Assembly (NCBI GenBank): GCA_902761225.1
Contig: CACWJQ010000004.1
Location: 1-64,000, forward strand
DNA length: 64,000 bases
Direction: 5' to 3'
Origin: an uncultured Lachnospiraceae bacterium
GTDB taxonomy: Bacteria; Bacillota; Clostridia; Lachnospirales; Lachnospiraceae
Made by a program: the position numbers and the translations under genes. The notes under the pieces are model-generated. The model made no database searches. It was given only the letters and a program-made list of their open reading frames with translations, and was not told the DNA's origin. The first letter of the stretch is position 1. Each line of letters starts with the position of its first letter. Of this stretch, positions 1 through 64,000 are shown piece after piece.

Positions 1-1
1 G

Positions 2-499
2 GTTGATGGAGTGAAGCCAAATGATGAACTGTCTGAAAATATATGTAAGAACACGGATGGATTATTTACTTTTTTAGGGAGTGAAAAGAATTATGAAAAT
101 GCCTTGGTATATTCTTATTATATTGATGGAGAGATAAACGAAGAGAATATTGCTCTGATAATAAACAGTGCAAGTTCGATTTCTGCGAAATATGATGAGA
201 AAGTGTGTATTAATGTAGAAACCTGGATACCTGGAGGTATAGGAGGTTTGTGTTCGATCTCAAATTATTACCAAATGGCGGATGGTACATATTATGTGTA
301 TCCTGATCTATGTGTATATACAGTTCTTTGGCAGGATCTTACTACGTCGGATGCACGTGAACCCTCTGCGTTTACAGGTGCAGAAGGTATAAAGTATTTT
401 CGGGTAGATGATCGCATGAACGAAAAAGCCAAAGAACAGGAGATTAATTGGTACGAGATTTGGCCGGATTTGGAAGGGGTGGAAGTGTTTTCTCATTAA
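2..499 (+). CDS. Hypothetical protein, 5' end cut by window
   Basis: I do not recognise this family. The frame stays open to the left window edge; a GTG at position 11 is the first possible start inside the window but has no visible Shine-Dalgarno sequence, so the gene most likely begins upstream. The visible product is about 165 residues, acidic and rich in aromatic residues (Tyr, Trp), with no obvious signal peptide or membrane segment. A Gly-rich turn (GGIGG) lies near residue 75. The DNA is clearly more AT-rich than the following genes, which suggests different ancestry. Small acidic soluble proteins of this kind are sometimes immunity proteins, but nothing here proves that. It ends 71 bases before the glutamine synthetase promoter. 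Confidence 0.5.
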   Translation, partial: VDGVKPNDELSENICKNTDGLFTFLGSEKNYENALVYSYYIDGEINEENIALIINSASSISAKYDEKVCINVETWIPGGIGGLCSISNYYQMADGTYYVYPDLCVYTVLWQDLTTSDAREPSAFTGAEGIKYFRVDDRMNEKAKEQEINWYEIWPDLEGVEVFSH

Positions 500-552
500 T
501 TGCATGAGATTGATGGATATTATTACTATATAGATATGCTGATTGCATTGTT

Positions 553-570
553 TCACTTTTCAAAAAGTGA
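553..570. promoter_or_regulatory. Perfect 18-bp palindrome abutting the glnN -35 box
   Basis: TCACTTTT, a CA spacer, then AAAAGTGA: two perfect 8-base arms that end exactly where the TTGACA box begins. There is no T-run, so a terminator for the upstream gene is unlikely. Position and symmetry fit a dimeric regulator acting on glutamine synthetase transcription. A half-site-like TCACTTGAAAAG recurs at 601-612, around the predicted transcription start. The regulator is not identified. Confidence 0.45.
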
Positions 571-599
571 TTGACAACTTTCCCACAGGGTAGTAATTT
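571..599 (+). promoter_or_regulatory. Sigma-A type promoter of glnN
   Basis: TTGACA at 571-576, a 17-base spacer, and TAATTT at 594-599. The -35 box is perfect and the -10 box is close to consensus. Transcription should start near 605-607, so the mRNA would begin just before the hairpin at 614-659. Confidence 0.75.
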
Positions 600-613
600 A
601 TCACTTGAAAAGG

Positions 614-676
614 CAAAGGCGTCTTTTCTGTCTGTAAACTTGCAGAAAAGGCGTCTTTGTCTTTTTCTGTTTTTCC
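614..676 (+). terminator. Hairpin plus T-rich tract in the glnN leader (attenuator candidate)
   Basis: The arms 614-630 and 643-659 pair over 17 positions, with two G-U pairs and a 12-base loop. A T-rich tract (660-676) follows, then the ribosome-binding site at 682-690. The predicted start of transcription lies upstream, so the structure sits inside the glnN leader. It can be read as an intrinsic attenuator or as a 5'-stabilising stem. A terminator for the upstream gene alone is less likely because the only good promoter lies before the hairpin. Confidence 0.55.
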
Positions 677-696
677 AAAATAAGGAGGAACATTTT

Positions 697-2799
697 ATGG
701 AAGCACATTCAGTACCTGAGTATTTCGGAGAACTTGTATTTGACGATCGTCAGATGAGAGCAAGACTTTCATCCAAGGTTTATGCATCCCTCAGAAAGAC
801 CATCGATGAGGGCAAGAAGCTGGATTCCAAGATCGCTGAGGCGGTTGCGGGAGCAATGAAGGAGTGGGCTCTTGAAAAGGGAGCTACACACTTTACCCAC
901 TGGTTCCAGCCCCTTACCGGAATCACTGCAGAAAAGCACGATTCATTCATCACTCCGTCACCTGACGGAAGTGTCATAATGGAGTTTTCAGGCAAGGAGC
1001 TCATCCAGGGTGAGCCCGATGCATCTTCATTCCCTTCAGGCGGTATCAGAGCTACATTCGAAGCAAGAGGATATACGGCATGGGATCCTACCTCATATGC
1101 GTTCATCAAGGATAAGACTCTTTGCATCCCCACTGCATTCTGTTCATACAGCGGTGAGGCTCTCGATAAGAAGACACCCCTCCTTCGTTCCATGGAGGCA
1201 CTCAATAAGCAGGCACTCCGTATCCTTAAGCTGTTCGGAAACGATACGGCAAAATATGTCAGGACTTCCGTAGGTCCCGAGCAGGAATACTTCCTTATCA
1301 CCAAGGAGATGTATGACCAGCGTCCCGACCTCAGATACACCGGAAGAACTCTTTTCGGATCAAGACCTCCCAAGGGACAGGAGATGGATGACCATTACTT
1401 CGGAGTCATCAAGCCCCGTGTTCAGGAGTTCATGAACGATCTCAACAGGGAACTCTGGAGGCTGGGAATCCTTGCCAAGACAGAGCACAATGAAGTTGCT
1501 CCCGCCCAGCATGAGCTTGCTCCCATCTATTCAACTACCAACATAGCTACAGACCAGAACCAGCTGATGATGGAGATCATGCAAAAAGTAGCCGCAAAGC
1601 ACGGACTTGTATGTCTCCTTCATGAGAAGCCCTTCGCAGGAGTAAACGGAAGCGGCAAGCACAATAACTGGTCCATGGCGACAGATACCGGCATCAACCT
1701 TCTTTCACCCGGTGAGACACCTTATGAGAATGCACAGTTCCTTCTCTTCCTCTGCGCAGTGATCAAGGCTGTTGATGATTATCAGGATCTTCTCAGACTC
1801 TCTGTTGCAACTGCAGGTAACGATCATAGACTCGGAGCTAACGAGGCACCTCCCGCTATCATCTCCGTATTCCTCGGTGATGAGCTCTCTGCGATACTCG
1901 ATGCCATCGAGAACGATACTCCCTATGCAGGTACCGAGAAGAAGATAATGAAGCTGGGTGTGGATATCCTTCCCGCATTCCCCAGAGATACCACCGACAG
2001 AAACAGAACCTCGCCCTTCGCCTTCACCGGCAACAAGTTCGAATTCAGAAGCCTCGGATCATCCAACTCCATCGCATGTGCGAACATCATGCTCAACTCG
2101 GTCGTTGCGGAATCTCTCAAGATCTACGCGGACAGACTTGAAGGAGCCGAGGACTTTGAAAAGACTCTTCACGAGATGATAAAGAAGACAATCAAGGACC
2201 ACAAGAGGATCCTGTTCAACGGTAACGGCTACGATGATGCGTGGGTCAAGGAAGCTACCGAGGTCAGAGGCCTGTGCAATTACAGGACCACTCCTGACTG
2301 CATGCCTCATATCCTGGATGAGAAGAATGTTAAGCTTCTCACCGGACACAAGGTATTTACCGAGAAGGAGATCGAATCCCGCTGCGAGATCATGCTCGAG
2401 AACTATTGCAAGCAGGTCCGCATCGAAGCCAATACCATGATGGATATGGCACTGAGGCAGATCCTTCCCGCCATTACAGGATATGCGGATAAGCTTTCCG
2501 AGACAGTATCCTCCAAGAAGTCAGTCAATGCATCGCTTGCATGTTCATATGAGACCGATGTCATCTCCAAACTTTCTGTTCTTGCAGATCAGATCTATAC
2601 ACGCAGCGGAGAACTCGAAAAGGCGATCATCTCTCTCGGAAGCGTGGAGGATATCATCGCAGAGAGCGCTGCCATCAGGGATACGCTTCTTCCCAAGATG
2701 GGTGAGCTCAGAGCAGCTGCAGATGAGGCAGAGACACTGGTTTCATCAGAGTACTGGCCTTATCCTTCATACGGTGACATGCTCTTCAGTGTAAGGTAA
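697..2799 (+). CDS. glnN: Glutamine synthetase type III
   Basis: Catalyses ATP-dependent amidation of glutamate with ammonium in the cytosol, the entry of nitrogen into glutamine. At 700 residues it has the length of the large GSIII class. PEQEYF near residue 194 and [10 protein letters not shown] near residue 318 are typical GSIII active-site segments. The ATG at 697 is chosen because TAAGGAGGA lies 7-15 bases before it; a longer reading from the TTG at 571 would start inside the -35 box of the promoter. A terminator at 2825-2866 separates it from asnB. Regulation is probably transcriptional (palindrome at 553-570) and possibly by attenuation in the leader. GlnA types I/II are excluded by length and motif set. 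Confidence 0.95.
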
Positions 2800-2824
2800 T
2801 GTGACAGTTTTCTTCATAATATGC

Positions 2825-2866
2825 GGCCGGGAAGCCGTTACTGCCTTCCCGGCCCATATCCTTTTT
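2825..2866 (+). terminator. Intrinsic terminator after glnN
   Basis: Perfect 10-bp GC-rich stem, GGCCGGGAAG (2825-2834) with CTTCCCGGCC (2845-2854), loop of 10 bases, then a short T-run at 2862-2866. It lies 25 bases after the glnN stop. Confidence 0.8.
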
Positions 2867-2904
2867 AACAGGAATTAAGTGAACCATATACGGAGGATGA
2901 ATAA

Positions 2905-4491
2905 ATGTGTTCTATCATGGCGTGGTGCGGAAGGGGCACCGATGAAGAAGCCTTTGCAAAGGCTTTGGATAAGACGACATCAAGAGGCCCCGATGATGCA
3001 CGGATTATTAAGACAAAGGGCGGACTGCTTGGATTCAGGCGGCTTTCCATCATGGGACTTACCCCGGAGGGAATGCAGCCTTTTGAGCTGAATAATTCCG
3101 CCGTGGTGTGTAACGGAGAGATATACGGATTCTTACCTTTAAGAGATGAATTGAAAGCTAAGGGATATACGTTCAGGAGTGACAGTGACTGCGAGATCAT
3201 CCTCCCGATGTATAAGGAATACGGAGCAGAGTGCTTCAAGAAGTTCGATGCGGAATTCGCCTGTGTGATCTATGACGGTGACAGGGATGAGTGGATCGCT
3301 GCAAGAGATCCCATCGGCATCAGACCTCTATATTATACATTCGATAAGGGCGGAAGCATGATATTTGCAAGCGAGCCCAAGAATCTTACAGAGCTTTCCG
3401 ATGATAAGATCTATCCCTTCCCTCCCGGTCATTACTATAAGGACGGACAGTTTATCTGCTACAACGACATATCAAAGCCTGTAAAAACCGTAAAGGATGA
3501 TCTTGAGACGGTGTGTGCCACTATTCGCGAGAAGCTTATCGCCGGTGTTGAAAAGAGGCTTATAGCAGATGCCAAGGTAGGATTCCTCCTATCCGGAGGC
3601 CTTGATTCATCACTTGTCTGCAGCATCGCACAGCGAAGGAGCAGTACACCCATCCGTACCTTCGCCATCGGAATGAACGAGGATGCCATCGATCTTAAGT
3701 ATGCCAAACAGACAGCGGATTATCTCGGAGCAGATCATACCGAAGTGATCATAACAAGGGACGATGTCATAAATGCACTTCCCGATGTCATCCACCTTCT
3801 CGGAACCTATGACATCACCACCATAAGAGCCAGCATGGGCATGTATCTCCTGTGCAAGGCCATTCATGAGCAGACGGATATCCGTGTTCTTCTCACCGGT
3901 GAAGTCAGTGATGAGATCTTCGGATATAAATATACGGACTTTGCTCCCAGTGCGGAGGCTTTCCAGGCAGAGGCCGAGAAGAGAGTCAGAGAGCTTCACA
4001 TGTACGATGTGCTCCGTGCCGACAGATGTATCTCGGTCAACTCTCTTGAAGCCAGAGTTCCCTTCGGAGATCTTGATTTTGTGGGATACTGCATGTCCAT
4101 AGATCCCGAGATGAAGCGCAATCATTATAACAAGGGCAAGTACCTTCTCCGCCATGCTTTCGAGGGACTTGATTACCTTCCCGATGAGATACTCTTCCGT
4201 GAAAAGGCAGCGTTCTCGGACGCAGTCGGTCACTCCATGGTAGATCATCTCAAGGAATACGCGGAGAGCAGATATACTCAGGAGGAATTCGAGGACGGCT
4301 GCAGGAAATATAAGCATGCACGTCCCTTCACCAAGGAATCCCTCCTCTACAGAGAGATATTCGAAAGCTTCTATCCCGGACAGTCCCAGATGGTCAAGGA
4401 TTTCTGGATGCCCAACAAAGAGTGGGAAGGATGCAACGTCAACGACCCCAGCGCCCGTGTACTCTCCAACTACGGAGCCAGTGGACAATAA
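2905..4491 (+). CDS. asnB: Asparagine synthase (glutamine-hydrolysing)
   Basis: Converts aspartate, glutamine and ATP to asparagine and glutamate. After removal of Met1 the N-terminal Cys2 (MCSIMAW) is the nucleophile of a class II glutamine amidotransferase domain (about 1-190). The C-terminal synthetase domain carries the pyrophosphatase loop SGGLDSS near residue 230. At 528 residues it is close to the short AsnB of enteric bacteria rather than the 610-residue Bacillus types. CGGAGGATG 6-14 bases upstream supports the ATG at 2905. It follows the glnN terminator and precedes pyrG by 71 bases, so it may head the amidotransferase operon. Confidence 0.93.
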   Translation: MCSIMAWCGRGTDEEAFAKALDKTTSRGPDDARIIKTKGGLLGFRRLSIMGLTPEGMQPFELNNSAVVCNGEIYGFLPLRDELKAKGYTFRSDSDCEIILPMYKEYGAECFKKFDAEFACVIYDGDRDEWIAARDPIGIRPLYYTFDKGGSMIFASEPKNLTELSDDKIYPFPPGHYYKDGQFICYNDISKPVKTVKDDLETVCATIREKLIAGVEKRLIADAKVGFLLSGGLDSSLVCSIAQRRSSTPIRTFAIGMNEDAIDLKYAKQTADYLGADHTEVIITRDDVINALPDVIHLLGTYDITTIRASMGMYLLCKAIHEQTDIRVLLTGEVSDEIFGYKYTDFAPSAEAFQAEAEKRVRELHMYDVLRADRCISVNSLEARVPFGDLDFVGYCMSIDPEMKRNHYNKGKYLLRHAFEGLDYLPDEILFREKAAFSDAVGHSMVDHLKEYAESRYTQEEFEDGCRKYKHARPFTKESLLYREIFESFYPGQSQMVKDFWMPNKEWEGCNVNDPSARVLSNYGASGQ

Positions 4492-4562
4492 ATTTCCTAT
4501 CACTCAGGTAGCGGAGATATGCAATATAGGCCGCCATCGTGAAGTAACTAAAGGGTAACAAT

Positions 4563-6170
4563 ATGACAAAATATATATTTGTGACAGGCGGAGTGGTCTC
4601 CGGCCTCGGTAAAGGAATAACGGCAGCATCCCTTGGAAGACTTCTCAAGGCGAGAGGGCTGAAGGTCGCAGCGCAGAAACTTGATCCCTATATCAACGTT
4701 GATCCCGGAACCATGAGTCCCTATCAGCACGGTGAGGTCTATGTTACGGATGACGGCGCTGAGACCGATCTGGACCTGGGACATTACGAGAGATTCATCG
4801 ATGAGGACCTTAACAAGTTCTCGAACCTGACATCCGGAAGAGTATACTGGAACGTTCTGAACCGCGAGAGAAGGGGCGAGTACCTGGGATCCACGGTGCA
4901 GATAATCCCGCATATAACCGATGAGATCAAAGACTTCGTCTACAGTGTCGGCAGGAAGACAAATGCCGATGTGGTCATTACGGAGATAGGCGGAACGGTG
5001 GGTGATATCGAATCCCAGCCCTTTATAGAGGCGGTGAGACAGATATCTCTTGAAGTCGGAAAAGAGAATTCTCTCTTCATACATGTGACACTGGTGCCGT
5101 TCCTCCACGGATCGGATGAGCATAAGTCCAAGCCCACACAGCATTCCGTCAAGGAACTTCAGGGAATGGGAGTGTCCCCTAACATTCTTATACTTCGCTG
5201 CGATGAGCCTCTTGAAGATGACATATTCAAAAAAATCGCGCACTTCTGTAACGTCAAGGAAGACTGTGTCATAGAGAACATCACTCTTCCTTATCTGTAT
5301 GAAGCACCTCTTATGCTTGAAGATTCGGGCTTCTCGAAGATCGTATGCAGGGAACTCGGAATCGAGGCCGGTGAACCGGATCTGAATCACTGGAGAGAAA
5401 TGGTCGATCGTATCAAGAATCTCCAGGATCATGTGACTATCGGACTTGTCGGAAAATATGTACAGCTCCACGATGCATATCTGTCCGTTGCGGAGGCTCT
5501 CAGGCATGCGGGATACGAGAATTCCGCCAAGGTTGATATAAAGTGGATCGATTCCGAGAAGATAACAGAAGAGAATGCTGAAGAGACATTTAAAGGCATC
5601 GACGGCATCATCGTTCCCGGAGGATTCGGTGACAGAGGCATTGAGGGTATGATCACCTCAGCCAAATATGCCAGAACCCATCACGTTCCTTACTTCGGAA
5701 TATGCCTGGGAATGCAGATAGCTGTCATTGAATACGCAAGGAATGTTCTCGGCATCACGGATGCAAATTCGGGTGAATTCGATGAGCTGTGTAAGAATAA
5801 AGTTATCGATTTCATGCCCGGACAGAGCGATACGATCGATAAGGGAGGAACTCTCAGGCTCGGTGCATACCCATGCATGGTAAAAACCGGAAGCAGGCTT
5901 GAAGAGTGCTACGGAGCACCTGAAATCTCTGAGCGTCACCGTCACAGATATGAATTCAATAATGATTACAGGGAGAAGTTCGAAGCAGCTGGAGCGGTTT
6001 TTGCCGGAACATCGCCCGACAACAGGCTTGTTGAAGAGATGGAGCTACCTGATGAGGATTTCTACCTTGGAGTCCAGTATCATCCCGAGTTCAAATCAAG
6101 ACCCGACAAGGCACATCCGCTTTTTAAGGGATTCATAAGAGAGGCAGGTAAACGTCATGGCCATTCATGA
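4563..6170 (+). CDS. pyrG: CTP synthase
   Basis: Makes CTP from UTP using ATP and glutamine, the last step of pyrimidine nucleotide synthesis. The N-terminal synthase domain opens with the family's [14 protein letters not shown]-loop segment (residues 6-18) and continues to about residue 270. The C-terminal class I amidotransferase domain has GICLGMQ with the nucleophile Cys near 380 and YHPEF with His/Glu near 506. 535 residues is the standard length. Its last 14 bases overlap the start of purF, indicating translational coupling. Confidence 0.96.
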
Positions 6171-7587
6171 GGAATGCGGAGTATTCGGTATAACGGGGGC
6201 ATTTAACACAGGGATAGCACGAGACATCTATCACGGACTCTATGCACTCCAGCACAGGGGGCAGGAAAGCTGCGGTATCGTTGTCAATGACGACGGAGTT
6301 TTTTCCACTCATAAGGACCTCGGACTTGTAGGTGAGGTCTTTGATGAGAGAGAACTCAGTGCTCTTCCCGGCGGATGCATGGCTATAGGACATGTAAGAT
6401 ACGGTACCACCGGAGGGAATATAAGGAGTAATATCCAGCCCATGGTGGTCAGCCATCAGAAGGGAAATCTGGCCCTTGCACACAACGGTAATCTGGCCAA
6501 TTCCCTGGATCTGAGGGATTCTCTGGAGCTGTCCGGTGCCATTTTCCACTCCACCAGCGATACAGAGACCATATGCTATATGATCACGAGGGAGAGGATA
6601 AAGACGGACAGCATAGAGCAGGCAGTCCTTTCCGCGGTAAAATACCTTGAAGGCGCTTACAGCCTTGTCATGATGTCCTCGACCAAATTACTGGCGGTGC
6701 GGGATCCCCACGGGTTCCGGCCGCTTTGTTACGGTAAGAGGGAGGACGGCAGCTTTGTTGTGGCCTCTGAAAGCTGCGCACTTGACGCTGTGGGGGCGAC
6801 CTTTGTAAGGGATGTGGAGCCGGGGGAGATGATAGTCTTCCAGGCGGATCATCCCTTTGAGAAACCGGTTTCATACCATTGTGAACCTTCCGTCAAAAAA
6901 AGTCCCTGTATTTTTGAATATATCTATTTTGCAAGACCCGATTCTGTGATAGATTGTATAGCGGTGCATGACACGAGAGTAAGGGCAGGGGAGATCCTTG
7001 CAAGGGAGTATCCCGTGGAGGCCGATGTGGTGGTGGGAGTTCCGGATTCGGGACTTGACGCCGCGATAGGCTATTCAAGGAAGAGCGGTATCCCCTACGG
7101 TATAGGACTCGTCAAGAACAAGTATGTGGGCAGGAGCTTCATAGCGCCCTCTCAGGATCAGAGGACAGATACCGTACGTATCAAGCTGAGCCCCGTAAGA
7201 AGCGTACTTGAAGGAAAGAGAGTGGTACTCATCGACGATTCCATAGTCCGCGGAACAACCAGCAAGAGGATCATAAGCATCCTCAGGGACGCGGGAGCAA
7301 GGGAGATACATCTCCGCATTTCATCACCGCCCTTCAGACATCCCTGCTTCTACGGAGTGGATGTGGACTCTGAGGATAAGCTCATTGCCAATCATCACAC
7401 CCCCGAGGAGATAGCAGCTCTTACTGGAGCGGATTCCATAGGCTTTCTTCCTATAGAGAGTCTTCGGGAGATGAGCGGGTGCGACCTATTCTGCAGTGCA
7501 TGCTTTGACGGGAACTATCCTACAAGGATCCCGTCCGATCCAAGGAAAGACAGATTTGAGAAGAAACTTTCGGAGGCCGTAAAATGA
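6157..7587 (+). CDS. purF: Amidophosphoribosyltransferase
   Basis: First committed enzyme of purine synthesis: PRPP plus glutamine gives phosphoribosylamine. The N-terminus [11 protein letters not shown] shows a very short propeptide before nucleophile Cys7 of the Ntn-type glutaminase. The C-terminal phosphoribosyltransferase domain has the PRPP-binding [13 protein letters not shown] near residue 355. Cysteines at SPCIFEY, RHPCFYG and CDLFCSAC occupy the places of the four [4Fe-4S] ligands known in Bacillus PurF, so this is the oxygen-sensitive Fe-S type. It overlaps pyrG by 14 bases and carA by 4. Placement with pyrimidine rather than other pur genes is notable. Confidence 0.95.
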
Positions 7588-8672
7588 TCTATAGTGGAAA
7601 GTCCAGAAAACTGATAATGCAGGACGGCAGTGAATATGTCGGATACGGATTCGGTGAAGATACCGGCAACAGGGTGTGTGAGCTTGTGTTCAACACATCA
7701 CCCGTGGGATATCAGGAGATCATGTCCGATCCCTCTTATACAGATCAGTTTGTCACCATGGCCTATCCTTTAATAGGTAATTACGGCATCAACAGGGATG
7801 ATAACGAGACCAAGCACCCTACAATAGGCGGTTTTGTGGTAAGGGATTATAACGACCGGCCCTCTAATTTCAGGAGCGGTGAGACTTTATCACAGACACT
7901 GAAGAGACTCGGCATTCCCGGCATCACCGGGGTGGATACCAGGGAGATAGTCAGGAAGATAAGAAATACAGGTACGCGTAAGGCTCTTATAACGGATGCA
8001 TCCACCACTGCAGAGGAGGGACTTAAGATCATCGAAGAGACAGTGCTTAAGCCCGATGCCGTATCGAGAGTCAGCAGGAAGTTCGTTGAAAATTATATTA
8101 CAGTCGGGGCTAAGTATCATATCGCAGCCCTTGATTTTGGCATGAAGGAGAATATCTTAAGGTCCTTCCTTAACAGAGGCTGCAGCGTTACGGTGTTCCC
8201 CTGGAATGCCACGGCAGAGGATGTGGAGGCAGTAAGACCGGATGGCATATTCCTGTCAAACGGACCCGGAGATCCCGAGGATGTGAAGGAGGCCATAGAG
8301 CTTGTCAGGACCCTTCGCGGAAAATATCCCATATTCGGAATATGCCTCGGACATCAGATAATATCCCTTGCATGCGGAGCTAAGACATACAAGCTCAAGT
8401 TCGGACACAGAGGAGGCAATCATCCCGTCAGGAATCTTGAGACAGGAAGAACGGATATCACTTCACAGAACCATTCCTACGCCGTTGACGAGAATACTCT
8501 TGAAGGAACCGGGCTTGTTGTGACACATAAGAATCTTCTGGATGATACGGTCGAGGGTGTAAGATGCAGCAGAGACAGGATATTCAGCGTACAGTATCAC
8601 CCCGAGAGCTGCCCCGGACCTCACGATGCTTCATACCTGTTCGACGAGTTCTTAAGTCTTATGGATAAATGA
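7584..8672 (+). CDS. carA: Carbamoyl-phosphate synthase small (glutaminase) subunit
   Basis: Hydrolyses glutamine and channels ammonia to CarB for carbamoyl phosphate, feeding pyrimidine and arginine synthesis. The N-terminal CarA-specific domain (about 1-170) has VGYQEIMSDPSY. The class I amidotransferase domain carries GICLGHQ with the nucleophile Cys near residue 253 and YHPESCPGP near 338. The start overlaps the purF stop (ATGA), so the two are coupled. carB follows after 122 bases holding a hairpin. 362 residues is the expected length. Confidence 0.96.
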   Translation: MIYSGKSRKLIMQDGSEYVGYGFGEDTGNRVCELVFNTSPVGYQEIMSDPSYTDQFVTMAYPLIGNYGINRDDNETKHPTIGGFVVRDYNDRPSNFRSGETLSQTLKRLGIPGITGVDTREIVRKIRNTGTRKALITDASTTAEEGLKIIEETVLKPDAVSRVSRKFVENYITVGAKYHIAALDFGMKENILRSFLNRGCSVTVFPWNATAEDVEAVRPDGIFLSNGPGDPEDVKEAIELVRTLRGKYPIFGICLGHQIISLACGAKTYKLKFGHRGGNHPVRNLETGRTDITSQNHSYAVDENTLEGTGLVVTHKNLLDDTVEGVRCSRDRIFSVQYHPESCPGPHDASYLFDEFLSLMDK

Positions 8673-8714
8673 CACTGTTGTCATGTTGATGTGACCGGTG
8701 TAGCGAATGATGAT

Positions 8715-8743
8715 ATCGCTTACAGAATGTGAGGTTAAGCGAT
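8715..8743 (+). other. Hairpin in the carA-carB gap
   Basis: ATCGCTTA (8715-8722) and TAAGCGAT (8736-8743) form a perfect 8-bp stem with a 13-base loop. The upstream segment TAGCGA (8701-8706) can compete for part of the same arm, so two exclusive foldings exist. No T-run follows. It may tune the carA:carB ratio through processing or stability; function is inferred only from position. Confidence 0.4.
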
Positions 8744-8794
8744 AGTAACGGATGACAGACAGATCAATAAATGCTGTAAACGGAAGGTGTTAAG

Positions 8795-11700
8795 ATGCCT
8801 AAGAGAACGGATATCAATAAGATACTTGTAATAGGTTCGGGCCCCATCGTCATAGGACAGGCGGCGGAATTCGATTATGCGGGAACCCAGGCCTGCCTTG
8901 CTCTCAAGGAGGAGGGATATGAGGTCATCCTCTGTAACTCCAATCCCGCGACCATAATGACGGATAAGTCCGTTGCGGACAGAGTCTACATGGAGCCTCT
9001 CAATCTCGAGTATGTGGCGAGGATAATAAGGACCGAAAGACCGGATGCCATCCTTCCCGGTATCGGCGGACAGACCGGTCTCAACCTTGCGATGCAGCTG
9101 GAAAAGAAGGGAATCCTTGCAGAGTGCAGATGCGAGCTTCTGGGAACGGATTCCTCCAGTATAGAGATGGCTGAGGACAGAGAGGAGTTCAAGGAGCTCT
9201 GTGAAAGGATCGGAGAGCCCGTTCTTCCTTCCATCGTTGTACACAGTCTGGATGAAGGCAAAAAGGCTGCAGAGGAGATAGGATATCCAGTTGTACTCCG
9301 TCCCGCTTTTACTCTCGGAGGAACAGGCGGCGGCTTTGCCGATGATGAGAATGAGCTGGTCACCCTTTTGGAAGCAGGACTGGAGCTTTCTCCCGTTCAT
9401 GAGGTCCTGGTTGAAAAGAGCGTCAAGGGATACAAGGAGATCGAATATGAAGTGATCCGTGATGCAAGTGACACTGCGATCACTGTATGTAACATGGAGA
9501 ATCTGGATCCCGTCGGAATACATACCGGTGACTCCATAGTCGTATGTCCTTCCCAGACCCTTACCGACAAAGAGTATCACATGCTCCGTGACTCGGCACT
9601 CAAGCTCATCCGCGCCCTTAAGGTATGTGGCGGATGCAATGTTCAGTTTGCCCTTGACCCGAAATCCTTTAAATACTATCTGATTGAAGTCAACCCCAGA
9701 GTCTCCAGGTCTTCCGCTCTTGCCTCCAAGGCATCCGGATATCCGATCGCCAGAGTCTCTGCCAAGATAAGCGTCGGATATAACCTTGAAGAGATACAGC
9801 TTGCCAACACTCCGGCATGCTTCGAGCCTGCTCTTGATTACATAGTGACCAAGATGCCCAGGTTCCCCTTCGATAAATTCACTGATGCCAATCCGAGCCT
9901 CGGAACCCAGATGAAGGCTACCGGCGAGACCATGAGTATCGGAAGATGCTTCGAGGAGAGCCTTCTTAAGGCTGTAAGAAGTCTTGAATGCGGAGCCTTC
10001 CATCTGTATATGCCCAAGTTCACCGACATGACTGATGAACAGCTCTGGGAGCCTGTGCTTAAGATGACAGGAGACCGTATCTTCGCCATTGCAGAGCTGC
10101 TCAGAAGAAAGGTCACACCTGAGGAGATTTCCTCGAGGACCGGAATAGATATGTTCTTCCTTGATAAGATAGAAAATATCATCGAGGAAGAAAGCCTCCT
10201 TTACGAGCATAAGAATGATGCCGCAGCTCTTCGGGTTGCAAAGCGCATGGGCTTTTCCGATGCGGAGATAGCTGCTCTCTGGGAGACCACAGAAACCGAA
10301 GTCTTTGAGTTCAGAAGACGTGAGAAGATATTCCCCATCTACAAGATGATAGATACCTGCGCTTCCGAGTTCGAAAGCTATGTTCCGTATTTTTACTCCA
10401 CATATGAGGGCGAGAACGAGTCCGTTATCTCGGATAAGCCCAAGGTGATAGTTCTCGGAGCAGGCCCCATAAGGATCGGACAGGGCGTTGAGTTCGATTA
10501 TTCCACCGTACATGCGGTGAAGACCATCAAGGAATCCGGATATGAAGCCATCGTCATCAACAACAATCCGGAGACCGTTTCCACAGACTATACAACCTCT
10601 GACAAGCTGTATTTCGAGCCCCTGTGCGTAGAGGATGTAATGAACATCATAGAGCTGGAAAGGCCTGAGGGAGTCATTGCAACTCTCGGAGGCCAGACAG
10701 CGGTCAATCTTGCGGAGCCTCTTCATAAGAGGGGCGTTAAGCTGATCGGAACAGACTGCGATGCCATAGCCCGCGCCGAGGACAGGGATCTTTTTGAAAA
10801 GCTTCTTGAGGACCTGGATATCCCTGAGCCAAAAGGACTTGCGGTAACCTCCATAGAGGACGGCGTCAAGGCAGCTGAGACCATAGGTTATCCCGTTCTG
10901 GTAAGACCCAGCTTCGTCCTTGGCGGAAGAGCGATGCAGATAGTTTCCAAGGAAAAGGACTTAAGACACTATCTCCAGACTGCGGTTGAGATTGATGAGG
11001 ACAGACCTGTACTTGTCGACAGATATATCAGCGGTAAGGAGCTTGAGGTCGATGCGATATGCGACGGAACCGATGTGTTCATACCGGGAATAATGGAGCT
11101 TGTTGAGAGAACAGGTATCCACTCCGGAGATTCCATCAGTGTCTATCCCACATTCAGCGTGCCGGATAAGGTGAAGGATACCATCAGGGATTACACCAGA
11201 AGACTGGGTATAGGCATCGGCATTAAGGGTCTTTTCAACATACAGTTCATATGCGATAAGAACAATGACGTATTCATCATAGAGGTCAACCCCAGATCTT
11301 CGAGAACCGTTCCCTTCCTTTCCAAGGCTACGGGATTCGCCCTTCCCGATATCGCAACAAGGGTAAGCCTGGGCATATCCCTTAAGGACCAGGGGATCAC
11401 GGATCTGGAGCCTGCTTCAAAGGATATGTGGTTCGTAAAGGCACCTGTATTCTCATTCTCTAAGCTTTCCGGAATGGATGCATATCTATCCCCTGAGATG
11501 AAGTCCACAGGAGAGGCTATAGGATACGACAGACAGCTCCACCGTGCGATGTACAAGGCACTTGTGGCATCCGGCATCAAGCTTCAGAATTACGGAACAG
11601 TCACCTTCACTCTGGCTGATGAGGATAAGGAGGAAGCGCTTCCTCTTGCAAGAAGATTCTATGACATGGGCTTCAATATAGAGGCCACCACGATGACCGC

Positions 11701-11968
11701 ACTCTATTTCAAGGATCATGGCATAAGATGCAGACTCCGTCACAAGCTGAGCGAGGGAAGCACCGAGATCCTGGACTCCATCAGCGCAGGCTACGTAAGC
11801 TATGTCATCAATACAAGAGCGATCCTTTCAGGTGTTCACTACGAGGACGGTGTAGCCATAAGAAAGTGCGCAAGCGAGCACAGAGTCACCACCTTCACAT
11901 CCCTCGACACCGTAAGAGTGCTCCTGGATGTGCTGGAGGAGATGACTATAGGAGTAAGTCACCTTTGA
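8795..11968 (+). CDS. carB: Carbamoyl-phosphate synthase large subunit
   Basis: Uses two ATP, bicarbonate and CarA-derived ammonia to make carbamoyl phosphate. Two homologous ATP-grasp halves are visible: the first begins with [19 protein letters not shown] near residue 12, the second with [18 protein letters not shown] near residue 550. The final 130 residues form the allosteric MGS-like domain. 1057 residues matches the family. GGAAGGTG precedes the ATG. It ends the nucleotide operon; the next terminator is at 12079-12113. Confidence 0.97.
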
Positions 11969-12078
11969 CCCGCTTCAATTAGGGAAAACCTATTACTAAA
12001 TATAAAAACGAGCGATTATACCCGGCAGACGAATGATGGTAATATCCATTCATGAGCAAAAGCGCTGACCGGACAGAC
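11969..12078 (+). promoter_or_regulatory. Structured leader, unassigned riboswitch candidate
   Basis: This is a 110-base non-coding stretch before a strong terminator and the importer operon. Visible pairing: AGCG (12011-12014) with CGCT (12063-12066); CCGG (12022-12025) with CCGG (12069-12072), which crosses the first helix as a pseudoknot; and GAATG (12031-12035) with CATTC (12047-12051). Only 35 bases separate the terminator T-run from the start codon, leaving no room for a normal promoter there. The operon is therefore probably reached by reading through the terminator. I could not match it to SAM, TPP, T-box, purine, guanidine or c-di-GMP consensus elements. Confidence 0.4.
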
Positions 12079-12113
12079 CGGAGGTTTTGGAATTCCAAAG
12101 CCTCCGTTTTTTT
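12079..12113 (+). terminator. Strong intrinsic terminator upstream of the importer operon
   Basis: CGGAGGTTTTGG (12079-12090), loop AATT, CCAAAGCCTCCG (12095-12106): a 12-bp stem with one G-T pair, followed by seven T. It could simply end carB transcription, or act as the expression platform of the leader at 11969-12078. Confidence 0.85.
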
Positions 12114-12148
12114 GCGTATACGAACAGTTTTACAGGAGGATAAATATT

Positions 12149-13333
12149 ATGAAAAACAGATCGATAAGAAAGGTACTGGCCGGACTTCTGACCATAGTTA
12201 CGGTAGCGGCATTTACGGCATGCGGAAACAAGGAAAGCGGAAACGGCGGACAGTGCGACAACTGCTGCGAAAACAATGCATCAGCCGGAGCTTCTTCAGG
12301 AGCTGCTGCAGCAGGTACAGCAGGAACTGCGTCCGGATCCGAGGGCCCCGTGGAGCTCGTGAATGTGGACTTTGCTGTTTCATCCAGCGGATACGGCGGA
12401 CTTCTTCCCGTTATCGCAGCATTCGGTAACACCGATGAGGCAGTAGGACTTAACTTCGTACTTCAGAATGTGGGTACTGCAAGTGAGACCCTTGCAGCCA
12501 TCGAAAGCGGTAAGGTTAACGTTGGCGGATTCAGCGCACCTGCACCTCTTCTGTCAATAGCTTCCGGAGAATCGAACCTTATCATTATCGGCGGTCAGAT
12601 GTCCGATTACGAGTCACTGATAGTTCTTCCCAAGAATAAGGATGCATGGAGCGGAAAGCTTACCGCTGATCTTCTTGCAGGCAAGACCATTGCAGTTAAC
12701 AGAACAAACAGCGGTGACATCGCCCTCAGAGCATATCTTGCCGAAAACGGGATCGACCTTTCCACCATCAACTATGTAGAGCTTGATTCAGGAGCAAGCG
12801 TTGTGGAGGCGGTTAAGAAGGGCGAAGCCGATGCGGGTATCGTAAACGGAGGCTTCTACAAATCAGCCGAAGAGAGCGGGCTTGTAAATGTACAGTTCAT
12901 AAGAGAGATCATCGGAGATGACTTCATCTGCTGCAGACAGATGGTATCCCGCGAAGGCTTTGATGAAAACAGAGAGCTTTATGTCAAGGTTGAAAAGGCA
13001 CTGATCCTTGCATATGAGATTTATCGATCCAACCCCGATCTTGCAGTTGAGCTCGGTGCACAGTACATAACCTCATCACCTGAGGATATCAGATACATCG
13101 TTTATGAATACGGAGATCTCGGACTCAGCCCCGATCCCAATATTGCAGGTATCAAGTCCTACTACGAGGGCATGAAGCTCAGCGGATACATCGATGCCGC
13201 AACAGCACAGTCCCTTGAAGGCCACCTTGATGCATCCATCTACAAGCAGGCACTTGATGAGCTTCTTGCAGAGCAGCCTGAGAATGAATATTTCCTTGAG
13301 CTGCTTGAAGCATACAATGCCAACGATCTTTGA
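12149..13333 (+). CDS. ABC importer substrate-binding lipoprotein (NMT1/SsuA-like)
   Basis: Extracytoplasmic ligand-binding protein for the ABC importer encoded at 15595-18243. A basic start, hydrophobic core and lipobox FTAC with Cys25 mark a lipoprotein anchored to the outer face of the membrane. A Ser/Gly/Ala-rich linker (about 30-65) leads to the binding domain. Segments such as NVGTASETLAAIESGKVNVG and later GEADAGIVNGG are typical of the NMT1/SsuA/TauA clan, which binds sulfonates, nitrate or thiamine precursors. AGGAGGAT lies 8-15 bases before the ATG. The ligand cannot be read from sequence; the adjacent HcxA-like dehydrogenase and YbdL-like aminotransferase suggest a 2-hydroxy or 2-oxo acid or a related amino-acid analogue. 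Confidence 0.85.
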   Translation: MKNRSIRKVLAGLLTIVTVAAFTACGNKESGNGGQCDNCCENNASAGASSGAAAAGTAGTASGSEGPVELVNVDFAVSSSGYGGLLPVIAAFGNTDEAVGLNFVLQNVGTASETLAAIESGKVNVGGFSAPAPLLSIASGESNLIIIGGQMSDYESLIVLPKNKDAWSGKLTADLLAGKTIAVNRTNSGDIALRAYLAENGIDLSTINYVELDSGASVVEAVKKGEADAGIVNGGFYKSAEESGLVNVQFIREIIGDDFICCRQMVSREGFDENRELYVKVEKALILAYEIYRSNPDLAVELGAQYITSSPEDIRYIVYEYGDLGLSPDPNIAGIKSYYEGMKLSGYIDAATAQSLEGHLDASIYKQALDELLAEQPENEYFLELLEAYNANDL

Positions 13334-13355
13334 TGAGTAAGAAGGAGAGTTTCCC

Positions 13356-14447
13356 ATGGGAGTTATAGAAGCACCTGATAAGTATGAAAACAAAATAAGG
13401 ATAGCCGATGCCGGAGAACTGATCTCGAAGGTGGGGAGAAATGCACTTATACTTGCCGGCAGCAGAGCTTATGAGGCGGCGGGAAGATCCCTTGAGGAAA
13501 CTCTTACTTCCTCGGGAATATCCTTCAGGACCGAGATCCTGGCCGGATATCCCACTCTTTCAAGAGCACAGGCGCTGGGAGAGAGGATAAAGGCTGAGGA
13601 CTATGATCTTGTGATCGCGGTGGGAGGAGGCCGCATCATGGATCAGAGCAAGGCGGCAGCGGATTTTGGAGGAGTTCCCATAGTTACCATCCCTACGATA
13701 GCCGCCACATGTGCGGCATGGTCGGTGCTTTCCGTGCTTTATACGGAAGAAGGCGCACAGGATACATACCTGTACACGAAGGAATCACCGAAGCTGATCA
13801 TTGTCGATAAAGAGCTCATCCTTGCTGCACCGGAAAGGTATCTTATCTCCGGAGTCACCGATGCCATCGCAAAATGGTACGAGATAAGATCTAACTTTAA
13901 TGGTAATGAGTATGACCTGGAGCTCAGGCTTCAGATAAAGGTAAGCGAACTGATACTTGAGCTTCTTGAGAAGGAATTCCTCGATGCGGCATCTGCCGGA
14001 ACAGACAGCATTCCTTATCAGATAAAGAGTAATGCGGTTGATGCCAATATTTTCCTGGCAGGTCTTACCGGAAGCATTCTTGGAAATGTTCCCTACGGAG
14101 GACTGGCTCATCCCTTCTACAACAGGGCAACCCATCTCAAGGCAACCCATGTAAGACTCCACGGTGAGATAGTAAGCTTCGGAACCGAGGTGCAGCTGCT
14201 CATAGAGGGAAGGAGCGAAGACGAGATAAAACAGCGCGCCGTGAAACTCAAGGCAGTGGGAGCGCCGGTAACTCTTGAGGAACTTGGCATAACAGAAGAT
14301 GTGGAGGGATCGGTAAGATTTATCGCAAAGGGTATCCTTGAGAGAGTCGGAGATTACGCATCAGCAGAAGTAAAGCTGTCAGAGGATACGCTTACACAGG
14401 CGATCTTCAAGGCAGATGAGATAGGAAGATCATTATGCAGCCATTAA
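13356..14447 (+). CDS. Iron-containing dehydrogenase, GldA/HcxA (YbdH)-like
   Basis: NAD(P)-dependent, metal-containing dehydrogenase of the glycerol dehydrogenase superfamily. The nucleotide-binding loop GGGRIMDQSKAAA lies near residue 90. Candidate metal ligands are intact: Asp in SGVTDAIAKW, His in GGLAHPFYN and His in RLHGEIVSFG. The closest characterised pattern I can name is E. coli HcxA (YbdH), a hydroxycarboxylate dehydrogenase encoded next to the methionine aminotransferase YbdL; here too a YbdL-like gene follows, overlapping by 13 bases. I infer interconversion of a 2-oxo and a 2-hydroxy acid, but glycerol dehydrogenase cannot be excluded. AGAAGGAGAG precedes the ATG. Confidence 0.75.
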   Translation: MGVIEAPDKYENKIRIADAGELISKVGRNALILAGSRAYEAAGRSLEETLTSSGISFRTEILAGYPTLSRAQALGERIKAEDYDLVIAVGGGRIMDQSKAAADFGGVPIVTIPTIAATCAAWSVLSVLYTEEGAQDTYLYTKESPKLIIVDKELILAAPERYLISGVTDAIAKWYEIRSNFNGNEYDLELRLQIKVSELILELLEKEFLDAASAGTDSIPYQIKSNAVDANIFLAGLTGSILGNVPYGGLAHPFYNRATHLKATHVRLHGEIVSFGTEVQLLIEGRSEDEIKQRAVKLKAVGAPVTLEELGITEDVEGSVRFIAKGILERVGDYASAEVKLSEDTLTQAIFKADEIGRSLCSH

Positions 14448-15598
14448 ATCGCAGAAATAATCTGTTTTTAAGCTCCCGCATAAGGGAGATGACAATACTT
14501 GCAAATGAGCACAAGGCGATCAACCTCGCCCAGGGCTTTCCGGAGTTCGCACCTCCGGAAAAACTGACTCAGACACTTGAGAAGATTTCCACTGAGAAGG
14601 TTCATCAGTACGCACCCAACTGGGGTATAAGCGAACTCAGGGAGAAGATCGCCGAAAAACAGAGCAGGTCCTTCGGCTTTACCATAGATCCGCTAACCGA
14701 AGTTCTTGTGACCTGCGGATCCACCGAAGCGATGATCAGTTGTCAGATGGCACTCTTTAACGAAGGAGAAAAGGTTGCCATCTTTTCGCCTTACTATAAC
14801 AGCTATGAAGCCAATGCACTTATGACCGGCGTCTCACCTGTGTTCATCAATCTGGATCCCCCGGATTTCAAGCTGGATCTTAACAGGGTGGAGGATGCGT
14901 TGAAGCAGGGAGTAAAGGCACTTATCCTGTGCAATCCCGCAAATCCCGAGGGCAAGGTCTTCACAAGGGATGAACTGCTGGGAATCGCGGCACTTGCTGA
15001 GAAATATGACATTTATGTCATTACCGATGAGGTATATGAGCACATCATCTTCGAGCCCCATGTACATATCAATTTTGCATCCCTTCCCGGGATGTTCGAA
15101 AGAACCCTTACCTGCTCGTCCCTCTCCAAGACCTATTCCGTAACGGGATGGAGACTCGGGTATGTGACCGGCCCTGAGAATCTGATAAGTGAAGTCAGAA
15201 AGTATCACGATTTCTTCACAGTATGTGCCCCGACTCCGCTTCAGACGGCGGCTGTCACGGCACTGGGATTCGACAGTGAATACTATGATGAGCTTGTTTC
15301 CATCTATACCCAAAAGAGAAAGATACTTACCGAGGGGCTTGACGATATAGGCATAAGGCACACAACGCCCCAGGGCTCCTATTTCGTACTTGCCGATATC
15401 TCTGAATTCGGATATGAGTCGGATGTTGACTTTGCCCACTTCCTTGTTGAAAAGTACGGGATCGCAGGTGTTCCTGGATCATGCTTTTTTGCCGACAGGC
15501 GGAATGATTATATACGTTTTCACTTTGCAAAAAATGATGTGACACTGTATCAGGTTCTTGAGAGACTTGAGAGATTGAAAAAGAGGAAACCTCTATGA
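14435..15598 (+). CDS. PLP-dependent aminotransferase, class I/II (YbdL-like)
   Basis: Fold-type I aminotransferase of 387 residues. Typical elements: NLAQGFPEF near residue 30, NPANPEGKVF near 168, and the PLP lysine in SSLSKTYSVTGWRLGY near 232, followed by the phosphate-binding Arg. The opening NLAQGFPEF resembles the YbdL / kynurenine aminotransferase / methionine aminotransferase group more than aspartate aminotransferase. Coding overlaps the dehydrogenase before it (13 bases) and the ATPase after it (4 bases), so it belongs to the importer operon. Likely role: transamination of the imported or derived 2-oxo acid. Confidence 0.85.
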   Translation: MQPLNRRNNLFLSSRIREMTILANEHKAINLAQGFPEFAPPEKLTQTLEKISTEKVHQYAPNWGISELREKIAEKQSRSFGFTIDPLTEVLVTCGSTEAMISCQMALFNEGEKVAIFSPYYNSYEANALMTGVSPVFINLDPPDFKLDLNRVEDALKQGVKALILCNPANPEGKVFTRDELLGIAALAEKYDIYVITDEVYEHIIFEPHVHINFASLPGMFERTLTCSSLSKTYSVTGWRLGYVTGPENLISEVRKYHDFFTVCAPTPLQTAAVTALGFDSEYYDELVSIYTQKRKILTEGLDDIGIRHTTPQGSYFVLADISEFGYESDVDFAHFLVEKYGIAGVPGSCFFADRRNDYIRFHFAKNDVTLYQVLERLERLKKRKPL

Positions 15599-16437
15599 GT
15601 TCGGATAAGATAAGACTTGAAAACGTCAGCTTCAGATATCCTGATGAGGCGGGAAAGAAAAATGATAAAAAGGATGCAGCCGTCAGGGGCCAGATTGAGA
15701 ACCTGAGCTTTACCGTAAAGGAAGGCGAGTTCGTCAGTATCATCGGCGGAAGCGGATGCGGCAAGAGTACCACATTAAGCCTCATCGCAGGTCTTAATAA
15801 GCCTGACAGCGGCAAACTCTATATAGATGATAAGGAGATCGACGGACCCGGCAAGGACAGAGGCGTGGTGTTCCAACACTATGCGCTTTTCCCCTGGATG
15901 AGAGCCCGCAGAAATGTGGAGTTCGGGATCAGGCAGGTGAGAAAGCTTGAAAGGAAGGAGCTGCGTGCCACAGCCGAGAGGTATCTGGACATCGTCGGAC
16001 TTAAAGGGGAGGGCAATAAATATCCCTACCAGCTCTCCGGAGGAATGCAGCAGAGAGTATCCATCGCAAGACTCCTTGCAATGCAGACGGACATACTCCT
16101 TATGGATGAACCCTTCGGTGCGGTGGATGCCAAGAACAGGGTTATACTGCAGGATCTTCTCTTAAGACTCCTTGAGAAGGATACGGAGAAAAAGAAGACC
16201 GTTGTATTCGTAACCCACGATATCGACGAAGCCATACTTCTTTCCGACAGGATACTGTTCATGAAGGGGAGAAAGATCTACAGGGAACTGACAGTGCCCC
16301 TTCCCCATCCCAGGGACAGGGAGCTGATCGTTACATCCAAGCATTACCACGAATTCCGCAAGGAACTCTTCGCACTGTTTTATGACCTCGACGGTGAGGA
16401 CCGCTATGAAAATAAAAATATCGAGTATTTTATATAG
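15595..16437 (+). CDS. ABC importer ATP-binding protein (SsuB/TauB type)
   Basis: Cytosolic ATPase driving the importer. Walker A GGSGCGKSTT near residue 52, Q-loop VVFQHYALFPW, signature LSGGMQQRV near 143, Walker B ILLMDEPFGAVDA, and the switch His in VFVTHDIDEA. The Q-loop and the MDEPFGAVDA form are typical of nitrate/sulfonate/taurine importers. The start overlaps the aminotransferase stop (ATGA). The C-terminus overlaps the first permease by about 32 bases. Confidence 0.92.
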   Translation: MSSDKIRLENVSFRYPDEAGKKNDKKDAAVRGQIENLSFTVKEGEFVSIIGGSGCGKSTTLSLIAGLNKPDSGKLYIDDKEIDGPGKDRGVVFQHYALFPWMRARRNVEFGIRQVRKLERKELRATAERYLDIVGLKGEGNKYPYQLSGGMQQRVSIARLLAMQTDILLMDEPFGAVDAKNRVILQDLLLRLLEKDTEKKKTVVFVTHDIDEAILLSDRILFMKGRKIYRELTVPLPHPRDRELIVTSKHYHEFRKELFALFYDLDGEDRYENKNIEYFI

Positions 16438-17332
16438 GACAATCCCTCATATTCTCTTTGTATCCCTGCTTGTGCTGAGCCTGCTTCAGGTTCATACAAA
16501 GGGATTGAAGCCAATGCTTCCCTTTATTGTCCTGGTGGCAGGGCTGGAGGTGCTTTCCATCCTGCTGTATAAAAAGTGGGAGATACCCGCCATTATGGAT
16601 ATCATCTTTACTTTCATAACGGCCTGGTTCGTGTATGCCAATTATCTCAATACCAGAGTCGCTTTCCTGTTCCCTGCCCCCAATGTGGTGGTGGAGATAT
16701 TCTGGGGCGATGTCCTGCTAATAATAAAGTCCATCGTATCTTCCTTCAAGCTGCTTGTCCTCGGTTTTTTCATCGCAATAGTGCTTGGTGTCGGATTCGG
16801 GCTTATATGCGGTAACGTAAAGAGACTCCGCAACATGCTCCTTCCCGTTGCAGAGATACTTTCCGCCATACCTGCGCTTGTATATGCGCCCTATGCCATT
16901 GCTGTCCTTCCTTCATTCTGGGCGGCGGGACTTTTTGTCATAAGCAGCGGTCTGTTCTGGCCCATATTCATCAATACCATGAAGACCGTAAGCAATCTGG
17001 ACAAGGAACTCTATGACTACACAAGAACCCTTAAGCTGAGCAAATGGGATCTGCTCTATAGGGTGATGCTGCCCTACTGCACACCCGGACTTTTCAATAC
17101 CCTTACAATGCAGATCTCCAGTGCTTTCATGCTCCTTATAGGCGCGGAGATGATGGGCATGACAAGCGGTGTTGGCTGGTATGTAAAATATTATGTGGAC
17201 TTTTCCGTTTATAAGAAGGTTCTTGCAGGCTTCATCACTATCGGAATCCTTGTATCGATAGTAAATGCATGTATGACTCTGGTGAAAAGGAGGGCTCTGG
17301 TATGGGTGGATACCAAACGACAGAATATATAA
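16406..17332 (+). CDS. ABC importer permease 1 (SsuC/TauC type)
   Basis: Inner-membrane permease of the importer, about 308 residues with six or more hydrophobic segments. A short N-terminal pair of helices precedes the BPD_transp_1 core. The EAA-type cytoplasmic loop appears as DYTRTLKLSKWDLLYRVMLPYCTPG. The ATG at 16406 (MKIKISS) is preferred over the upstream in-frame start because GGTGAGG lies just before it. It overlaps the ATPase gene before it and the second permease after it. Two related permeases in one operon suggest a heterodimeric channel. Confidence 0.88.
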   Translation: MKIKISSILYRTIPHILFVSLLVLSLLQVHTKGLKPMLPFIVLVAGLEVLSILLYKKWEIPAIMDIIFTFITAWFVYANYLNTRVAFLFPAPNVVVEIFWGDVLLIIKSIVSSFKLLVLGFFIAIVLGVGFGLICGNVKRLRNMLLPVAEILSAIPALVYAPYAIAVLPSFWAAGLFVISSGLFWPIFINTMKTVSNLDKELYDYTRTLKLSKWDLLYRVMLPYCTPGLFNTLTMQISSAFMLLIGAEMMGMTSGVGWYVKYYVDFSVYKKVLAGFITIGILVSIVNACMTLVKRRALVWVDTKRQNI

Positions 17333-18243
17333 GATCATTCCGGCCTGTGAGAGTGCCCTCTGCAACCGTTCCCTTTGCTGTATGTATCGCGGTGATCCTG
17401 ATAACTCTTCTTGTTCCGGGAAGAGCAGAGAATGAGAGCAGTATCCCCTTTGTCATCCTGCTTGCGGGCATGGGTGCGTCCCTTATTTTCTTTGTGAAAA
17501 AACAGTCTTCCAGAGATATATACACATTGCTGTTCGTACTCCTGGGAGCCTGGGAACTGGCAACCGCCAAGACCACCGGCAATCTGTCATATCTTACCCC
17601 CACACCGGAAATGGTCCTGTATACCTACATATCCGATCATGAGATGATCCTTAAGGGAATAGGTACCACCTGCAGATTCCTTGCCTGCGGCTTTATCCCG
17701 GGGATCGTGATAGCGGTTTTTCTGGGGATCCTGACAGGATGGAGCATGCGCGCGCAGAAGATACTCCTTCCCATTGTGAAGGTGCTGACTCCCATTCCGC
17801 CTCTCATCTACACACCCTATCTGGTGGTGATCCTTCCCAGCTTTTTCGCCGCTTCGGTGGGGATAATATTCCTCAGCGTGTTCTGGTGCCTTTATATCAA
17901 CATGATATTTGTCATCTCGGGAATGGATCCGAAGCTGGTGGATATGACCAGGGTCATGAACGTGGGACCTGTTACAAGGTTCTTCAGGATACTGCTGCCT
18001 TATGCGCTTCCCGGTATTTTCGACAGACTTCCTCTGGCACTGACTGCGGCATTCATGGTCCTGTTCAATGCGGAGATGATCGGAAATGCCATGTCCGGAA
18101 TGGGATATTATATACAGTTCAATGCAAGATTTGCTGAGTATACCAAGGTTGTCTCGGGAATAATACTGGCAGGGGTCTTTATCGGGCTGGTGAATTCACT
18201 GTTCCGCAAGGCAAAGAGGGCTGTGATAGGATGGAAGAACTGA
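17302..18243 (+). CDS. ABC importer permease 2 (SsuC/TauC type)
   Basis: Second inner-membrane permease, 313 residues, homologous to the preceding one: PLIYTPYLVVILPSFFAA parallels ALVYAPYAIAVLPSFWAA of permease 1. The EAA-type loop is DMTRVMNVGPVTRFFRILLPYALPG. AAAAGGAGGG at 17285-17293 places the start at the ATG at 17302; a longer reading would lack a ribosome-binding site. It overlaps permease 1 by 31 bases and is the last gene before the terminator at 18323-18365. Confidence 0.88.
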   Translation: MGGYQTTEYIRSFRPVRVPSATVPFAVCIAVILITLLVPGRAENESSIPFVILLAGMGASLIFFVKKQSSRDIYTLLFVLLGAWELATAKTTGNLSYLTPTPEMVLYTYISDHEMILKGIGTTCRFLACGFIPGIVIAVFLGILTGWSMRAQKILLPIVKVLTPIPPLIYTPYLVVILPSFFAASVGIIFLSVFWCLYINMIFVISGMDPKLVDMTRVMNVGPVTRFFRILLPYALPGIFDRLPLALTAAFMVLFNAEMIGNAMSGMGYYIQFNARFAEYTKVVSGIILAGVFIGLVNSLFRKAKRAVIGWKN

Positions 18244-18322
18244 TGGAGATGGCCGTGGTGGCTCCGAAGAACTGACAGGGGCTTTCGGAGCGGATGTCCG
18301 GCAGTTAAAATTATCGATATTT

Positions 18323-18365
18323 AAGGGCTTTTTTTCAGCGTGTTCGTTGAAATAAAGCCCTTTTT
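18323..18365 (+). terminator. Intrinsic terminator after the importer operon
   Basis: Long stem: AAGGGCTTT... (18323-18340) pairs with the segment ending AAAGCCCTT (18345-18362) over about 18 positions, with one T-T mismatch and one G-T pair, loop TGTT, followed by a T-run. A second short stem without T-run (GCTCCGAA 18261-18268 with TTCGGAGC 18284-18291) lies just upstream. Confidence 0.85.
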
Positions 18366-18425
18366 ATCGTATATTAAAGTAGACTTTTTGTCTGAATATT
18401 TCATGTTTTGCCGGGAGAATTCTTT

Positions 18426-20786
18426 ATGGCCGATTGGATCATAGTGGTCGATGACGATACCAGTAATCTGAAAATGGCGGGTCACATCCTCAGCAAGGCT
18501 AACATGCGTGTAACGGCTCTTAAGTCCGGACAGGCACTGTTGGATTATGTGAAGGATAAGGGAACCCCCGATCTTATACTTCTTGATATAAACATGCCGG
18601 GAATGGACGGCTTCGAGACTCTGATGAAGCTCAGAAGCTACGAGTCCGAAGCAGGATTCGAGGAAGTCCCGGTGATCTTCCTTACAGCAGATGACAATGC
18701 AGATACAGAGACCATGGGTTTTGAGGTCGGAGTCTCCGACTATATCAAGAAACCCTTCGATCCCGCTGTTCTTCTCAGGAGGATAGGCAATATCCTATCC
18801 AAGCAGGAGAAGATGCTCAATCTCAAGGTTGAGGCTACAAGGGATAAGCTTACGGGCTTTCTTAACAAGATGTCAGGAAAGCATGAGTTCACCAATCTCT
18901 GTGCATCAAAGCGCGGCTCGCTCCTGATGATCGATCTTGATTCCTTCAAGCTTGTGAACGATATATACGGTCACGATATGGGAGACCGGGTGCTGGAAAG
19001 CTTTGCCGGCATACTGTCGGAGAGCGTGCCGGCAGGGGGCGTATGTGCCCGTATGGGAGGAGATGAGTTCGAAGCATTCCTTCCCGAGGTTACGGATGAA
19101 AGGCTTATAACTGCCCTTTCCGATACCCTCAATGACAGACTTGTGGAGGAAGCTAAAAAGCTCATGGGAGACAGCATGGAGATTCCTCTTGGCTGCTCCA
19201 TAGGGTGCTGTACCGTTCCCAAGTTCGGACGTGAATATGAGGATCTTACCAAGCTTGCCGACAAGGCACTGTATAAGGTGAAGAAGCAGGGCAAGCACGG
19301 ATGCATCATGTACAGCCCCGATATATTCGATGACGAGGATGAGGGACAGGATGCGCATATCGACACCGTGACCAAGATACTGGAGGAGAGGTCCATCCCC
19401 AATGCGGCACTGTGCCTTGATAAGGATTCCTTTGCATATGTATACCGCTACATCATGAGATATATAAGCAGGAATCAGAGGACTGCCTGCAATGTCATGA
19501 TCGATCTTAACTCCGATGAGGATGAGGAGGTCTTCTCCAGGCTGTGCGATGAATTCGGAGAGCATGTTGGAGGATCGCTCCGCAAATCGGACCTGTTCAT
19601 GCGCACCAGATCCAACCGTTACTTCATACTTCTTTCCGATGTGCGTGAGGATTCCGTAGGCAAGGTCATAGACGATCTTATCAGAGTGTGGCAGGAGCAT
19701 CACGGGGATAAGGTCAGGATCACTTATGAAACTGAATTCATCGGTTCCGAGAAAAAGAAGATCAGATCCACCGATGAGGTCAGGATCGTGGTTGTCGATG
19801 ACGATATAGCCAATCTTCAGATGGCCGGACACATACTCAGCAAGGCGGGCTTCTATGTTACGGCGCTTAAGTCCGGACAGCTCCTGCTGGAGCATCTGGA
19901 CAAGAACATCCCCGATGCCATACTGCTGGATATCAATATGCCCGGAATGGACGGTTTCGAGACTCTTACCAAGATCCACAACATGGAAAGGGAGATTTCC
20001 GACATTCCTGTCATATTCCTGACTGCGGACGAAAGTGAAGAGGCTGAGAGAAAATGTCTTGCACTGGGAGCTATGGACTTTATCAAGAAGCCCTTTGTTC
20101 CGGAGGTCCTGCTTCTGAGAGTGCGTCACATAGTAGAGCTGGTCAGACTGCAGAGGTCTCTGAGCAATCAGGTTGAGAAGAAGACAAGAGAGAATAAGAA
20201 CCTGTTCCTTCACGTGGTACAGGCCCTTGCAGAGGCGATAGATACCAAGGATCCGTATACCAACGGACATTCTGCCCGTGTGGCCAAGTATTCCAGAGAG
20301 ATCGCAAGGAGATACGGTTACAAGGATAAGCAGCTTGATGATATCTACATCATCGGACTGCTCCATGACCTTGGCAAGATACTTGTGCCCAGCGAGATCA
20401 TAAGCAAACCCGGAAGACTGACTGATGAGGAGTATGAGATCATAAAGCAGCATCCCACAAACGGTGCGAGGATACTTGAGAACATAAAGGAAATGCCCAC
20501 CCTTGCCGTCGGAGCAAGATGGCATCATGAGCGGTATGCCGGAGGAGGATATCCCGACGGTCTTATGGGAGAGGATATCCCGGAGGAAGCAAGGATAATC
20601 GCCGTGGCAGATGCATATGATGCAATGAGCAGCAGGCGCAGCTACAGGGGAGTGCTTCCGCAGGATGTGGTCAGGGATGAGATAGAAAAGGGTAAGGGAA
20701 TACAGTTCGATCCCGAATTCGCGGATATCATGCTCAGAATGATCGATGAGGATTCCGGATATACCATGTGCGAACATGATACATGA
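18426..20786 (+). CDS. REC-GGDEF-linker-REC-HD-GYP c-di-GMP turnover protein
   Basis: Single cytosolic protein of 786 residues that should both make and degrade c-di-GMP. Order: REC1 (1-125, acceptor Asp about 53 in LLDINMPGMDG), diguanylate cyclase with intact GGDEF (about 211), a 100-residue linker, REC2 (about 455-580, also LLDINMPGMDG), and an HD-GYP phosphodiesterase (about 605-786) with HDLGK near 647 and HHERYAGGGYPDG near 700. The two REC domains are near-copies (both MAGHILSKA and VTALKSGQ), showing internal duplication. No RxxD inhibitory site precedes GGDEF. GGGAGAA 8 bases upstream selects the ATG at 18426 over the TTG at 18408. It heads the signalling operon with two hybrid kinases. 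Confidence 0.9.
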   Translation: MADWIIVVDDDTSNLKMAGHILSKANMRVTALKSGQALLDYVKDKGTPDLILLDINMPGMDGFETLMKLRSYESEAGFEEVPVIFLTADDNADTETMGFEVGVSDYIKKPFDPAVLLRRIGNILSKQEKMLNLKVEATRDKLTGFLNKMSGKHEFTNLCASKRGSLLMIDLDSFKLVNDIYGHDMGDRVLESFAGILSESVPAGGVCARMGGDEFEAFLPEVTDERLITALSDTLNDRLVEEAKKLMGDSMEIPLGCSIGCCTVPKFGREYEDLTKLADKALYKVKKQGKHGCIMYSPDIFDDEDEGQDAHIDTVTKILEERSIPNAALCLDKDSFAYVYRYIMRYISRNQRTACNVMIDLNSDEDEEVFSRLCDEFGEHVGGSLRKSDLFMRTRSNRYFILLSDVREDSVGKVIDDLIRVWQEHHGDKVRITYETEFIGSEKKKIRSTDEVRIVVVDDDIANLQMAGHILSKAGFYVTALKSGQLLLEHLDKNIPDAILLDINMPGMDGFETLTKIHNMEREISDIPVIFLTADESEEAERKCLALGAMDFIKKPFVPEVLLLRVRHIVELVRLQRSLSNQVEKKTRENKNLFLHVVQALAEAIDTKDPYTNGHSARVAKYSREIARRYGYKDKQLDDIYIIGLLHDLGKILVPSEIISKPGRLTDEEYEIIKQHPTNGARILENIKEMPTLAVGARWHHERYAGGGYPDGLMGEDIPEEARIIAVADAYDAMSSRRSYRGVLPQDVVRDEIEKGKGIQFDPEFADIMLRMIDEDSGYTMCEHDT

Positions 20787-20831
20787 TGGCAGAGTATAAG
20801 GCCGGGTTTCGGGGAGTAAAAGGGGTATAAA

Positions 20832-23546
20832 ATGGGGCAGGATAAAGAGGAAAAAGAGGTATTTGATACCGCGCATATGACCATACTCATATGCTTTACG
20901 GTACTGTCGGTGATACTGATAATAGAATCGTTTCTGATGTCCTGGGAAAAATGGGCCGTGATACTTATCCTCGCAGGGATATGCTTTGCATGGACTCTGC
21001 ATATCCAGCAGACCATCCCCGCAAGGTCCAGGCTTTGGGTCTATTCCGTACTGATGATGATCATCTACTTCTACTACGGAACCCATCTTACAAGCACCTT
21101 CGATGCCGCGCTGATAATGGTGCTGGTGATAATGATCTTCACCATGACAGGCATGAAGTCTCTTAACAGGCTGTGTCAGGCCACCTACTATATCACCTTT
21201 GCGTTCGATATTTTTACAATGATACTGGACGGCCAGGAGTTCGATACCCTTACCGTCTCAAGAGCCGTTATGCATGTCATAGTAGTGACCATAGCGGGAT
21301 GGGTCGGAAGGATCATCATAGATAACTGGTCAAGGGTTCTGGACAGATCCCGCGTGGAGATAGAAGAGCTCAAGAATGCCACACAGAGACTGGACAATTT
21401 CCTTGCGAATGTTTCCCATGAGATAAGGACTCCCGTCAATGCGGTCATGGGTCTTTCATCTGTAATGGAGAAAGAAGAACTTCCCGAGCAGGTGATCGGT
21501 AATATCAGGGCCATATCCGGAGCGGGCCACAGGGTATCGGAACAGATAGGAGATATTCTCGATTTCACCGAAATAGACATGGGCAAGCTCACGGTCACCC
21601 GCGAGACTTACATGATCAATTCTCTCGTAAACGATCTGCTGGTACAGCTTTCCTTTGCAGAAGATTACGGTCTTGAACTCGTTATAGACATGGATCCACT
21701 TATTCCCGCAGAGCTTGTGGGAGACGCCAGCAAGATCAAGAAGATACTCTGGCATCTTATCTGTAACGGTTATAAATTCACCAAAGAGGGCGGAGTCTAC
21801 GTCCATATATATCCCATCAAAAGAGAATACGGCATCAACCTGGTGCTGGAGGTTACTGACACCGGTATCGGCATGAGCGCCGAGGAGATAGACAGGGCTT
21901 ATGAGAAGTTCTATCAGTCGGATTCCGGCAAGACCAGGACCGCAGGCGGTCTCGGACTGGGCATTCCCATAGTAAACGGCTTTACCAAGGCAATGAACGG
22001 CGTTCTTGCAATAGAGAGTGAAGAGAACGAAGGAACCACGGTGAGAGTCAGCATCCCCCAGGGTGTTGACGATGCATCGCCCTGCATTTCCGTCAGGGAC
22101 CGCGATAACTGTGTGGTTATAGGATTCCTGGGATTCATGACCACAGGGCATCAGAGCGTAAGAGAATTCTACATGAGGATGATAGCCAATATCGTCAGGG
22201 GATTCGGGGTTCCGTTTAAGAGAGTACAGTCCAGGGATGAGCTTAAGAGGATGATAGATTCCGAGAGGATAACTCATGTGTTCATCGGAACCGGAGAGTA
22301 TCTTGAGAACAGGGATTATGTGGATGAGATCGCAGGTGAGATGAATGTTGCGGTTGTGGCCGACAGGGATTTCCACGGTGAAGTCGGACGCGGAGTCTCC
22401 CTTCTTCCCAAGCCCTTCTACGGCGGCCAGATAGCTAATTTCCTCAACCATGCATTTGACGGAAAAGAAAATAATGCAGGCGAGAGGATGACCTGCCCGG
22501 GACTTAAGGTTCTTGTGGTTGATGATGAACCCATGAACCTTCTTGTCGCAAGAGGAATATTCGAGACATACGGCATGGTGGTGGATACCGCGCCCGGCGG
22601 ACGCGAGGCCATCGAGATGTGCTCTGTCAAGGATTACGGAGTAGTGTTCATGGACCATATGATGCCGGAGATGGATGGCGTGGAGGCCATGAAGAGGCTC
22701 AGGATGAACGCATCAAGGATGCATAAGGAGATATGCATTGTTGCCCTTACCGCCAATGCCATAAGCTCGGCCAAGGAGATGTTCATGTCCGAAGGCTTCG
22801 ACGGATTTATCCCCAAGCCCATTGAGATCACCGAGTTCGAGAGAGTCATGAAGAGGATCCTTCCCAAATCTGCAATAGTCTACGAGAAGATCGAAGCAGA
22901 ATCCGGATCTCCCGCAGCTGCCGGACGTTCGGAGAACAGGGTGATTACAGCGGAGCTTACAGCCGGTGAGGATAAAACCCGCGGGGATGGTGATCCCGGC
23001 AGAAAGGGCATAACCGGCGTGAAGAATGTCCCGGGAGAGACCTACGGATCCGGAAGGAAGGGTAAAAATGCAGGAGATGACAGATCTGTCAATGGTGGCG
23101 GAAGACTCTCGGAGCTTGCACAGTACGGGGTGGATACCAACGGAGGACTAAGGTACTGCGGCGGAGATGAAGATTTCTATGCCCAGGTTCTTGCGGAGTA
23201 TGCAAAGGATCCGGAAAGCAGACTGAAGGAGCTTAATGACCTCTATGAAAAGGAAGACTGGCATGAGTATTCCATCCGTGTACATGCCATCAAGAGTACT
23301 TCGAAAATGATAGGTGCCTCAGCCCTGTCGGATATGGCCAGGGAACTGGAGGAATATTCGAAGAAGGATGATGAACCATCCATAAGAAAGCTGCATCCTG
23401 ACTTTGTGCCGAAGTATGAGGCATTACTGGTTGCGATAAACAGACTGGTCGGACCGGGTGAGGATTCAGGTGATGATGAGATCATGGAATTTGACCCCGA
23501 AGGTGATGATGAGATCATGGAGTTTGCTCCGGAGGAAGAGTCATGA
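20832..23546 (+). CDS. Membrane hybrid histidine kinase with REC and Hpt
   Basis: Sensor kinase of 904 residues. About six N-terminal membrane helices (15-175) are followed by a short helix, HisKA with phospho-acceptor His near 196 (NVSHEIRTP), and HATPase with DTGIGM and GGLGLG motifs. A degenerate receiver-like region (about 425-545) lacks the usual DD/D set. A true REC follows (about 555-680, VVDDEP, acceptor in FMDHMMP near 607). After a Gly/Lys-rich low-complexity linker (about 690-755) comes an Hpt domain with HAIKST near 817. A repeated acidic tail DDEIMEF ends the protein. It is coupled to the next kinase by a 4-base overlap. No sensor domain is obvious beyond the helices. Confidence 0.88.
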   Translation: MGQDKEEKEVFDTAHMTILICFTVLSVILIIESFLMSWEKWAVILILAGICFAWTLHIQQTIPARSRLWVYSVLMMIIYFYYGTHLTSTFDAALIMVLVIMIFTMTGMKSLNRLCQATYYITFAFDIFTMILDGQEFDTLTVSRAVMHVIVVTIAGWVGRIIIDNWSRVLDRSRVEIEELKNATQRLDNFLANVSHEIRTPVNAVMGLSSVMEKEELPEQVIGNIRAISGAGHRVSEQIGDILDFTEIDMGKLTVTRETYMINSLVNDLLVQLSFAEDYGLELVIDMDPLIPAELVGDASKIKKILWHLICNGYKFTKEGGVYVHIYPIKREYGINLVLEVTDTGIGMSAEEIDRAYEKFYQSDSGKTRTAGGLGLGIPIVNGFTKAMNGVLAIESEENEGTTVRVSIPQGVDDASPCISVRDRDNCVVIGFLGFMTTGHQSVREFYMRMIANIVRGFGVPFKRVQSRDELKRMIDSERITHVFIGTGEYLENRDYVDEIAGEMNVAVVADRDFHGEVGRGVSLLPKPFYGGQIANFLNHAFDGKENNAGERMTCPGLKVLVVDDEPMNLLVARGIFETYGMVVDTAPGGREAIEMCSVKDYGVVFMDHMMPEMDGVEAMKRLRMNASRMHKEICIVALTANAISSAKEMFMSEGFDGFIPKPIEITEFERVMKRILPKSAIVYEKIEAESGSPAAAGRSENRVITAELTAGEDKTRGDGDPGRKGITGVKNVPGETYGSGRKGKNAGDDRSVNGGGRLSELAQYGVDTNGGLRYCGGDEDFYAQVLAEYAKDPESRLKELNDLYEKEDWHEYSIRVHAIKSTSKMIGASALSDMARELEEYSKKDDEPSIRKLHPDFVPKYEALLVAINRLVGPGEDSGDDEIMEFDPEGDDEIMEFAPEEES

Positions 23547-26215
23547 GGGACCGGCTTAAGAAAATATACGAAGAGATACTGAGTCCCGGAAGAACGTTTC
23601 AGGAGAAGCTGTTCGTCATCCTGACGGTTATAGCCGAGATCGCAGTTCTGCTTGTGTTCATCGGTGATATCGTCATCGGCGATGCTTTTATCGAGATAGC
23701 GTGCCTTGGACTTGTGCTCATACTGTCACTGCCCATCACGTATCTGTCCACCAAAAAGAGGAGGACCGATATCGGAGCGATATGCATAACCATAGGGGTT
23801 GTGTTTGTGGTGCTCCCTGTGACTTACTTCTTCGGAGGAGGCATAACGGGAGGCTCTGATCTGTGGTTCACCTTTGCATTCCTGTATGTAGGTCTGATAC
23901 TGGTGGGAAGGCAGCGTAAGGTTATGCTCACTCTCCTTACAATGCTGATAATTGCCGAATATACCATTGACTATCTGAATCCTTCGCTGCTTGAACGCCA
24001 TACCAGGAAGATGATGATAGAGGACCGTGCCGTATCTGCGATCCTTGTGGGTTTCATTGTATACATAATGGTATATCTCCTGAACAAGATGTTCGAGTGG
24101 GAGAACGAAAAGACGGCAAGACAGGCACAGGAGATCGAGGAGCTCAACAAGGCGCAGAACAGATTCTTTTCCAGTATGAGCCATGAGATCCGCACCCCCA
24201 TCAACACCATAATAGGACTTAATGAGATGATACTCAGGGAGGATATCTCTGACGAAGTGGCTGATGATGCAAGGAATATCCGCTCCGCTTCCAAGATACT
24301 CCTGTCACTCATTAACGATATCCTTGATATGTCCAAGATCGAATCCGGCAAGATGGACATCGTGAATGCCCCCTATGATGTGGGCGGAATGCTGTCAGAG
24401 ATAGTCAACATGATCTGGGTGAGAGCTGATGAAAAGGGCTTAAGATTTACCCTGGATGTGGATCCCAGCCTTCCCTCATCCCTTGTGTCGGATGAAGTGC
24501 GTATCAAGCAGATACTTATCAACCTGCTTAATAACGCAGTCAAGTATACCCGCGAGGGAAGCGTTGCCCTGTCAATACACTGCCGCAGGACCGAAAAGAG
24601 CAGGGTTCTGGTGACATATTCCGTTGAAGATACCGGAATGGGTATACGTAAGGAGAGTATTCCCTATCTGTTCGATGCTTTCAGACGTGAGGACGAAAGA
24701 GCCAACAGATACATCGAAGGAACCGGACTGGGACTTTCCATAGTAAAACAGCTTGTGGACCTTCTCGGAGGCGAGATATCAGTAAACAGTATCTATACAA
24801 AGGGTTCCACCTTTGTATTTACGCTGGAGCAGGAGATATCCGATGAGAAGGCCATAGGTAAATATGAACCCGGCAAGTACCGCGGGAGTAAGGGCTCCGA
24901 TTACCATCAGGTCTTCGAAGCACCCAAGGCCAAGGTCCTTATCGTGGATGACAATACCGCAAACCTTCTGGTCGCCACCAAACTGCTGAGAAATACCAGG
25001 GTACAGATAAAGACTGCAACAAGCGGAGAGGCGGCTCTGAAAGAAACAGCTGCCGACCATTACAATATCATACTCATGGATCACATGATGCCCGGAATGG
25101 ATGGCATACAGTGTCTGCATGCCATCAGGGAACAGGCCGGAGGTCTCTGCAAGGATACGCCTGTTGTGGTGCTCACTGCCAATTCCGGATCGGAGAATCA
25201 GGCCATGTACAGAAGAGAAGGCTTTGATGCATATCTTCTCAAGCCTGTTGAATCACTTGAGCTTGAAAAGACCCTTCTCGAATTCCTTCCCGAGGACCTT
25301 GTGCAGAGAAAGGACGATGACAGTACCAGATTCGAATCCGATGTGATAGTAAGACAGATGAGAAAGAAGATCCCTGTTCTGATAACAACAGACAGTATAT
25401 GCGATCTTCCAAGGAGTCTGACACGATCCCTCAAGATCCCTGTGCTTCCTTACAAGGTATATACGGATAAGGCTGTATTTTCCGACGGAGTTGAGGCGGA
25501 GGGTGATGTGGTCCTCAGGTATCTGGGCAAGAATGATTCTCTTGCAAGAAGTGAGGCTCCGGAGCCGTCGGATTACGAGGCGTTCTTTGCGGAGCAGCTT
25601 TCATATGCCCAGCATATTATCCATATCGCTCTTGCCAAAAATGCAAGCCGCGGTTATGCCAATGCATGTGAAGCGGCCCTCAGTTTCTATAATGTCAAGG
25701 TGTTCGACTCGGGATCTCTTTCCAGCGGAACCGGGCTGGTGGTGCTTGCTGCAAAGGCTATGGTGGACGGAGGACAGACTGACACCGATGTCATAATCAG
25801 GGAGCTGGAGAAGGTAAGGCCGAAGGTCAGCACCAGTTTTATCATGGACACCACCGAATATCTGTACCGCGGAGGAAGGATGCCTGAAACCATCTACAAG
25901 ATGTGTAATGCATTCCTGCTGCATCCCGTTATAGAACTGGATAAGAGCTCCATGTCCACCGGCGGCATCATAGTCGGAAACCGCGCAAGGTACAGAAGGC
26001 GCTATATCGAGAAGACGCTGAAGAATCCCTCGGAGATAGATACATCGGAACTCTTTATAACCTATGTGGGACTTAAGAGTTCTGAGATAGAAGAGATAAA
26101 AGAAGAGGTCCTTAAGAAAGTTCCGTTCGAGAAGATATACGTTCAGAAGGCTACCACAGCAATCTCCATCAACTGCGGCCCCGGAACATTCGGTTTATTA
26201 TTTAAGAGGAAATGA
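23543..26215 (+). CDS. Membrane hybrid histidine kinase-REC fused to a DegV domain
   Basis: 890 residues with an unusual order: five or six membrane helices (about 20-180), coiled-coil, HisKA (SMSHEIRTPIN, His near 213), HATPase (DTGMGI, GTGLGLS), REC (about 470-595, VDDNTANL, acceptor in LMDHMMPGMDG near 512), then a complete DegV/EDD-fold domain from about 610 to the end (starts ITTDSICDLP; later MDTTEYLYRGGRMPE and CGPGTFGLLF). Stand-alone DegV/FakB proteins bind fatty acids and hand them to fatty acid kinase. The usual TSQP and SSGLSGT ligand segments are altered here (ARSEAPEPS, KNASRGYAN). I infer a kinase reporting on, or controlled by, an acyl ligand. The frame is continuous through the junction. 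Confidence 0.85.
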   Translation: MRDRLKKIYEEILSPGRTFQEKLFVILTVIAEIAVLLVFIGDIVIGDAFIEIACLGLVLILSLPITYLSTKKRRTDIGAICITIGVVFVVLPVTYFFGGGITGGSDLWFTFAFLYVGLILVGRQRKVMLTLLTMLIIAEYTIDYLNPSLLERHTRKMMIEDRAVSAILVGFIVYIMVYLLNKMFEWENEKTARQAQEIEELNKAQNRFFSSMSHEIRTPINTIIGLNEMILREDISDEVADDARNIRSASKILLSLINDILDMSKIESGKMDIVNAPYDVGGMLSEIVNMIWVRADEKGLRFTLDVDPSLPSSLVSDEVRIKQILINLLNNAVKYTREGSVALSIHCRRTEKSRVLVTYSVEDTGMGIRKESIPYLFDAFRREDERANRYIEGTGLGLSIVKQLVDLLGGEISVNSIYTKGSTFVFTLEQEISDEKAIGKYEPGKYRGSKGSDYHQVFEAPKAKVLIVDDNTANLLVATKLLRNTRVQIKTATSGEAALKETAADHYNIILMDHMMPGMDGIQCLHAIREQAGGLCKDTPVVVLTANSGSENQAMYRREGFDAYLLKPVESLELEKTLLEFLPEDLVQRKDDDSTRFESDVIVRQMRKKIPVLITTDSICDLPRSLTRSLKIPVLPYKVYTDKAVFSDGVEAEGDVVLRYLGKNDSLARSEAPEPSDYEAFFAEQLSYAQHIIHIALAKNASRGYANACEAALSFYNVKVFDSGSLSSGTGLVVLAAKAMVDGGQTDTDVIIRELEKVRPKVSTSFIMDTTEYLYRGGRMPETIYKMCNAFLLHPVIELDKSSMSTGGIIVGNRARYRRRYIEKTLKNPSEIDTSELFITYVGLKSSEIEEIKEEVLKKVPFEKIYVQKATTAISINCGPGTFGLLFKRK

Positions 26216-26216
26216 T

Positions 26217-28139
26217 ATGGGAATACCTTATTTTGACATTGCCGCTCTTCCTATCTTTTTCCTGATATTCTGGACCATCGTCCTTAGAAAGATGACCAGG
26301 GGAAGGTGCAACGTTCTGTATCTTGCGGTCATAGTGCTGTCCATGATCGCAGATACCAGCGAGATCATTGAGAAGGTCATAACATTTTACAATACGCCGC
26401 TTACACCGGAACAGATGAACATAGTAAAATTCTTCAACAATCTTTACTATGTTACAAGGAATGCGGTCAACCTTTCCTATGTTTTCTTCATAATCGCGAT
26501 AACGAGGACCTGGTACAGGATAGAGCCCTTCTGGAAGAAGCTCCTTATATGCCTGCCCTATCTGGGCATCCTCGGATTCCTGATCTACAACATACCCACT
26601 TCCTACGTATTCGCCGTAACTCCCAATGAGGGTTATCAGAGAGGTGCGGGAGTTGTCTTTACATATTCATTCGCATTTATCTACCTGATGTTCGGAGTGA
26701 CATATCTGCTGAAATACAGGCGGACCATCGACTGGGGAACATGGCTGGCACTCATGTCCATGTATTTCTTCAACTTCATCGCGGTCATCGTGCAGCTGAT
26801 ATTCTGGGGCATCCAGATTGAATCCTTCGCCACATCCCTTACCCTGTTCTTCGTAGTCGTCTTCGTGCAACGGCCTGAGAAAAAGGTGGACCTGAGTACG
26901 GGTCTTCCGGGATACCCTTCCTTCTGCGAAGAGATCGGTAAGATCAAGGCCACAGGTCATGATGTAAAGGTGGTGATCATCACCATGAAGAACGCCCTGG
27001 AGATGCACAGGTATCTGGGTGAGAAGCCTTACTATGAGTATGTCCACTCCATCGAAGACCTGATCAAGACGTATGCCAGAAAGGAAAAGGTCGTATACGA
27101 ACTCTATTTTGAACAGCCCGGCATATTCTACATAATCCTTGAGGATAAGGAATATAATCCCATCAATGCGGTTGCGGAGCTGAGGGAGATTGTCAAGAAG
27201 CACAACTCGGATATAGTCAAAAAGGGCGCATCCCCGGATCTCAGCGTTGTTACGGTGGTATTTCCCGAAGAGATCTCAACGCCTGAAGAGCTGTTTGATT
27301 TCGGACATAATTACGTGAAATTCTCCAGCATGGATAAGAAATTCGCCAGAGCTTCATCCATCATATCCCAGAGGTCATATCAGATAGAGACTCATATAGG
27401 AGAGATACTCGGGGAAGCGATTGAGAAGGGTACCATCAGCGTTAAGCTCGAACCTGTGTGGTCCCTTGCGGAAAAGAAGTTCATATGTGCCGAGGCACGT
27501 GCCGAGCTGGTGGATGAAAAGTACGGAGAGATTGATGCGGATCTCCTGGATTCCGTGGCGGATGAGAAGGGCATGGGGATCCTCCTTGGAGATTTTGTTC
27601 TGGACAGGGCTTTTATGCATGCTACCGAAAGTGCACTGGCAGAATCAGGATATTCCTATATCGTGATAACACTTTCCACATCCCAGTGCATGCAGGTGAG
27701 CCTGACAGACCGCATCTGGGAGACCAGGGAAAAATACGGAGTTCACCCCGAACGTATATGCTTTGCCATTAAGGAATCCGCATATGAAAATATGAGCAGC
27801 GTCTTTGAGGAGAATATACAGAAGCTGTCAATGCAGGGCTATCATATCGGACTTGACGGATTCGGAAAGGGATATTCCGATATCAGGCATGTCATCGAAC
27901 TTCCGGTAGAACTTGTAAGACTTGACAGAGGACTGCTCCGCATGGCTCTGGAAGAAAAAGGAAAGGCGATGCTTGAGGGCTGTATCCGAATGCTGAGCGG
28001 AATTCCCATGAAGGTTGCGGCTTACGGGGTGGATGACGAGGAAACGGCGGAGATGCTCCAAAGCATGGGATGTGACATGATAGAGGGAAGATATATGCCG
28101 GGCATGACGGCAGACGGGGATGCCCCGGGGGAGGAATGA
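26217..28139 (+). CDS. 7TM protein with degenerate GGDEF and degenerate EAL domains
   Basis: 640 residues. Seven hydrophobic helices (about 5-225) precede a GGDEF-like domain with no GGDEF signature (the region reads YELYFEQPGIFYI) and an EAL-like domain (about 395-635). In the latter the catalytic EAL is replaced (CAEARAEL near 424) and the DDFG metal site reads LDGFGKGYSD near 545. Both activities are therefore probably lost, leaving a c-di-GMP-binding or scaffold role. It begins 1 base after the kinase-DegV gene and overlaps the next small gene, so it is part of the same operon. The membrane half resembles the N-terminus of the kinase at 63167. Confidence 0.8.
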   Translation: MGIPYFDIAALPIFFLIFWTIVLRKMTRGRCNVLYLAVIVLSMIADTSEIIEKVITFYNTPLTPEQMNIVKFFNNLYYVTRNAVNLSYVFFIIAITRTWYRIEPFWKKLLICLPYLGILGFLIYNIPTSYVFAVTPNEGYQRGAGVVFTYSFAFIYLMFGVTYLLKYRRTIDWGTWLALMSMYFFNFIAVIVQLIFWGIQIESFATSLTLFFVVVFVQRPEKKVDLSTGLPGYPSFCEEIGKIKATGHDVKVVIITMKNALEMHRYLGEKPYYEYVHSIEDLIKTYARKEKVVYELYFEQPGIFYIILEDKEYNPINAVAELREIVKKHNSDIVKKGASPDLSVVTVVFPEEISTPEELFDFGHNYVKFSSMDKKFARASSIISQRSYQIETHIGEILGEAIEKGTISVKLEPVWSLAEKKFICAEARAELVDEKYGEIDADLLDSVADEKGMGILLGDFVLDRAFMHATESALAESGYSYIVITLSTSQCMQVSLTDRIWETREKYGVHPERICFAIKESAYENMSSVFEENIQKLSMQGYHIGLDGFGKGYSDIRHVIELPVELVRLDRGLLRMALEEKGKAMLEGCIRMLSGIPMKVAAYGVDDEETAEMLQSMGCDMIEGRYMPGMTADGDAPGEE

Positions 28140-28390
28140 TGGGACTTTTCAGATCAAAAGCGGCTGCGGAGATGGACCGCATCATACTCCGCATAGACAT
28201 GAACATGTCCAATAACTATAAGGATGCGGCTCAGATGAACTTCGCAGAGCTTGAGGGATTGTACGACAGGGCTGTGGAAAATGGCGAACTTAAGGCCAAA
28301 GAGAAGGAAAGCTACGGGTCTAAGATAGAGGGTTACAGGGAAAAGCTTAAAGGGTATTCCCACAAGGATCAGAAACCCTACTGGCATTGA
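28136..28390 (+). CDS. Small charged helical protein of the signalling operon
   Basis: 84 residues, not recognised. It overlaps the preceding stop codon, has GGGGGAGGA just upstream, and is rich in Lys, Glu, Met and Asn with mostly helical character (YKDAAQMNFAELEGLYDRAV). There is no signal peptide or membrane helix. A start at 28139 (one Met later) is equally possible. Coupling to the degenerate EAL gene suggests a partner or adaptor in the same pathway. Confidence 0.6.
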   Translation: MMGLFRSKAAAEMDRIILRIDMNMSNNYKDAAQMNFAELEGLYDRAVENGELKAKEKESYGSKIEGYREKLKGYSHKDQKPYWH

Positions 28391-28415
28391 GAAAAAGCCC
28401 GATTTATGGTATGAT
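28387..28415 (+). promoter_or_regulatory. Promoter of the phosphofructokinase gene
   Basis: TTGAGA at 28387-28392, a 17-base spacer and TATGAT at 28410-28415 with an upstream TGG giving an extended -10. It begins at the stop of the small signalling gene, separating that operon from pfk-dnaX-ybaB-recR. Confidence 0.7.
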
Positions 28416-28469
28416 AGAAGGTGGCTTTTGATGGAGTTTATTGGCGGATACGCGGTTAGGAGGCAGGAT

Positions 28470-29543
28470 ATGAAGAGAATAGGAATACTTACCAGCGGCG
28501 GTGACTGTCAGGCTCTGAACGCTGCCATGAGAGGCGTGGTCAAGACCCTTATGAACAGCGGCCAGAAAGTGGAGATATACGGCTTTCTCGATGGATACAA
28601 GGGGCTGATATACGGTGACTTCCGTATGCTCACGGGATCCGATTTTTCCGGCATCCTCACAAAGGGCGGAACCATCCTTGGATCCTCCAGAACTCCTTTT
28701 AAGACCATCACGGAACCGGATGAGAACGGTATCGATAAGGTCGATGCCATGAAGCAGAATTATTACAAGCTCAGACTTGACTGTCTTGTGGTGCTGGGAG
28801 GCAACGGTTCACACAAGACCGCAAACCTTCTCAGCGAAGAGGGGCTTAACATCGTAACCCTCCCCAAGACCATAGATAACGATCTCTGGGGAACCGATAT
28901 GACCTTCGGATTCCAGAGCGCAGTAGACATAGCTACAGAAGCCATAGACTGCATACATACCACAGCGGCATCCCACGGAAGAGTGTTCATAGTAGAGGTA
29001 ATGGGACATAAGGTGGGATGGCTGACCCTCAATGCCGGAATGGCAGGAGGCGCGGACATAATACTGCTTCCCGAGATCCCCTACGATATAGACAAGGTTG
29101 TTGACAAGATAGAAGAAAGAGAAAAGAGCGGAAGCAGGTTCACCATCATAGCGGTGGCAGAGGGAGCCATTTCCAAGGAAAAGGCTAAGATGTCCAAGAA
29201 GGACCGCAAGAAGGCTGACGAAAAGTCAAAGTATCCTTCCGTTTCGTATGAGATAGCAGCACAGATCCTGGAGAAGACCGGACGTGAGGTCAGGGTGACC
29301 GTTCCTGGACATACACAGAGGGGAGGAAGCCCCTGCCCTTATGACAGAGTATTCGCCACAAGACTCGGGGCGGAGGCCGGAGAACTGATCCTGAACAATG
29401 AGTACGGCTTCATGGTCGGCTACAGGAATCGTGAGATAGTAAAGGTTCCCCTGGATGAGGTGGCCGGAAAGCTCAAGTATCTTGATCCGGATGCAACCAT
29501 CATCAAGGAAGCAAAGCTTACGGGAATCTGTTTCGGAGATTGA
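28470..29543 (+). CDS. pfkA: 6-phosphofructokinase
   Basis: Phosphorylates fructose 6-phosphate, the committed step of glycolysis. 357 residues. ILTSGGDCQALNAAMRG opens the protein; PKTIDNDLWGTDMTFGF holds the catalytic Asp; PGHTQRGGSP is the sugar-phosphate segment. Phosphoryl-donor residues read GGNGS: Gly at the ATP-type position, but Asn where most enzymes have Asp, and PKTIDND (Lys) as in PPi-type and group III enzymes. Donor preference is therefore uncertain. TAGGAGGCAGG before the ATG at 28470 rejects the longer reading from 28428. dnaX follows by 3 bases. Confidence 0.9.
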   Translation: MKRIGILTSGGDCQALNAAMRGVVKTLMNSGQKVEIYGFLDGYKGLIYGDFRMLTGSDFSGILTKGGTILGSSRTPFKTITEPDENGIDKVDAMKQNYYKLRLDCLVVLGGNGSHKTANLLSEEGLNIVTLPKTIDNDLWGTDMTFGFQSAVDIATEAIDCIHTTAASHGRVFIVEVMGHKVGWLTLNAGMAGGADIILLPEIPYDIDKVVDKIEEREKSGSRFTIIAVAEGAISKEKAKMSKKDRKKADEKSKYPSVSYEIAAQILEKTGREVRVTVPGHTQRGGSPCPYDRVFATRLGAEAGELILNNEYGFMVGYRNREIVKVPLDEVAGKLKYLDPDATIIKEAKLTGICFGD

Positions 29544-29546
29544 TAA

Positions 29547-31151
29547 ATGTCTTACACAGCACTATACAGAAAGTTCCGTCCCTCTGACCTGTCACAGGTA
29601 AGGGGACAGGATCACATAGTAGTAACGCTCCGCAACCAGCTTATGAACTCGAGGGTCGGGCATGCGTATCTTTTTACCGGGACCAGAGGTACCGGTAAGA
29701 CCTCCATCGCCAAGATCATGGCAAGAGCCGTGAACTGTGAGCACCCTACAGAGAACGGCCCCTGCGGAGAGTGTGATTCCTGCAGGGCCATAGCAGACGG
29801 ATCTTCTCTCAATGTATTTGAAATAGACGCAGCATCCAATACGGGTGTGGATAATGTCAGGGTGATCATCGACGGTGTAAACTATCGTCCCACCATGGGA
29901 AAATACAAGGTTTACATTATCGACGAGGTTCACATGCTCTCGGATTCCGCGTTCAACGCACTCCTTAAGACTCTGGAGGAACCGCCCGAGTGGGCCATCT
30001 TCATTCTGGCCACCACAGAGGTACACAAGGTTCCTGCCACGATCCTGTCCAGATGTCAGAGATATGACTTTAAGAGGATCAGGATAGAGACCATCGTATC
30101 CAGGATGCAGGAGCTTATGGCCGCCGAAGGACGGGAGGCGGATGAAAGAGCCCTCAGATATATCGCAAGGAAAGCCGACGGCTCCATGAGAGATGCACTT
30201 TCGCTTCTGGATCAGGCGATAGCATTCCAGTCGGAAGGCGTTCTTTCGTATGACAAGACCCTTGAGGTCCTGGGTGCTGTGGATACGGAGGTGTTCAGCA
30301 GACTCTACAGAGGCATCATAAACCGCGATACTCTCGGATGTGTCGGCATCATTGATGAGATGACCATGCAGGGCAAGGAACTTACCCAGTTTGTCACGGA
30401 TTTCGTATGGTATCTGAGAAATATCATGCTGGTGGTCGCATCACCGGACACTGCATCCATGATTGATATCTCCAGCGAGAATATGGTGAAGCTTAAAGAG
30501 GATGCCGCCATTTCCGAGCTGGATACCGTGATCAGGTATATAAGAGTGTTCTCGGAGCTTTCCGGCCAGATCAGATATGCAAACCAGAAGAGGGTCTATG
30601 TGGAGATAGCATTCATCAGATGCTGCGAGCCCAGGATGGCCATCAAGGATCCGGAATCCCTTACCGACAGGGTTGCGGCTCTTGAGAAGAGGATCGAAGA
30701 AGGAAATTTTAGCATTGCTCCTTCGGAAAGAACGGAAGATCCGCAGGAGCGTATTATCAGAAAAGACATAAAGATGCCGGAAGCACCCAAAGCGGTTCCG
30801 GATGACATAAGAAAACTGATAGAGTGCTGGCCTCAGGTGATCGGAGACTGCGCCGCCACCTCGGACCTTGTGTATGTCAAAGAATGCAAGCCGGTACTTG
30901 GCGATGACGGTAAGCTTATATTGTATTTTCCGAAGGATCATATAGGGGCAATGCTCCTGAACAATGACAAGATCCATAAGGATATCACGGAGATATTCGA
31001 AAATCATGTCGGAGCGCTGGTGGATTATGTGATAAAGGACACCGACAGTGATGAGATGTTTGAGGACGGTCTGTACGACCTCAGAAATATGGTAAAACCC
31101 GGTACTGTAAATGTGCCGATAGAAACAGAAGAGAAAACGGAGGATTTTTAA
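29547..31151 (+). CDS. dnaX: DNA polymerase III gamma/tau subunit
   Basis: Clamp-loader ATPase of the replicative polymerase. Starts with the family's YTALYRKFRP; Walker A GTRGTGKTS near residue 45, a Cys4 zinc module (CEHPTENGPCGECDSC, about 65-80), Walker B IIDEVHML, and sensor segment LSRCQRYDFK. 534 residues, with a C-terminal tau-like tail of about 150 residues. Directly followed by ybaB and recR, the common bacterial arrangement. Confidence 0.96.
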   Translation: MSYTALYRKFRPSDLSQVRGQDHIVVTLRNQLMNSRVGHAYLFTGTRGTGKTSIAKIMARAVNCEHPTENGPCGECDSCRAIADGSSLNVFEIDAASNTGVDNVRVIIDGVNYRPTMGKYKVYIIDEVHMLSDSAFNALLKTLEEPPEWAIFILATTEVHKVPATILSRCQRYDFKRIRIETIVSRMQELMAAEGREADERALRYIARKADGSMRDALSLLDQAIAFQSEGVLSYDKTLEVLGAVDTEVFSRLYRGIINRDTLGCVGIIDEMTMQGKELTQFVTDFVWYLRNIMLVVASPDTASMIDISSENMVKLKEDAAISELDTVIRYIRVFSELSGQIRYANQKRVYVEIAFIRCCEPRMAIKDPESLTDRVAALEKRIEEGNFSIAPSERTEDPQERIIRKDIKMPEAPKAVPDDIRKLIECWPQVIGDCAATSDLVYVKECKPVLGDDGKLILYFPKDHIGAMLLNNDKIHKDITEIFENHVGALVDYVIKDTDSDEMFEDGLYDLRNMVKPGTVNVPIETEEKTEDF

Positions 31152-31493
31152 ATGGCAAAACATGGTGGATTTCCCGGAGGAGCCATGCCCGGCAATATGG
31201 CCAATCTGATGAAGCAGGCACAGCGTATGCAGCGTCAGATGGAGGAAGGCAGAAAGGAACTTGAGAGCAAGGAATTCACCGGCTCTGCCGGAGGCGGCGC
31301 TGTTGAAGTTGTTATAAACGGAGCAAGAGATGTCCTTTCCATCAAGCTCGATAAGGATATAGTGGATCCCGATGATGTGGAGACTCTTCAGGACTCCATC
31401 CTCGCTGCCATCAGAGATGCAATGGATAAGTCGGATGCGGCAGGAGAGCAGATAATGGGCGGCATTAACGGAATGCCTCCGGGACTGTTCTGA
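31152..31493 (+). CDS. Nucleoid-associated protein, YbaB/EbfC family
   Basis: 113 residues, DNA-binding dimer often encoded between dnaX and recR. A Met/Gln-rich helix (LMKQAQRMQRQMEEGRKEL) and the GGGAVEVVINGARDV segment are typical. It begins immediately after the dnaX stop and overlaps the recR start by one base (TGATG). Confidence 0.93.
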   Translation: MAKHGGFPGGAMPGNMANLMKQAQRMQRQMEEGRKELESKEFTGSAGGGAVEVVINGARDVLSIKLDKDIVDPDDVETLQDSILAAIRDAMDKSDAAGEQIMGGINGMPPGLF

Positions 31494-32092
31494 TGATCTA
31501 CAGCGGATATGTAAACAGGCTTGTCTCCGAACTGGCGGCTCTTCCCGGAATAGGGGAAAAATCAGCTCAGAGGCTTGCTTTTCACATGATAAATATGCCG
31601 CCGGAGAAGGTTAAGAGGCTGGCGGATACGATGATAGAGGCAAGGAGCAGGGTAAAGTACTGCTCCGGCTGCTACACGCTTACGGATGCGGAGATCTGTC
31701 CCGTATGCTCCAACCCCTCAAGGGATCACTCGGTGATAATGGTCGTCGAGGATACAAGGGACATGGCCGCATATGAGAAGACAGGAAAGTACACCGGAGT
31801 CTATCATGTGCTGCACGGAGCCATAGCTCCCATGCTTGGCGTCGGTCCCGGTGATATCAAGATCAAGGAACTGGTGACGAGATGCTCGGGAGACGATCCT
31901 GTGAGTGAGGTCATACTGGCCACCAATTCAAGCATTGAGGGTGAGACCACCGCAATGTATATCAGCAAGCTCATCAAGCCACTTGGCGTTAAGGTTACGC
32001 GTATCGCCAGCGGGGTTCCTGTGGGCGGAGATCTTGAATACATAGACGAGATAACCCTGACACGTGCGCTTGACGGACGTACAGAGGTATAA
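31493..32092 (+). CDS. recR: Recombination mediator RecR
   Basis: Works with RecF/RecO in loading RecA at gaps. 199 residues: N-terminal helix-hairpin-helix (LAALPGIGEKSAQRLAFH), Cys4 zinc finger (CSGCYTLTDAEICPVC, about 57-72), Toprim domain (VVEDTRDMAAYE) and C-terminal Walker-like strand. Starts on the ybaB stop codon. Confidence 0.96.
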   Translation: MIYSGYVNRLVSELAALPGIGEKSAQRLAFHMINMPPEKVKRLADTMIEARSRVKYCSGCYTLTDAEICPVCSNPSRDHSVIMVVEDTRDMAAYEKTGKYTGVYHVLHGAIAPMLGVGPGDIKIKELVTRCSGDDPVSEVILATNSSIEGETTAMYISKLIKPLGVKVTRIASGVPVGGDLEYIDEITLTRALDGRTEV

Positions 32093-32108
32093 AGGAGGAG
32101 AACTTATT

Positions 32109-33158
32109 ATGTCAGTTACATCAAAGGAGTTCGGCTGCAGCCGTGACGGAAGGCAGCTGATGCTCATGACTATAACCAATAAGAATGGTATGAGCGCCGA
32201 TGTCACCAATCTCGGAGCCATTCTTGTAAGACTTTTTGTGCCCGATGCAGAGGGCAGGGCAGAGGATGTGGTCCTCGGCTTTGACAAGGCGGAGGATTAT
32301 TACGGAAATCCCAGCTTCTTCGGAGCTACCATAGGCCCCAATGCAAACCGTATCGGAAATGCAGAGTATGAGATAGACGGTATCCACTATGAGCTGGATA
32401 TCAACGATAATGACAGGAACAATCTCCATTCCCACATAGAGAACGGATATCACAAGAGAGTATGGGAATACGAAGTTTCTGACAACAGTGTCACTTTCTC
32501 CATCGAAGATCCTGCCACTCTCGGATTCCCCGGCACCAAGAAGCTTTCCGTTACCTATACACTTACGGATGATAATGAGCTTAAGCTTTATTACCAGGGA
32601 TCTGCCGATGAGAAGACAATTCTCAACCCCACCAACCACTCATACTTCAATCTTGACGGATTTAACAAGGGAAGCATAGTCGACCACGAGATACAGCTCG
32701 AGTGTGACGAGTATACCCCCACCGATGATGAATCCATTCCTTCCGGAGAGATCGCATCTGTCAAGGGAACTCCCATGGATCTTACATCCCGTATAAGGAT
32801 CGGAGACCATATCGATGACGCTTTTGAGCAGCTCGAGTATGCGGGCGGATACGATCACAATTTCTGCATAAGAGGATATGACGGACAGATGCGCAAGGCT
32901 GCTACCGTATGGGCCGCAAAGTCATCCAGGATGATGGAGGTGTATACCGACCTTCCCGGGATTCAGTTCTATGCAGGCAACTTTATCAAGGAAGGACAGA
33001 TCGGCAAGGAGGGCGCTGTGTTCAACAAGAGGTACGGACTTTGCCTTGAGACCCAGTATTATCCCGATGCCGTTCATCATGATAACTTCATCAAGCCCTT
33101 TGTCGGACCGGATAAAAAGCTTGAGACCACCACGATTTACGCATTTAAGAATGTGTAA
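32109..33158 (+). CDS. galM: Aldose 1-epimerase (galactose mutarotase)
   Basis: Interconverts alpha and beta anomers of aldohexoses. 349 residues, beta-sandwich fold: IGPNANRIGNAEY with the substrate Arg, NDRNNLHS, the catalytic His in NPTNHSYFNLDG, and the catalytic Glu in CLETQYYPDAVH. AAAGGAGGAG at 32092-32101 supports the ATG at 32109. It follows recR by 16 bases, probably by read-through, without a functional link. Confidence 0.92.
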   Translation: MSVTSKEFGCSRDGRQLMLMTITNKNGMSADVTNLGAILVRLFVPDAEGRAEDVVLGFDKAEDYYGNPSFFGATIGPNANRIGNAEYEIDGIHYELDINDNDRNNLHSHIENGYHKRVWEYEVSDNSVTFSIEDPATLGFPGTKKLSVTYTLTDDNELKLYYQGSADEKTILNPTNHSYFNLDGFNKGSIVDHEIQLECDEYTPTDDESIPSGEIASVKGTPMDLTSRIRIGDHIDDAFEQLEYAGGYDHNFCIRGYDGQMRKAATVWAAKSSRMMEVYTDLPGIQFYAGNFIKEGQIGKEGAVFNKRYGLCLETQYYPDAVHHDNFIKPFVGPDKKLETTTIYAFKNV

Positions 33159-33211
33159 AAGAGCATAAAAGGATCACATAGTCTGTAAAAAGGCTGTATG
33201 AAGGTTTTTTA

Positions 33212-34405
33212 ATGGCTAAATTACGTGCGATCAAGGGCGGCAGGTATGAAGAAGAATCGCCCCGGGATTACAGGACAAAACTGAAAAGGCACAGAGCCAT
33301 GAACATGTACAGGACATTTATCTTCATTGTCCTGATACTTGTCATACTTCTGATCATTTATGCCAGATTCGAATCCCATGTATATACCGGATACGAGATA
33401 CTTACGGCATATGAAAGAAATGCTCCGGATTCGCAGAGGGACTTGAGGCTTGGACACAGTATCCTCACCTACAGCCATGACGGAGCCCACTGTGTTGACG
33501 GAAGCGGTAAGACGGTGTGGGATCAGGGATATGAGATGCAGGATCTGTGTATCTCCGAATGCGAGGGTACCGTCGGTATTGCTGCATACAACGGCAGGGA
33601 TATCTATGTGCTGAACGAAACCGAGAAGCTTGGCAGCTTTACCACCAACCTTCAGATAAGGGATATCGCCGTGGCCCGTACGGGCAGGATCACAGCGGTT
33701 CTGAATTCGGGGGATGCCACTCTTATCAACACCTATTCCCCAAAGGGGGATCTTCTCTACAGCGGTCAGATGCATATGTCCGGCAGCGGGTATCCCGTGG
33801 ATATCGCACTTTCCCCTTCCGGAAATCTGCTCTGCGTAAGCTTTATATATGTTGATGCCGGAACCGTTAAGTCCACCATCGCTTTCTACAATCTCACAGA
33901 GGTTGGAGACAATTACACGGACTTTTTGGTAAGCAGTTATGACTACACGGATCTCGTGGTGCCTGAGGTGGGCTTCTTAAGCGATTCAACCGCCTATGCG
34001 GTGGGAGACGAGAGGTACATGTTCTATAAGGGCTCCGACCAGCCGGAATCCATAGGTGAGTATCTGATATCCGAAGAGATCAAGTCGGTCTTTACCGGTA
34101 ACGGATATCTGGGCATCGTGTTCCGTGCGGATGACGGGGATGCCAAGTACCGTATGAGCGTGTTCAATGATGCGGGCTCTCTGGTGGGAAAGTATGATAT
34201 TAATTTCGAATACACGGATGTGCTTTTTGAAAAGGATGATCTGGTGATATATAACGAGTCAAGCTGTATCATCTATACCTACAAGGGAAAGATAAAGTTC
34301 GATGATGCGTTCAGAGGCGGAGTGAGGCTTATCATTCCCACCGAGAATGCATACAGATATGTTCTCTCCACCAATGCTTCCATAGAAACCGTCAGACTCA
34401 ACTGA
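33212..34405 (+). CDS. DUF5711-like membrane-anchored protein
   Basis: 397 residues. A basic N-terminus (1-35), one membrane helix (about 36-53, IFIVLILVILLIIYA) and a large extracytoplasmic domain of repeated beta-strands with the look of a beta-propeller (repeated GxxxxxA-YNG and LSPSGN-type turns). I place it with moderate assurance in the DUF5711 family found in Lachnospiraceae; its role is unknown. No enzyme motif is visible. Confidence 0.65.
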   Translation: MAKLRAIKGGRYEEESPRDYRTKLKRHRAMNMYRTFIFIVLILVILLIIYARFESHVYTGYEILTAYERNAPDSQRDLRLGHSILTYSHDGAHCVDGSGKTVWDQGYEMQDLCISECEGTVGIAAYNGRDIYVLNETEKLGSFTTNLQIRDIAVARTGRITAVLNSGDATLINTYSPKGDLLYSGQMHMSGSGYPVDIALSPSGNLLCVSFIYVDAGTVKSTIAFYNLTEVGDNYTDFLVSSYDYTDLVVPEVGFLSDSTAYAVGDERYMFYKGSDQPESIGEYLISEEIKSVFTGNGYLGIVFRADDGDAKYRMSVFNDAGSLVGKYDINFEYTDVLFEKDDLVIYNESSCIIYTYKGKIKFDDAFRGGVRLIIPTENAYRYVLSTNASIETVRLN

Positions 34406-34444
34406 CGGGGCTGTGCATCGGATCGCTTTCTGAGGAATAAGGCT

Positions 34445-36346
34445 ATGAAGAAGAAAATCGCTGTTTTTACAACCGGATGGTGCTGTGAGATACTTTCGCA
34501 GTTTCTCACAGGCATGCAGAGCGCACTGAAGGATGAGGGCGTGGATGTGTTCCTGTTCACATGCTATCCGACATATGTGGATACCCCCGCGATCAAGCAT
34601 GGAGAGCTCAATATCTTCACACTTCCGGATCTGCATGACTTTGACGGAGTTGTTATCTTCGGCAGCGGGCTCGATTTCCATGATGAGATCGAGAAGATCA
34701 TGGTAAGGAGCAGGGAAGCGGGAATCCCTGTTGTAATGCAGGGAGCCAAGCATGATGGTGCTGTTTATATCGGTTCGGATAACTATGTCGCGACCCTTGC
34801 CATGTGCAGGCATCTTCAGGAGAAGCATGATGTGCACAATATAGTATTTCTTGCGGGAACTGCCGACTCTCTGGATTCGGAACTGAGACTCACTGCTGTT
34901 AAGGATTACCTGAAGGAATCGGGCAGGTCAGATGACCTCAAGGAAGTATTCTATACCAAGTGGGAGAATGCTCAGGCTACCAGATTCATAAATGAATACT
35001 GCAAGTCGGGCAGAAAGCTTCCCGATGTATTTATCTGTGCCAATGATGGCCTTGCCATGGAGACCACCATCACACTGAATAATAATGGGGTAAAAGTTCC
35101 GGAAGATGTTCTTGTGACCGGATATGATCTTATAGATGACAGCCAGATATTCGATCCTTCCATCGCATCCGTCGACCAGTGCTTTACACAGATGGGAGAG
35201 GCTGCAGGAAGGCTGTGGAAGGTTATCTTCGCAGGGAAGGAATATTCCCCTTCGGTGATAGTTCCCTGTGAATTCGTTCCCGGTGAGAGCTGCGGCTGTC
35301 ACGAATTCAGAAACAGCGACAAGATAAGGAGAAGGGTAGGAAGAGAGGCTTTCACCAAGCGTGCAGCCAATACATACTTCAACAGAAAGCTGAATCTTAT
35401 CGATTCAACGGTGCTGTCATGTCTTACATATAAGGAGTTTGCCCACAAGCTCCATGGCCTGCTCGCCGATAATCATGCATTTGAAGGGAATTCATTCCAT
35501 ATATTACTCGATCCCAATTTCGGATTGTCAATAAACGATCCCAATATCAGGCTGCGCAAGAACGGATACGGCAGTCATATGGAGGTCATATTCTCCAGCG
35601 AAGACGGCGTGGCATACGACGGTGAGGAATTCCAGACCTCCGGTCTTATTCCGGGGTACAGGGAGGATGGGGATAATCATCTGTATGTGTTCCTTCCTCT
35701 TCATGAGGCGGATGAATCCTTCGGATATATAGTCTTCAAGGACTGTATGAATAAGATCTACGAACATACACTCCAGACCTATCAGTCAAGAATGGGGCTT
35801 GTATTCGACAAGTTCCGTCATGCCCTCAGTCTGGATCTTATCAATAAGAGACTTCTGGAAGTTATGAAGAGGGATCCTCTCACCAATGTCAATAACAGAA
35901 TGGCATATGAGGATAAGGAAGTCTTCCTTCAATCTGAGATCAATTCAGGATCTGCCGTTAAGTTTGCCATTGCCATGTTTGATGTCAATAACCTGAAGCT
36001 CATCAATGACTCCATGGGGCATGATGCCGGTGATGAATATCTTATCAGGTGCTGTCGTCTGATATGTAATGTATTCAAGCACAGCCCGGTCTACAGGGTC
36101 GGAGGAGATGAGTTCATTGCCGTACTCAGCGGTGAGGATTATGAGAACAGTGACTTCCTCCTTGAGAGGCTCCACAACCGTATGAGTCAGTATTCCAATG
36201 TCCTTCCTCTTCCGGATGATTATATATCCATTGCCGCAGGCATCGCGGAGTACATGCACGGCGAGGATTCTACGGTTCAGGATATCCTGAAGAGGGCTGA
36301 TGAGAGAATGTACCAGAACAAGGCCAAGATCAAGGGCGAGAAATAA
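34445..36346 (+). CDS. Cytosolic LacI-type sensor domain fused to diguanylate cyclase
   Basis: 633 residues. The N-terminal 290 residues form a type I periplasmic-binding-protein fold as in LacI regulators (KKIAVFTTGW, then LPDVFICANDGLAMETT and VTGYD), but with no DNA-binding helix-turn-helix, signal peptide or membrane helix. A Cys-rich ESCGCHE segment follows, then a middle domain and an intact GGDEF domain (RVGGDEF near 552). The inhibitory RxxD site is absent. I infer an intracellular sugar or nucleoside sensor controlling c-di-GMP synthesis. It has a full-length paralogue at 44469-46370. Confidence 0.85.
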   Translation: MKKKIAVFTTGWCCEILSQFLTGMQSALKDEGVDVFLFTCYPTYVDTPAIKHGELNIFTLPDLHDFDGVVIFGSGLDFHDEIEKIMVRSREAGIPVVMQGAKHDGAVYIGSDNYVATLAMCRHLQEKHDVHNIVFLAGTADSLDSELRLTAVKDYLKESGRSDDLKEVFYTKWENAQATRFINEYCKSGRKLPDVFICANDGLAMETTITLNNNGVKVPEDVLVTGYDLIDDSQIFDPSIASVDQCFTQMGEAAGRLWKVIFAGKEYSPSVIVPCEFVPGESCGCHEFRNSDKIRRRVGREAFTKRAANTYFNRKLNLIDSTVLSCLTYKEFAHKLHGLLADNHAFEGNSFHILLDPNFGLSINDPNIRLRKNGYGSHMEVIFSSEDGVAYDGEEFQTSGLIPGYREDGDNHLYVFLPLHEADESFGYIVFKDCMNKIYEHTLQTYQSRMGLVFDKFRHALSLDLINKRLLEVMKRDPLTNVNNRMAYEDKEVFLQSEINSGSAVKFAIAMFDVNNLKLINDSMGHDAGDEYLIRCCRLICNVFKHSPVYRVGGDEFIAVLSGEDYENSDFLLERLHNRMSQYSNVLPLPDDYISIAAGIAEYMHGEDSTVQDILKRADERMYQNKAKIKGEK

Positions 36347-36351
36347 AGAGG

Positions 36352-36387
36352 CGGCGGTTTTGAGATGAACTCAAAACCGCCGTTTTT
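36352..36387. terminator. Bidirectional terminator between convergent genes
   Basis: CGGCGGTTTTGAG (36352-36364) and CTCAAAACCGCCG (36370-36382) form a perfect 13-bp stem with loop ATGAA and five T after it. It lies between the plus-strand cyclase and the minus-strand operon ending at 36397. Confidence 0.88.
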
Positions 36388-36396
36388 AGTCTGTAT

Positions 36397-37038
36397 TTAA
36401 GCCCAGGGATCTGCTTCCTGCGGAGTCTTGATGCCGGGCGTAAGATACTCTTCGTTGAGGAACCACTCACCTGTGCTCTGCTTCTTGCGGAGTCTTACCT
36501 GTCTGTCACTGTCGGAGCCTGAAGACTTGACCCAGAGGGTGACATATCCGTCCTTCTCATTATCATATGAATTGGGATGGTCGAATACCGTTATCTTGTA
36601 AGGTTCGGTTGGCTTGTAGTTATTCTCGGGGGTTGTTCCCTCAAAATAGGATCTCATGAGATAATCCTTGCCCTTCAGCTGATCGTTCATTCTGGAGATC
36701 TCCTGATTCATCAGGGTGCCGGGACCCTTGAGGAATGTCAGCATCTCTTTGCACTTGTCCAGATCCTTGTTGAAGTTGTTCATGGCAAGGATGACCAGTG
36801 CAACCACTCCGAAGGGATTCTGGAGATTAGCCTGGGGGAGTGCCTTCAGTTCATCCACGGTCTCGGGAATCCTGTCGAATGTGAAGGTTTCCTTCTTCTG
36901 CTTAATATTGTTGATTGCCTGATTTGCAAGCTTGTCTGCGCCTTTGAGGGCGTTATTCATAACCTTCCTGCTTCCGCTTGTTACGGCGCTGGAAATGCTG
37001 TTCCCGGCACTGTTTAAGATACTGTCTAAAAATCCCAT
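36397..37038 (-). CDS. Hypothetical protein, possible DUF6935-like
   Basis: 213 residues. The first 50 form an amphipathic Ala/Ser/Asn-rich helix (FLDSILNSAGNSISSAV), followed by a soluble alpha/beta domain. Segments such as LPQANLQNPFGVVALVILAMNNF and GYVTLWVKSSGSDSDRQVRL recall the DUF6935 group of Firmicutes; I am not certain. Last gene of a three-gene minus-strand set, preceded by its own extended -10 at 37081-37089. Function unknown. Confidence 0.6.
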   Translation of the reverse strand: MGFLDSILNSAGNSISSAVTSGSRKVMNNALKGADKLANQAINNIKQKKETFTFDRIPETVDELKALPQANLQNPFGVVALVILAMNNFNKDLDKCKEMLTFLKGPGTLMNQEISRMNDQLKGKDYLMRSYFEGTTPENNYKPTEPYKITVFDHPNSYDNEKDGYVTLWVKSSGSDSDRQVRLRKKQSTGEWFLNEEYLTPGIKTPQEADPWA

Positions 37039-37080
37039 ATTTCAAAACTCCTTTCGGTTATCTTTTGGAAGTCCGTACAT

Positions 37081-37089
37081 ATTATAACA
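37081..37089 (-). promoter_or_regulatory. Extended -10 element upstream of the 213-aa gene
   Basis: On the minus strand the sequence reads TGTTATAAT, a perfect TATAAT with the TGn extension, 43 bases before the start codon at 37038. No good -35 is visible, as is common for extended -10 promoters. It suggests the last gene can also be expressed separately. Confidence 0.5.
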
Positions 37090-37099
37090 GATTCTCTGC

Positions 37100-38227
37100 T
37101 TATGGTGCCTGTTTTGCCACGAGTTCCGCGACCTTAAAGTTACGGTCTGTCATGTTTTTTGCGATGTCACAGTAATTCGTGCCGTTTCTTGCGGGATCGT
37201 CAAGTGACATGAACAGGTTCTTTTCAGCTGTATCACGGACTTTCTGGCTGTAGCGCATAACCGCATACGGAGCATCCGAGGATGTTCTGTATTTTTCCAG
37301 TATGAAACCGGCCTCTAAAAAGATATAGTCGGTTTTGGTAAGAAGCTCTTTGACTGCATTTAAAAGACCTGCTCCTATAATGAGGTCCTGCTGTCCCCTG
37401 AGATCTGAGATCTGGGCAATGAGCTTTTCGGTGACAGCTCTGTGTGTGTCTCCGCCGTTTTTCACAGTATCTTCGAAATCGGAATATTCTCCGGTAATCC
37501 TGTCAACTACATAGAACACGTTCATCTTCATAGGACTGACGGAGAATCCGTTCGGAATCAATGTATTAAGATTATTCAGAAGTGAAATCTCATATATCAT
37601 CTGCTGGGTAACAAGCTTGTAATTATCCAGATATGGCCTGTCTTTGCTGATCCCTTCAATGCTGTCGTATATGCTGCCATGCAGGAATTTGTTAATGAAA
37701 TAATCGTATTCATGACATATCTTATCAAGCTGTGAAAGGAAATCGCCCGAAACAACAGCTGTCATATCGTTGTGAAAGTTGAAGAATTCGCTCAGCTTTG
37801 TCAGATAGACTCTGTTGAAATAATCAATGTGATTGCAGACTGCATCTATTGTCTCCGCTCCTTTTGTTGCAAGCTTGAACATTCCCAGAACAGCCTGACG
37901 ATCCTCGGCGGCATTGTCACCATATTTTTCACTCAGGTAATACGATTCCTTCTTCAGCCAGGGATTATTGCGGGCAAAGTCCCTGTAGCGTCCGCTTCTC
38001 AGTTCATTGACTACCAGGGTCAGAGCGGTTCTCATCTCATCAAGCTTGCCGCCCTTTATGAAAGAATCATACAGCCTTTCCACATTTGAGATTGCTCCGG
38101 TCACTTCGCCAAGAAGTGCATCGACATCGGCTTTTTTCATATACCAGGCATCACATTCCGGTTTTTCCTGCGCCCCGTCATCTTCCAATACACCGTTAAA
38201 GTCAATTACTTCCATTTCTTCATCCAT
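37100..38227 (-). CDS. Hypothetical helical protein
   Basis: 375 residues, not recognised. The N-terminal 30 residues are acidic; the rest is almost entirely helical with regular Leu/Tyr spacing (KKADVDALLGEVTGAISNVERLY and later helices). No signal peptide, membrane helix or catalytic motif is seen. It sits in the middle of a minus-strand set with 42- and 61-base gaps to its neighbours, so the three are probably one transcript. Confidence 0.65.
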   Translation of the reverse strand: MDEEMEVIDFNGVLEDDGAQEKPECDAWYMKKADVDALLGEVTGAISNVERLYDSFIKGGKLDEMRTALTLVVNELRSGRYRDFARNNPWLKKESYYLSEKYGDNAAEDRQAVLGMFKLATKGAETIDAVCNHIDYFNRVYLTKLSEFFNFHNDMTAVVSGDFLSQLDKICHEYDYFINKFLHGSIYDSIEGISKDRPYLDNYKLVTQQMIYEISLLNNLNTLIPNGFSVSPMKMNVFYVVDRITGEYSDFEDTVKNGGDTHRAVTEKLIAQISDLRGQQDLIIGAGLLNAVKELLTKTDYIFLEAGFILEKYRTSSDAPYAVMRYSQKVRDTAEKNLFMSLDDPARNGTNYCDIAKNMTDRNFKVAELVAKQAP

Positions 38228-38269
38228 GGTATTTACTCCTTTGGTTCAAACGTTCCCTTTGTATGTGTT

Positions 38270-39556
38270 TTAGAATCTGCTCTCATAAGATGTGATATAC
38301 CATCTGCCGCTTCCTACACGTCTCAGCGTATGATTAACCGGTGAACCGATCTGCTTTCCGTTTTTATCTATAGCATAAGTCTGTACAACGGCCTCTTCTT
38401 CCTTTTCGCCATAAGCTTCTTTTATCTGCGCCTGTTCTTCGGCATCGAGGAAGAAATTGTCAATGCTGTTGTCATCATACCCCTTCAATACTTTGGTCAC
38501 TGTTTTATCCGAATTGATGAATGCATGGATGTATTCACCATGGAAACGCTCCTGATGCAGATCCCAATGATAAGCGACCAGGCTCTGCTGGATGGGATTC
38601 TCTCTTCTGAAGGGATCGATGCATTCGAGAAAGAGATCGTAATTCTTTTCTTTAATAGCGTACATGAATATTTCAATCAGACGTTCCGGTGTAACATCCG
38701 CAGGTATTTCCTTAACGGTGTACCAGGCATCCTTGAGGTCTTTTACCTTATCCTCGTCAATGAATCTGCCGGTGTGTTCTCCGCTTTTGTCATAAACAGC
38801 CATGATATGACCGGGAACATAAAGAGCTATGGGTTCCACCTCCCACGCCATGACGGGCGGTGCAATCTGGTTCTCGCTTGCATCGGGAGACTCCATTGCA
38901 AGATCACTGATGCGTCCTATGACAGTCCATTCCTTTACTTCATTCATGGTAGTGTCGACCTGACGTCGATAGCGCTTAACCGCTTCATAGGGACCGAGCC
39001 AGGCGCGTCCATCGATTCTTATAAAATACATGCCGTCCGAGCGGGTTCCGCACCAGATGAATTCTCCGACCGAACCATGGAACTGATTGTCCGGGTATCT
39101 GACATTATCGAGTACAACGATCCTGCCCTTCATATCATCAAGGGTATATTCATTGAAATCGGGAACAGGATAAATTTTGTCCAGTCTGTTTTCGGCATTT
39201 GCGTTAAGCATATCTGTCCACGCCTTCTCGCTTACTTCAGCAAAATGCCTGCGAAGGTTTTCCTCATTCTCCAGGTATACGGTCATAGCAGGATCCACGG
39301 TTGTCAGATTGCCTGCTCCGCCTTTGACGCATGCCTTGGCACGGGCATACAGATCCTTAACACGATCATTGTCGGGAGCAAATTCAACCAGCATCTTGAT
39401 CCTGCCGAGGGCGTCCTCCTTATTGCGGAAGACATAGCCGGCAGCTCCCTGTGCGCGGGCGACTTCCTTCTCATATTCTTCGAGATAATGTGTAGCCTGG
39501 GTGATACGTGAATCCAGATTGGACTCGGTGATGGTAAATACAGAACTGTCAAACAT
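38270..39556 (-). CDS. Hypothetical multidomain protein
   Basis: 428 residues, not recognised. Layout: an N-terminal helical region (1-130) with a TPR-like segment, a beta-rich middle part resembling an SH3-like barrel (GRIVVLDNVRYPDNQFHGSV, YFIRIDGRAWLG), a helical segment (about 285-330), and a C-terminal NTF2-like beta region ending HTLRRVGSGRWYITSYESRF. AGGAGGGG lies 10-17 bases before the ATG, and a promoter at 39639-39667 precedes it. First gene of the three-gene operon. Confidence 0.65.
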   Translation of the reverse strand: MFDSSVFTITESNLDSRITQATHYLEEYEKEVARAQGAAGYVFRNKEDALGRIKMLVEFAPDNDRVKDLYARAKACVKGGAGNLTTVDPAMTVYLENEENLRRHFAEVSEKAWTDMLNANAENRLDKIYPVPDFNEYTLDDMKGRIVVLDNVRYPDNQFHGSVGEFIWCGTRSDGMYFIRIDGRAWLGPYEAVKRYRRQVDTTMNEVKEWTVIGRISDLAMESPDASENQIAPPVMAWEVEPIALYVPGHIMAVYDKSGEHTGRFIDEDKVKDLKDAWYTVKEIPADVTPERLIEIFMYAIKEKNYDLFLECIDPFRRENPIQQSLVAYHWDLHQERFHGEYIHAFINSDKTVTKVLKGYDDNSIDNFFLDAEEQAQIKEAYGEKEEEAVVQTYAIDKNGKQIGSPVNHTLRRVGSGRWYITSYESRF

Positions 39557-39638
39557 CCTATTATTCCCCTCCTGTATAAGAATTTCCGGATTGCATGCCC
39601 TGCATACAGGCGGCTGCGATTATCCGCATACATGTAAA

Positions 39639-39667
39639 ATTGTACAAAATTTATGCCAATCCGTAAA
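39639..39667 (-). promoter_or_regulatory. Promoter of the unknown three-gene operon
   Basis: On the minus strand: TTTACG (39667-39662), a 17-base spacer, TACAAT (39644-39639). It lies 83 bases upstream of the start codon at 39556. Confidence 0.6.
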
Positions 39668-39688
39668 TAGTACTTATGTACACTGAAC

Positions 39689-39720
39689 AAAAAAACTCCC
39701 GGCCTGTAAAAGCCGGGAGT
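39689..39720 (-). terminator. Terminator of the acidic lipoprotein gene
   Basis: The plus-strand sequence ACTCCCGGC (39695-39703) and GCCGGGAGT (39712-39720) form a perfect 9-bp stem; on the minus strand seven T follow. It lies 41 bases after the stop codon at 39761. Confidence 0.85.
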
Positions 39721-39760
39721 CAGATCATGCTGTCGTATTTTGTTTATCGGGAACTGCCTG

Positions 39761-41359
39761 TCAGTCGTTAGCGCCCTCGATAGCATAGAGTCCGGGGAAC
39801 TCGTCGTTCATCTGAGGAACATACCAGTCGTCATAGCAGAAGGGGAACATGTCTGCATAATTAGCCTGAACGGTTCCATAGATGTAAGGAAGATCGCTTT
39901 CGGACACATCATAGAAGTCTTCGAAGTCTGCGCCCCAAGGTCTGAAGAAGCCCTTGATCTCAACCCATGTAGAGGTATCCTCATCATCATAGAGGAAAAT
40001 ATCGAATGAGATGTAATCGGGAAGGATGTTGGCATCTGCTTCGGGATCGATATAGAAGTAGGTATCCTCAACGTCATAACCGAGAACATTACCGGTCGAA
40101 GAGATGAGCCAGCCTGAATCGGTTCCGTCATCGAGAAGCTGCATGTAGCAGTTGATGTCCTCGTCTCCTTCGTCGTCAACGAGTACCATGTGAACCTCAT
40201 CGCCGTCAACATCGAAGGTTAAAAGGCTGTCGTATGAGTAGCTGATGGCATCTGAGAAATCATCGCATGCATCGGCAACGATCCACCATCCGAACCAGCC
40301 TCTCTCCCAGTATTCTTCATAAGAACCGAAGCTTCCGACTGTACCACCGGTTGAGGAAGGATTGTAGAATTCATCTGTCTGGTAAGCATAATCAAGCTGG
40401 ATGCTGTTGATGAGATTTCTGAAATCCTCTGATGCAGCCTCTTCCTTTGTTGAAGCTGAGGTGTAGATATAAACGGCATCCATGTCGCCCCAGTTATTGC
40501 GGAATGTAAAGCTGAGGGGCATGATGAAATCAGCGGTTACATCTCCCCAGAAATCTTCATAGGTGTAAAGAAATCCGATCTCGTTTCCGATGTAGATGGT
40601 TTCCTTTTCGTAATCATAATTGGCCTCGATGGAATCCATTCTGGAGTAGATATCGTCCCAGTCGCTGAGGGATGTAACATAGATGATCTGCTTTCCGTCG
40701 GTTGAAACAATATCACCGAACTCTGAAGAAGGATCTGCCTCACGGAGATTGGATGAATAATCAACGGTATAAAGTCCGTCACCATAGGTGAAGGTTCCGC
40801 CGGCTGAAGAAGATCCGCCGCCTGAAACTGAAACGGGCTCAGCATCCGCATCCACGGAAAGAGATGCAAGAACTGCTACAGGGATATCATCGTCATACTT
40901 GAAGCCTTCAGCGGATACAAGAACGATCTTCTTGTTGACCTTGGCATATACAGCGAAGGAATCCTTGGTATATGCACCTGTCCACTTGATGCCTTCGATG
41001 GTATACTCAACATCCTTGGCCTTCTCGTTGCCATCCTTGAAATCGGTTATGAACTGCTTGGCATCATCTTTCTCTACAACAGCGAAGTAAATGTGATTGC
41101 CATCCTCGTCCTCGAGTACGATGTCGCTCTCGGAGTCACCTTCTGCACACTCTGCTCCCTTGGGAACAAGGAGTGTGAATACGCCGACGGTCTCTTCCTT
41201 ACCCTTTACCTCGGGTACTTCGAGAGAATCGTCATCCTCTTCACTCTCGGTTTCCTGCTCAGCAGGCTCCTTGCCGCAGCCGGAGAGGGCAGATACTGCC
41301 ATCATAAGGCATAAAATAACGGCAAGACTTTTTTTACGAAACGTCATTTTTTTGCTCAT
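39761..41359 (-). CDS. Acidic lipoprotein of unknown function
   Basis: 532 residues. A Lys/Arg-rich start, hydrophobic core and lipobox LSGC (Cys near 27) give a surface lipoprotein. A Glu/Asp-rich linker (about 30-50) is followed by a beta-rich domain (about 55-170), a Gly/Ser hinge (SVSGGGSSSAGG) and a second large, very acidic domain with many Tyr, Trp and Asp. No enzyme signature is visible. It stands alone between a terminator and the divergent esterase gene. Strong acidity would suit ion or cationic-polymer binding, but that is speculation. Confidence 0.75.
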   Translation of the reverse strand: MSKKMTFRKKSLAVILCLMMAVSALSGCGKEPAEQETESEEDDDSLEVPEVKGKEETVGVFTLLVPKGAECAEGDSESDIVLEDEDGNHIYFAVVEKDDAKQFITDFKDGNEKAKDVEYTIEGIKWTGAYTKDSFAVYAKVNKKIVLVSAEGFKYDDDIPVAVLASLSVDADAEPVSVSGGGSSSAGGTFTYGDGLYTVDYSSNLREADPSSEFGDIVSTDGKQIIYVTSLSDWDDIYSRMDSIEANYDYEKETIYIGNEIGFLYTYEDFWGDVTADFIMPLSFTFRNNWGDMDAVYIYTSASTKEEAASEDFRNLINSIQLDYAYQTDEFYNPSSTGGTVGSFGSYEEYWERGWFGWWIVADACDDFSDAISYSYDSLLTFDVDGDEVHMVLVDDEGDEDINCYMQLLDDGTDSGWLISSTGNVLGYDVEDTYFYIDPEADANILPDYISFDIFLYDDEDTSTWVEIKGFFRPWGADFEDFYDVSESDLPYIYGTVQANYADMFPFCYDDWYVPQMNDEFPGLYAIEGAND

Positions 41360-41485
41360 AATTTCTCCTTTTCTAACTCAGGTTCGTATAAACCACATGA
41401 TAGTTTACAATAATTTAACATTTTTTTAAACCCTTAATAGTACTGATTATGGAAAATAGGGCTTTTTTGATACCTTTTTTCACGA

Positions 41486-41506
41486 TATAATACATAATGT
41501 TATGTA
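41486..41506 (+). promoter_or_regulatory. -10 box overlapping a palindrome before the esterase gene
   Basis: TATAAT at 41486-41491 runs into TACATAA-TG-TTATGTA (41491-41506), a perfect 7-base-arm palindrome at the expected transcription start. The -35 region is only a T-run. The layout fits a repressor site controlling the gene at 41546. Confidence 0.4.
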
Positions 41507-41545
41507 GATGATACCCGCTTTTCGGTTACAGACAGGAGAAGATGT

Positions 41546-42481
41546 ATGGATTACAGACAGTATCTGATAGATTACTGGGATGCGATAGACAGGGGCAATG
41601 CAGCTGATTACTGTAACGGCGTTGATCCTGAGGGGTTCAGAGCGGAAAAGCATATTCCGTATCTCGGAGATTATGATGCCGAGCATATGCTCAATCTGTA
41701 TTATCCGTCAGATCATGTAAACAGTGAGGAGAAGCTTCCGACAGTCATATATATCCACGGAGGCGGATGGATGTACGGAAGTGTGGATGTGTCGGAAAGA
41801 TATCTGGGATATCTTGCATCGCAGGGCTTTGCCGTTATGGGCATGAATTACAGGCTTCTGCAGAGAACTGACCTTGCAGGGGAGATACAGGATGTCTTTG
41901 CTGCAATGCACTGGCTCGGAAAGTACGGTCCCGAAAGGGGCTTTGATCTTGGCAGGGTTCTTGTGTGCGGTGATTCCGCGGGGGGACATCTGTCGATCTT
42001 GACAACATGTGTTTCCCTGAGCGCAGAACTTCAGGGCATATACGGAGTACGTGCTCTTCCCTACAGTATCAGTGCTGTTTCCGTAAGCAGTCCCGTGACT
42101 GAGACCTCATCTCTGTATATCGCAGGGGATAAGGGGACGGAGACCGGAGAGGGCACTGCTAAGGCATACCTGGATCTTATGCTGGGAAATGCCGGAAAAG
42201 ATGCTCCCTGGAACGGACATATGTCAGCATCGGAAACTGTTCCCGGACTTGACATGCCGCCCATTTATATTATAGATTCCGAAATGGATTTTCTGAACCC
42301 ACATACCGGATATCTTCAGGATACCCTGGACAGATGCGGCTGCACATATGAGAAGATCTACTGGACGAAGGATGAAGGCATACATCTCCTTCATGTCTTT
42401 AACGTAAGTCACTGGGAGTGGAAGGAGAGTATTACCGCCAATAAGGGTATGCTGGATTTCTTCCTCAGAGTGACCGGATGA
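41546..42481 (+). CDS. Alpha/beta-hydrolase esterase (BD-FAE/acetyl-esterase-like)
   Basis: Soluble serine hydrolase, 311 residues, no signal peptide. The oxyanion segment YIHGGGWMYGS lies near residue 70, and the nucleophile Ser in CGDSAGGH near 149. The acid is probably in YIIDSEMDFLNP, and the catalytic His in GIHLLHVF near 288. This is the pattern of small acetyl or feruloyl esterases related to lipase family IV. ACAGGAGAAG precedes the ATG. Substrate unknown; neighbouring envelope genes make a cell-surface or glycan ester plausible. Confidence 0.8.
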   Translation: MDYRQYLIDYWDAIDRGNAADYCNGVDPEGFRAEKHIPYLGDYDAEHMLNLYYPSDHVNSEEKLPTVIYIHGGGWMYGSVDVSERYLGYLASQGFAVMGMNYRLLQRTDLAGEIQDVFAAMHWLGKYGPERGFDLGRVLVCGDSAGGHLSILTTCVSLSAELQGIYGVRALPYSISAVSVSSPVTETSSLYIAGDKGTETGEGTAKAYLDLMLGNAGKDAPWNGHMSASETVPGLDMPPIYIIDSEMDFLNPHTGYLQDTLDRCGCTYEKIYWTKDEGIHLLHVFNVSHWEWKESITANKGMLDFFLRVTG

Positions 42482-42538
42482 AATCAAACTTTTGCTCTGC
42501 CCGGCTAAATGTGCCGTTTAAAGCCGGGAGCTGGTATT

Positions 42539-44389
42539 ATGAACCGAGATCTTATTAAGAAAATTGCATTTGTACTTAGCGTTCTGCTGATCTTCCTGTT
42601 TTTACTTTTGTCATTCGGCATAATGTGGATGTATTCCGTCTGGGGCAGGAATCTCACCATCAACGATTTCCTGTTCCAGGTGACGATGCTGGAGGGAACC
42701 GGCTCCGAAATGGTTATAAAGTTCATCTTCGGAGCACTTCTTCCTTCCGTGCTGATCACAGCCGGTCTGACTTTTCTATTCTTTTTCATCAGGAAAAAAA
42801 GTAAATACGGCTACCATGTATTTATGTGGAAGTGCACTCTGGCGGCGGTTACCGTGGCCTGCTGGTCCGTGCTTCTCTTTGGTATCAAGTGGCTGAAGGT
42901 GGATTCCTATTTCGGATTTGCAGGCTTCAGGGCAGTCCGCGGTGAGGAGTATGTACCTCCTGTCATAGAAGAGATAACTCCGGTCCTGTCTGCAGGTATA
43001 GGGACCGTATCAGGCGGAGATGCCGAGCCCGGTCCATGGGATGAGCTTCAGAATTCTCTTGCAGTAGAGATGACTCCGTGGGAGAAGGGACCTTCAAGGG
43101 ACTTTATCGAAAGCTATTACGTGGATCCCGCATATGTGACTCTTACCTTCCCTGAGAAAAAGAGAAATCTCATATATATATTCCTTGAGTCAATGGAAGT
43201 GACATTTGCGGACACCTCCCTTGGCGGGGCATTTGATGAGAATGTGATCCCTAAACTGACAGCCATGTCACAGGATAATGAGAATTTCTCCGGATCATAC
43301 GGGGAGGGAAGCCTTCTGGATGGCGGATATGCCTATAATGGCGGAACCTGGACCATGGGTGCCATTTTCTCCCAGACCTCGGGACTTCCTCTTCAGACCG
43401 GAGCCATAGGTCGGAACGACATGGATACCCAGGAGGTCTTTTACCCAACCATAACAACCCTGGGTGACATACTTGCAGCCCAGGATTACAGGCAGATCTT
43501 CCTTATAGGCTCCAATGCCATGTTCGGCGGCAGAAGGCTTTATCTTGAGAATCACGGAGGGTACGAGTTCAGGGACCTTATCTGGGCCAAGCAGACAGGT
43601 CATATCTCACCCGGATATTATGTCTGGTGGGGATATGAGGATGAGAAGCTATTTGAATTCGGAAAAGAGACCCTTCAGGAGCTTGCTGCGGGAGATCAGC
43701 CCTTCAATCTCACGATGCTGACAGTGGACACCCACATGACGGGAGGCTATACCTGCAGATTATGCGGCGATGAGTTCGAGGACAGGTATTCCAATGTGTA
43801 TGCATGCTCGGATAAGCAGGTTACGGAATTCGTGGAATGGATAAAGCAGCAGGATTTCTATGAAGATACCACGATCATCATATGCGGAGACCATCCCACC
43901 ATGGACGGCATGTACTGCAGAAATATCGACCCGAGCTATGTAAGGAGAGTATATACCTGCATAATAAATGCTCCGGTTTCGCCTGTCAGAAATGCATACA
44001 GATCTTACTCCACCCTTGATATGTTCCCCACAACTCTTACCGCTCTTGGAGTTGAGATCCCCGGAGGAAGGCTGGGACTTGGCACCAGCCTTTATACCAA
44101 TCAGAGAACCCTGACAGAGGAGCTGGGATATACCGAACTTTCCTCCGCACTTTCCAGATATTCATCATACTTAAGTGAACTTGGAAGCATTGTTCCGGTG
44201 GATGTATCCGGCAATGATATTGTGATAGGAGAGGACGGGACCGTTACAGTGACATCCCCTGACGGCAACCAGGTGATAATGAAGCCGGACGGAACTCAGA
44301 TAGTGATAACTCCGGACGGGACCCAGACTGTGATACTCCCCGACGGAACCCAGACGGTAATACCTGTTCCCTCGCAGGTTATGCCGTAG
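42539..44389 (+). CDS. LTA-synthase-like sulfatase-family phosphotransferase with repeat tail
   Basis: 616 residues. Three N-terminal membrane helices (about 8-30, 55-80, 95-120) precede an extracytoplasmic alkaline-phosphatase-fold domain. Metal and active-site candidates: Glu in YIFLESMEV, Thr in GGTWTMGA, and Asp-His in ICGDHPTMDG. This matches lipoteichoic acid synthase / MdoB-type phosphoglycerol transferases. The last 55 residues contain five 9-residue repeats (PDGTQxVIx), encoded at 44231-44365, not a normal part of the family. GGGAG 9-13 bases upstream selects the ATG at 42539. It ends before a bidirectional terminator. Confidence 0.82.
   Translation: MNRDLIKKIAFVLSVLLIFLFLLLSFGIMWMYSVWGRNLTINDFLFQVTMLEGTGSEMVIKFIFGALLPSVLITAGLTFLFFFIRKKSKYGYHVFMWKCTLAAVTVACWSVLLFGIKWLKVDSYFGFAGFRAVRGEEYVPPVIEEITPVLSAGIGTVSGGDAEPGPWDELQNSLAVEMTPWEKGPSRDFIESYYVDPAYVTLTFPEKKRNLIYIFLESMEVTFADTSLGGAFDENVIPKLTAMSQDNENFSGSYGEGSLLDGGYAYNGGTWTMGAIFSQTSGLPLQTGAIGRNDMDTQEVFYPTITTLGDILAAQDYRQIFLIGSNAMFGGRRLYLENHGGYEFRDLIWAKQTGHISPGYYVWWGYEDEKLFEFGKETLQELAAGDQPFNLTMLTVDTHMTGGYTCRLCGDEFEDRYSNVYACSDKQVTEFVEWIKQQDFYEDTTIIICGDHPTMDGMYCRNIDPSYVRRVYTCIINAPVSPVRNAYRSYSTLDMFPTTLTALGVEIPGGRLGLGTSLYTNQRTLTEELGYTELSSALSRYSSYLSELGSIVPVDVSGNDIVIGEDGTVTVTSPDGNQVIMKPDGTQIVITPDGTQTVILPDGTQTVIPVPSQVMP
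44231..44365 (+). repeat. Five 27-bp in-frame tandem repeats
   Basis: Five consecutive 27-base units encode nine-residue repeats: EDGTVTVTS, PDGNQVIMK, PDGTQIVIT, PDGTQTVIL, PDGTQTVIP. The last three are closest, indicating recent duplication. Copy number may vary between strains. Alternating beta residues suggest a regular strand-turn stalk. Confidence 0.85.
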
Positions 44390-44433
44390 TGAGTTTTCCG
44401 TGATGCGGAATGTGGGTTAAAGGACTGCACAAG

Positions 44434-44460
44434 AAAAGTCCCCGGATCCGGGGACTTTTT
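44434..44460. terminator. Bidirectional terminator, perfect 26-bp palindrome
   Basis: Positions 44434-44459 form a perfect palindrome centred on GGATCC, with AAAA at one end and TTTTT at the other, so it can end transcription from both convergent genes (42539-44389 and 46370-44469). Confidence 0.88.
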
Positions 44461-44468
44461 ATATGAAG

Positions 44469-46370
44469 TTACTTCTTGGCAGCTTTCATTTTCTTTTTGG
44501 TGTTGTACATGGTAACATCCGCACGCTTTATAACATCATCGATGCTGGTGTCGCCCTTCTGGTATATGGACATACCGTATGCGATGGACACCTTTTCCTC
44601 GGCGGGGCGGTTGCTGGTCGCGAGCTTCTTCATTTCTGACTTGAACTCATCAAGGAGATCGTCTCTGCGCTCAAAGGGCTTTCCTTCGAGTATTACAACA
44701 AATTCATCTCCGCCTATCCTGTAAACGGGGCTGTTCTTGTAGATGGTGCAGATCAGCTTGCAGGAGTTCTTGATGTACTCATCACCGGAGTAGTGACCAA
44801 GCTCATCATTTATCTTCTTGAGATCGTTGATGTCGAACAGAACTATACCGAAGCTGGGGTTGCTCTTTCCTGCGGTCTTCTTTCTGACCTCTTCAAGGCG
44901 GACCTCATATGCGTTCCTGTTCTTTACATGGGTCAAGGCATCGACATGGGACAGTTCACGCACGGTGTCGTTGATCGCCTGCAGATAGATGGCCTTTCTG
45001 GCCTTCTCTACAGCTGAATTGAACTTCTCCATGAATTCACGGATCGCCTTTGATTCAATCTTGTCATAGCAGTCGGTGAATACCACATATCCGATCTTGT
45101 TGCCCCTGTCGTGCGCCGGCAGGAATACGTACATATGGGGAGGATCGCTTTCTTCGATACCGGGTATGAGATCGGTTGTCTTTATGGAACGGATATTCTG
45201 GATGGAGTTGTTCCTTATTGAGACGATAACGTCCATCTTCTCACTGTATCTGAAATTATCATCGACGACATCGGAGCCCATTTCGGATCTGTAGCATGAC
45301 GGATCGAAAAGGATATGGAAATCGGTGCCTTCAAAATTATGATTTCCTGAAAGGGTATTGGTTATGGAACGCTTTATCTCATTAAATGAATCGCATGCCA
45401 TGATGACACGCTCGAGATAAAGAGAATGCCATGCTGCCGCGTTGGCCTGCTGGACGCTCTTGAAAGCAACGATACCGGATCTCAGTCTTCTGTCAGCCCA
45501 CTCAGGAGGACATTCGCATCCGCAGCTTTCGCTGGGGATAAAAGCACAGGGAAGAGCTACCACGGGATCGGCCTCTTTGCCATCCATCATATCCCGTATG
45601 AGTCTTGCGCATACCATTCCATGATCCCTGCTGTTCTGGTCCACTGATGCAACTGAAGGATAGAATATCTGGGACTCGGAGAGACAGTCAAAGCCGGTTA
45701 TGAGCACGTCGCCCGGAACCGACAGTCCTCTTTTCTCAATCGCACAGATCCCGGTCATGGCCAGTTCGTCATTGGCACAGATGAATACATCGGGCAGTTC
45801 TCCCGAATCGATGGTATCGAAGATTGTGTTCTCGCAATTGGTCAGATCCCAGTCGGTATATACTATATCATCGTCGGAAAATTTCAGTCCGTATTCTGCA
45901 GCTACATCCTTAACGGCACGGATCCTGATATTGCTGTCCTCATTATCCGCGGATCCGGCGATGAACTTGATCTTCTTTACACCATGCTCTTTGACAAGGT
46001 GTCTGGCAAGAGCGACCATTCCCACAGTGTTTTCGGAAACAACACTGCAGACTCCGTCAATGGCAAGACCATGACTGATGACAGGAACCCCTGCCTTTTT
46101 GCATCTGTCAAAAATATCATCCCGTATCCAGGGATAATCGATAAGATTGGATATCACGACAACCCCGTCGAAATCGGAAAGACGGGGAAGCTGAATAATA
46201 GTCAGATCCCCTTTCCGGCTGACATCCAGCTCTCCGGGATTGGCATAATTCAGAAACAGGTATATATCTGTGTTGTCGGATGCCAGTTCCTCATGCATTC
46301 CCTCCATGAAGTGAGCGAGAATGTCTGAAGCCCATCCGGTGCCGAAGACGGCAATTTTCTTCTTTGCCAT
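44469..46370 (-). CDS. Cytosolic LacI-type sensor domain fused to diguanylate cyclase (paralogue)
   Basis: 633 residues, the same length and order as the protein at 34445: a LacI-like sensor without HTH (KKKIAVFGTGW, LPDVFICANDELAMTG, ITGFD), a Cys-containing ESCGCEC segment, a middle domain, and GGDEF (RIGGDEF) with no RxxD inhibitory site (KNSP instead). AGAGGAAAG directly before the ATG at 46370 argues against the start 24 bases upstream. An extended -10 lies at 46415-46423. Different residues in the sensor half suggest a different ligand from its paralogue. Confidence 0.85.
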   Translation of the reverse strand: MAKKKIAVFGTGWASDILAHFMEGMHEELASDNTDIYLFLNYANPGELDVSRKGDLTIIQLPRLSDFDGVVVISNLIDYPWIRDDIFDRCKKAGVPVISHGLAIDGVCSVVSENTVGMVALARHLVKEHGVKKIKFIAGSADNEDSNIRIRAVKDVAAEYGLKFSDDDIVYTDWDLTNCENTIFDTIDSGELPDVFICANDELAMTGICAIEKRGLSVPGDVLITGFDCLSESQIFYPSVASVDQNSRDHGMVCARLIRDMMDGKEADPVVALPCAFIPSESCGCECPPEWADRRLRSGIVAFKSVQQANAAAWHSLYLERVIMACDSFNEIKRSITNTLSGNHNFEGTDFHILFDPSCYRSEMGSDVVDDNFRYSEKMDVIVSIRNNSIQNIRSIKTTDLIPGIEESDPPHMYVFLPAHDRGNKIGYVVFTDCYDKIESKAIREFMEKFNSAVEKARKAIYLQAINDTVRELSHVDALTHVKNRNAYEVRLEEVRKKTAGKSNPSFGIVLFDINDLKKINDELGHYSGDEYIKNSCKLICTIYKNSPVYRIGGDEFVVILEGKPFERRDDLLDEFKSEMKKLATSNRPAEEKVSIAYGMSIYQKGDTSIDDVIKRADVTMYNTKKKMKAAKK

Positions 46371-46414
46371 ACTTTCCTCTTTAACCAGTGACATATGCAG
46401 ATTATACGAAGTCT

Positions 46415-46423
46415 ATTATACCA
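46415..46423 (-). promoter_or_regulatory. Extended -10 of the minus-strand sensor-GGDEF gene
   Basis: On the minus strand TGGTATAAT, a perfect TATAAT with the TGn extension, about 45 bases upstream of the start codon at 46370. Confidence 0.55.
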
Positions 46424-46513
46424 AAAATCAGTTAGTTATGAGTAATTTTTTGGTGTTTTTTGCCAAATTAAGTGAAAAATTGTAAAAAGTGACATGAAAT
46501 TCGGATATTTTAG

Positions 46514-46542
46514 TACAAAAGATACGGAAAACTTCCTATAAT
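46514..46542 (+). promoter_or_regulatory. Possible promoter of the MBOAT gene
   Basis: TACAAA at 46514-46519, a 17-base spacer and TATAAT at 46537-46542. The -35 is weak. The leader to the TTG start at 46652 would be about 100 bases and contains several GGTC/GACC-type pairing segments but no clear terminator. Confidence 0.45.
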
Positions 46543-46651
46543 GTATATTTGTGAGTGAGATGGAGGCTGCGGTCTGCGGCCCGGAAGTGATCCGGTATAA
46601 CGGTCGCAGCATAGATATATAAGGACCGGTATACTTGCAAAGGGTGATGTA

Positions 46652-48064
46652 TTGAGCTTTCTTTCTTTAAAATTTTTCATATTCCTGCCCATCGTCCTTG
46701 TGCTGTATTTTGCGGCGAAGGGGCGGGATAAGAATGACCTGGCCAAGACGGTTCTGATACTGGCGTCAGGTGTCTTTTTCTTTCTGTACGGAGCGGAGTC
46801 TTTCCTGATGCTCCTTGCAGTGTCGGTTTTTAATCTCCTGTATTCGAGAGTCCTTCTTAAAAACAGAAAGCCGTTGCTTCTGTGGATCGGAATAGTCGTT
46901 AATGTGCTCCCCCTGCTTGCCTTCAAGTATCTGAATTTCTTCGCGGAAAATATCGTGCACCTTGCGGGCGGACAGTTTACTGCTATTGATATACTTCAGC
47001 CTGTAGCCATCAGCTACTACACCTTCCAGATGATAACCTGGACCGTGGATTCCTACAGGGGAGAGACTAAGGATGTGGGCGTACTGGATTTCCTTGCCTA
47101 TGTGTGGTTCTTCCCCCGCATGATCCTGGGACCCATAACCAGGCATGAGGAGTTCGTCCCCCAGCTTAATGACGGGGAGAGGTTCAGACCTGACCCCGAG
47201 AATATCGCTACCGGTTTTGTGTGGTTCACCGTTGGAATGTCCAAGAAGCTGCTGCTTGCATCCAGGTTCGGTGCGGCTTCCGGTTACGGGTTTATGACTC
47301 TTGGGGGCATGAGCCTTCTTGAGGGATGGCTGTGCTCGGTTGCCTACACCTTCCAGATCTATCTTGATTTCTCAGGATACTGCGATATGGCAGCAGGCGT
47401 TGCCAAGATGTTCAATATAGATATACCGATGAACTTCAACTCGCCTTACAAGGCTGATTCCATAAGTGATTTCTGGAAGAGATGGCATATCTCTCTTACC
47501 ACATTCCTCCGCAGGTATATCTATTTTCCCCTCGGCGGAAACAGGAAGGGCAAGGTCAGGACCTATATCAATATGATGGCCATATTCGTCATCAGCGGCT
47601 TCTGGCACGGTGCAAACTGGACCTTTATTCTGTGGGGTACTCTTCACGGACTGGTAATGATAATGGAGAGACTTTCCGGCGGAGTTCTGAACAAGATCCC
47701 GAAGTTTATAAGGATCCCCGTGACCTTCGCACTGGTCAATATCGGATGGGTGCTGTTCGCCTCCCCCGATATCGCCCAGGCCGGAGCATTCCTTAAGGAG
47801 ATGTTCACCTTCGACAATATAATGCCGGCTGCGGCATTCTATGATTCCTTCGATCTTGGAACGGTTCCCTTCATAAGGTATCATCTGAACATTGCCATCC
47901 CGCTTTTCTACGTGATCACCTTTGCATGTCTTCAGTTTACGAAGAATATATATGAAAAGAAGTACAAACCGAATCTCCGTACAGCCATAGTTACGGGTAT
48001 ACTGTTTACCTGGTCGTTCCTCTATGCAAATGCGGTGAGTGACTTTATCTATTTCCGTTTCTGA
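46652..48064 (+). CDS. MBOAT-family O-acyltransferase (AlgI/DltB-like)
   Basis: Polytopic membrane acyltransferase, 470 residues with about 10 hydrophobic helices. The catalytic His lies in SGFWHGANWTFILWG near 326; the PMNFNSPYKADSISDFWKRWHISLTTFLRRYIYFPLGG-type segment (about 268-305) is diagnostic of AlgI-like MBOATs. The start is a TTG: the family normally opens MSFxSLKF, exactly as here, and no in-frame ATG lies nearby. It is paired with the SGNH-like protein at 48172, as in alginate and other polymer O-acetylation systems. Confidence 0.9.
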   Translation: MSFLSLKFFIFLPIVLVLYFAAKGRDKNDLAKTVLILASGVFFFLYGAESFLMLLAVSVFNLLYSRVLLKNRKPLLLWIGIVVNVLPLLAFKYLNFFAENIVHLAGGQFTAIDILQPVAISYYTFQMITWTVDSYRGETKDVGVLDFLAYVWFFPRMILGPITRHEEFVPQLNDGERFRPDPENIATGFVWFTVGMSKKLLLASRFGAASGYGFMTLGGMSLLEGWLCSVAYTFQIYLDFSGYCDMAAGVAKMFNIDIPMNFNSPYKADSISDFWKRWHISLTTFLRRYIYFPLGGNRKGKVRTYINMMAIFVISGFWHGANWTFILWGTLHGLVMIMERLSGGVLNKIPKFIRIPVTFALVNIGWVLFASPDIAQAGAFLKEMFTFDNIMPAAAFYDSFDLGTVPFIRYHLNIAIPLFYVITFACLQFTKNIYEKKYKPNLRTAIVTGILFTWSFLYANAVSDFIYFRF

Positions 48065-48171
48065 TGCTGAGGGCAGGAAGTGATGCCTGAACTGTACAAA
48101 TACAAGGTGCAGCACAGCGTGATAAATGTATATGCGGGAATCTGCAGTCAGGCTGAATTGTTGATAAGTGT

Positions 48172-49251
48172 ATGGAAGATAAAAAAACCTGGAGAAAATT
48201 TTTAATAGAGCTGCTTGTTATAACCACGCTGCTGATGCTTGCGGTTGCGGGGTTTGTTATCTGTGTGGATCCTTTTTTCCATTATCACGGTCCCCTGGAG
48301 AGCTTTTCCTACATTATGGATAATGAGCGGTATCAGAACGACGGTATCACCAGGAATTTTGAATACGATGCACTGATAACCGGCACATCCGTCTCTGAGA
48401 ATTTCAGGACCTCTCTGGCTGACGAGCTGTTTGGCGTAAGGAGTGTAAAGGCTACCTATGCGGGCGGTTATTATAAGGAGATCGGTGATGGTGAAAGAAG
48501 AGCTCTTGAATATAACCCTGATATACGTCTGGTGATCAGGAGCATGGATACATACTTTGCGGTAACGGATAAGGATTACAGGAATCCCGGAGCCGCCGAT
48601 CCCGTATTTTTGTATGATGACAGCATCTTTAATGACGATGCCTATATATATAACGCAGATGTTCTTTTTGAATATGTAAATGCCGGGATATCCAGAACAG
48701 TGAAGGGCATACCTTCGGATAACTTCGATACGTACATGAGATTTGCGGAGGACAGGCCTCTCGGTGCGGAATATGTTCTCAAGTATGTTGAGACAGTTAA
48801 ACCGGCAGATGAGCAAAAGGGACTGTCAGATGAAGAAAGGGAGATGCTCATCGAAAATGTCAGGGCAAATCTTACCGCCAATATAGCAGCATATCCCGAT
48901 GTGGAATTCTACTATTATTTCCCGCCCTACTGCATAGCTGACTGGGGCGGTGTGCACCTTGTAAAGGGTGATCTTCCTGCAGTGGTTGAGACCATGAGGA
49001 TCATCACAGGCGAAGTGCTTAAGTATGACAATGCCCATGTGTTCTGCTTCTATGATGATCACGAGCTGGTCACGAACCTGGATAATTTCTCGGATCTCCA
49101 GCATTACAGCGGACAGGTTTCCGATATGATCCTTGCATGGATGGCGGCCGGAGAGCACGAACTGACAACTGATACTTATGAAGAGTACTTCGATGAGGTA
49201 GAAGAATTCTATCTGAATTATGATTACTCTGTGCTGATGCCGGGTACCTGA
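48172..49251 (+). CDS. Membrane-anchored SGNH/AlgX-like protein, MBOAT partner
   Basis: 359 residues. One N-terminal membrane helix (about 13-33, LLVITTLLMLAVAGFVICVD) and an extracytoplasmic domain beginning with a block I-like ITGTSVSENF near 65. Later segments FYYYFPPYCIADWG and the C-terminal DLQHYSGQVSDMIL resemble SGNH-type acyltransferase partners, the last with His for a possible DxxH-like position. Position just after the MBOAT gene suggests it transfers the acyl group to an exported glycan or teichoic acid. The ribosome-binding site is poor (GATAAG), so translation may depend on upstream reading. Confidence 0.7.
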   Translation: MEDKKTWRKFLIELLVITTLLMLAVAGFVICVDPFFHYHGPLESFSYIMDNERYQNDGITRNFEYDALITGTSVSENFRTSLADELFGVRSVKATYAGGYYKEIGDGERRALEYNPDIRLVIRSMDTYFAVTDKDYRNPGAADPVFLYDDSIFNDDAYIYNADVLFEYVNAGISRTVKGIPSDNFDTYMRFAEDRPLGAEYVLKYVETVKPADEQKGLSDEEREMLIENVRANLTANIAAYPDVEFYYYFPPYCIADWGGVHLVKGDLPAVVETMRIITGEVLKYDNAHVFCFYDDHELVTNLDNFSDLQHYSGQVSDMILAWMAAGEHELTTDTYEEYFDEVEEFYLNYDYSVLMPGT

Positions 49252-49357
49252 ACATGAAGTGTCATTATCCGTTCACATACAAAGATGCTCTAATATTTTC
49301 ATTCATGTGATCATTCTATCATCATCTTATTTTTTCCGAACTTTCTCCATATTTTGT

Positions 49358-49408
49358 AGTTCACGACAAAAAAGTGAAGTTCACGACAAAAAAGCGAAGT
49401 TCACGACA
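49358..49408 (+). repeat. Three 20-bp direct repeats upstream of the ABC exporter
   Basis: AGTTCACGACA begins at 49358, 49378 and 49398, giving a unit of AGTTCACGACAAAAAAGYGA with exact 20-base spacing (the third copy is shortened). Twenty bases is two helical turns, so a regulator would bind one face of the DNA. The array ends 16 bases before the candidate -35 TTGTGA (49425-49430) with TGATAT at 49447-49452, as expected for an activator of the LytTR or similar type. Confidence 0.6.
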
Positions 49409-49507
49409 ATATTATTGAATGCGCTTGTGACGCTTGCTATCGTGTTTGATATAGGGCGTTTTGCGCATTAACAATTCGATTTCTTTTGATTTTCAGGGAT
49501 TGAAAAT

Positions 49508-50389
49508 ATGGAAATAAACGGTTTGTCAAAATCTTATAATGGCACAACGGTATTGGATATAGATCATCTGTCTATTAAGACGGGACGGTTTTATGCAATT
49601 GTTGGAGAGAACGGAGCTGGGAAAACTACTCTGTTCAGGATTCTGGCGGGATTGACACCTCCAACAGGAGGGACAGTCACATTTTCGGAAAATAATGAAT
49701 CCATAGGTGTGATGATTGAAAGACCGGCGGTGGAACTTAACATGACTGCTAAAGAGAATCTTCTATGGGCATCAAAATTATACGGCGAAGATAAGTGCGA
49801 GAAAATTGATGAAATCCTAGAGATGGTGAATTTATCCACAGGAAAGAAGAAAGTTAAAGCATTTTCTCTTGGGATGAAGCAGCGTTTAGGTATAGCCATG
49901 AGCCTTATACATAATCCGGATCTAATGATCCTGGATGAACCGATGAATGGCTTAGACCCGACCGGAATGATCGAATTACGTAATATTTTACTGAATATAA
50001 ATAAAAACGGAACGACCATCATTCTGTCAAGTCATATGCTTGAAGAAGTATATAAGATGGCTACCGATTATATATTCATTAAAAAAGGAAAGATCGTAAA
50101 TTCCATCTCCATGTCTGAGATGGAAGACTTGGAATCATTTGAACATATTATAAAGACAACAGATAATGCAAGAACTCTTCATATTCTTCAGAATGATCTA
50201 GGGTGTGAAACACGTATAAGAAACGATGAGATCATGTTTGATATACAGGAAGAAAGCATTCAGGTTCTTTCTAAAAAACTGTCTGATGAAGATATCTATA
50301 TCCTCTGCCTGTATAAAAAGGACTTCAATATTGAAGAGTATTACATAGACATCATGAAAGATCGTGCGGAGACCATAATTCAAAAATGA
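49508..50389 (+). CDS. ABC exporter ATP-binding protein (bacitracin/lantibiotic-type)
   Basis: 293 residues. Walker A GENGAGKTTLF near residue 35, signature FSLGMKQRLGIAMSL near 122, Walker B LMILDEPMNGLDP, switch His in ILSSHMLEEV. The ENGAGKTT and SLGMKQRL forms place it in the CcmA/BcrA/LanF group that exports or gives immunity to peptide antibiotics. It starts an AT-rich three-gene set and overlaps its permease by 4 bases. GGGATTGAAAAT precedes the ATG. Codon use (ATA, TTA, AAA) differs from the flanking genes. Confidence 0.88.
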   Translation: MEINGLSKSYNGTTVLDIDHLSIKTGRFYAIVGENGAGKTTLFRILAGLTPPTGGTVTFSENNESIGVMIERPAVELNMTAKENLLWASKLYGEDKCEKIDEILEMVNLSTGKKKVKAFSLGMKQRLGIAMSLIHNPDLMILDEPMNGLDPTGMIELRNILLNINKNGTTIILSSHMLEEVYKMATDYIFIKKGKIVNSISMSEMEDLESFEHIIKTTDNARTLHILQNDLGCETRIRNDEIMFDIQEESIQVLSKKLSDEDIYILCLYKKDFNIEEYYIDIMKDRAETIIQK

Positions 50390-51117
50390 AAAATATAATC
50401 AAATCGGATTTGTATTTTCATAAATTGAACATAAGAATATATATAGTTGCAGTACTGATAATGATCGCATTATTCATAAGCTCGGGATTTGATAAAGCGG
50501 ATGATGCCATGATCATACCATTACATGAGATAGTAATGATTTCCGTAATGCAGTTATCGTTTATCTCCATCATCACACTGACGATAGTCACTAGTTATTT
50601 TCAGGGAAAAATGTTCGAAAACAGATTTCTCATATACCAGATTTCAAATTATGGAAAGAAGCAAACGATTTTTTCAAAGATTATAGTCCAATGTATTGCG
50701 AATCTGATAATTCTGGCATTAACACTTATTACATGTGTCACGCTGCTTTGTTCTGTATTACACCCGGGTAAATTTGCTTTCGATATTAATACGTTAATCG
50801 TGGTGTCTGCTTTTCTTGTCCTGATCGTCAGATTTACTATCAGATTGGTTATTATAAACTTTTATGCAAGGAATGGAGTTCTGGCAGGAATCATTGGATG
50901 GCTTTGGATTGTTGCCGAGCTGCTTCCCTGGATGTTTGGAAATCAATTCGGTAATGAAAGATTATTATTATTCTCAAAACTATTTTTGGCCGGACAGATG
51001 AATTATTTATCTACTTCAGAGGATGTCCTTCATTTCATTCCCTTTGTTATAGTTATGAGCATTATAGAAACCTGTGCGGAATGTTTTCTTGTTTTTAAAA
51101 AGAAGGAAGTATTTTAA
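50386..51117 (+). CDS. ABC-2 type permease
   Basis: 243 residues with six hydrophobic helices and a short N-terminal cytosolic stretch, typical of ABC-2 permeases (MutE/LanE, BcrB-like). Coupled by ATGA overlap to the ATPase, so the pair forms the exporter. AT-rich like its neighbours. Substrate is unknown; antimicrobial-peptide export or self-protection is the usual role of such pairs. Confidence 0.8.
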   Translation: MKNIIKSDLYFHKLNIRIYIVAVLIMIALFISSGFDKADDAMIIPLHEIVMISVMQLSFISIITLTIVTSYFQGKMFENRFLIYQISNYGKKQTIFSKIIVQCIANLIILALTLITCVTLLCSVLHPGKFAFDINTLIVVSAFLVLIVRFTIRLVIINFYARNGVLAGIIGWLWIVAELLPWMFGNQFGNERLLLFSKLFLAGQMNYLSTSEDVLHFIPFVIVMSIIETCAECFLVFKKKEVF

Positions 51118-51193
51118 TGGCTACGATACAGTATCACTAAGTGATGATAAGAATCGAAATGTTTTTGTGGGATTTTAAGCGAAGCGAGGATTT

Positions 51194-52369
51194 GTGAAGG
51201 AAATTAGAAAATTAGGATTATTTACTTTTTTTCGTAGTTTGACGTTTTTTGCTCCGATAAGTGTAATGTTTTATTGCGAAAATGGACTGTCGTATTTCCA
51301 GATAATGATCCTGCAATCCATATATGGGATGATGACTGCTCTTTTTGAAATACCATCAGGCGCATTGTCAGATATCATTGGCAGAAAAAAGACGCTGATA
51401 TTTGGGACGATCATGTTTGCCATGGCATTTGCGTGCGGTTCTGTTGGACATTCGGTGGCACCGTTCGTGGTGATGCAGGTGATGGCAGCGGCCGGACAAA
51501 GCTGCTACTCCGGAACGTTTGTGTCCTTAATGTATGAGGATGTTATAGAGGATAAAAGTATTATTAAGAGTGTGAACCATATTTTTGCTACGATGCAGTC
51601 AATAAATATATCCGGTGTTCTGTTATCAGCACTACTATCATCTGTAGTTGTTAAAATGGCAGGGATGAGATATACATATCATTTAACCCTTGCTGCATAC
51701 ATTGTTACTTTTGTGATTTCTTTGTTTTTGAAAGACCAAAGATCCGGTAATGATGGAAAGAAAAGTTTGGGATTCAGTGAATATCTATTTCAGCTAAAAC
51801 AAAATTATAAGTGCATCACTGAAAATGGTATTGAATTGATAATGATGGATTTACTGTTGTATGCGATGTTTGCCAATACCTTTTCGTATATTGAACAGCC
51901 TATTTTAACAGGAAATGGATTGAATATTGAATTGCTGGGTGTGGTGACTGTGACCATGACCGTGGGTGTTCTGATCGCACTGAAGCTGTTTCCGTATTTG
52001 GAAAGGGGGATTAGCACTCAAAAAGGGATATTCGCTTTTACGTTATCGGCGATCATTCTGACGTTTTCTAATTTCTTTATCAATAATATCTTCTTTAATG
52101 TGATATCGTTTTTGTTTCTGACGGTTGTATTGCGTTTTAGAGAGATAATTCTGACAAATGAAATAAATAAATATATTAATAATGATAGCAGGGCCACATT
52201 TATGTCAGTGGTTTCTGCGCTTCAAATGGCTGGGATGGCTGCTCTTGGATTGGTGGCGGGCAAAATAGCTGATGTCTCAATAAGTTATACTATTGTTTTC
52301 CTGTGTAGTGTTATGTTTGGGGTGTATATGATATTGACTATGGTTAGGCGCCGCAAGACTTTAAAATAA
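51194..52369 (+). CDS. MFS transporter
   Basis: 391 residues, 12 predicted helices. The MFS motif A-type loop appears as GALSDIIGRKKTLIFGT near residue 58. The opening LGLFTFFRSLTFFAPI and the loop are typical of drug/metabolite exporters of Firmicutes. The start is a GTG with AAGCGAGGA 4-11 bases before it. It lies 76 bases after the ABC-2 permease, in the same AT-rich stretch. Substrate unknown. Confidence 0.85.
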   Translation: MKEIRKLGLFTFFRSLTFFAPISVMFYCENGLSYFQIMILQSIYGMMTALFEIPSGALSDIIGRKKTLIFGTIMFAMAFACGSVGHSVAPFVVMQVMAAAGQSCYSGTFVSLMYEDVIEDKSIIKSVNHIFATMQSINISGVLLSALLSSVVVKMAGMRYTYHLTLAAYIVTFVISLFLKDQRSGNDGKKSLGFSEYLFQLKQNYKCITENGIELIMMDLLLYAMFANTFSYIEQPILTGNGLNIELLGVVTVTMTVGVLIALKLFPYLERGISTQKGIFAFTLSAIILTFSNFFINNIFFNVISFLFLTVVLRFREIILTNEINKYINNDSRATFMSVVSALQMAGMAALGLVAGKIADVSISYTIVFLCSVMFGVYMILTMVRRRKTLK

Positions 52370-52458
52370 TGAGTAGGTTCCGGAATGGAAGGAGTTGTTT
52401 TCTATTTGTACTGTTTAGGCAGAGGTGGTACCTTTATGACATTGTCAACATAAAAATA

Positions 52459-52495
52459 ATTAAAATTTAGCAAAAATCCCAAGTTAAAATTTAAC
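52459..52495. promoter_or_regulatory. Two LacI operators before the regulator gene
   Basis: ATTAAAATTTAGC (52459-52471) and the perfect palindrome GTTAAAATTTAAC (52483-52495), 24 bases apart. The second overlaps the -35 TTAAAA (52484-52489) of a promoter with TATAAT at 52507-52512 (17-base spacer). This points to autorepression by the LacI protein at 52656. Confidence 0.65.
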
Positions 52496-52510
52496 CTAAT
52501 CTATATTATA

Positions 52511-52545
52511 ATGCATGCATAAGGATATCATCCCTGTGCATGCAT
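52511..52545 (+). repeat. ATGCATGCA inverted repeat at the lacI transcription start
   Basis: ATGCATGCA (52511-52519) and TGCATGCAT (52537-52545) are perfect 9-base arms; inside the loop GGAT/ATCC (52523-52526 / 52530-52533) forms a second small stem. T-rich sequence follows (52546-52555). Because the left arm overlaps the -10 box, it is more likely a DNA-level site than an RNA terminator. Confidence 0.45.
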
Positions 52546-52655
52546 TTTATTTTTCCGGAGAACAGCGGAAGCTGCATGCGGCAGGCGGGATTGCTGAACG
52601 GGTTGACTGTAAGTATGGATATAGCGGTCTGTGATGACCGGGTGAGGTAAAGCAT

Positions 52656-53669
52656 ATGGGTGAAAAGGTAAGACTTGCGGATATAGCGGAAAAGACCGGC
52701 GTATCAATCGTTTCTGTTTCGAAGGCTCTTTCCGGAAAGGGCGGAGTGAGCAGGCAGAAGCTTGAGGAGATACAAAAGGTTGCCAAGGAGCTTGGGTATG
52801 AGCCACATACATATGCGGCGCGCCATCCCAGCTGTCACGTCGGGATAATAACACGTGACGGATATATGGCGAGATTCTCCAGCTTTTACTGGCAGATGTA
52901 TCAGTATATGAACAAGATCTCGTCGATGATGGGAAGCTTTGCAATGCTTGAGATCCTGTCCCCGGATATGGAGAAGAATCTTGAGATGCCCAGGCTTCTT
53001 GAGGAAGGCAAGATCGATGCATATGTGGTAATGGGCAATATCTTTGATGAGTATCTGGAAGAGATGAGAAGGAGATATAACATCCCCTTTGTGTATCTCG
53101 ATTTTGCGGATTCTGACGAAAGCCATACCTGTGTCATATCCGACAGCTTCTACGGAGCCTATGCCATGACCAATTATCTGTATGATATGGGCCATGAGAA
53201 GATCGCCTATGTGGGAACCCTGCTGTCAACGGGATCCATAACCGACAGATACCTTGGGTATCAGAAGTCTGTACTTGAGCACGGCGGCAGGATAAAGAAG
53301 GAATGGATAATAGATGACCGTGATCTTAAGAGCGGATATATAGACACGGAAAAGAAGCTGATCCTTCCCAAGGATATGCCTACAGCATTCTTCTGTAACT
53401 GCGATCTGACCGCCGGACACCTTATCAGGAAGCTGGAAAGAAGCGGGTACAGAGTTCCCAGGGATATCTCTGTTGCAGGATATGATAACTACATGTATCC
53501 GGGCGTATGCGATACCGAGATCACAACCTACGGAGTGGACCTTGAGGAAATGTCCAGACAGGCCGTGGAGCTGGCACTTCAGGGGGCCTGGGGCGAAGCT
53601 CATAAAAAGGGCGTGCACATAGTGAGCGGTAAACTGGTCAAAAAGGACAGTGTCAGGAAGATAAACTAG
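52656..53669 (+). CDS. LacI-family transcription regulator of the mannan operon
   Basis: 337 residues. The N-terminal HTH (RLADIAEKTGVSIVSVSKAL, residues 6-25) and hinge are followed by a type I PBP sensor domain (VGIITRDG, VPRDISVAGYDNY near 270). It lies just upstream of the mannan genes in the same direction, with matching AT-rich palindromes before itself and before the operon, so it likely represses both until a mannan-derived sugar binds. GTGAGGTAAAG precedes the ATG. Confidence 0.9.
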   Translation: MGEKVRLADIAEKTGVSIVSVSKALSGKGGVSRQKLEEIQKVAKELGYEPHTYAARHPSCHVGIITRDGYMARFSSFYWQMYQYMNKISSMMGSFAMLEILSPDMEKNLEMPRLLEEGKIDAYVVMGNIFDEYLEEMRRRYNIPFVYLDFADSDESHTCVISDSFYGAYAMTNYLYDMGHEKIAYVGTLLSTGSITDRYLGYQKSVLEHGGRIKKEWIIDDRDLKSGYIDTEKKLILPKDMPTAFFCNCDLTAGHLIRKLERSGYRVPRDISVAGYDNYMYPGVCDTEITTYGVDLEEMSRQAVELALQGAWGEAHKKGVHIVSGKLVKKDSVRKIN

Positions 53670-53687
53670 TATTAATAAAAATGCATA

Positions 53688-53824
53688 GTTAAATTTAGTT
53701 AAAAGTGGTTTAAGCGACGAAAACGCAAAAACACGCAGAAAACCTTTGAGAAATTGAAATTTCTGATATATACTCACCTCATGGAAATGAATTAAATTTA
53801 ATTATAAACAAGTTAAAAATTAAC
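53688..53824. promoter_or_regulatory. Three LacI-type operators before the mannan operon
   Basis: GTTAAATTTAG (53688-53698), the perfect 14-bp palindrome AATTAAATTTAATT (53790-53803) and GTTAAAAATTAAC (53812-53824). They share the RTTAAA-TTTAAY core with the sites before lacI. The middle site lies about 10-22 bases after the predicted transcription start, the first about 58 bases before the -35, so looping or road-block repression is possible. Confidence 0.65.
53746..53774 (+). promoter_or_regulatory. Promoter of the mannan operon with internal palindrome
   Basis: TTGAGA at 53746-53751, a 17-base spacer and TATACT at 53769-53774. A separate perfect palindrome, AGAAATT-GA-AATTTCT (53749-53764), fills the spacer and overlaps the -35 end; it differs from the TTAAA-type operators and may bind a second regulator. 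Confidence 0.65.
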
Positions 53825-53840
53825 CAACTAACAAGAAATT

Positions 53841-53862
53841 GGATCCGCACAGTTCCGGATCC
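53841..53862 (+). other. Leader hairpin before the first GH130 gene
   Basis: GGATCCG (53841-53847) and CGGATCC (53856-53862), a 7-bp GC-rich stem with an 8-base loop, ending 8 bases before the ribosome-binding site AGGAG. There is no T-run. It probably stabilises the mRNA or shapes translation start. Confidence 0.4.
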
Positions 53863-53881
53863 CCATCAAAAGGAGAAAAAC

Positions 53882-54907
53882 ATGAGCGATATCAAGATCC
53901 TTAACGCACCCGATGTTCCCAACATGCCCTGGCAGGACGGCCCCGATTCATTCCAGGATGCTCCCATCTGGAGATATAAGGAGAATCCCATCATAGGCCG
54001 CAATCCCATCGAGGGTGTTGCAAGAATATTCAATAGTGCGGTCGTAGCATATGAAGGAGCTTTCGTCGGTGTGTTCAGAGGCGAGCAGAGAAACGGTGTA
54101 TCCTTCATCTACTTCGGAAGAAGCAAGGACGGTATCCACTGGGATTTCGAACATGACAAGATCAGATTCGTTGATGAAGAGGGCAAGGAGTTCATGCCCG
54201 TATACGCATACGATCCCAGACTTGTAAAGGTAGAGGATACCTATTATGCCATCTGGTGCCAGGATTTCTTCGGAGCAGCCATCGGTATCGCCAAGACTAC
54301 GGATTTCAAGACCTTTACCAGAATTGAGAATCCGTTCATTCCTTTCAACAGAAATGCGGTGCTCTTCCCCAGGAAGATAAACGGGAATTATGTTCTTCTT
54401 TCAAGACCTTCGGATTCCGGCCACACTCCCTTTGGCGACATCTTCCTGTCACAGAGCCCCGACATGACTTATTGGGGCAAGCACCGCCACGTCATGAGCA
54501 GGAGCTATGAGTGGTGGGAGAGCCTTAAGATCGGAGGAGGCGCTGCACCTATCGAGACTACTGAAGGATGGCTTATGTTCTATCACGGTGTCTCAGGTAC
54601 CTGCAACGGATATGTATACTCCATCGGCGGTGCGATCCTCGATATCAACGAGCCCTCCAAGGTTCTCTACAGATGCGAGAACTTCCTGCTCACTCCCGAA
54701 GAGTGGTATGAGGAGAGGGGATTCGTTCCCAATGTATGCTTCCCCTGCGCGACCGTTCACGATCCCGCTACCGGAAGGATAGCTCTTTACTACGGATGCG
54801 CTGACAGCTACGTATCTCTTGCATTCACTAAGGTTGACCTTATCGTGGATTATATCAAGGCACACAGCCATGTAACCGATACCGACACAGAACTCGGTAT
54901 CAGATAA
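53882..54907 (+). CDS. GH130 beta-1,4-mannooligosaccharide phosphorylase (RaMP2-like)
   Basis: Cytosolic phosphorylase releasing mannose 1-phosphate from the non-reducing end of beta-1,4-mannooligosaccharides. 341 residues of five-bladed propeller; RIFNSAVVAYEGAFVGVFRGE and the catalytic Asp in YAYDPRLVKVEDTYY (near 118) are GH130 hallmarks. Length and the WWESLKIGGGAAPIETTEGWL segment fit the GH130_2 group rather than the longer mannosylglucose phosphorylase, which is present separately at 56231. AAAAGGAGAAAA precedes the ATG. First gene of the mannan operon. Confidence 0.85.
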   Translation: MSDIKILNAPDVPNMPWQDGPDSFQDAPIWRYKENPIIGRNPIEGVARIFNSAVVAYEGAFVGVFRGEQRNGVSFIYFGRSKDGIHWDFEHDKIRFVDEEGKEFMPVYAYDPRLVKVEDTYYAIWCQDFFGAAIGIAKTTDFKTFTRIENPFIPFNRNAVLFPRKINGNYVLLSRPSDSGHTPFGDIFLSQSPDMTYWGKHRHVMSRSYEWWESLKIGGGAAPIETTEGWLMFYHGVSGTCNGYVYSIGGAILDINEPSKVLYRCENFLLTPEEWYEERGFVPNVCFPCATVHDPATGRIALYYGCADSYVSLAFTKVDLIVDYIKAHSHVTDTDTELGIR

Positions 54908-54946
54908 GGATCCGGGGTATCTGAATTTACGAGTAAAGGGCGCGGG

Positions 54947-56191
54947 ATGATTATGGAACAGTTAAGACATATGGCCGAATGGGCAACTGATCATCTTCTG
55001 GGAAAGCTCCTTCCCTTCTGGGGGAGGCTCCGTGATGATGAGTACGGCGGATTTTACGGATATGTATCATATGAACTTCAGACAGATGAGAAAGCCGATA
55101 AGGGCTGCATACTGAACAGCAGGATCACGTGGTTTTTCTCCAATATATATCTTCTGTACAAGAACGGATTGCTTGATGAGAGCAAGTTCAGAGAGTACGG
55201 AACCACGCCTGATGAGGTGCTCCTGCTTGCACGCCACGGATATGAATTCATGCGTGACAAGTGCATTGATAAGGAAAACGGCGGTATTTACTGGTCCGTG
55301 GACTATGCCGGAAATCCCTCGGATACCACCAAGCATACATACAACCAGGCATTTGCCATCTATGCACTTTCTTCATACTATGATGCCTCGGGAGATAAAG
55401 AGGCACTTGGTCTCGCATCGGGTCTTCTGGATGTGGTTGAGGATAAGTGCAGGGATGACATCGGATATCTGGAGGCTCAGAGCCGCAGCTTTGGGCCTGA
55501 GGAGAATGACAAGCTTTCCGAAAACGGAGTCATTGCTGACCGCACGATGAACACGCTCCTCCATGTCTTTGAAAGCTACACGGGATATTACAGAGTGACC
55601 GGTGATGAGCGCACGAAAAAGCTGCTCAGGGAAATCTGCAAGGTGTTTGCCACCAGAATCTATTCTCCGGAGCTCCACAGGCAGAATGTATTTTTTGACA
55701 ATGAATTCAGGTCTATTATCGATCTCCATTCCTATGGTCACGACATAGAGACTGCCTGGCTTGTGGACAAGGGTGTTGATATCATCGGCGATGAGGATAT
55801 CATCGATATGATCAGGCCAATGACTGTTGACCTTACACAGCAGATCTACAAGGTTGCCTTCGACGGAAGAAGCCTTCCCGCAGAGAGTGAGAACGGTGTG
55901 GTGAACGAAAGACGCGACTGGTGGGTGCAGGCAGAAACGGTGCTTGGTTTTGTGAATGGTTTCCTTAGAGATAACAGTCATACCGAGTATCTGGATGCCG
56001 CGATACATGAGCTGGACTTTATCAAGGAGCATGTATTCGATAAGAGAAACGGAAGCGAATGGTTCTACCGTGTTGACAAGGACGGTAATCCCGATACCAC
56101 GGAAGCCATGGTTGAAGAGTGGAAGTGCCCTTACCACAACGGCAGGATGTGCATGGAACTTATAAGAGCTGACAGGACCGGAAAGCTGTAA
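54947..56191 (+). CDS. Cellobiose/mannobiose 2-epimerase (AGE family)
   Basis: Converts the reducing-end mannose of mannobiose to glucose, supplying Man-Glc to the phosphorylase encoded next. 414 residues, (alpha/alpha)6 barrel. Typical segments: EYGGFYGYV, NSRITWFFS, GHDIETAWL with a catalytic His near 265, WWVQAE and CPYHNGRMCMEL with His near 399. These match cellobiose 2-epimerases more than N-acylglucosamine epimerases. Start may be the Met at 54947 or the one at 54953. Flanked by 39-base gaps on both sides. Confidence 0.87.
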   Translation: MIMEQLRHMAEWATDHLLGKLLPFWGRLRDDEYGGFYGYVSYELQTDEKADKGCILNSRITWFFSNIYLLYKNGLLDESKFREYGTTPDEVLLLARHGYEFMRDKCIDKENGGIYWSVDYAGNPSDTTKHTYNQAFAIYALSSYYDASGDKEALGLASGLLDVVEDKCRDDIGYLEAQSRSFGPEENDKLSENGVIADRTMNTLLHVFESYTGYYRVTGDERTKKLLREICKVFATRIYSPELHRQNVFFDNEFRSIIDLHSYGHDIETAWLVDKGVDIIGDEDIIDMIRPMTVDLTQQIYKVAFDGRSLPAESENGVVNERRDWWVQAETVLGFVNGFLRDNSHTEYLDAAIHELDFIKEHVFDKRNGSEWFYRVDKDGNPDTTEAMVEEWKCPYHNGRMCMELIRADRTGKL

Positions 56192-56230
56192 TATACATGA
56201 CGGATCCGTATTACGGAAGAAGGAGAAGCT

Positions 56231-57412
56231 ATGATACATCAGAAGTATTTTGAACTCAAGGCAAAACAGGAAGTATATCTGTCGAGAAAAAACCGTATAG
56301 ACGAGAATCATTACAATGGAATTTATGACAGATATGTCAATCCGGTTCTTACAAGGGAAAGTGTGCCCATAGAGTGGCAGTATGATCTTGATGATGAGAC
56401 CAATCCGTTCTTTGAAAACAGACTCGGCATCAACGGAGTCTTCAATTCGGGAGCACTCTACCTTAACGGAAAGTATATCCTCTGTCCCAGGATCGAAGGC
56501 GATGACAGGAAGTCCTTCTTTGCCATAGCAGAATCTGACAGTCCCGTGGACGGATTCAGGTTCAAAGGGAAGCCCATCCTTATCGATGATTCCCGCTTTC
56601 CCGAAGAGGTCAATGCCTATGACATGAGACTTACGCTCCATGAAGACGGATATATCTACGGTGTGTACTGCTCTGAAAGCAAGGATACCACGTCGAACGA
56701 TCTGTCAGCTGCGGTTGCGGCTGCGGGAATAGTAAGAACGAAGGATCTCGAACACTGGGAGAGACTGGATAATCTGAAGACTCTTAACAGCCCCCAGCAG
56801 AGGAACTGCTGTCTGCTTCCCGAGTTCGTGAACGGAAAATATGCATTCTACACAAGACCCATGGATGACTTCATCAATACGGGATCCGGCGGCGGAATAG
56901 GCTTCGGACTCTGCGATGATATAGAGCATGCGGTCATTGATGAAGAGAGACTTACCTCTCTGAGAAAATATCACACCATCACTGAAGTCAAGAACGGAGC
57001 AGGTGCCGTTCCCATCAAGACTGAAAAGGGATGGATCCATATCGCTCACGGTGTCAGAAACACCGCAGCCGGACTCAGATATGTCATCTATGCATTTGCC
57101 ACAGCTCTCGATGATCCCGCAAGAGTCATCGCAGAGCCTTCCGGACTCCTGATCGGACCCAGAGGCTATGAGAGACTCGGAGACGTGAGCAACGTGGTAT
57201 TTACTAACGGCGCTGTGGTAAATGATAAGGGAGAGGTGTACATCTACTACGCTTCTTCGGATACCAGACTCCATGTTGCCGGAACAAGTCTGGACAGACT
57301 TATCGATTATGTTTTCAATACTCCTTCCGATCCCGGACACAGCACTGCATGTGTAAGACAGAGGATCGGGCTTATTGAGAAGAATGAAGCTCTATTTGGG
57401 AGAAAGATATGA
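56231..57412 (+). CDS. GH130 4-O-beta-D-mannosyl-D-glucose phosphorylase (MGP-like)
   Basis: Phosphorolyses beta-mannosyl-1,4-glucose to mannose 1-phosphate and glucose. 393 residues; opens with an N-terminal helix then [25 protein letters not shown], and has [14 protein letters not shown] and the catalytic Asp in [17 protein letters not shown] near 136. Length and these segments match GH130_1 enzymes of Ruminococcus and Bacteroides. The gene lies directly after the epimerase that makes its substrate. AGAAGGAGAAG precedes the ATG, and the stop overlaps the esterase start. Confidence 0.9.
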
Positions 57413-58554
57413 TAACAGAGAAGATCCCACAGGTGGATCGTTCAAAAGCGGTATCCAATAAAGGTAATCTGTACCGCATTAAGAATGTGATGAAAAGGGC
57501 TGCGGCAGGTGAGAAGATCACGGTCGGATTTCTCGGGGGCTCCATCACTCAGGGAAGTGTGGCAACTCATCCCGATAAATGTTATGCCCATAAGGTTTAT
57601 GAATGGTTCTGCGAAGCCTTCCCCAGATCTGAGGTAAAGTATCTTAACGCAGGTATAGGAGCTACCGATTCACAGTTTGCCTGCGCAAGAGCGGATTCTG
57701 ATCTGCTGGTGTACGATCCGGATATATGCTTTGTGGAATTTTCCGTAAATGATGCCTGCGATGAGCATTATCACGAGGCATATGAAGGACTTGTGAGGAA
57801 GATACTGTCCTCTGATCCTTCCAGAGCTCTGATGCTCATACATAATGTCAGATATGATGACGGGGGAAGTGCACAGCTTCAGCATTCCAAAGTTGCAAGA
57901 AGATATGATGTCCCTGCTGTCAGCATGAGAGAAGTGATATACCCTGAGCTTGAAAGCGGCAGGCTTGATAACCGCGTGATCACTCCGGATGATCTTCATC
58001 CCAATGATGTGGGACACTCTCTTGTGGCTTCGGTGATAATATCCGTGCTTGAAGATATCAAAGAGCACATGAACGAAGATGAAGAACCCGTTAAGGAACT
58101 GCCGGCTCCCGAAACCCTCAATTCCTATGAGAGTTCTGTCAGATACAGGAACGATAATGCAAGCGGGATACTGGTTGACTGCAAAGGGTTTGAGAAGGAT
58201 TCTCTTCCCCAGGAGGTTGTAAGCGATATCTTCAGGAAGGGATGGACTGCAACTCAGAAGGGTTCGTATATTACCTTCAAGGTGTACGGATCCGGACTTG
58301 GAGTACAGTACCGCAAGACCATACAGAAGCCTGCTCCTGCAGCAACGCTGATACTGGACGGCAATACCGATGCTCCGGTGATCCTTGATGCGGATTTCAA
58401 GGAGACCTGGGGAGACAAGCTTTATCTCGAAACGATCCTTGAACATGGAGAGAACAGGGAACATACCATCAGGATCGAACTTACAGATACTCATCCGAAT
58501 GACGCCCTTCCCTTCTACCTTGTCAGTGTTATCGCTACAGGCTGGGATGAGTGA
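57409..58554 (+). CDS. SGNH acetyl-mannan esterase, CE17-like
   Basis: Removes acetyl groups from mannooligosaccharides. 381 residues. N-terminal SGNH domain: nucleophile Ser in LGGSITQG near 41, Gly in NAGIGATDS, Asn in FSVNDACD near 113, and Asp/His in [10 protein letters not shown] near 195. A C-terminal beta-sandwich (about 245-381) follows. SGNH-first order agrees with CE17 of Roseburia intestinalis rather than CE2, where the sandwich comes first. No signal peptide, so it acts on imported oligosaccharides. Starts inside the stop of the mannosylglucose phosphorylase gene. Confidence 0.75.
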
Positions 58555-58610
58555 TGAACAGGTATGTATTGATGCAGACGGCAACAAAAAACTACCCGGA
58601 GGATTGATCA

Positions 58611-59549
58611 GTGGAAAAGGTTATTCTTTTAAAACCGTATTTTTCACATACAATATGGGGCGGAAAAAGACTCCGCGAGGAGTTCGGATATAATGAGCCC
58701 GGAGACGATATAGGAGAATGCTGGGGAATCTCGGCTCATCCATCGGGAGAGAGCGTGGCGGCTTCCGGTGAATACAAAGGGTTCTCATTATCAGAGCTGT
58801 GGGATGAGCACAGAGAACTGTTTGGCGGTATGGAGGGCGACAGATTTCCGCTTCTTGTAAAGATAATCGATGCTAATAAGGACCTGAGCATACAGGTTCA
58901 TCCTGATGATGCATATGCTTCGGAGCATGAGAACGGTTCCCTTGGAAAGAAGGAGTGCTGGTATGTGCTCGACTGTCCGGAAGAGGGAGAACTGGTTGCA
59001 GGACACAATGCCGGATCGCGTGATGAACTCGTGCGCATGATAGATGAAGGCGAGTGGGATAAGCTGATCCGCAGAGTGAAGATAAAGCCCGGAGATGCGA
59101 TACAGATAGATCCCGGCACGGTTCATGCCATAACAGCAGGGGTGTGCGTACTGGAGACACAGCAGTCCAGTGATATCACATACAGGCTTTATGATTATGG
59201 AAGACTGGAAAACGGAAAGCCAAGACCCCTGCATCTGTCGCAGAGTAAGGACGTTATAGCCGTACCTTCCGCTTCCGCTGAGGATATGATCGTACATGGC
59301 GGGGATATCTCATCTGCCGGAGTTGCGAAGCTCATAGTAAGCGATAAGTATACTGTCAGCAGGGTTAAGGTCAGCGGAAATCTCAGCTTTGAAACGGATG
59401 CGGGATTTATAAATGCCAGCGTCATAAGCGGAGAGGGAAGGATTTTTGACACAGGTGTCAGAAAGGGATGTCATGCCCTTATAACTGCGGAGGGTGCCGG
59501 GAAAGTGGAGCTTTCCGGGGATATGGAACTCATAGTGTCATGGGTGTAG
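58611..59549 (+). CDS. manA: Mannose-6-phosphate isomerase, class I
   Basis: Interconverts mannose 6-phosphate and fructose 6-phosphate, joining mannan catabolism to glycolysis. 312 residues, short Bacillus-type. Zinc ligands: QVHPDD near 97 (Gln/His), Glu in GKKECWYVL, and His in DPGTVHAIT near 173. The start is a GTG preceded by GGAGGATTGATCA. No phosphomannomutase is encoded nearby, so mannose 1-phosphate must be converted by an enzyme from elsewhere. Confidence 0.92.
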   Translation: MEKVILLKPYFSHTIWGGKRLREEFGYNEPGDDIGECWGISAHPSGESVAASGEYKGFSLSELWDEHRELFGGMEGDRFPLLVKIIDANKDLSIQVHPDDAYASEHENGSLGKKECWYVLDCPEEGELVAGHNAGSRDELVRMIDEGEWDKLIRRVKIKPGDAIQIDPGTVHAITAGVCVLETQQSSDITYRLYDYGRLENGKPRPLHLSQSKDVIAVPSASAEDMIVHGGDISSAGVAKLIVSDKYTVSRVKVSGNLSFETDAGFINASVISGEGRIFDTGVRKGCHALITAEGAGKVELSGDMELIVSWV

Positions 59550-59596
59550 GTCACTCATGCATTGCAGATCTGGTATGAACATTCGGGGAAGACATA

Positions 59597-60565
59597 ATGA
59601 ATAAAGATATTTTCTGCAGAGGATTCAGCTGGGGATTTAATTCACGTCCCGGTGATTATATGACACAGGAAGCAAGGGAGACGATGAAGAGGCTTGCTTC
59701 CGACGGATGCGACTGGATATGCATCACGGTAAATAACTACATGGACACATACCATTCCCTTCTTATACATCCCGTATACGGAAGGACCCAGACAGATGAG
59801 GATGTGGTATATGCCATAAGAATGGCTAAGGATATGGGACTTAAGGTGTGTCTGAAGCCCATGGTGGATTGTCTTGATGGGGTGTGGAGGGCGCATGTAA
59901 CCTTCCCAATGGATGTAATGACATTCTGGGATAAATGGTTCGAATCCTATACCGCATTCATGTGCCACTATGCAAGGATCGCAGAGATAAACGGCTGTGA
60001 GATGCTTTGCACAGGCTGTGAGATGACAGGGATGGATGCTGTCACAGACCATTGCAGGAAGATGATAGAGAAGGTGCGCGGCATCTATCACGGAAAGCTG
60101 ATGCACAACATCAATCACGGTGACGAGCTTGATTTCGAGTGGCTCTCAGATGTGGATGTCATAGGCATATCGGCTTATTATGCGGTGACGGACGGAGAGC
60201 ATGTGTCGGCGGATGATATGAGAAAGGGCTGGGCCGGCGTGATGAAAACGGTTGATGCATGCCACAGGAAGTATCAAAGGCCGGTCATGTTCGCCGAGAT
60301 AGGAATGCGTTCCGAACACGGATGCTCGGCATATCCCTATGACTACAGGCCCAAGGCAGAAAAGGGTCTTTCCCTTGAAGAGCAGTCGGATTTCTACAGG
60401 ACTGCAATGGAGGCCACATGGGAGCTGCCCTGGTTCGCCGGATACTTCTGGTGGGATCAGGTGGCGGTGTACAGATGGCCCTATGATCCAAAGACCGATG
60501 TGGGATTCGGGATATTCGGAAAACCTGCAGAAGAGACTTTGAAGGAATTCTATCTTACAAAGTAG
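59597..60565 (+). CDS. GH113 beta-mannanase/mannosidase
   Basis: Retaining glycoside hydrolase cutting beta-1,4-mannan oligosaccharides. 322 residues, TIM barrel, without signal peptide, hence cytosolic. The opening GFSWGFNSRPGDY, the acid/base Glu in LCTGCEMTGMD near 143, and the nucleophile Glu in MFAEIGMRSEHG near 234 follow the GH113 pattern. In an operon with phosphorylases it probably shortens longer imported oligomers. AAGACATA before the ATG is a weak ribosome-binding site; GGGGAAG lies slightly upstream. Confidence 0.85.
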   Translation: MNKDIFCRGFSWGFNSRPGDYMTQEARETMKRLASDGCDWICITVNNYMDTYHSLLIHPVYGRTQTDEDVVYAIRMAKDMGLKVCLKPMVDCLDGVWRAHVTFPMDVMTFWDKWFESYTAFMCHYARIAEINGCEMLCTGCEMTGMDAVTDHCRKMIEKVRGIYHGKLMHNINHGDELDFEWLSDVDVIGISAYYAVTDGEHVSADDMRKGWAGVMKTVDACHRKYQRPVMFAEIGMRSEHGCSAYPYDYRPKAEKGLSLEEQSDFYRTAMEATWELPWFAGYFWWDQVAVYRWPYDPKTDVGFGIFGKPAEETLKEFYLTK

Positions 60566-60662
60566 AGCGGCGCTGCCTGTATATCATGACTGATGAACAG
60601 AAGGCAGACAGAAGTAAAGGTATTAAAGCGATAGTCTGAGAACGGCTTTATGGAGATGGGTT

Positions 60663-62966
60663 ATGGGTATTTTCTACGACGAAAGTAACAGATTGTTTTT
60701 CATAGAGACTCCGAATACCACCATGTGTCTTGCAGTGGTGGATGATGAGGGCTTTCTTAACAATGCTTATTACGGGGCGAAGGCGGGAAGGGATGATCTG
60801 ACTTATCTTCTGGGAGGAAAAGACAATCCCGCGGTTCCTTCAAGAAATGACAGGGACAGAGGATGCTATTTTGATAAGGCAAGGCTTGAGTTTCCTTCAG
60901 GCGGAACAGGAGATTACAGGAGCCCTGCAGTGTGCGTGCGCGATGCACAGGGACATGATTCGTCCCTTTTTACCTATGTCTCATACAGGATATATGACGG
61001 CAAGGATGAGATTCATACACCGGCAGGCGAAGGCAGGACGGTGAGAATGCCTGCAACCTTTGCCGGGGAGAGCAGTGCACAGACTCTTGAGATAGAGCTT
61101 GATGAGAAGGTTCTCGGGCTTAAAGCTTTTCTCTCATATTCGGTATTTGAAGACAGTGATGCCATATTAAAGAGTGTCAGGATGGTCAATGTATCTGACA
61201 ACACTGTCATTATAGACAAGCTTCTCAGCAGTAACCTTGATATAGATCTCGCAGCCTTCGGAAACCATGAGCCGGATATTGTTACTCTTTCCGGAAGCTG
61301 GGCAAGAGAGCGGAGGATGGACAGAAGAAGGATATCCAGAGGGACTACCGAAGTCTATTCCACAAGAGGAGAGAGCTCCCATCAGTTCCAGCCTTTTTCC
61401 GCACTCTGCGAACAGGGAACGGACGATTCCGGGGGAAAAGTCTATGCACAGACTCTTATCTGGTCCGGTAATTTTGTATGCGGAGCCGGAATGGATCAGT
61501 TCGAGACGGTAAGATCATACATAGGCATCAGTCCCGAGCATTTTACATGGGATCTTAAACCCGGGGAGACTTTTCAGACTCCCGAGGCTGTCCTTGTTTT
61601 TACAGAGGACGGTTTTGACGGCATGAGTCATATCTTCCATGACCTTTTCAGGGGTCATCTTATCAGAAGCCCATATCTGTATAAGGATCGTCCGGTCCTT
61701 ATCAATAACTGGGAAGCTACATATTTTAACTTCAATACGGATAAGCTTCTGGACATAGCGCGTGAGGCCAAAAAGTGCGGTATTGAGATGCTTGTCATGG
61801 ACGATGGCTGGTTCGGGAAGAGAGATGATGATAATTCCTCCCTCGGAGACTGGTTCGTAAATGAGAAGAAGCTTCCGGGCGGAATAGGCAGACTGTCTGA
61901 TGAGCTTGAGAAGATGGGAATGAAGTTCGGCATATGGTTCGAGCCTGAGATGATATCACCTGATTCAGACCTCTATCGTGCACATCCCGACTGGGCTATC
62001 AGCAGTCCCGGAAGGATACCCACCAGGATCAGGAATCAGTATGTACTGGATATAACAAGAAGCGAAGTCAGGGATTATGTGTATGAGTGTGTTGCGGGTA
62101 TCCTGAGAAGTGCGAAGATATCCTATGTAAAGTGGGATATGAACAGACAGCTTGCAGACCTTGGAAGCACTGGGCTTGATGCGGCATCCATGGGAAGGCT
62201 TTCCTATCTCTACACCCTTGGAGTATATGATCTTCAGGAAAGGCTCCTTGCCGAATTCCCGGATCTGCTCCTGGAAAACTGTTCCGGAGGCGGCGCAAGA
62301 TATGATGCCGGAATGCTGTTCTTCTCGCCCCAGATCTGGTGCTCCGATGACACGGATGCCTATGAGAGACTTACCATACAGGCGGGAACGGAGATGATAT
62401 ATCCCCTCAGTACAATGGGTGCGCATGTCTCCGCTTCTCCAAACCATATTTCGGGAAGGGTTATGCCTTTTGATGTAAGGGGTGCGGTGGCACTTTCCGG
62501 AACCTTCGGATACGAGCTGGATATTACCATGATACCTGGGGACGAGAGAGAGTCGATTCCCGAGCAGGTGGAGATCTATCACTCAATAGGAAGTATTGTA
62601 AGAGAGGGAGATTATTACCGTATTGCCAGGGTTTCCGATATGGAACTGTACGATGCATGGATGTCGGTAACCAAGGATAAGGAGCGTGCACTTCTTACAT
62701 ATGTACAGTGTAAGGGATCTCCGCAGAACAATAAGAGAACCATCAGGCTTAAAGGACTTGATCCCGATATGAAGTACAGCCTTAAGCTTATCGGTTCCGA
62801 TGATGAAAACAGCAGATTCTGCAGCCGGGGCAAGAAAGATGCATGGAAAGTGCTGGCTCCCGATGGGCCTGTATCCGGAAGGAGTCTTATGAACGCGGGT
62901 CTTATGATTCCTGTTATCTGGGGTGAGTACGGGCAGGTGATGATCGAACTGACATCCGAAGCCTGA
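60663..62966 (+). CDS. GH36 alpha-galactosidase
   Basis: Removes alpha-1,6-galactose side chains from galactomannan oligosaccharides (and raffinose-type sugars). 767 residues. N-terminal beta-supersandwich (1-330); barrel with WEATYFNF and MDDGWFGKRDDDN near 380-393; nucleophile Asp in YVKWDMNR near 492; acid/base Asp in CSDDTDAYER near 562. GGAG 10 bases before the ATG. Length fits the tetrameric group I GH36 of Firmicutes. No signal peptide. Last gene of the operon. Confidence 0.93.
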   Translation: MGIFYDESNRLFFIETPNTTMCLAVVDDEGFLNNAYYGAKAGRDDLTYLLGGKDNPAVPSRNDRDRGCYFDKARLEFPSGGTGDYRSPAVCVRDAQGHDSSLFTYVSYRIYDGKDEIHTPAGEGRTVRMPATFAGESSAQTLEIELDEKVLGLKAFLSYSVFEDSDAILKSVRMVNVSDNTVIIDKLLSSNLDIDLAAFGNHEPDIVTLSGSWARERRMDRRRISRGTTEVYSTRGESSHQFQPFSALCEQGTDDSGGKVYAQTLIWSGNFVCGAGMDQFETVRSYIGISPEHFTWDLKPGETFQTPEAVLVFTEDGFDGMSHIFHDLFRGHLIRSPYLYKDRPVLINNWEATYFNFNTDKLLDIAREAKKCGIEMLVMDDGWFGKRDDDNSSLGDWFVNEKKLPGGIGRLSDELEKMGMKFGIWFEPEMISPDSDLYRAHPDWAISSPGRIPTRIRNQYVLDITRSEVRDYVYECVAGILRSAKISYVKWDMNRQLADLGSTGLDAASMGRLSYLYTLGVYDLQERLLAEFPDLLLENCSGGGARYDAGMLFFSPQIWCSDDTDAYERLTIQAGTEMIYPLSTMGAHVSASPNHISGRVMPFDVRGAVALSGTFGYELDITMIPGDERESIPEQVEIYHSIGSIVREGDYYRIARVSDMELYDAWMSVTKDKERALLTYVQCKGSPQNNKRTIRLKGLDPDMKYSLKLIGSDDENSRFCSRGKKDAWKVLAPDGPVSGRSLMNAGLMIPVIWGEYGQVMIELTSEA

Positions 62967-62982
62967 CTGAGTGGAAAAGTCC

Positions 62983-62998
62983 GTCACCCGAAGGTGAC
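62983..62998 (+). terminator. Small hairpin after the alpha-galactosidase gene
   Basis: GTCACC-CGAA-GGTGAC, a perfect 6-bp stem with a tetraloop, 17 bases after the stop. It lacks a T-run, so its efficiency as an intrinsic terminator is doubtful. Confidence 0.35.
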
Positions 62999-63166
62999 AC
63001 ATATATATACAGCCGAAACTGATATGCGGATCTGTACTGAACGGATTGCCGGACGGAACAGATTCGCATAAATGGTATTTTCACCGGAAATATCATATAA
63101 TTATGCGAAGGAGGATTCCTCTGCTGAGAGTGACGATGATCCCTCGCATGAATGATCGCATCTGAT

Positions 63167-64000
63167 ATGAATGAATACAACGTATCATTTGAATCTGCTT
63201 CGGTTTTCTTTATGATCATATCCATTGCGTGTCTTGTACTGATGCGCAGGAAGCGTACCGAGAGGTACAAGAGCTTTCTCATGCTTATGATTGTTGTCCT
63301 GTGCGGTCTTATTTTCGATATACTCGGAGCGGTCTCTATTATGATCAGCAATACCATTCCCCGTGGATTGGTATTGTTTTCCAATACCGCATACTTTTTC
63401 TTTGCGGCTGTCAGCGGATATGCATATCTGAAGTATGCCCAGGCTTTTGTCGGGGTAAAGACAAGGTTTGACCGTGCGATGTCATGGGTTAATATGCTTA
63501 TCATTCTTTCTTATTCCATAGTTCTTCTGATCAATCTCCGAACCGGCTGGATATTCTATTTTGATGAGAACATGAACTATATGTTCGGTTCAATGCATTA
63601 TCTGTGTTATATCCCTACTTTCTATTTCGTTACCTACGGATTTATATTTGCGATCATGAATCTTAAGAGTCTCGAATTGAGGGAGACACTTTCTTTCTCC
63701 GGATTCGTGTTCATTATAGTCGGAACGGTACTTCAGGCTCTGGTACTGCCTGATACTCTGCTCGTTTTTTTCTTCGCTGCCATAAGCATCCTGATAATCC
63801 TTCTGTTTGTTGAGACGCCCGATTATGCGTATCTTCAGGAGACTCTCACCGAACTGGACAAGTGCAGGATAGAGGCAGAGAAGGCAGGAAGGATAAAGAG
63901 CGAGTTCTTAAGATCCATATCCCGCGAGGTCAAGACACCCATGAATACCGTACTCGGCATGGATGAGATGATACTCAGGGAGAGCACGGACGAGTATATC
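63167..64000 (+). CDS. Membrane histidine-kinase-like protein, 3' end beyond window
   Basis: 278 visible codons with no stop before the window edge. Seven hydrophobic helices (about 8-27, 38-62, 68-90, 100-122, 142-165, 175-195, 200-218) precede a helical linker and a HisKA-like box. The box reads SISREVKTPMN where active kinases have SHEIRTPMN: the phospho-acceptor His is Arg (codon CGC), near residue 258. It may be a pseudokinase or a partner of another kinase. Start at 63167 or 63152; neither has a Shine-Dalgarno. A strong AAGGAGGA lies at 63108-63115, before a short ORF. The membrane half resembles that of the degenerate EAL protein at 26217. Confidence 0.8.
   Translation, partial: MNEYNVSFESASVFFMIISIACLVLMRRKRTERYKSFLMLMIVVLCGLIFDILGAVSIMISNTIPRGLVLFSNTAYFFFAAVSGYAYLKYAQAFVGVKTRFDRAMSWVNMLIILSYSIVLLINLRTGWIFYFDENMNYMFGSMHYLCYIPTFYFVTYGFIFAIMNLKSLELRETLSFSGFVFIIVGTVLQALVLPDTLLVFFFAAISILIILLFVETPDYAYLQETLTELDKCRIEAEKAGRIKSEFLRSISREVKTPMNTVLGMDEMILRESTDEYI

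Follow-up and report, generated by a model that had tools for sequence, protein, structure and literature searches.

The DegV-kinase gene and its partner

The stretch of DNA analysed here (the window, 64,000 nucleotides; positions 1 to 64,000 of the forward strand of contig CACWJQ010000004.1, assembly GCA_902761225.1) comes from an uncultured Lachnospiraceae bacterium and contains, at 23543..26215 on the plus strand, a gene that we call HHK2. The frame is open throughout, with zero internal stops, and encodes an 890-residue hybrid histidine kinase with a C-terminal DegV domain, an assignment that draws on Pfam, NCBIfam and other genomes. Specifically, and all on the plus strand, HHK2 comprises a putative membrane domain of six helices that matches no Pfam family (residues 1-195; 23543..24127), a HisKA domain with an invariant phospho-acceptor, H214 (residues 204-269; 24152..24349), a HATPase_c domain with invariant N and G boxes (residues 317-430; 24491..24832), and a REC (Response_reg) domain in which D469, D470, D513 and K567 are invariant (residues 465-577; 24935..25273), the last three domains being assigned from Pfam and alignments. 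A linker (25274..25375), whose residues 591-607 are modelled at pLDDT <50, leads to a DegV/EDD domain with a predicted FakB fold and altered head-group and docking residues (residues 612-887; 25376..26203). Residues H214, N327, D363, G365, G367, G393, D469, D470, D513 and K567 are invariant among 34 aligned proteins and stand at 99-100% in 78 proteins; with these catalytic residues intact in its HisKA, HATPase and REC domains, HHK2 qualifies as a hybrid histidine kinase.

The DegV domain matches PF02645 over model positions 2-277 of 280 (140.6 bits, E 8.4e-41, cut-off 27) and belongs to the DegV family by NCBIfam TIGR00762 (154.7 bits, cut-off 99.7). Since Pfam recognises nothing in HHK2 beyond HisKA, HATPase_c, Response_reg and DegV, the last is the sole recognised soluble ligand-binding domain of the protein. 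An earlier note on this DNA had proposed that one frame joins membrane helices, HisKA, HATPase, REC and a full DegV fold, with DegV at residues 610-890; the six modelled helices and the Pfam domains bear this out. The structure prediction that it called for agrees as well. Our model of the DegV domain (43 sequences) has a pLDDT of 93.3 and a pTM of 0.91, and in Foldseek the top 45 chains all belong to DegV/FakB structures, many of which name a bound fatty acid in their titles (2dt8, E 8.6e-27, TM 0.84/0.87). In a single-chain model of full-length HHK2 the sixth N-terminal helix continues into the signalling helix; the packing of the domains in this model is uninformative because its pTM is 0.47.

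Immediately upstream lies HHK1 (20832..23546, + strand), which encodes an N-terminal region, HisKA, HATPase, a REC-like segment, REC and Hpt, and whose stop overlaps the ATG of HHK2 by 4 bases. The REC-like segment has no profile match and the label is ours; the Hpt domain matches PF01627 at 32.6 bits, and its phosphotransfer is predicted. The earlier note had overlooked this partner kinase with Hpt. Upstream of HHK1 is a gene for a REC-GGDEF-REC-HD-GYP protein with GGDEF, HD and HHE..GYP motifs present (18408..20786, + strand), a likely output of the relay, and a gap of 1 base separates HHK2 from a downstream gene for an EAL-domain protein (26217..28139, + strand; EAL 135 bits), which, given its changed signature residues, may perhaps lack phosphodiesterase activity. 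The earlier note had HHK2 co-transcribed with c-di-GMP enzymes. The tight spacing on one strand suggests as much; our promoter and terminator scan added nothing, with counts at background (19 promoters versus 15.0, sd 4.1; 7 terminators versus 7.2, sd 3.0). Further upstream (12149-18243) are genes for a binding protein and an ABC transporter, with an Fe-ADH-like gene and one further gene between them.

Spread of the fusion and conservation of the kinase pair

The fusion of DegV to a kinase is confirmed by other genomes. Two other assemblies (L066 and L067) keep an HHK2-like frame, of 890 and 891 residues, with DegV domains 90% and 87% identical to that of the window, and among 299 genomes of the same family a DegV domain lies within an open frame of at least 700 residues at no fewer than 59 places in at least 46 genomes, these being hand-counted lower bounds among the matches listed. 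Because the frame is kept in this way, the sequencing error at the REC-DegV junction that the earlier note named as a possible flaw, and a frame artefact, are ruled out. At all 58 of the listed places outside the window, the long-frame DegV protein also contains a kinase domain (phmmer). No description of a DegV-kinase fusion was found in the literature that we searched.

We collected 95 loci, having excluded two with a stand-alone DegV (L100 and L101); the loci come from separate genome searches and may repeat species, and their genes were called as longest frames. DegV follows REC in most members, starting 21-30 residues after it. Two loci stand as variants of this layout, in one assembly each and with a frame break possible in both. 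In L128 the DegV protein consists of DegV-Hpt only (414 residues) and is flanked by an HK-REC gene, which overlaps it by 8 bases, and by a REC-GGDEF gene; in L161 DegV is N-terminal, in a frame that reaches the contig end. A third locus, L120, was dropped as a true DegV/kinase split: its two frames share 74 bases and meet in a run of A, which points to a frameshift, whether genuine or an error.

The gene upstream of HHK2 is HHK1 in 84 of the 95 loci (a count that includes one miscount, L120), with a gap of -4 in 39 of the 84 and an overlap or abutment in 62, and HHK2 is thus, as judged from gene order, half of a conserved pair. Over 78 pairs, which leave aside L137 and L146 (no partner), conservation in both kinases is 97-100% at the H, N, G-box, D and K residues, and the distances within HHK1 and within HHK2 correlate at 0.88 (permutation maximum 0.16). 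The Hpt domain may sit on either partner. None of the 71 HHK1 proteins that have it is accompanied by a DegV protein that also has it, and where a true HHK1 protein lacks it (12 cases), it is borne by the paired DegV protein in 10, by the next gene in one and by a nearby gene in one. A rule of exactly one Hpt per module was rejected: 8 of the 71 loci (L072, L082, L093, L098, L102, L103, L119 and L154) have a further gene with Hpt no more than five genes away, and for that reason the relay is perhaps not closed.

The second place upstream is most often taken by a REC-linked GGDEF or HD-GYP gene (45 of 95 loci); a lone REC gene (11 loci) or an MCP gene (8 loci) also occurs there. Among the REC-bearing proteins of these loci, as far as fetched, the motifs are intact in 42/42 HD-GYP and 30/30 GGDEF proteins (dual proteins counted twice). 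An adjacent REC-linked enzyme with intact motifs is found in the window and not at every locus. Within 5 kb, a GGDEF, HD-GYP or EAL gene is present at 62 of 95 fused loci versus 1 of 18 loci of sister stand-alone DegV genes, the sisters belonging to other families and many of the flanks being truncated. Such genes are plentiful in the window's genome, whose 2.7 Mb give 36 GGDEF and 14 HD_5 matches, so that a chance c-di-GMP neighbour in such a stretch has, by our estimate, a probability of ~0.2. The link from lipid state to c-di-GMP that had been suggested for this locus gains from the recurrence of these genes and does not extend to all loci; we rejected a universal linkage on the counts of 45 and 62 of 95. 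Directly downstream, a gene for a solute-binding lipoprotein is present in 16 of the 95 loci, as counted with one homologue query and with two loci having no downstream gene in view; three of three tested match SBP_bac_3. Because this gene directly follows HHK2 there, an extracytoplasmic signal is suggested as well.

Ligand and docking residues of the fused DegV domains

DegV proteins are soluble fatty-acid carriers that serve lipid synthesis. We compared 93 fused domains (92, of which 78 remain at <80% identity, plus that of L237, the one genome outside the family in which we encountered the fusion; near-duplicates are present) with 18 sister domains, a non-random sample hand-picked from the best stand-alone matches and nearer to the fusions, and with 35 canonical domains (4 from the window's own genome, 30 best-scoring Pfam matches and one from L221), among which canonical residues are over-represented because the set is drawn largely from best-scoring matches. 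In a FastTree phylogeny the fused domains form one clade with moderate support (0.848), and fused and sister domains group together at 0.993; the fused DegV probably goes back to a single capture event from among the stand-alone proteins of one subfamily. A brief look at the neighbours of the sister genes, at the starts of some of them, found no recurring informative gene, and we abandoned a guess at the ligand from this quarter. Two of these neighbours resemble TetR regulators by eye.

Roles for Arg205, Thr62, Ser95 and His270 of FakB1, including that of Arg205 in docking to FakA, are described in PMC8892158. In HHK2 the corresponding residues are V811 for R205, S670 for T62, A698 for S95 and N877 for H270, and K699 takes the place of S96, so the TSQP and SSGLSGT segments are indeed altered in the window (S670, A698, K699), as had been noticed. 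FakB uses Arg205 to bind both FakA and the membrane; Arg occupies this position in 2 of the 93 fused domains, in 18/18 sisters and in 34/35 canonical domains. As the docking Arg is gone from 91/93 fused domains and present in all sisters, handover of an acyl ligand to FakA appears unlikely for the fused domains, and the suggestion that phosphorylation controls such a handover loses its ground.

The head-group site has changed too. The network of Thr62, Ser95, Ser171 and His270 that holds the carboxylate in FakB reads Ser, Ala, Gly and Asn in the window. Among the fused domains the Thr62 position is Ser or Thr in 81/93, the Ser95 position Ala in 51/93 and the His270 position Asn in 85/93; position 96 is Lys in 47/93 versus Ser in 13/18 sisters, and 75/93 have His in place of the Lys before a conserved Pro. 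Position 171 is uninformative, Gly being found there also in 33/34 stand-alone domains and in the 3/3 own-genome paralogues that retain Arg205 and His270. Arg173, which is needed for the kinase chemistry, is present in the window and retained in 57/93 fused domains (different in 36/93). We do not take the absence of His270 to disprove the binding of fatty acids: FakB3 (6cng) has Tyr at this position in the alignment, yet its record is titled as linoleic acid-loaded, and the change alone is therefore not diagnostic. Nor are the losses of Arg205 and His270 unique to fusions, since L004, a stand-alone paralogue in the window's own genome, has Ile and Tyr there.

Of the six tunnel positions of FakB1 that we mapped (among them F263, for which the sole source is the title given to a mutant structure), V162 and L191 are hydrophobic in 92/93 and 91/93 fused domains, and the remainder are mostly so, apart from A158, which is Thr or Ser in 78/93 and hydrophobic in only 14/93. 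Canonical domains have His in this column in 23/35, and the column may be misaligned or simply variable. The A121 position is bulkier, Leu in 68/93 fused domains and in 18/18 sisters. Taken together, the model and these positions suggest a FakB-like acyl-binding fold for the DegV domain of HHK2; because the Ser95, His270, Arg173 and A158 positions depart from FakB1, acyl binding may be altered or lost in the fused domains.

A DegV domain in a proposed two-kinase phosphorelay

HHK2 shares features with several known systems. Like the proteins of the FakAB system (Staphylococcus aureus FakB1 and FakB2, Bacillus subtilis DegV), it has a complete DegV/EDD fold, and the fused domains are FakB-like in most tunnel positions, in the hydroxyl at Thr62 and, in 57/93, in Arg173; unlike FakB, they sit on a kinase, with Arg205 lost and His270 mostly replaced by Asn. 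The window's genome separately encodes FakA and four stand-alone DegV proteins, three of which have Arg205 and His270. The order HisKA-HATPase-REC is that of hybrid kinases of the BarA, TorS and LuxQ type, and BarA and TorS are the best NCBIfam kinase models for HHK2, at scores far below their cut-offs; unlike these kinases HHK2 ends in DegV, and Hpt lies on the partner kinase or on the DegV protein. DhaQ of Lactococcus lactis, a DhaK-like co-activator (2iu4/2iu6), bears a distant likeness in fold (TM 0.56/0.50). It is a kinase-family ligand fold turned regulator, with a transcription factor, not a histidine kinase, as its partner. The C-terminal domain of FakA (FakA-like_C, PF13684; 6w6b, E 3.7e-08) is a DegV-like fold inside a larger protein, as described in PMC10146087; in contrast, the DegV model scores 123-150 bits on the five fused or Hpt-linked proteins that we scanned, and only that of L146 also touches FakA-like_C (24 bits).

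Our best reading, to which we give a probability of about one half, is that DegV is the built-in lipid sensor of a two-kinase phosphorelay. HHK2 would be the second kinase, and phosphate from the HisKA histidines would probably be handed to the REC domains, then to the Hpt of one partner and finally to a REC output protein encoded by another gene, which is often a c-di-GMP enzyme. DegV, having lost FakA docking, would have taken on a cytoplasmic input role, in which an acyl or other hydrophobic ligand would alter the conformation of a complex of the two kinases and thereby the flow of phosphate. Input domains do not usually stand at the C-terminus, which counts against such a role. That the kinase could sense acyl chains had been proposed before, and we find this reasonable, because a DegV/FakB-type fold sits in a hybrid kinase whose catalytic residues are intact. 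More tentatively, these widespread Lachnospiraceae kinases might read free or membrane-derived fatty acids directly through the captured carrier and pass the signal to c-di-GMP or, in some, to a chemosensory output.

The DegV domain could, though we think it unlikely, bind no small ligand and be a former binding protein that serves as a docking or dimerisation surface for both kinases and Hpt. Its position is tolerant (mostly after REC, N-terminal in L161, apart from the kinase and joined to Hpt in L128), the head-group residues drift, Arg173 being kept in only 57/93, and HHK1 and HHK2 are co-inherited, a correlation that shared ancestry alone would also give; but Asn877 (85/93) and His794 (75/93) are conserved at head-group positions beyond the need of a plain scaffold, and the V162 and L191 positions stay hydrophobic. 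The same residues bear on a further reading, itself improbable in our view, that the sensed ligand is non-lipid or modified at the head group, such as an acyl phosphate or another anionic metabolite. Lys at 96, His before the Pro, Asn for His270, Leu at A121 (sisters included) and Thr or Ser at A158 would suit such a ligand, whereas the other mapped tunnel positions are largely hydrophobic and the titles of the listed DegV records name only fatty acid or lipid ligands.

It is doubtful that the true signal is an extracytoplasmic solute that a binding protein brings to the membrane domain, with DegV as a minor modulator. The lipoprotein gene downstream in 16/95 loci and, in the window, the upstream binding protein and ABC transporter genes argue for it; the other 79/95 loci, by the one homologue query, have no such gene directly downstream, and the retention of DegV would go unexplained. 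Least convincing, and in our judgement very improbable, is a DegV that acts as an output opened or closed by REC phosphorylation and so governs fatty acid uptake or release. DegV does occupy the usual output place of a response regulator, 21-30 residues past REC, but the FakA-docking Arg is absent in 91/93, linker residues 591-607 are modelled at low confidence, DegV lies elsewhere in L161 and L128, and Hpt with separate REC output genes offers the relay another exit.

Lachnospiraceae gut bacteria thus often carry a pair of kinases, one of them with a DegV domain apparently separated from its usual partner. Employed throughout a bacterial family as a part of sensor kinases, the DegV fold would have a role unlike that of the known carriers, and the altered pocket residues make the question of the ligand testable with single proteins. 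The natural series of layouts, in which Hpt is borne by one kinase or the other, DegV is N- or C-terminal, or DegV-Hpt stands alone, is material for the study of phosphorelay rewiring. If the domain binds lipid, it would connect lipid state directly with c-di-GMP, and so perhaps with biofilm formation and motility, in gut bacteria.

The kinase–DegV fusion in Lachnospiraceae

HHK2, the DegV-bearing hybrid histidine kinase encoded at 23543–26215 on the plus strand, is a stop-free open frame of 890 aa in which Pfam places HisKA (residues 204–269), HATPase_c (317–430), Response_reg (465–577) and DegV (612–887, 140.6 bits). TIGR00762 of NCBIfam also matches (154.7 bits versus a cut-off of 99.7), so automatic annotation very likely shows this architecture already. 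These matches confirm what the earlier note had read from the sequence, namely HisKA, HATPase, REC and a full DegV domain in one frame, with DegV in the C-terminal part. DegV is the only recognised soluble sensor of HHK2, whose N-terminal part comprises six helices. Of the five DegV matches in its 2.7-Mb genome (G000), HHK2 has the lowest score (144.1 bits), and none of the others lies in a long frame.

The possibility, raised in the earlier note, that a sequencing error at the REC–DegV junction created the fusion is not borne out. With the 290-aa DegV part of HHK2 as query, DegV lay inside open frames of at least 700 aa in at least 59 places, in at least 46 of the 299 genomes surveyed from this family, and the 58 listed places outside the window all carry a kinase domain as well; this recurrence rules out a frame artefact. 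Public genome contigs, scanned by a method that reaches close relatives only, gave 36 loci (by record title, 17 Lachnospiraceae; 7 Butyrivibrio, Acetatifactor or Lachnoclostridium; 12 Ruminiclostridium, Ruminococcus or Clostridia/Clostridiales), 34 of which are fusions, the exceptions being L100 and L101. Frame length is kept (890 aa in L066, 891 aa in L067). In a phylum sample of 299 genomes, frames of at least 700 aa occur, among the matches listed, only in three genomes of the same family, G000 included. A profile (A1) of 43 fused DegV domains, used outside the family, found one long fusion among 246 genomes, in a genome (G821) from another family of the order. This protein (L237) has 919 aa and adjoins a partner kinase, and its tree distance of 0.40 to Lachnospiraceae sequences is near enough that recent transfer or a misplaced contig is possible.

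The kinase–DegV architecture is real and conserved, and is apparently undescribed: we found no description in the open-access papers listed by our searches. In the available parts of three papers, DegV and hybrid histidine kinase both appear but unconnected (PMC9912610, the one paper found with both), the DegV-like domain of FakA itself, the fatty acid kinase, is described (PMC10146087), and DegV appears just in the reference list (PMC12594616).

Pocket and descent of the fused DegV domain

Structure prediction from the 43 sequences gave a confident DegV model (pLDDT 93.3, pTM 0.91), and Foldseek ranks 1–45 against the PDB are all DegV/FakB chains. In FakB1, a DegV-type fatty-acid carrier, the carboxylate is held by Thr62, Ser95, Ser171 and His270, Arg173 is needed for kinase chemistry, and Arg205 binds FakA and the membrane, according to the available parts of PMC8892158 and PMC9136124. 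We mapped these positions through printed alignments and alignments made here, and compared 93 fused domains with 18 domains of their nearest relative, a stand-alone subfamily (the sisters). The changed ligand segments noted earlier hold the T62, S95 and S96 positions, where the fused domains have Ser in 72 and Thr in 9 at T62 (sisters, Thr in 18/18), Ala in 51 and Ser in 26 at S95 (sisters, Gly 9, Ser 9), and Lys in 47 and Ser in 21 at S96 (sisters, Ser in 13/18). Arg173 is kept in 57/93 fused domains versus 18/18 sisters, and Arg205 is present in 2/93 versus 18/18; the His270 position holds Asn in 85 fused domains and His in one, with His in all sisters. Tunnel positions V162 and L191 are hydrophobic in 92/93 and 91/93 fused domains, the A121 position is bulky (Leu in 68/93, and also in 18/18 sisters), that of L271 is Cys in 70/93 and 18/18 sisters, and that of A158 becomes polar (Thr or Ser) in 78/93. 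Judged from these residues, the tunnel keeps its character in an altered shape.

In a tree of 150 domains, the 93 fused domains, L120 and L128 form one clade (support 0.848), which with the sisters and L100 makes a wider clade (0.993). The single fused clade suggests that DegV was probably captured by a kinase once, and that the FakA-docking Arg was probably lost near the same branch. The sisters (L219–L236) are a stand-alone subfamily from several families of the phylum, in which HCGPN and K-x-R-G motifs are frequent.

Fatty-acid kinase function in G000 needs no fused domain, since the genome encodes FakA (C3:53379–54026; FakA-like_C, 306 bits) and, about 2.3 kb away, L003 (C3:56299–57147), a stand-alone DegV whose residues are canonical. 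Another stand-alone DegV (L004, C15:41835–42635) has Ile and Tyr in place of Arg205 and His270 and, like the fused domain, may not serve FakA. Elsewhere, a 591-aa DegV fusion (L238, G765:C1:4779172–4780008), DhaL-like (a FakA part) in its N-terminal half by eye, is a possible single-chain FakA–FakB, and genome G707 has a DegV match within a 598-aa frame.

A kinase pair with one Hpt

We took 95 loci (the window, L066–L099 and L102–L161), leaving out the stand-alone DegV loci L100 and L101. In 84 of these, the DegV protein is preceded by the partner hybrid kinase HHK1 (20832–23546, plus strand, in the window), which carries Hpt in 71 loci and lacks it in 13; the other 11 have an HHK1 fragment (5), a contig end (2) or something else (4). 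The two genes overlap or abut in 62/84 loci, with a 4-base overlap in 39, the window included. One of the 13, L120, is a miscount, as its DegV kinase looks frame-shifted and its HHK1, which does bear Hpt, is found one gene beyond. In 10 of the 12 loci whose HHK1 truly lacks Hpt, the DegV protein carries it; most of these proteins belong to the 1100–1170 aa class, and a PF01627 match confirms the domain in L115 and L128. The last two loci have Hpt in the next gene (L121) or as a small gene nearby (L161). None of the 71 loci whose HHK1 bears Hpt has it on both partners. The two kinases thus have one Hpt between them, on one protein or the other; in this analysis, that is the strongest evidence that both act in one relay. 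A further Hpt-bearing gene within five genes in 8/71 loci leaves side branches of the relay open.

The catalytic residues are, by alignment, conserved in both kinases. H214, N327, N331, the G boxes, D469, D470, D513, T545 and K567 of HHK2 are invariant in 34 aligned full-length proteins and kept at 99–100% in 78; HHK1 keeps its own set at 97–100%. Over 78 pairs, the distances of HHK1 and HHK2 have a correlation of 0.88 (highest permuted value 0.16), a result that establishes joint inheritance but nothing further. Two divergent proteins (L137, 7290–9878; L146, 7451–10063) have DegV fused to an HHK1-like kinase without detected REC, no partner kinase upstream and genes with GGDEF matches next; L146 has no HisKA match by Pfam.

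Output genes and proposed working

The association with c-di-GMP genes noted earlier recurs in 45/95 loci, where the second gene upstream encodes REC-HD-GYP (28), REC-GGDEF-REC-HD-GYP (12, the window's type) or REC-GGDEF (5); elsewhere it is a lone REC (11), an MCP (8), or other or none (31). Motifs are kept in 42/42 HD-GYP and 30/30 GGDEF proteins with REC from the fetched loci. The MCP loci (L136, L143, L144, L149, L150, L152, L153 and L155), where the MCP directly precedes the kinase pair, are a possible chemosensory branch; CheA and CheW before the MCP are Pfam-confirmed in L149 only. DDFG is the usual signature form of EAL proteins. By eye, the EAL protein downstream of HHK2 (26217–28139) reads EAR for EAL and DGFG for DDFG, and may be a non-catalytic c-di-GMP reader; DGFG recurs in L066, L067, L073 and L074 and was not found in L068. 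Upstream of the c-di-GMP gene, on the same strand, 12149–18243 encodes a binding protein (Phosphonate-bd/NMT1 match), two permeases and an ABC ATPase; interspersed with these are an Fe-ADH-like gene and one other gene.

In 16/95 loci (L076, L077, L079, L080, L081, L083–L086, L088–L091, L095, L097 and L105), the gene directly 3′ of the DegV kinase encodes a solute-binding lipoprotein, homologous between loci (SBP_bac_3 match in 3/3 tested), and a second, extracytoplasmic input is likely there. DegV occupies three positions: after REC, before the membrane part (L161) and beside Hpt (L128, where separate HK-REC, DegV-Hpt and REC-GGDEF genes stand in that order), which would favour an autonomous binding or docking unit over a REC-driven output. 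We propose that the balance between kinase and phosphatase activity in the pair depends on whether DegV is loaded with ligand or empty, and that Hpt hands phosphate to the REC output. A lipid-sensor function of the HHK2 DegV domain is plausible.
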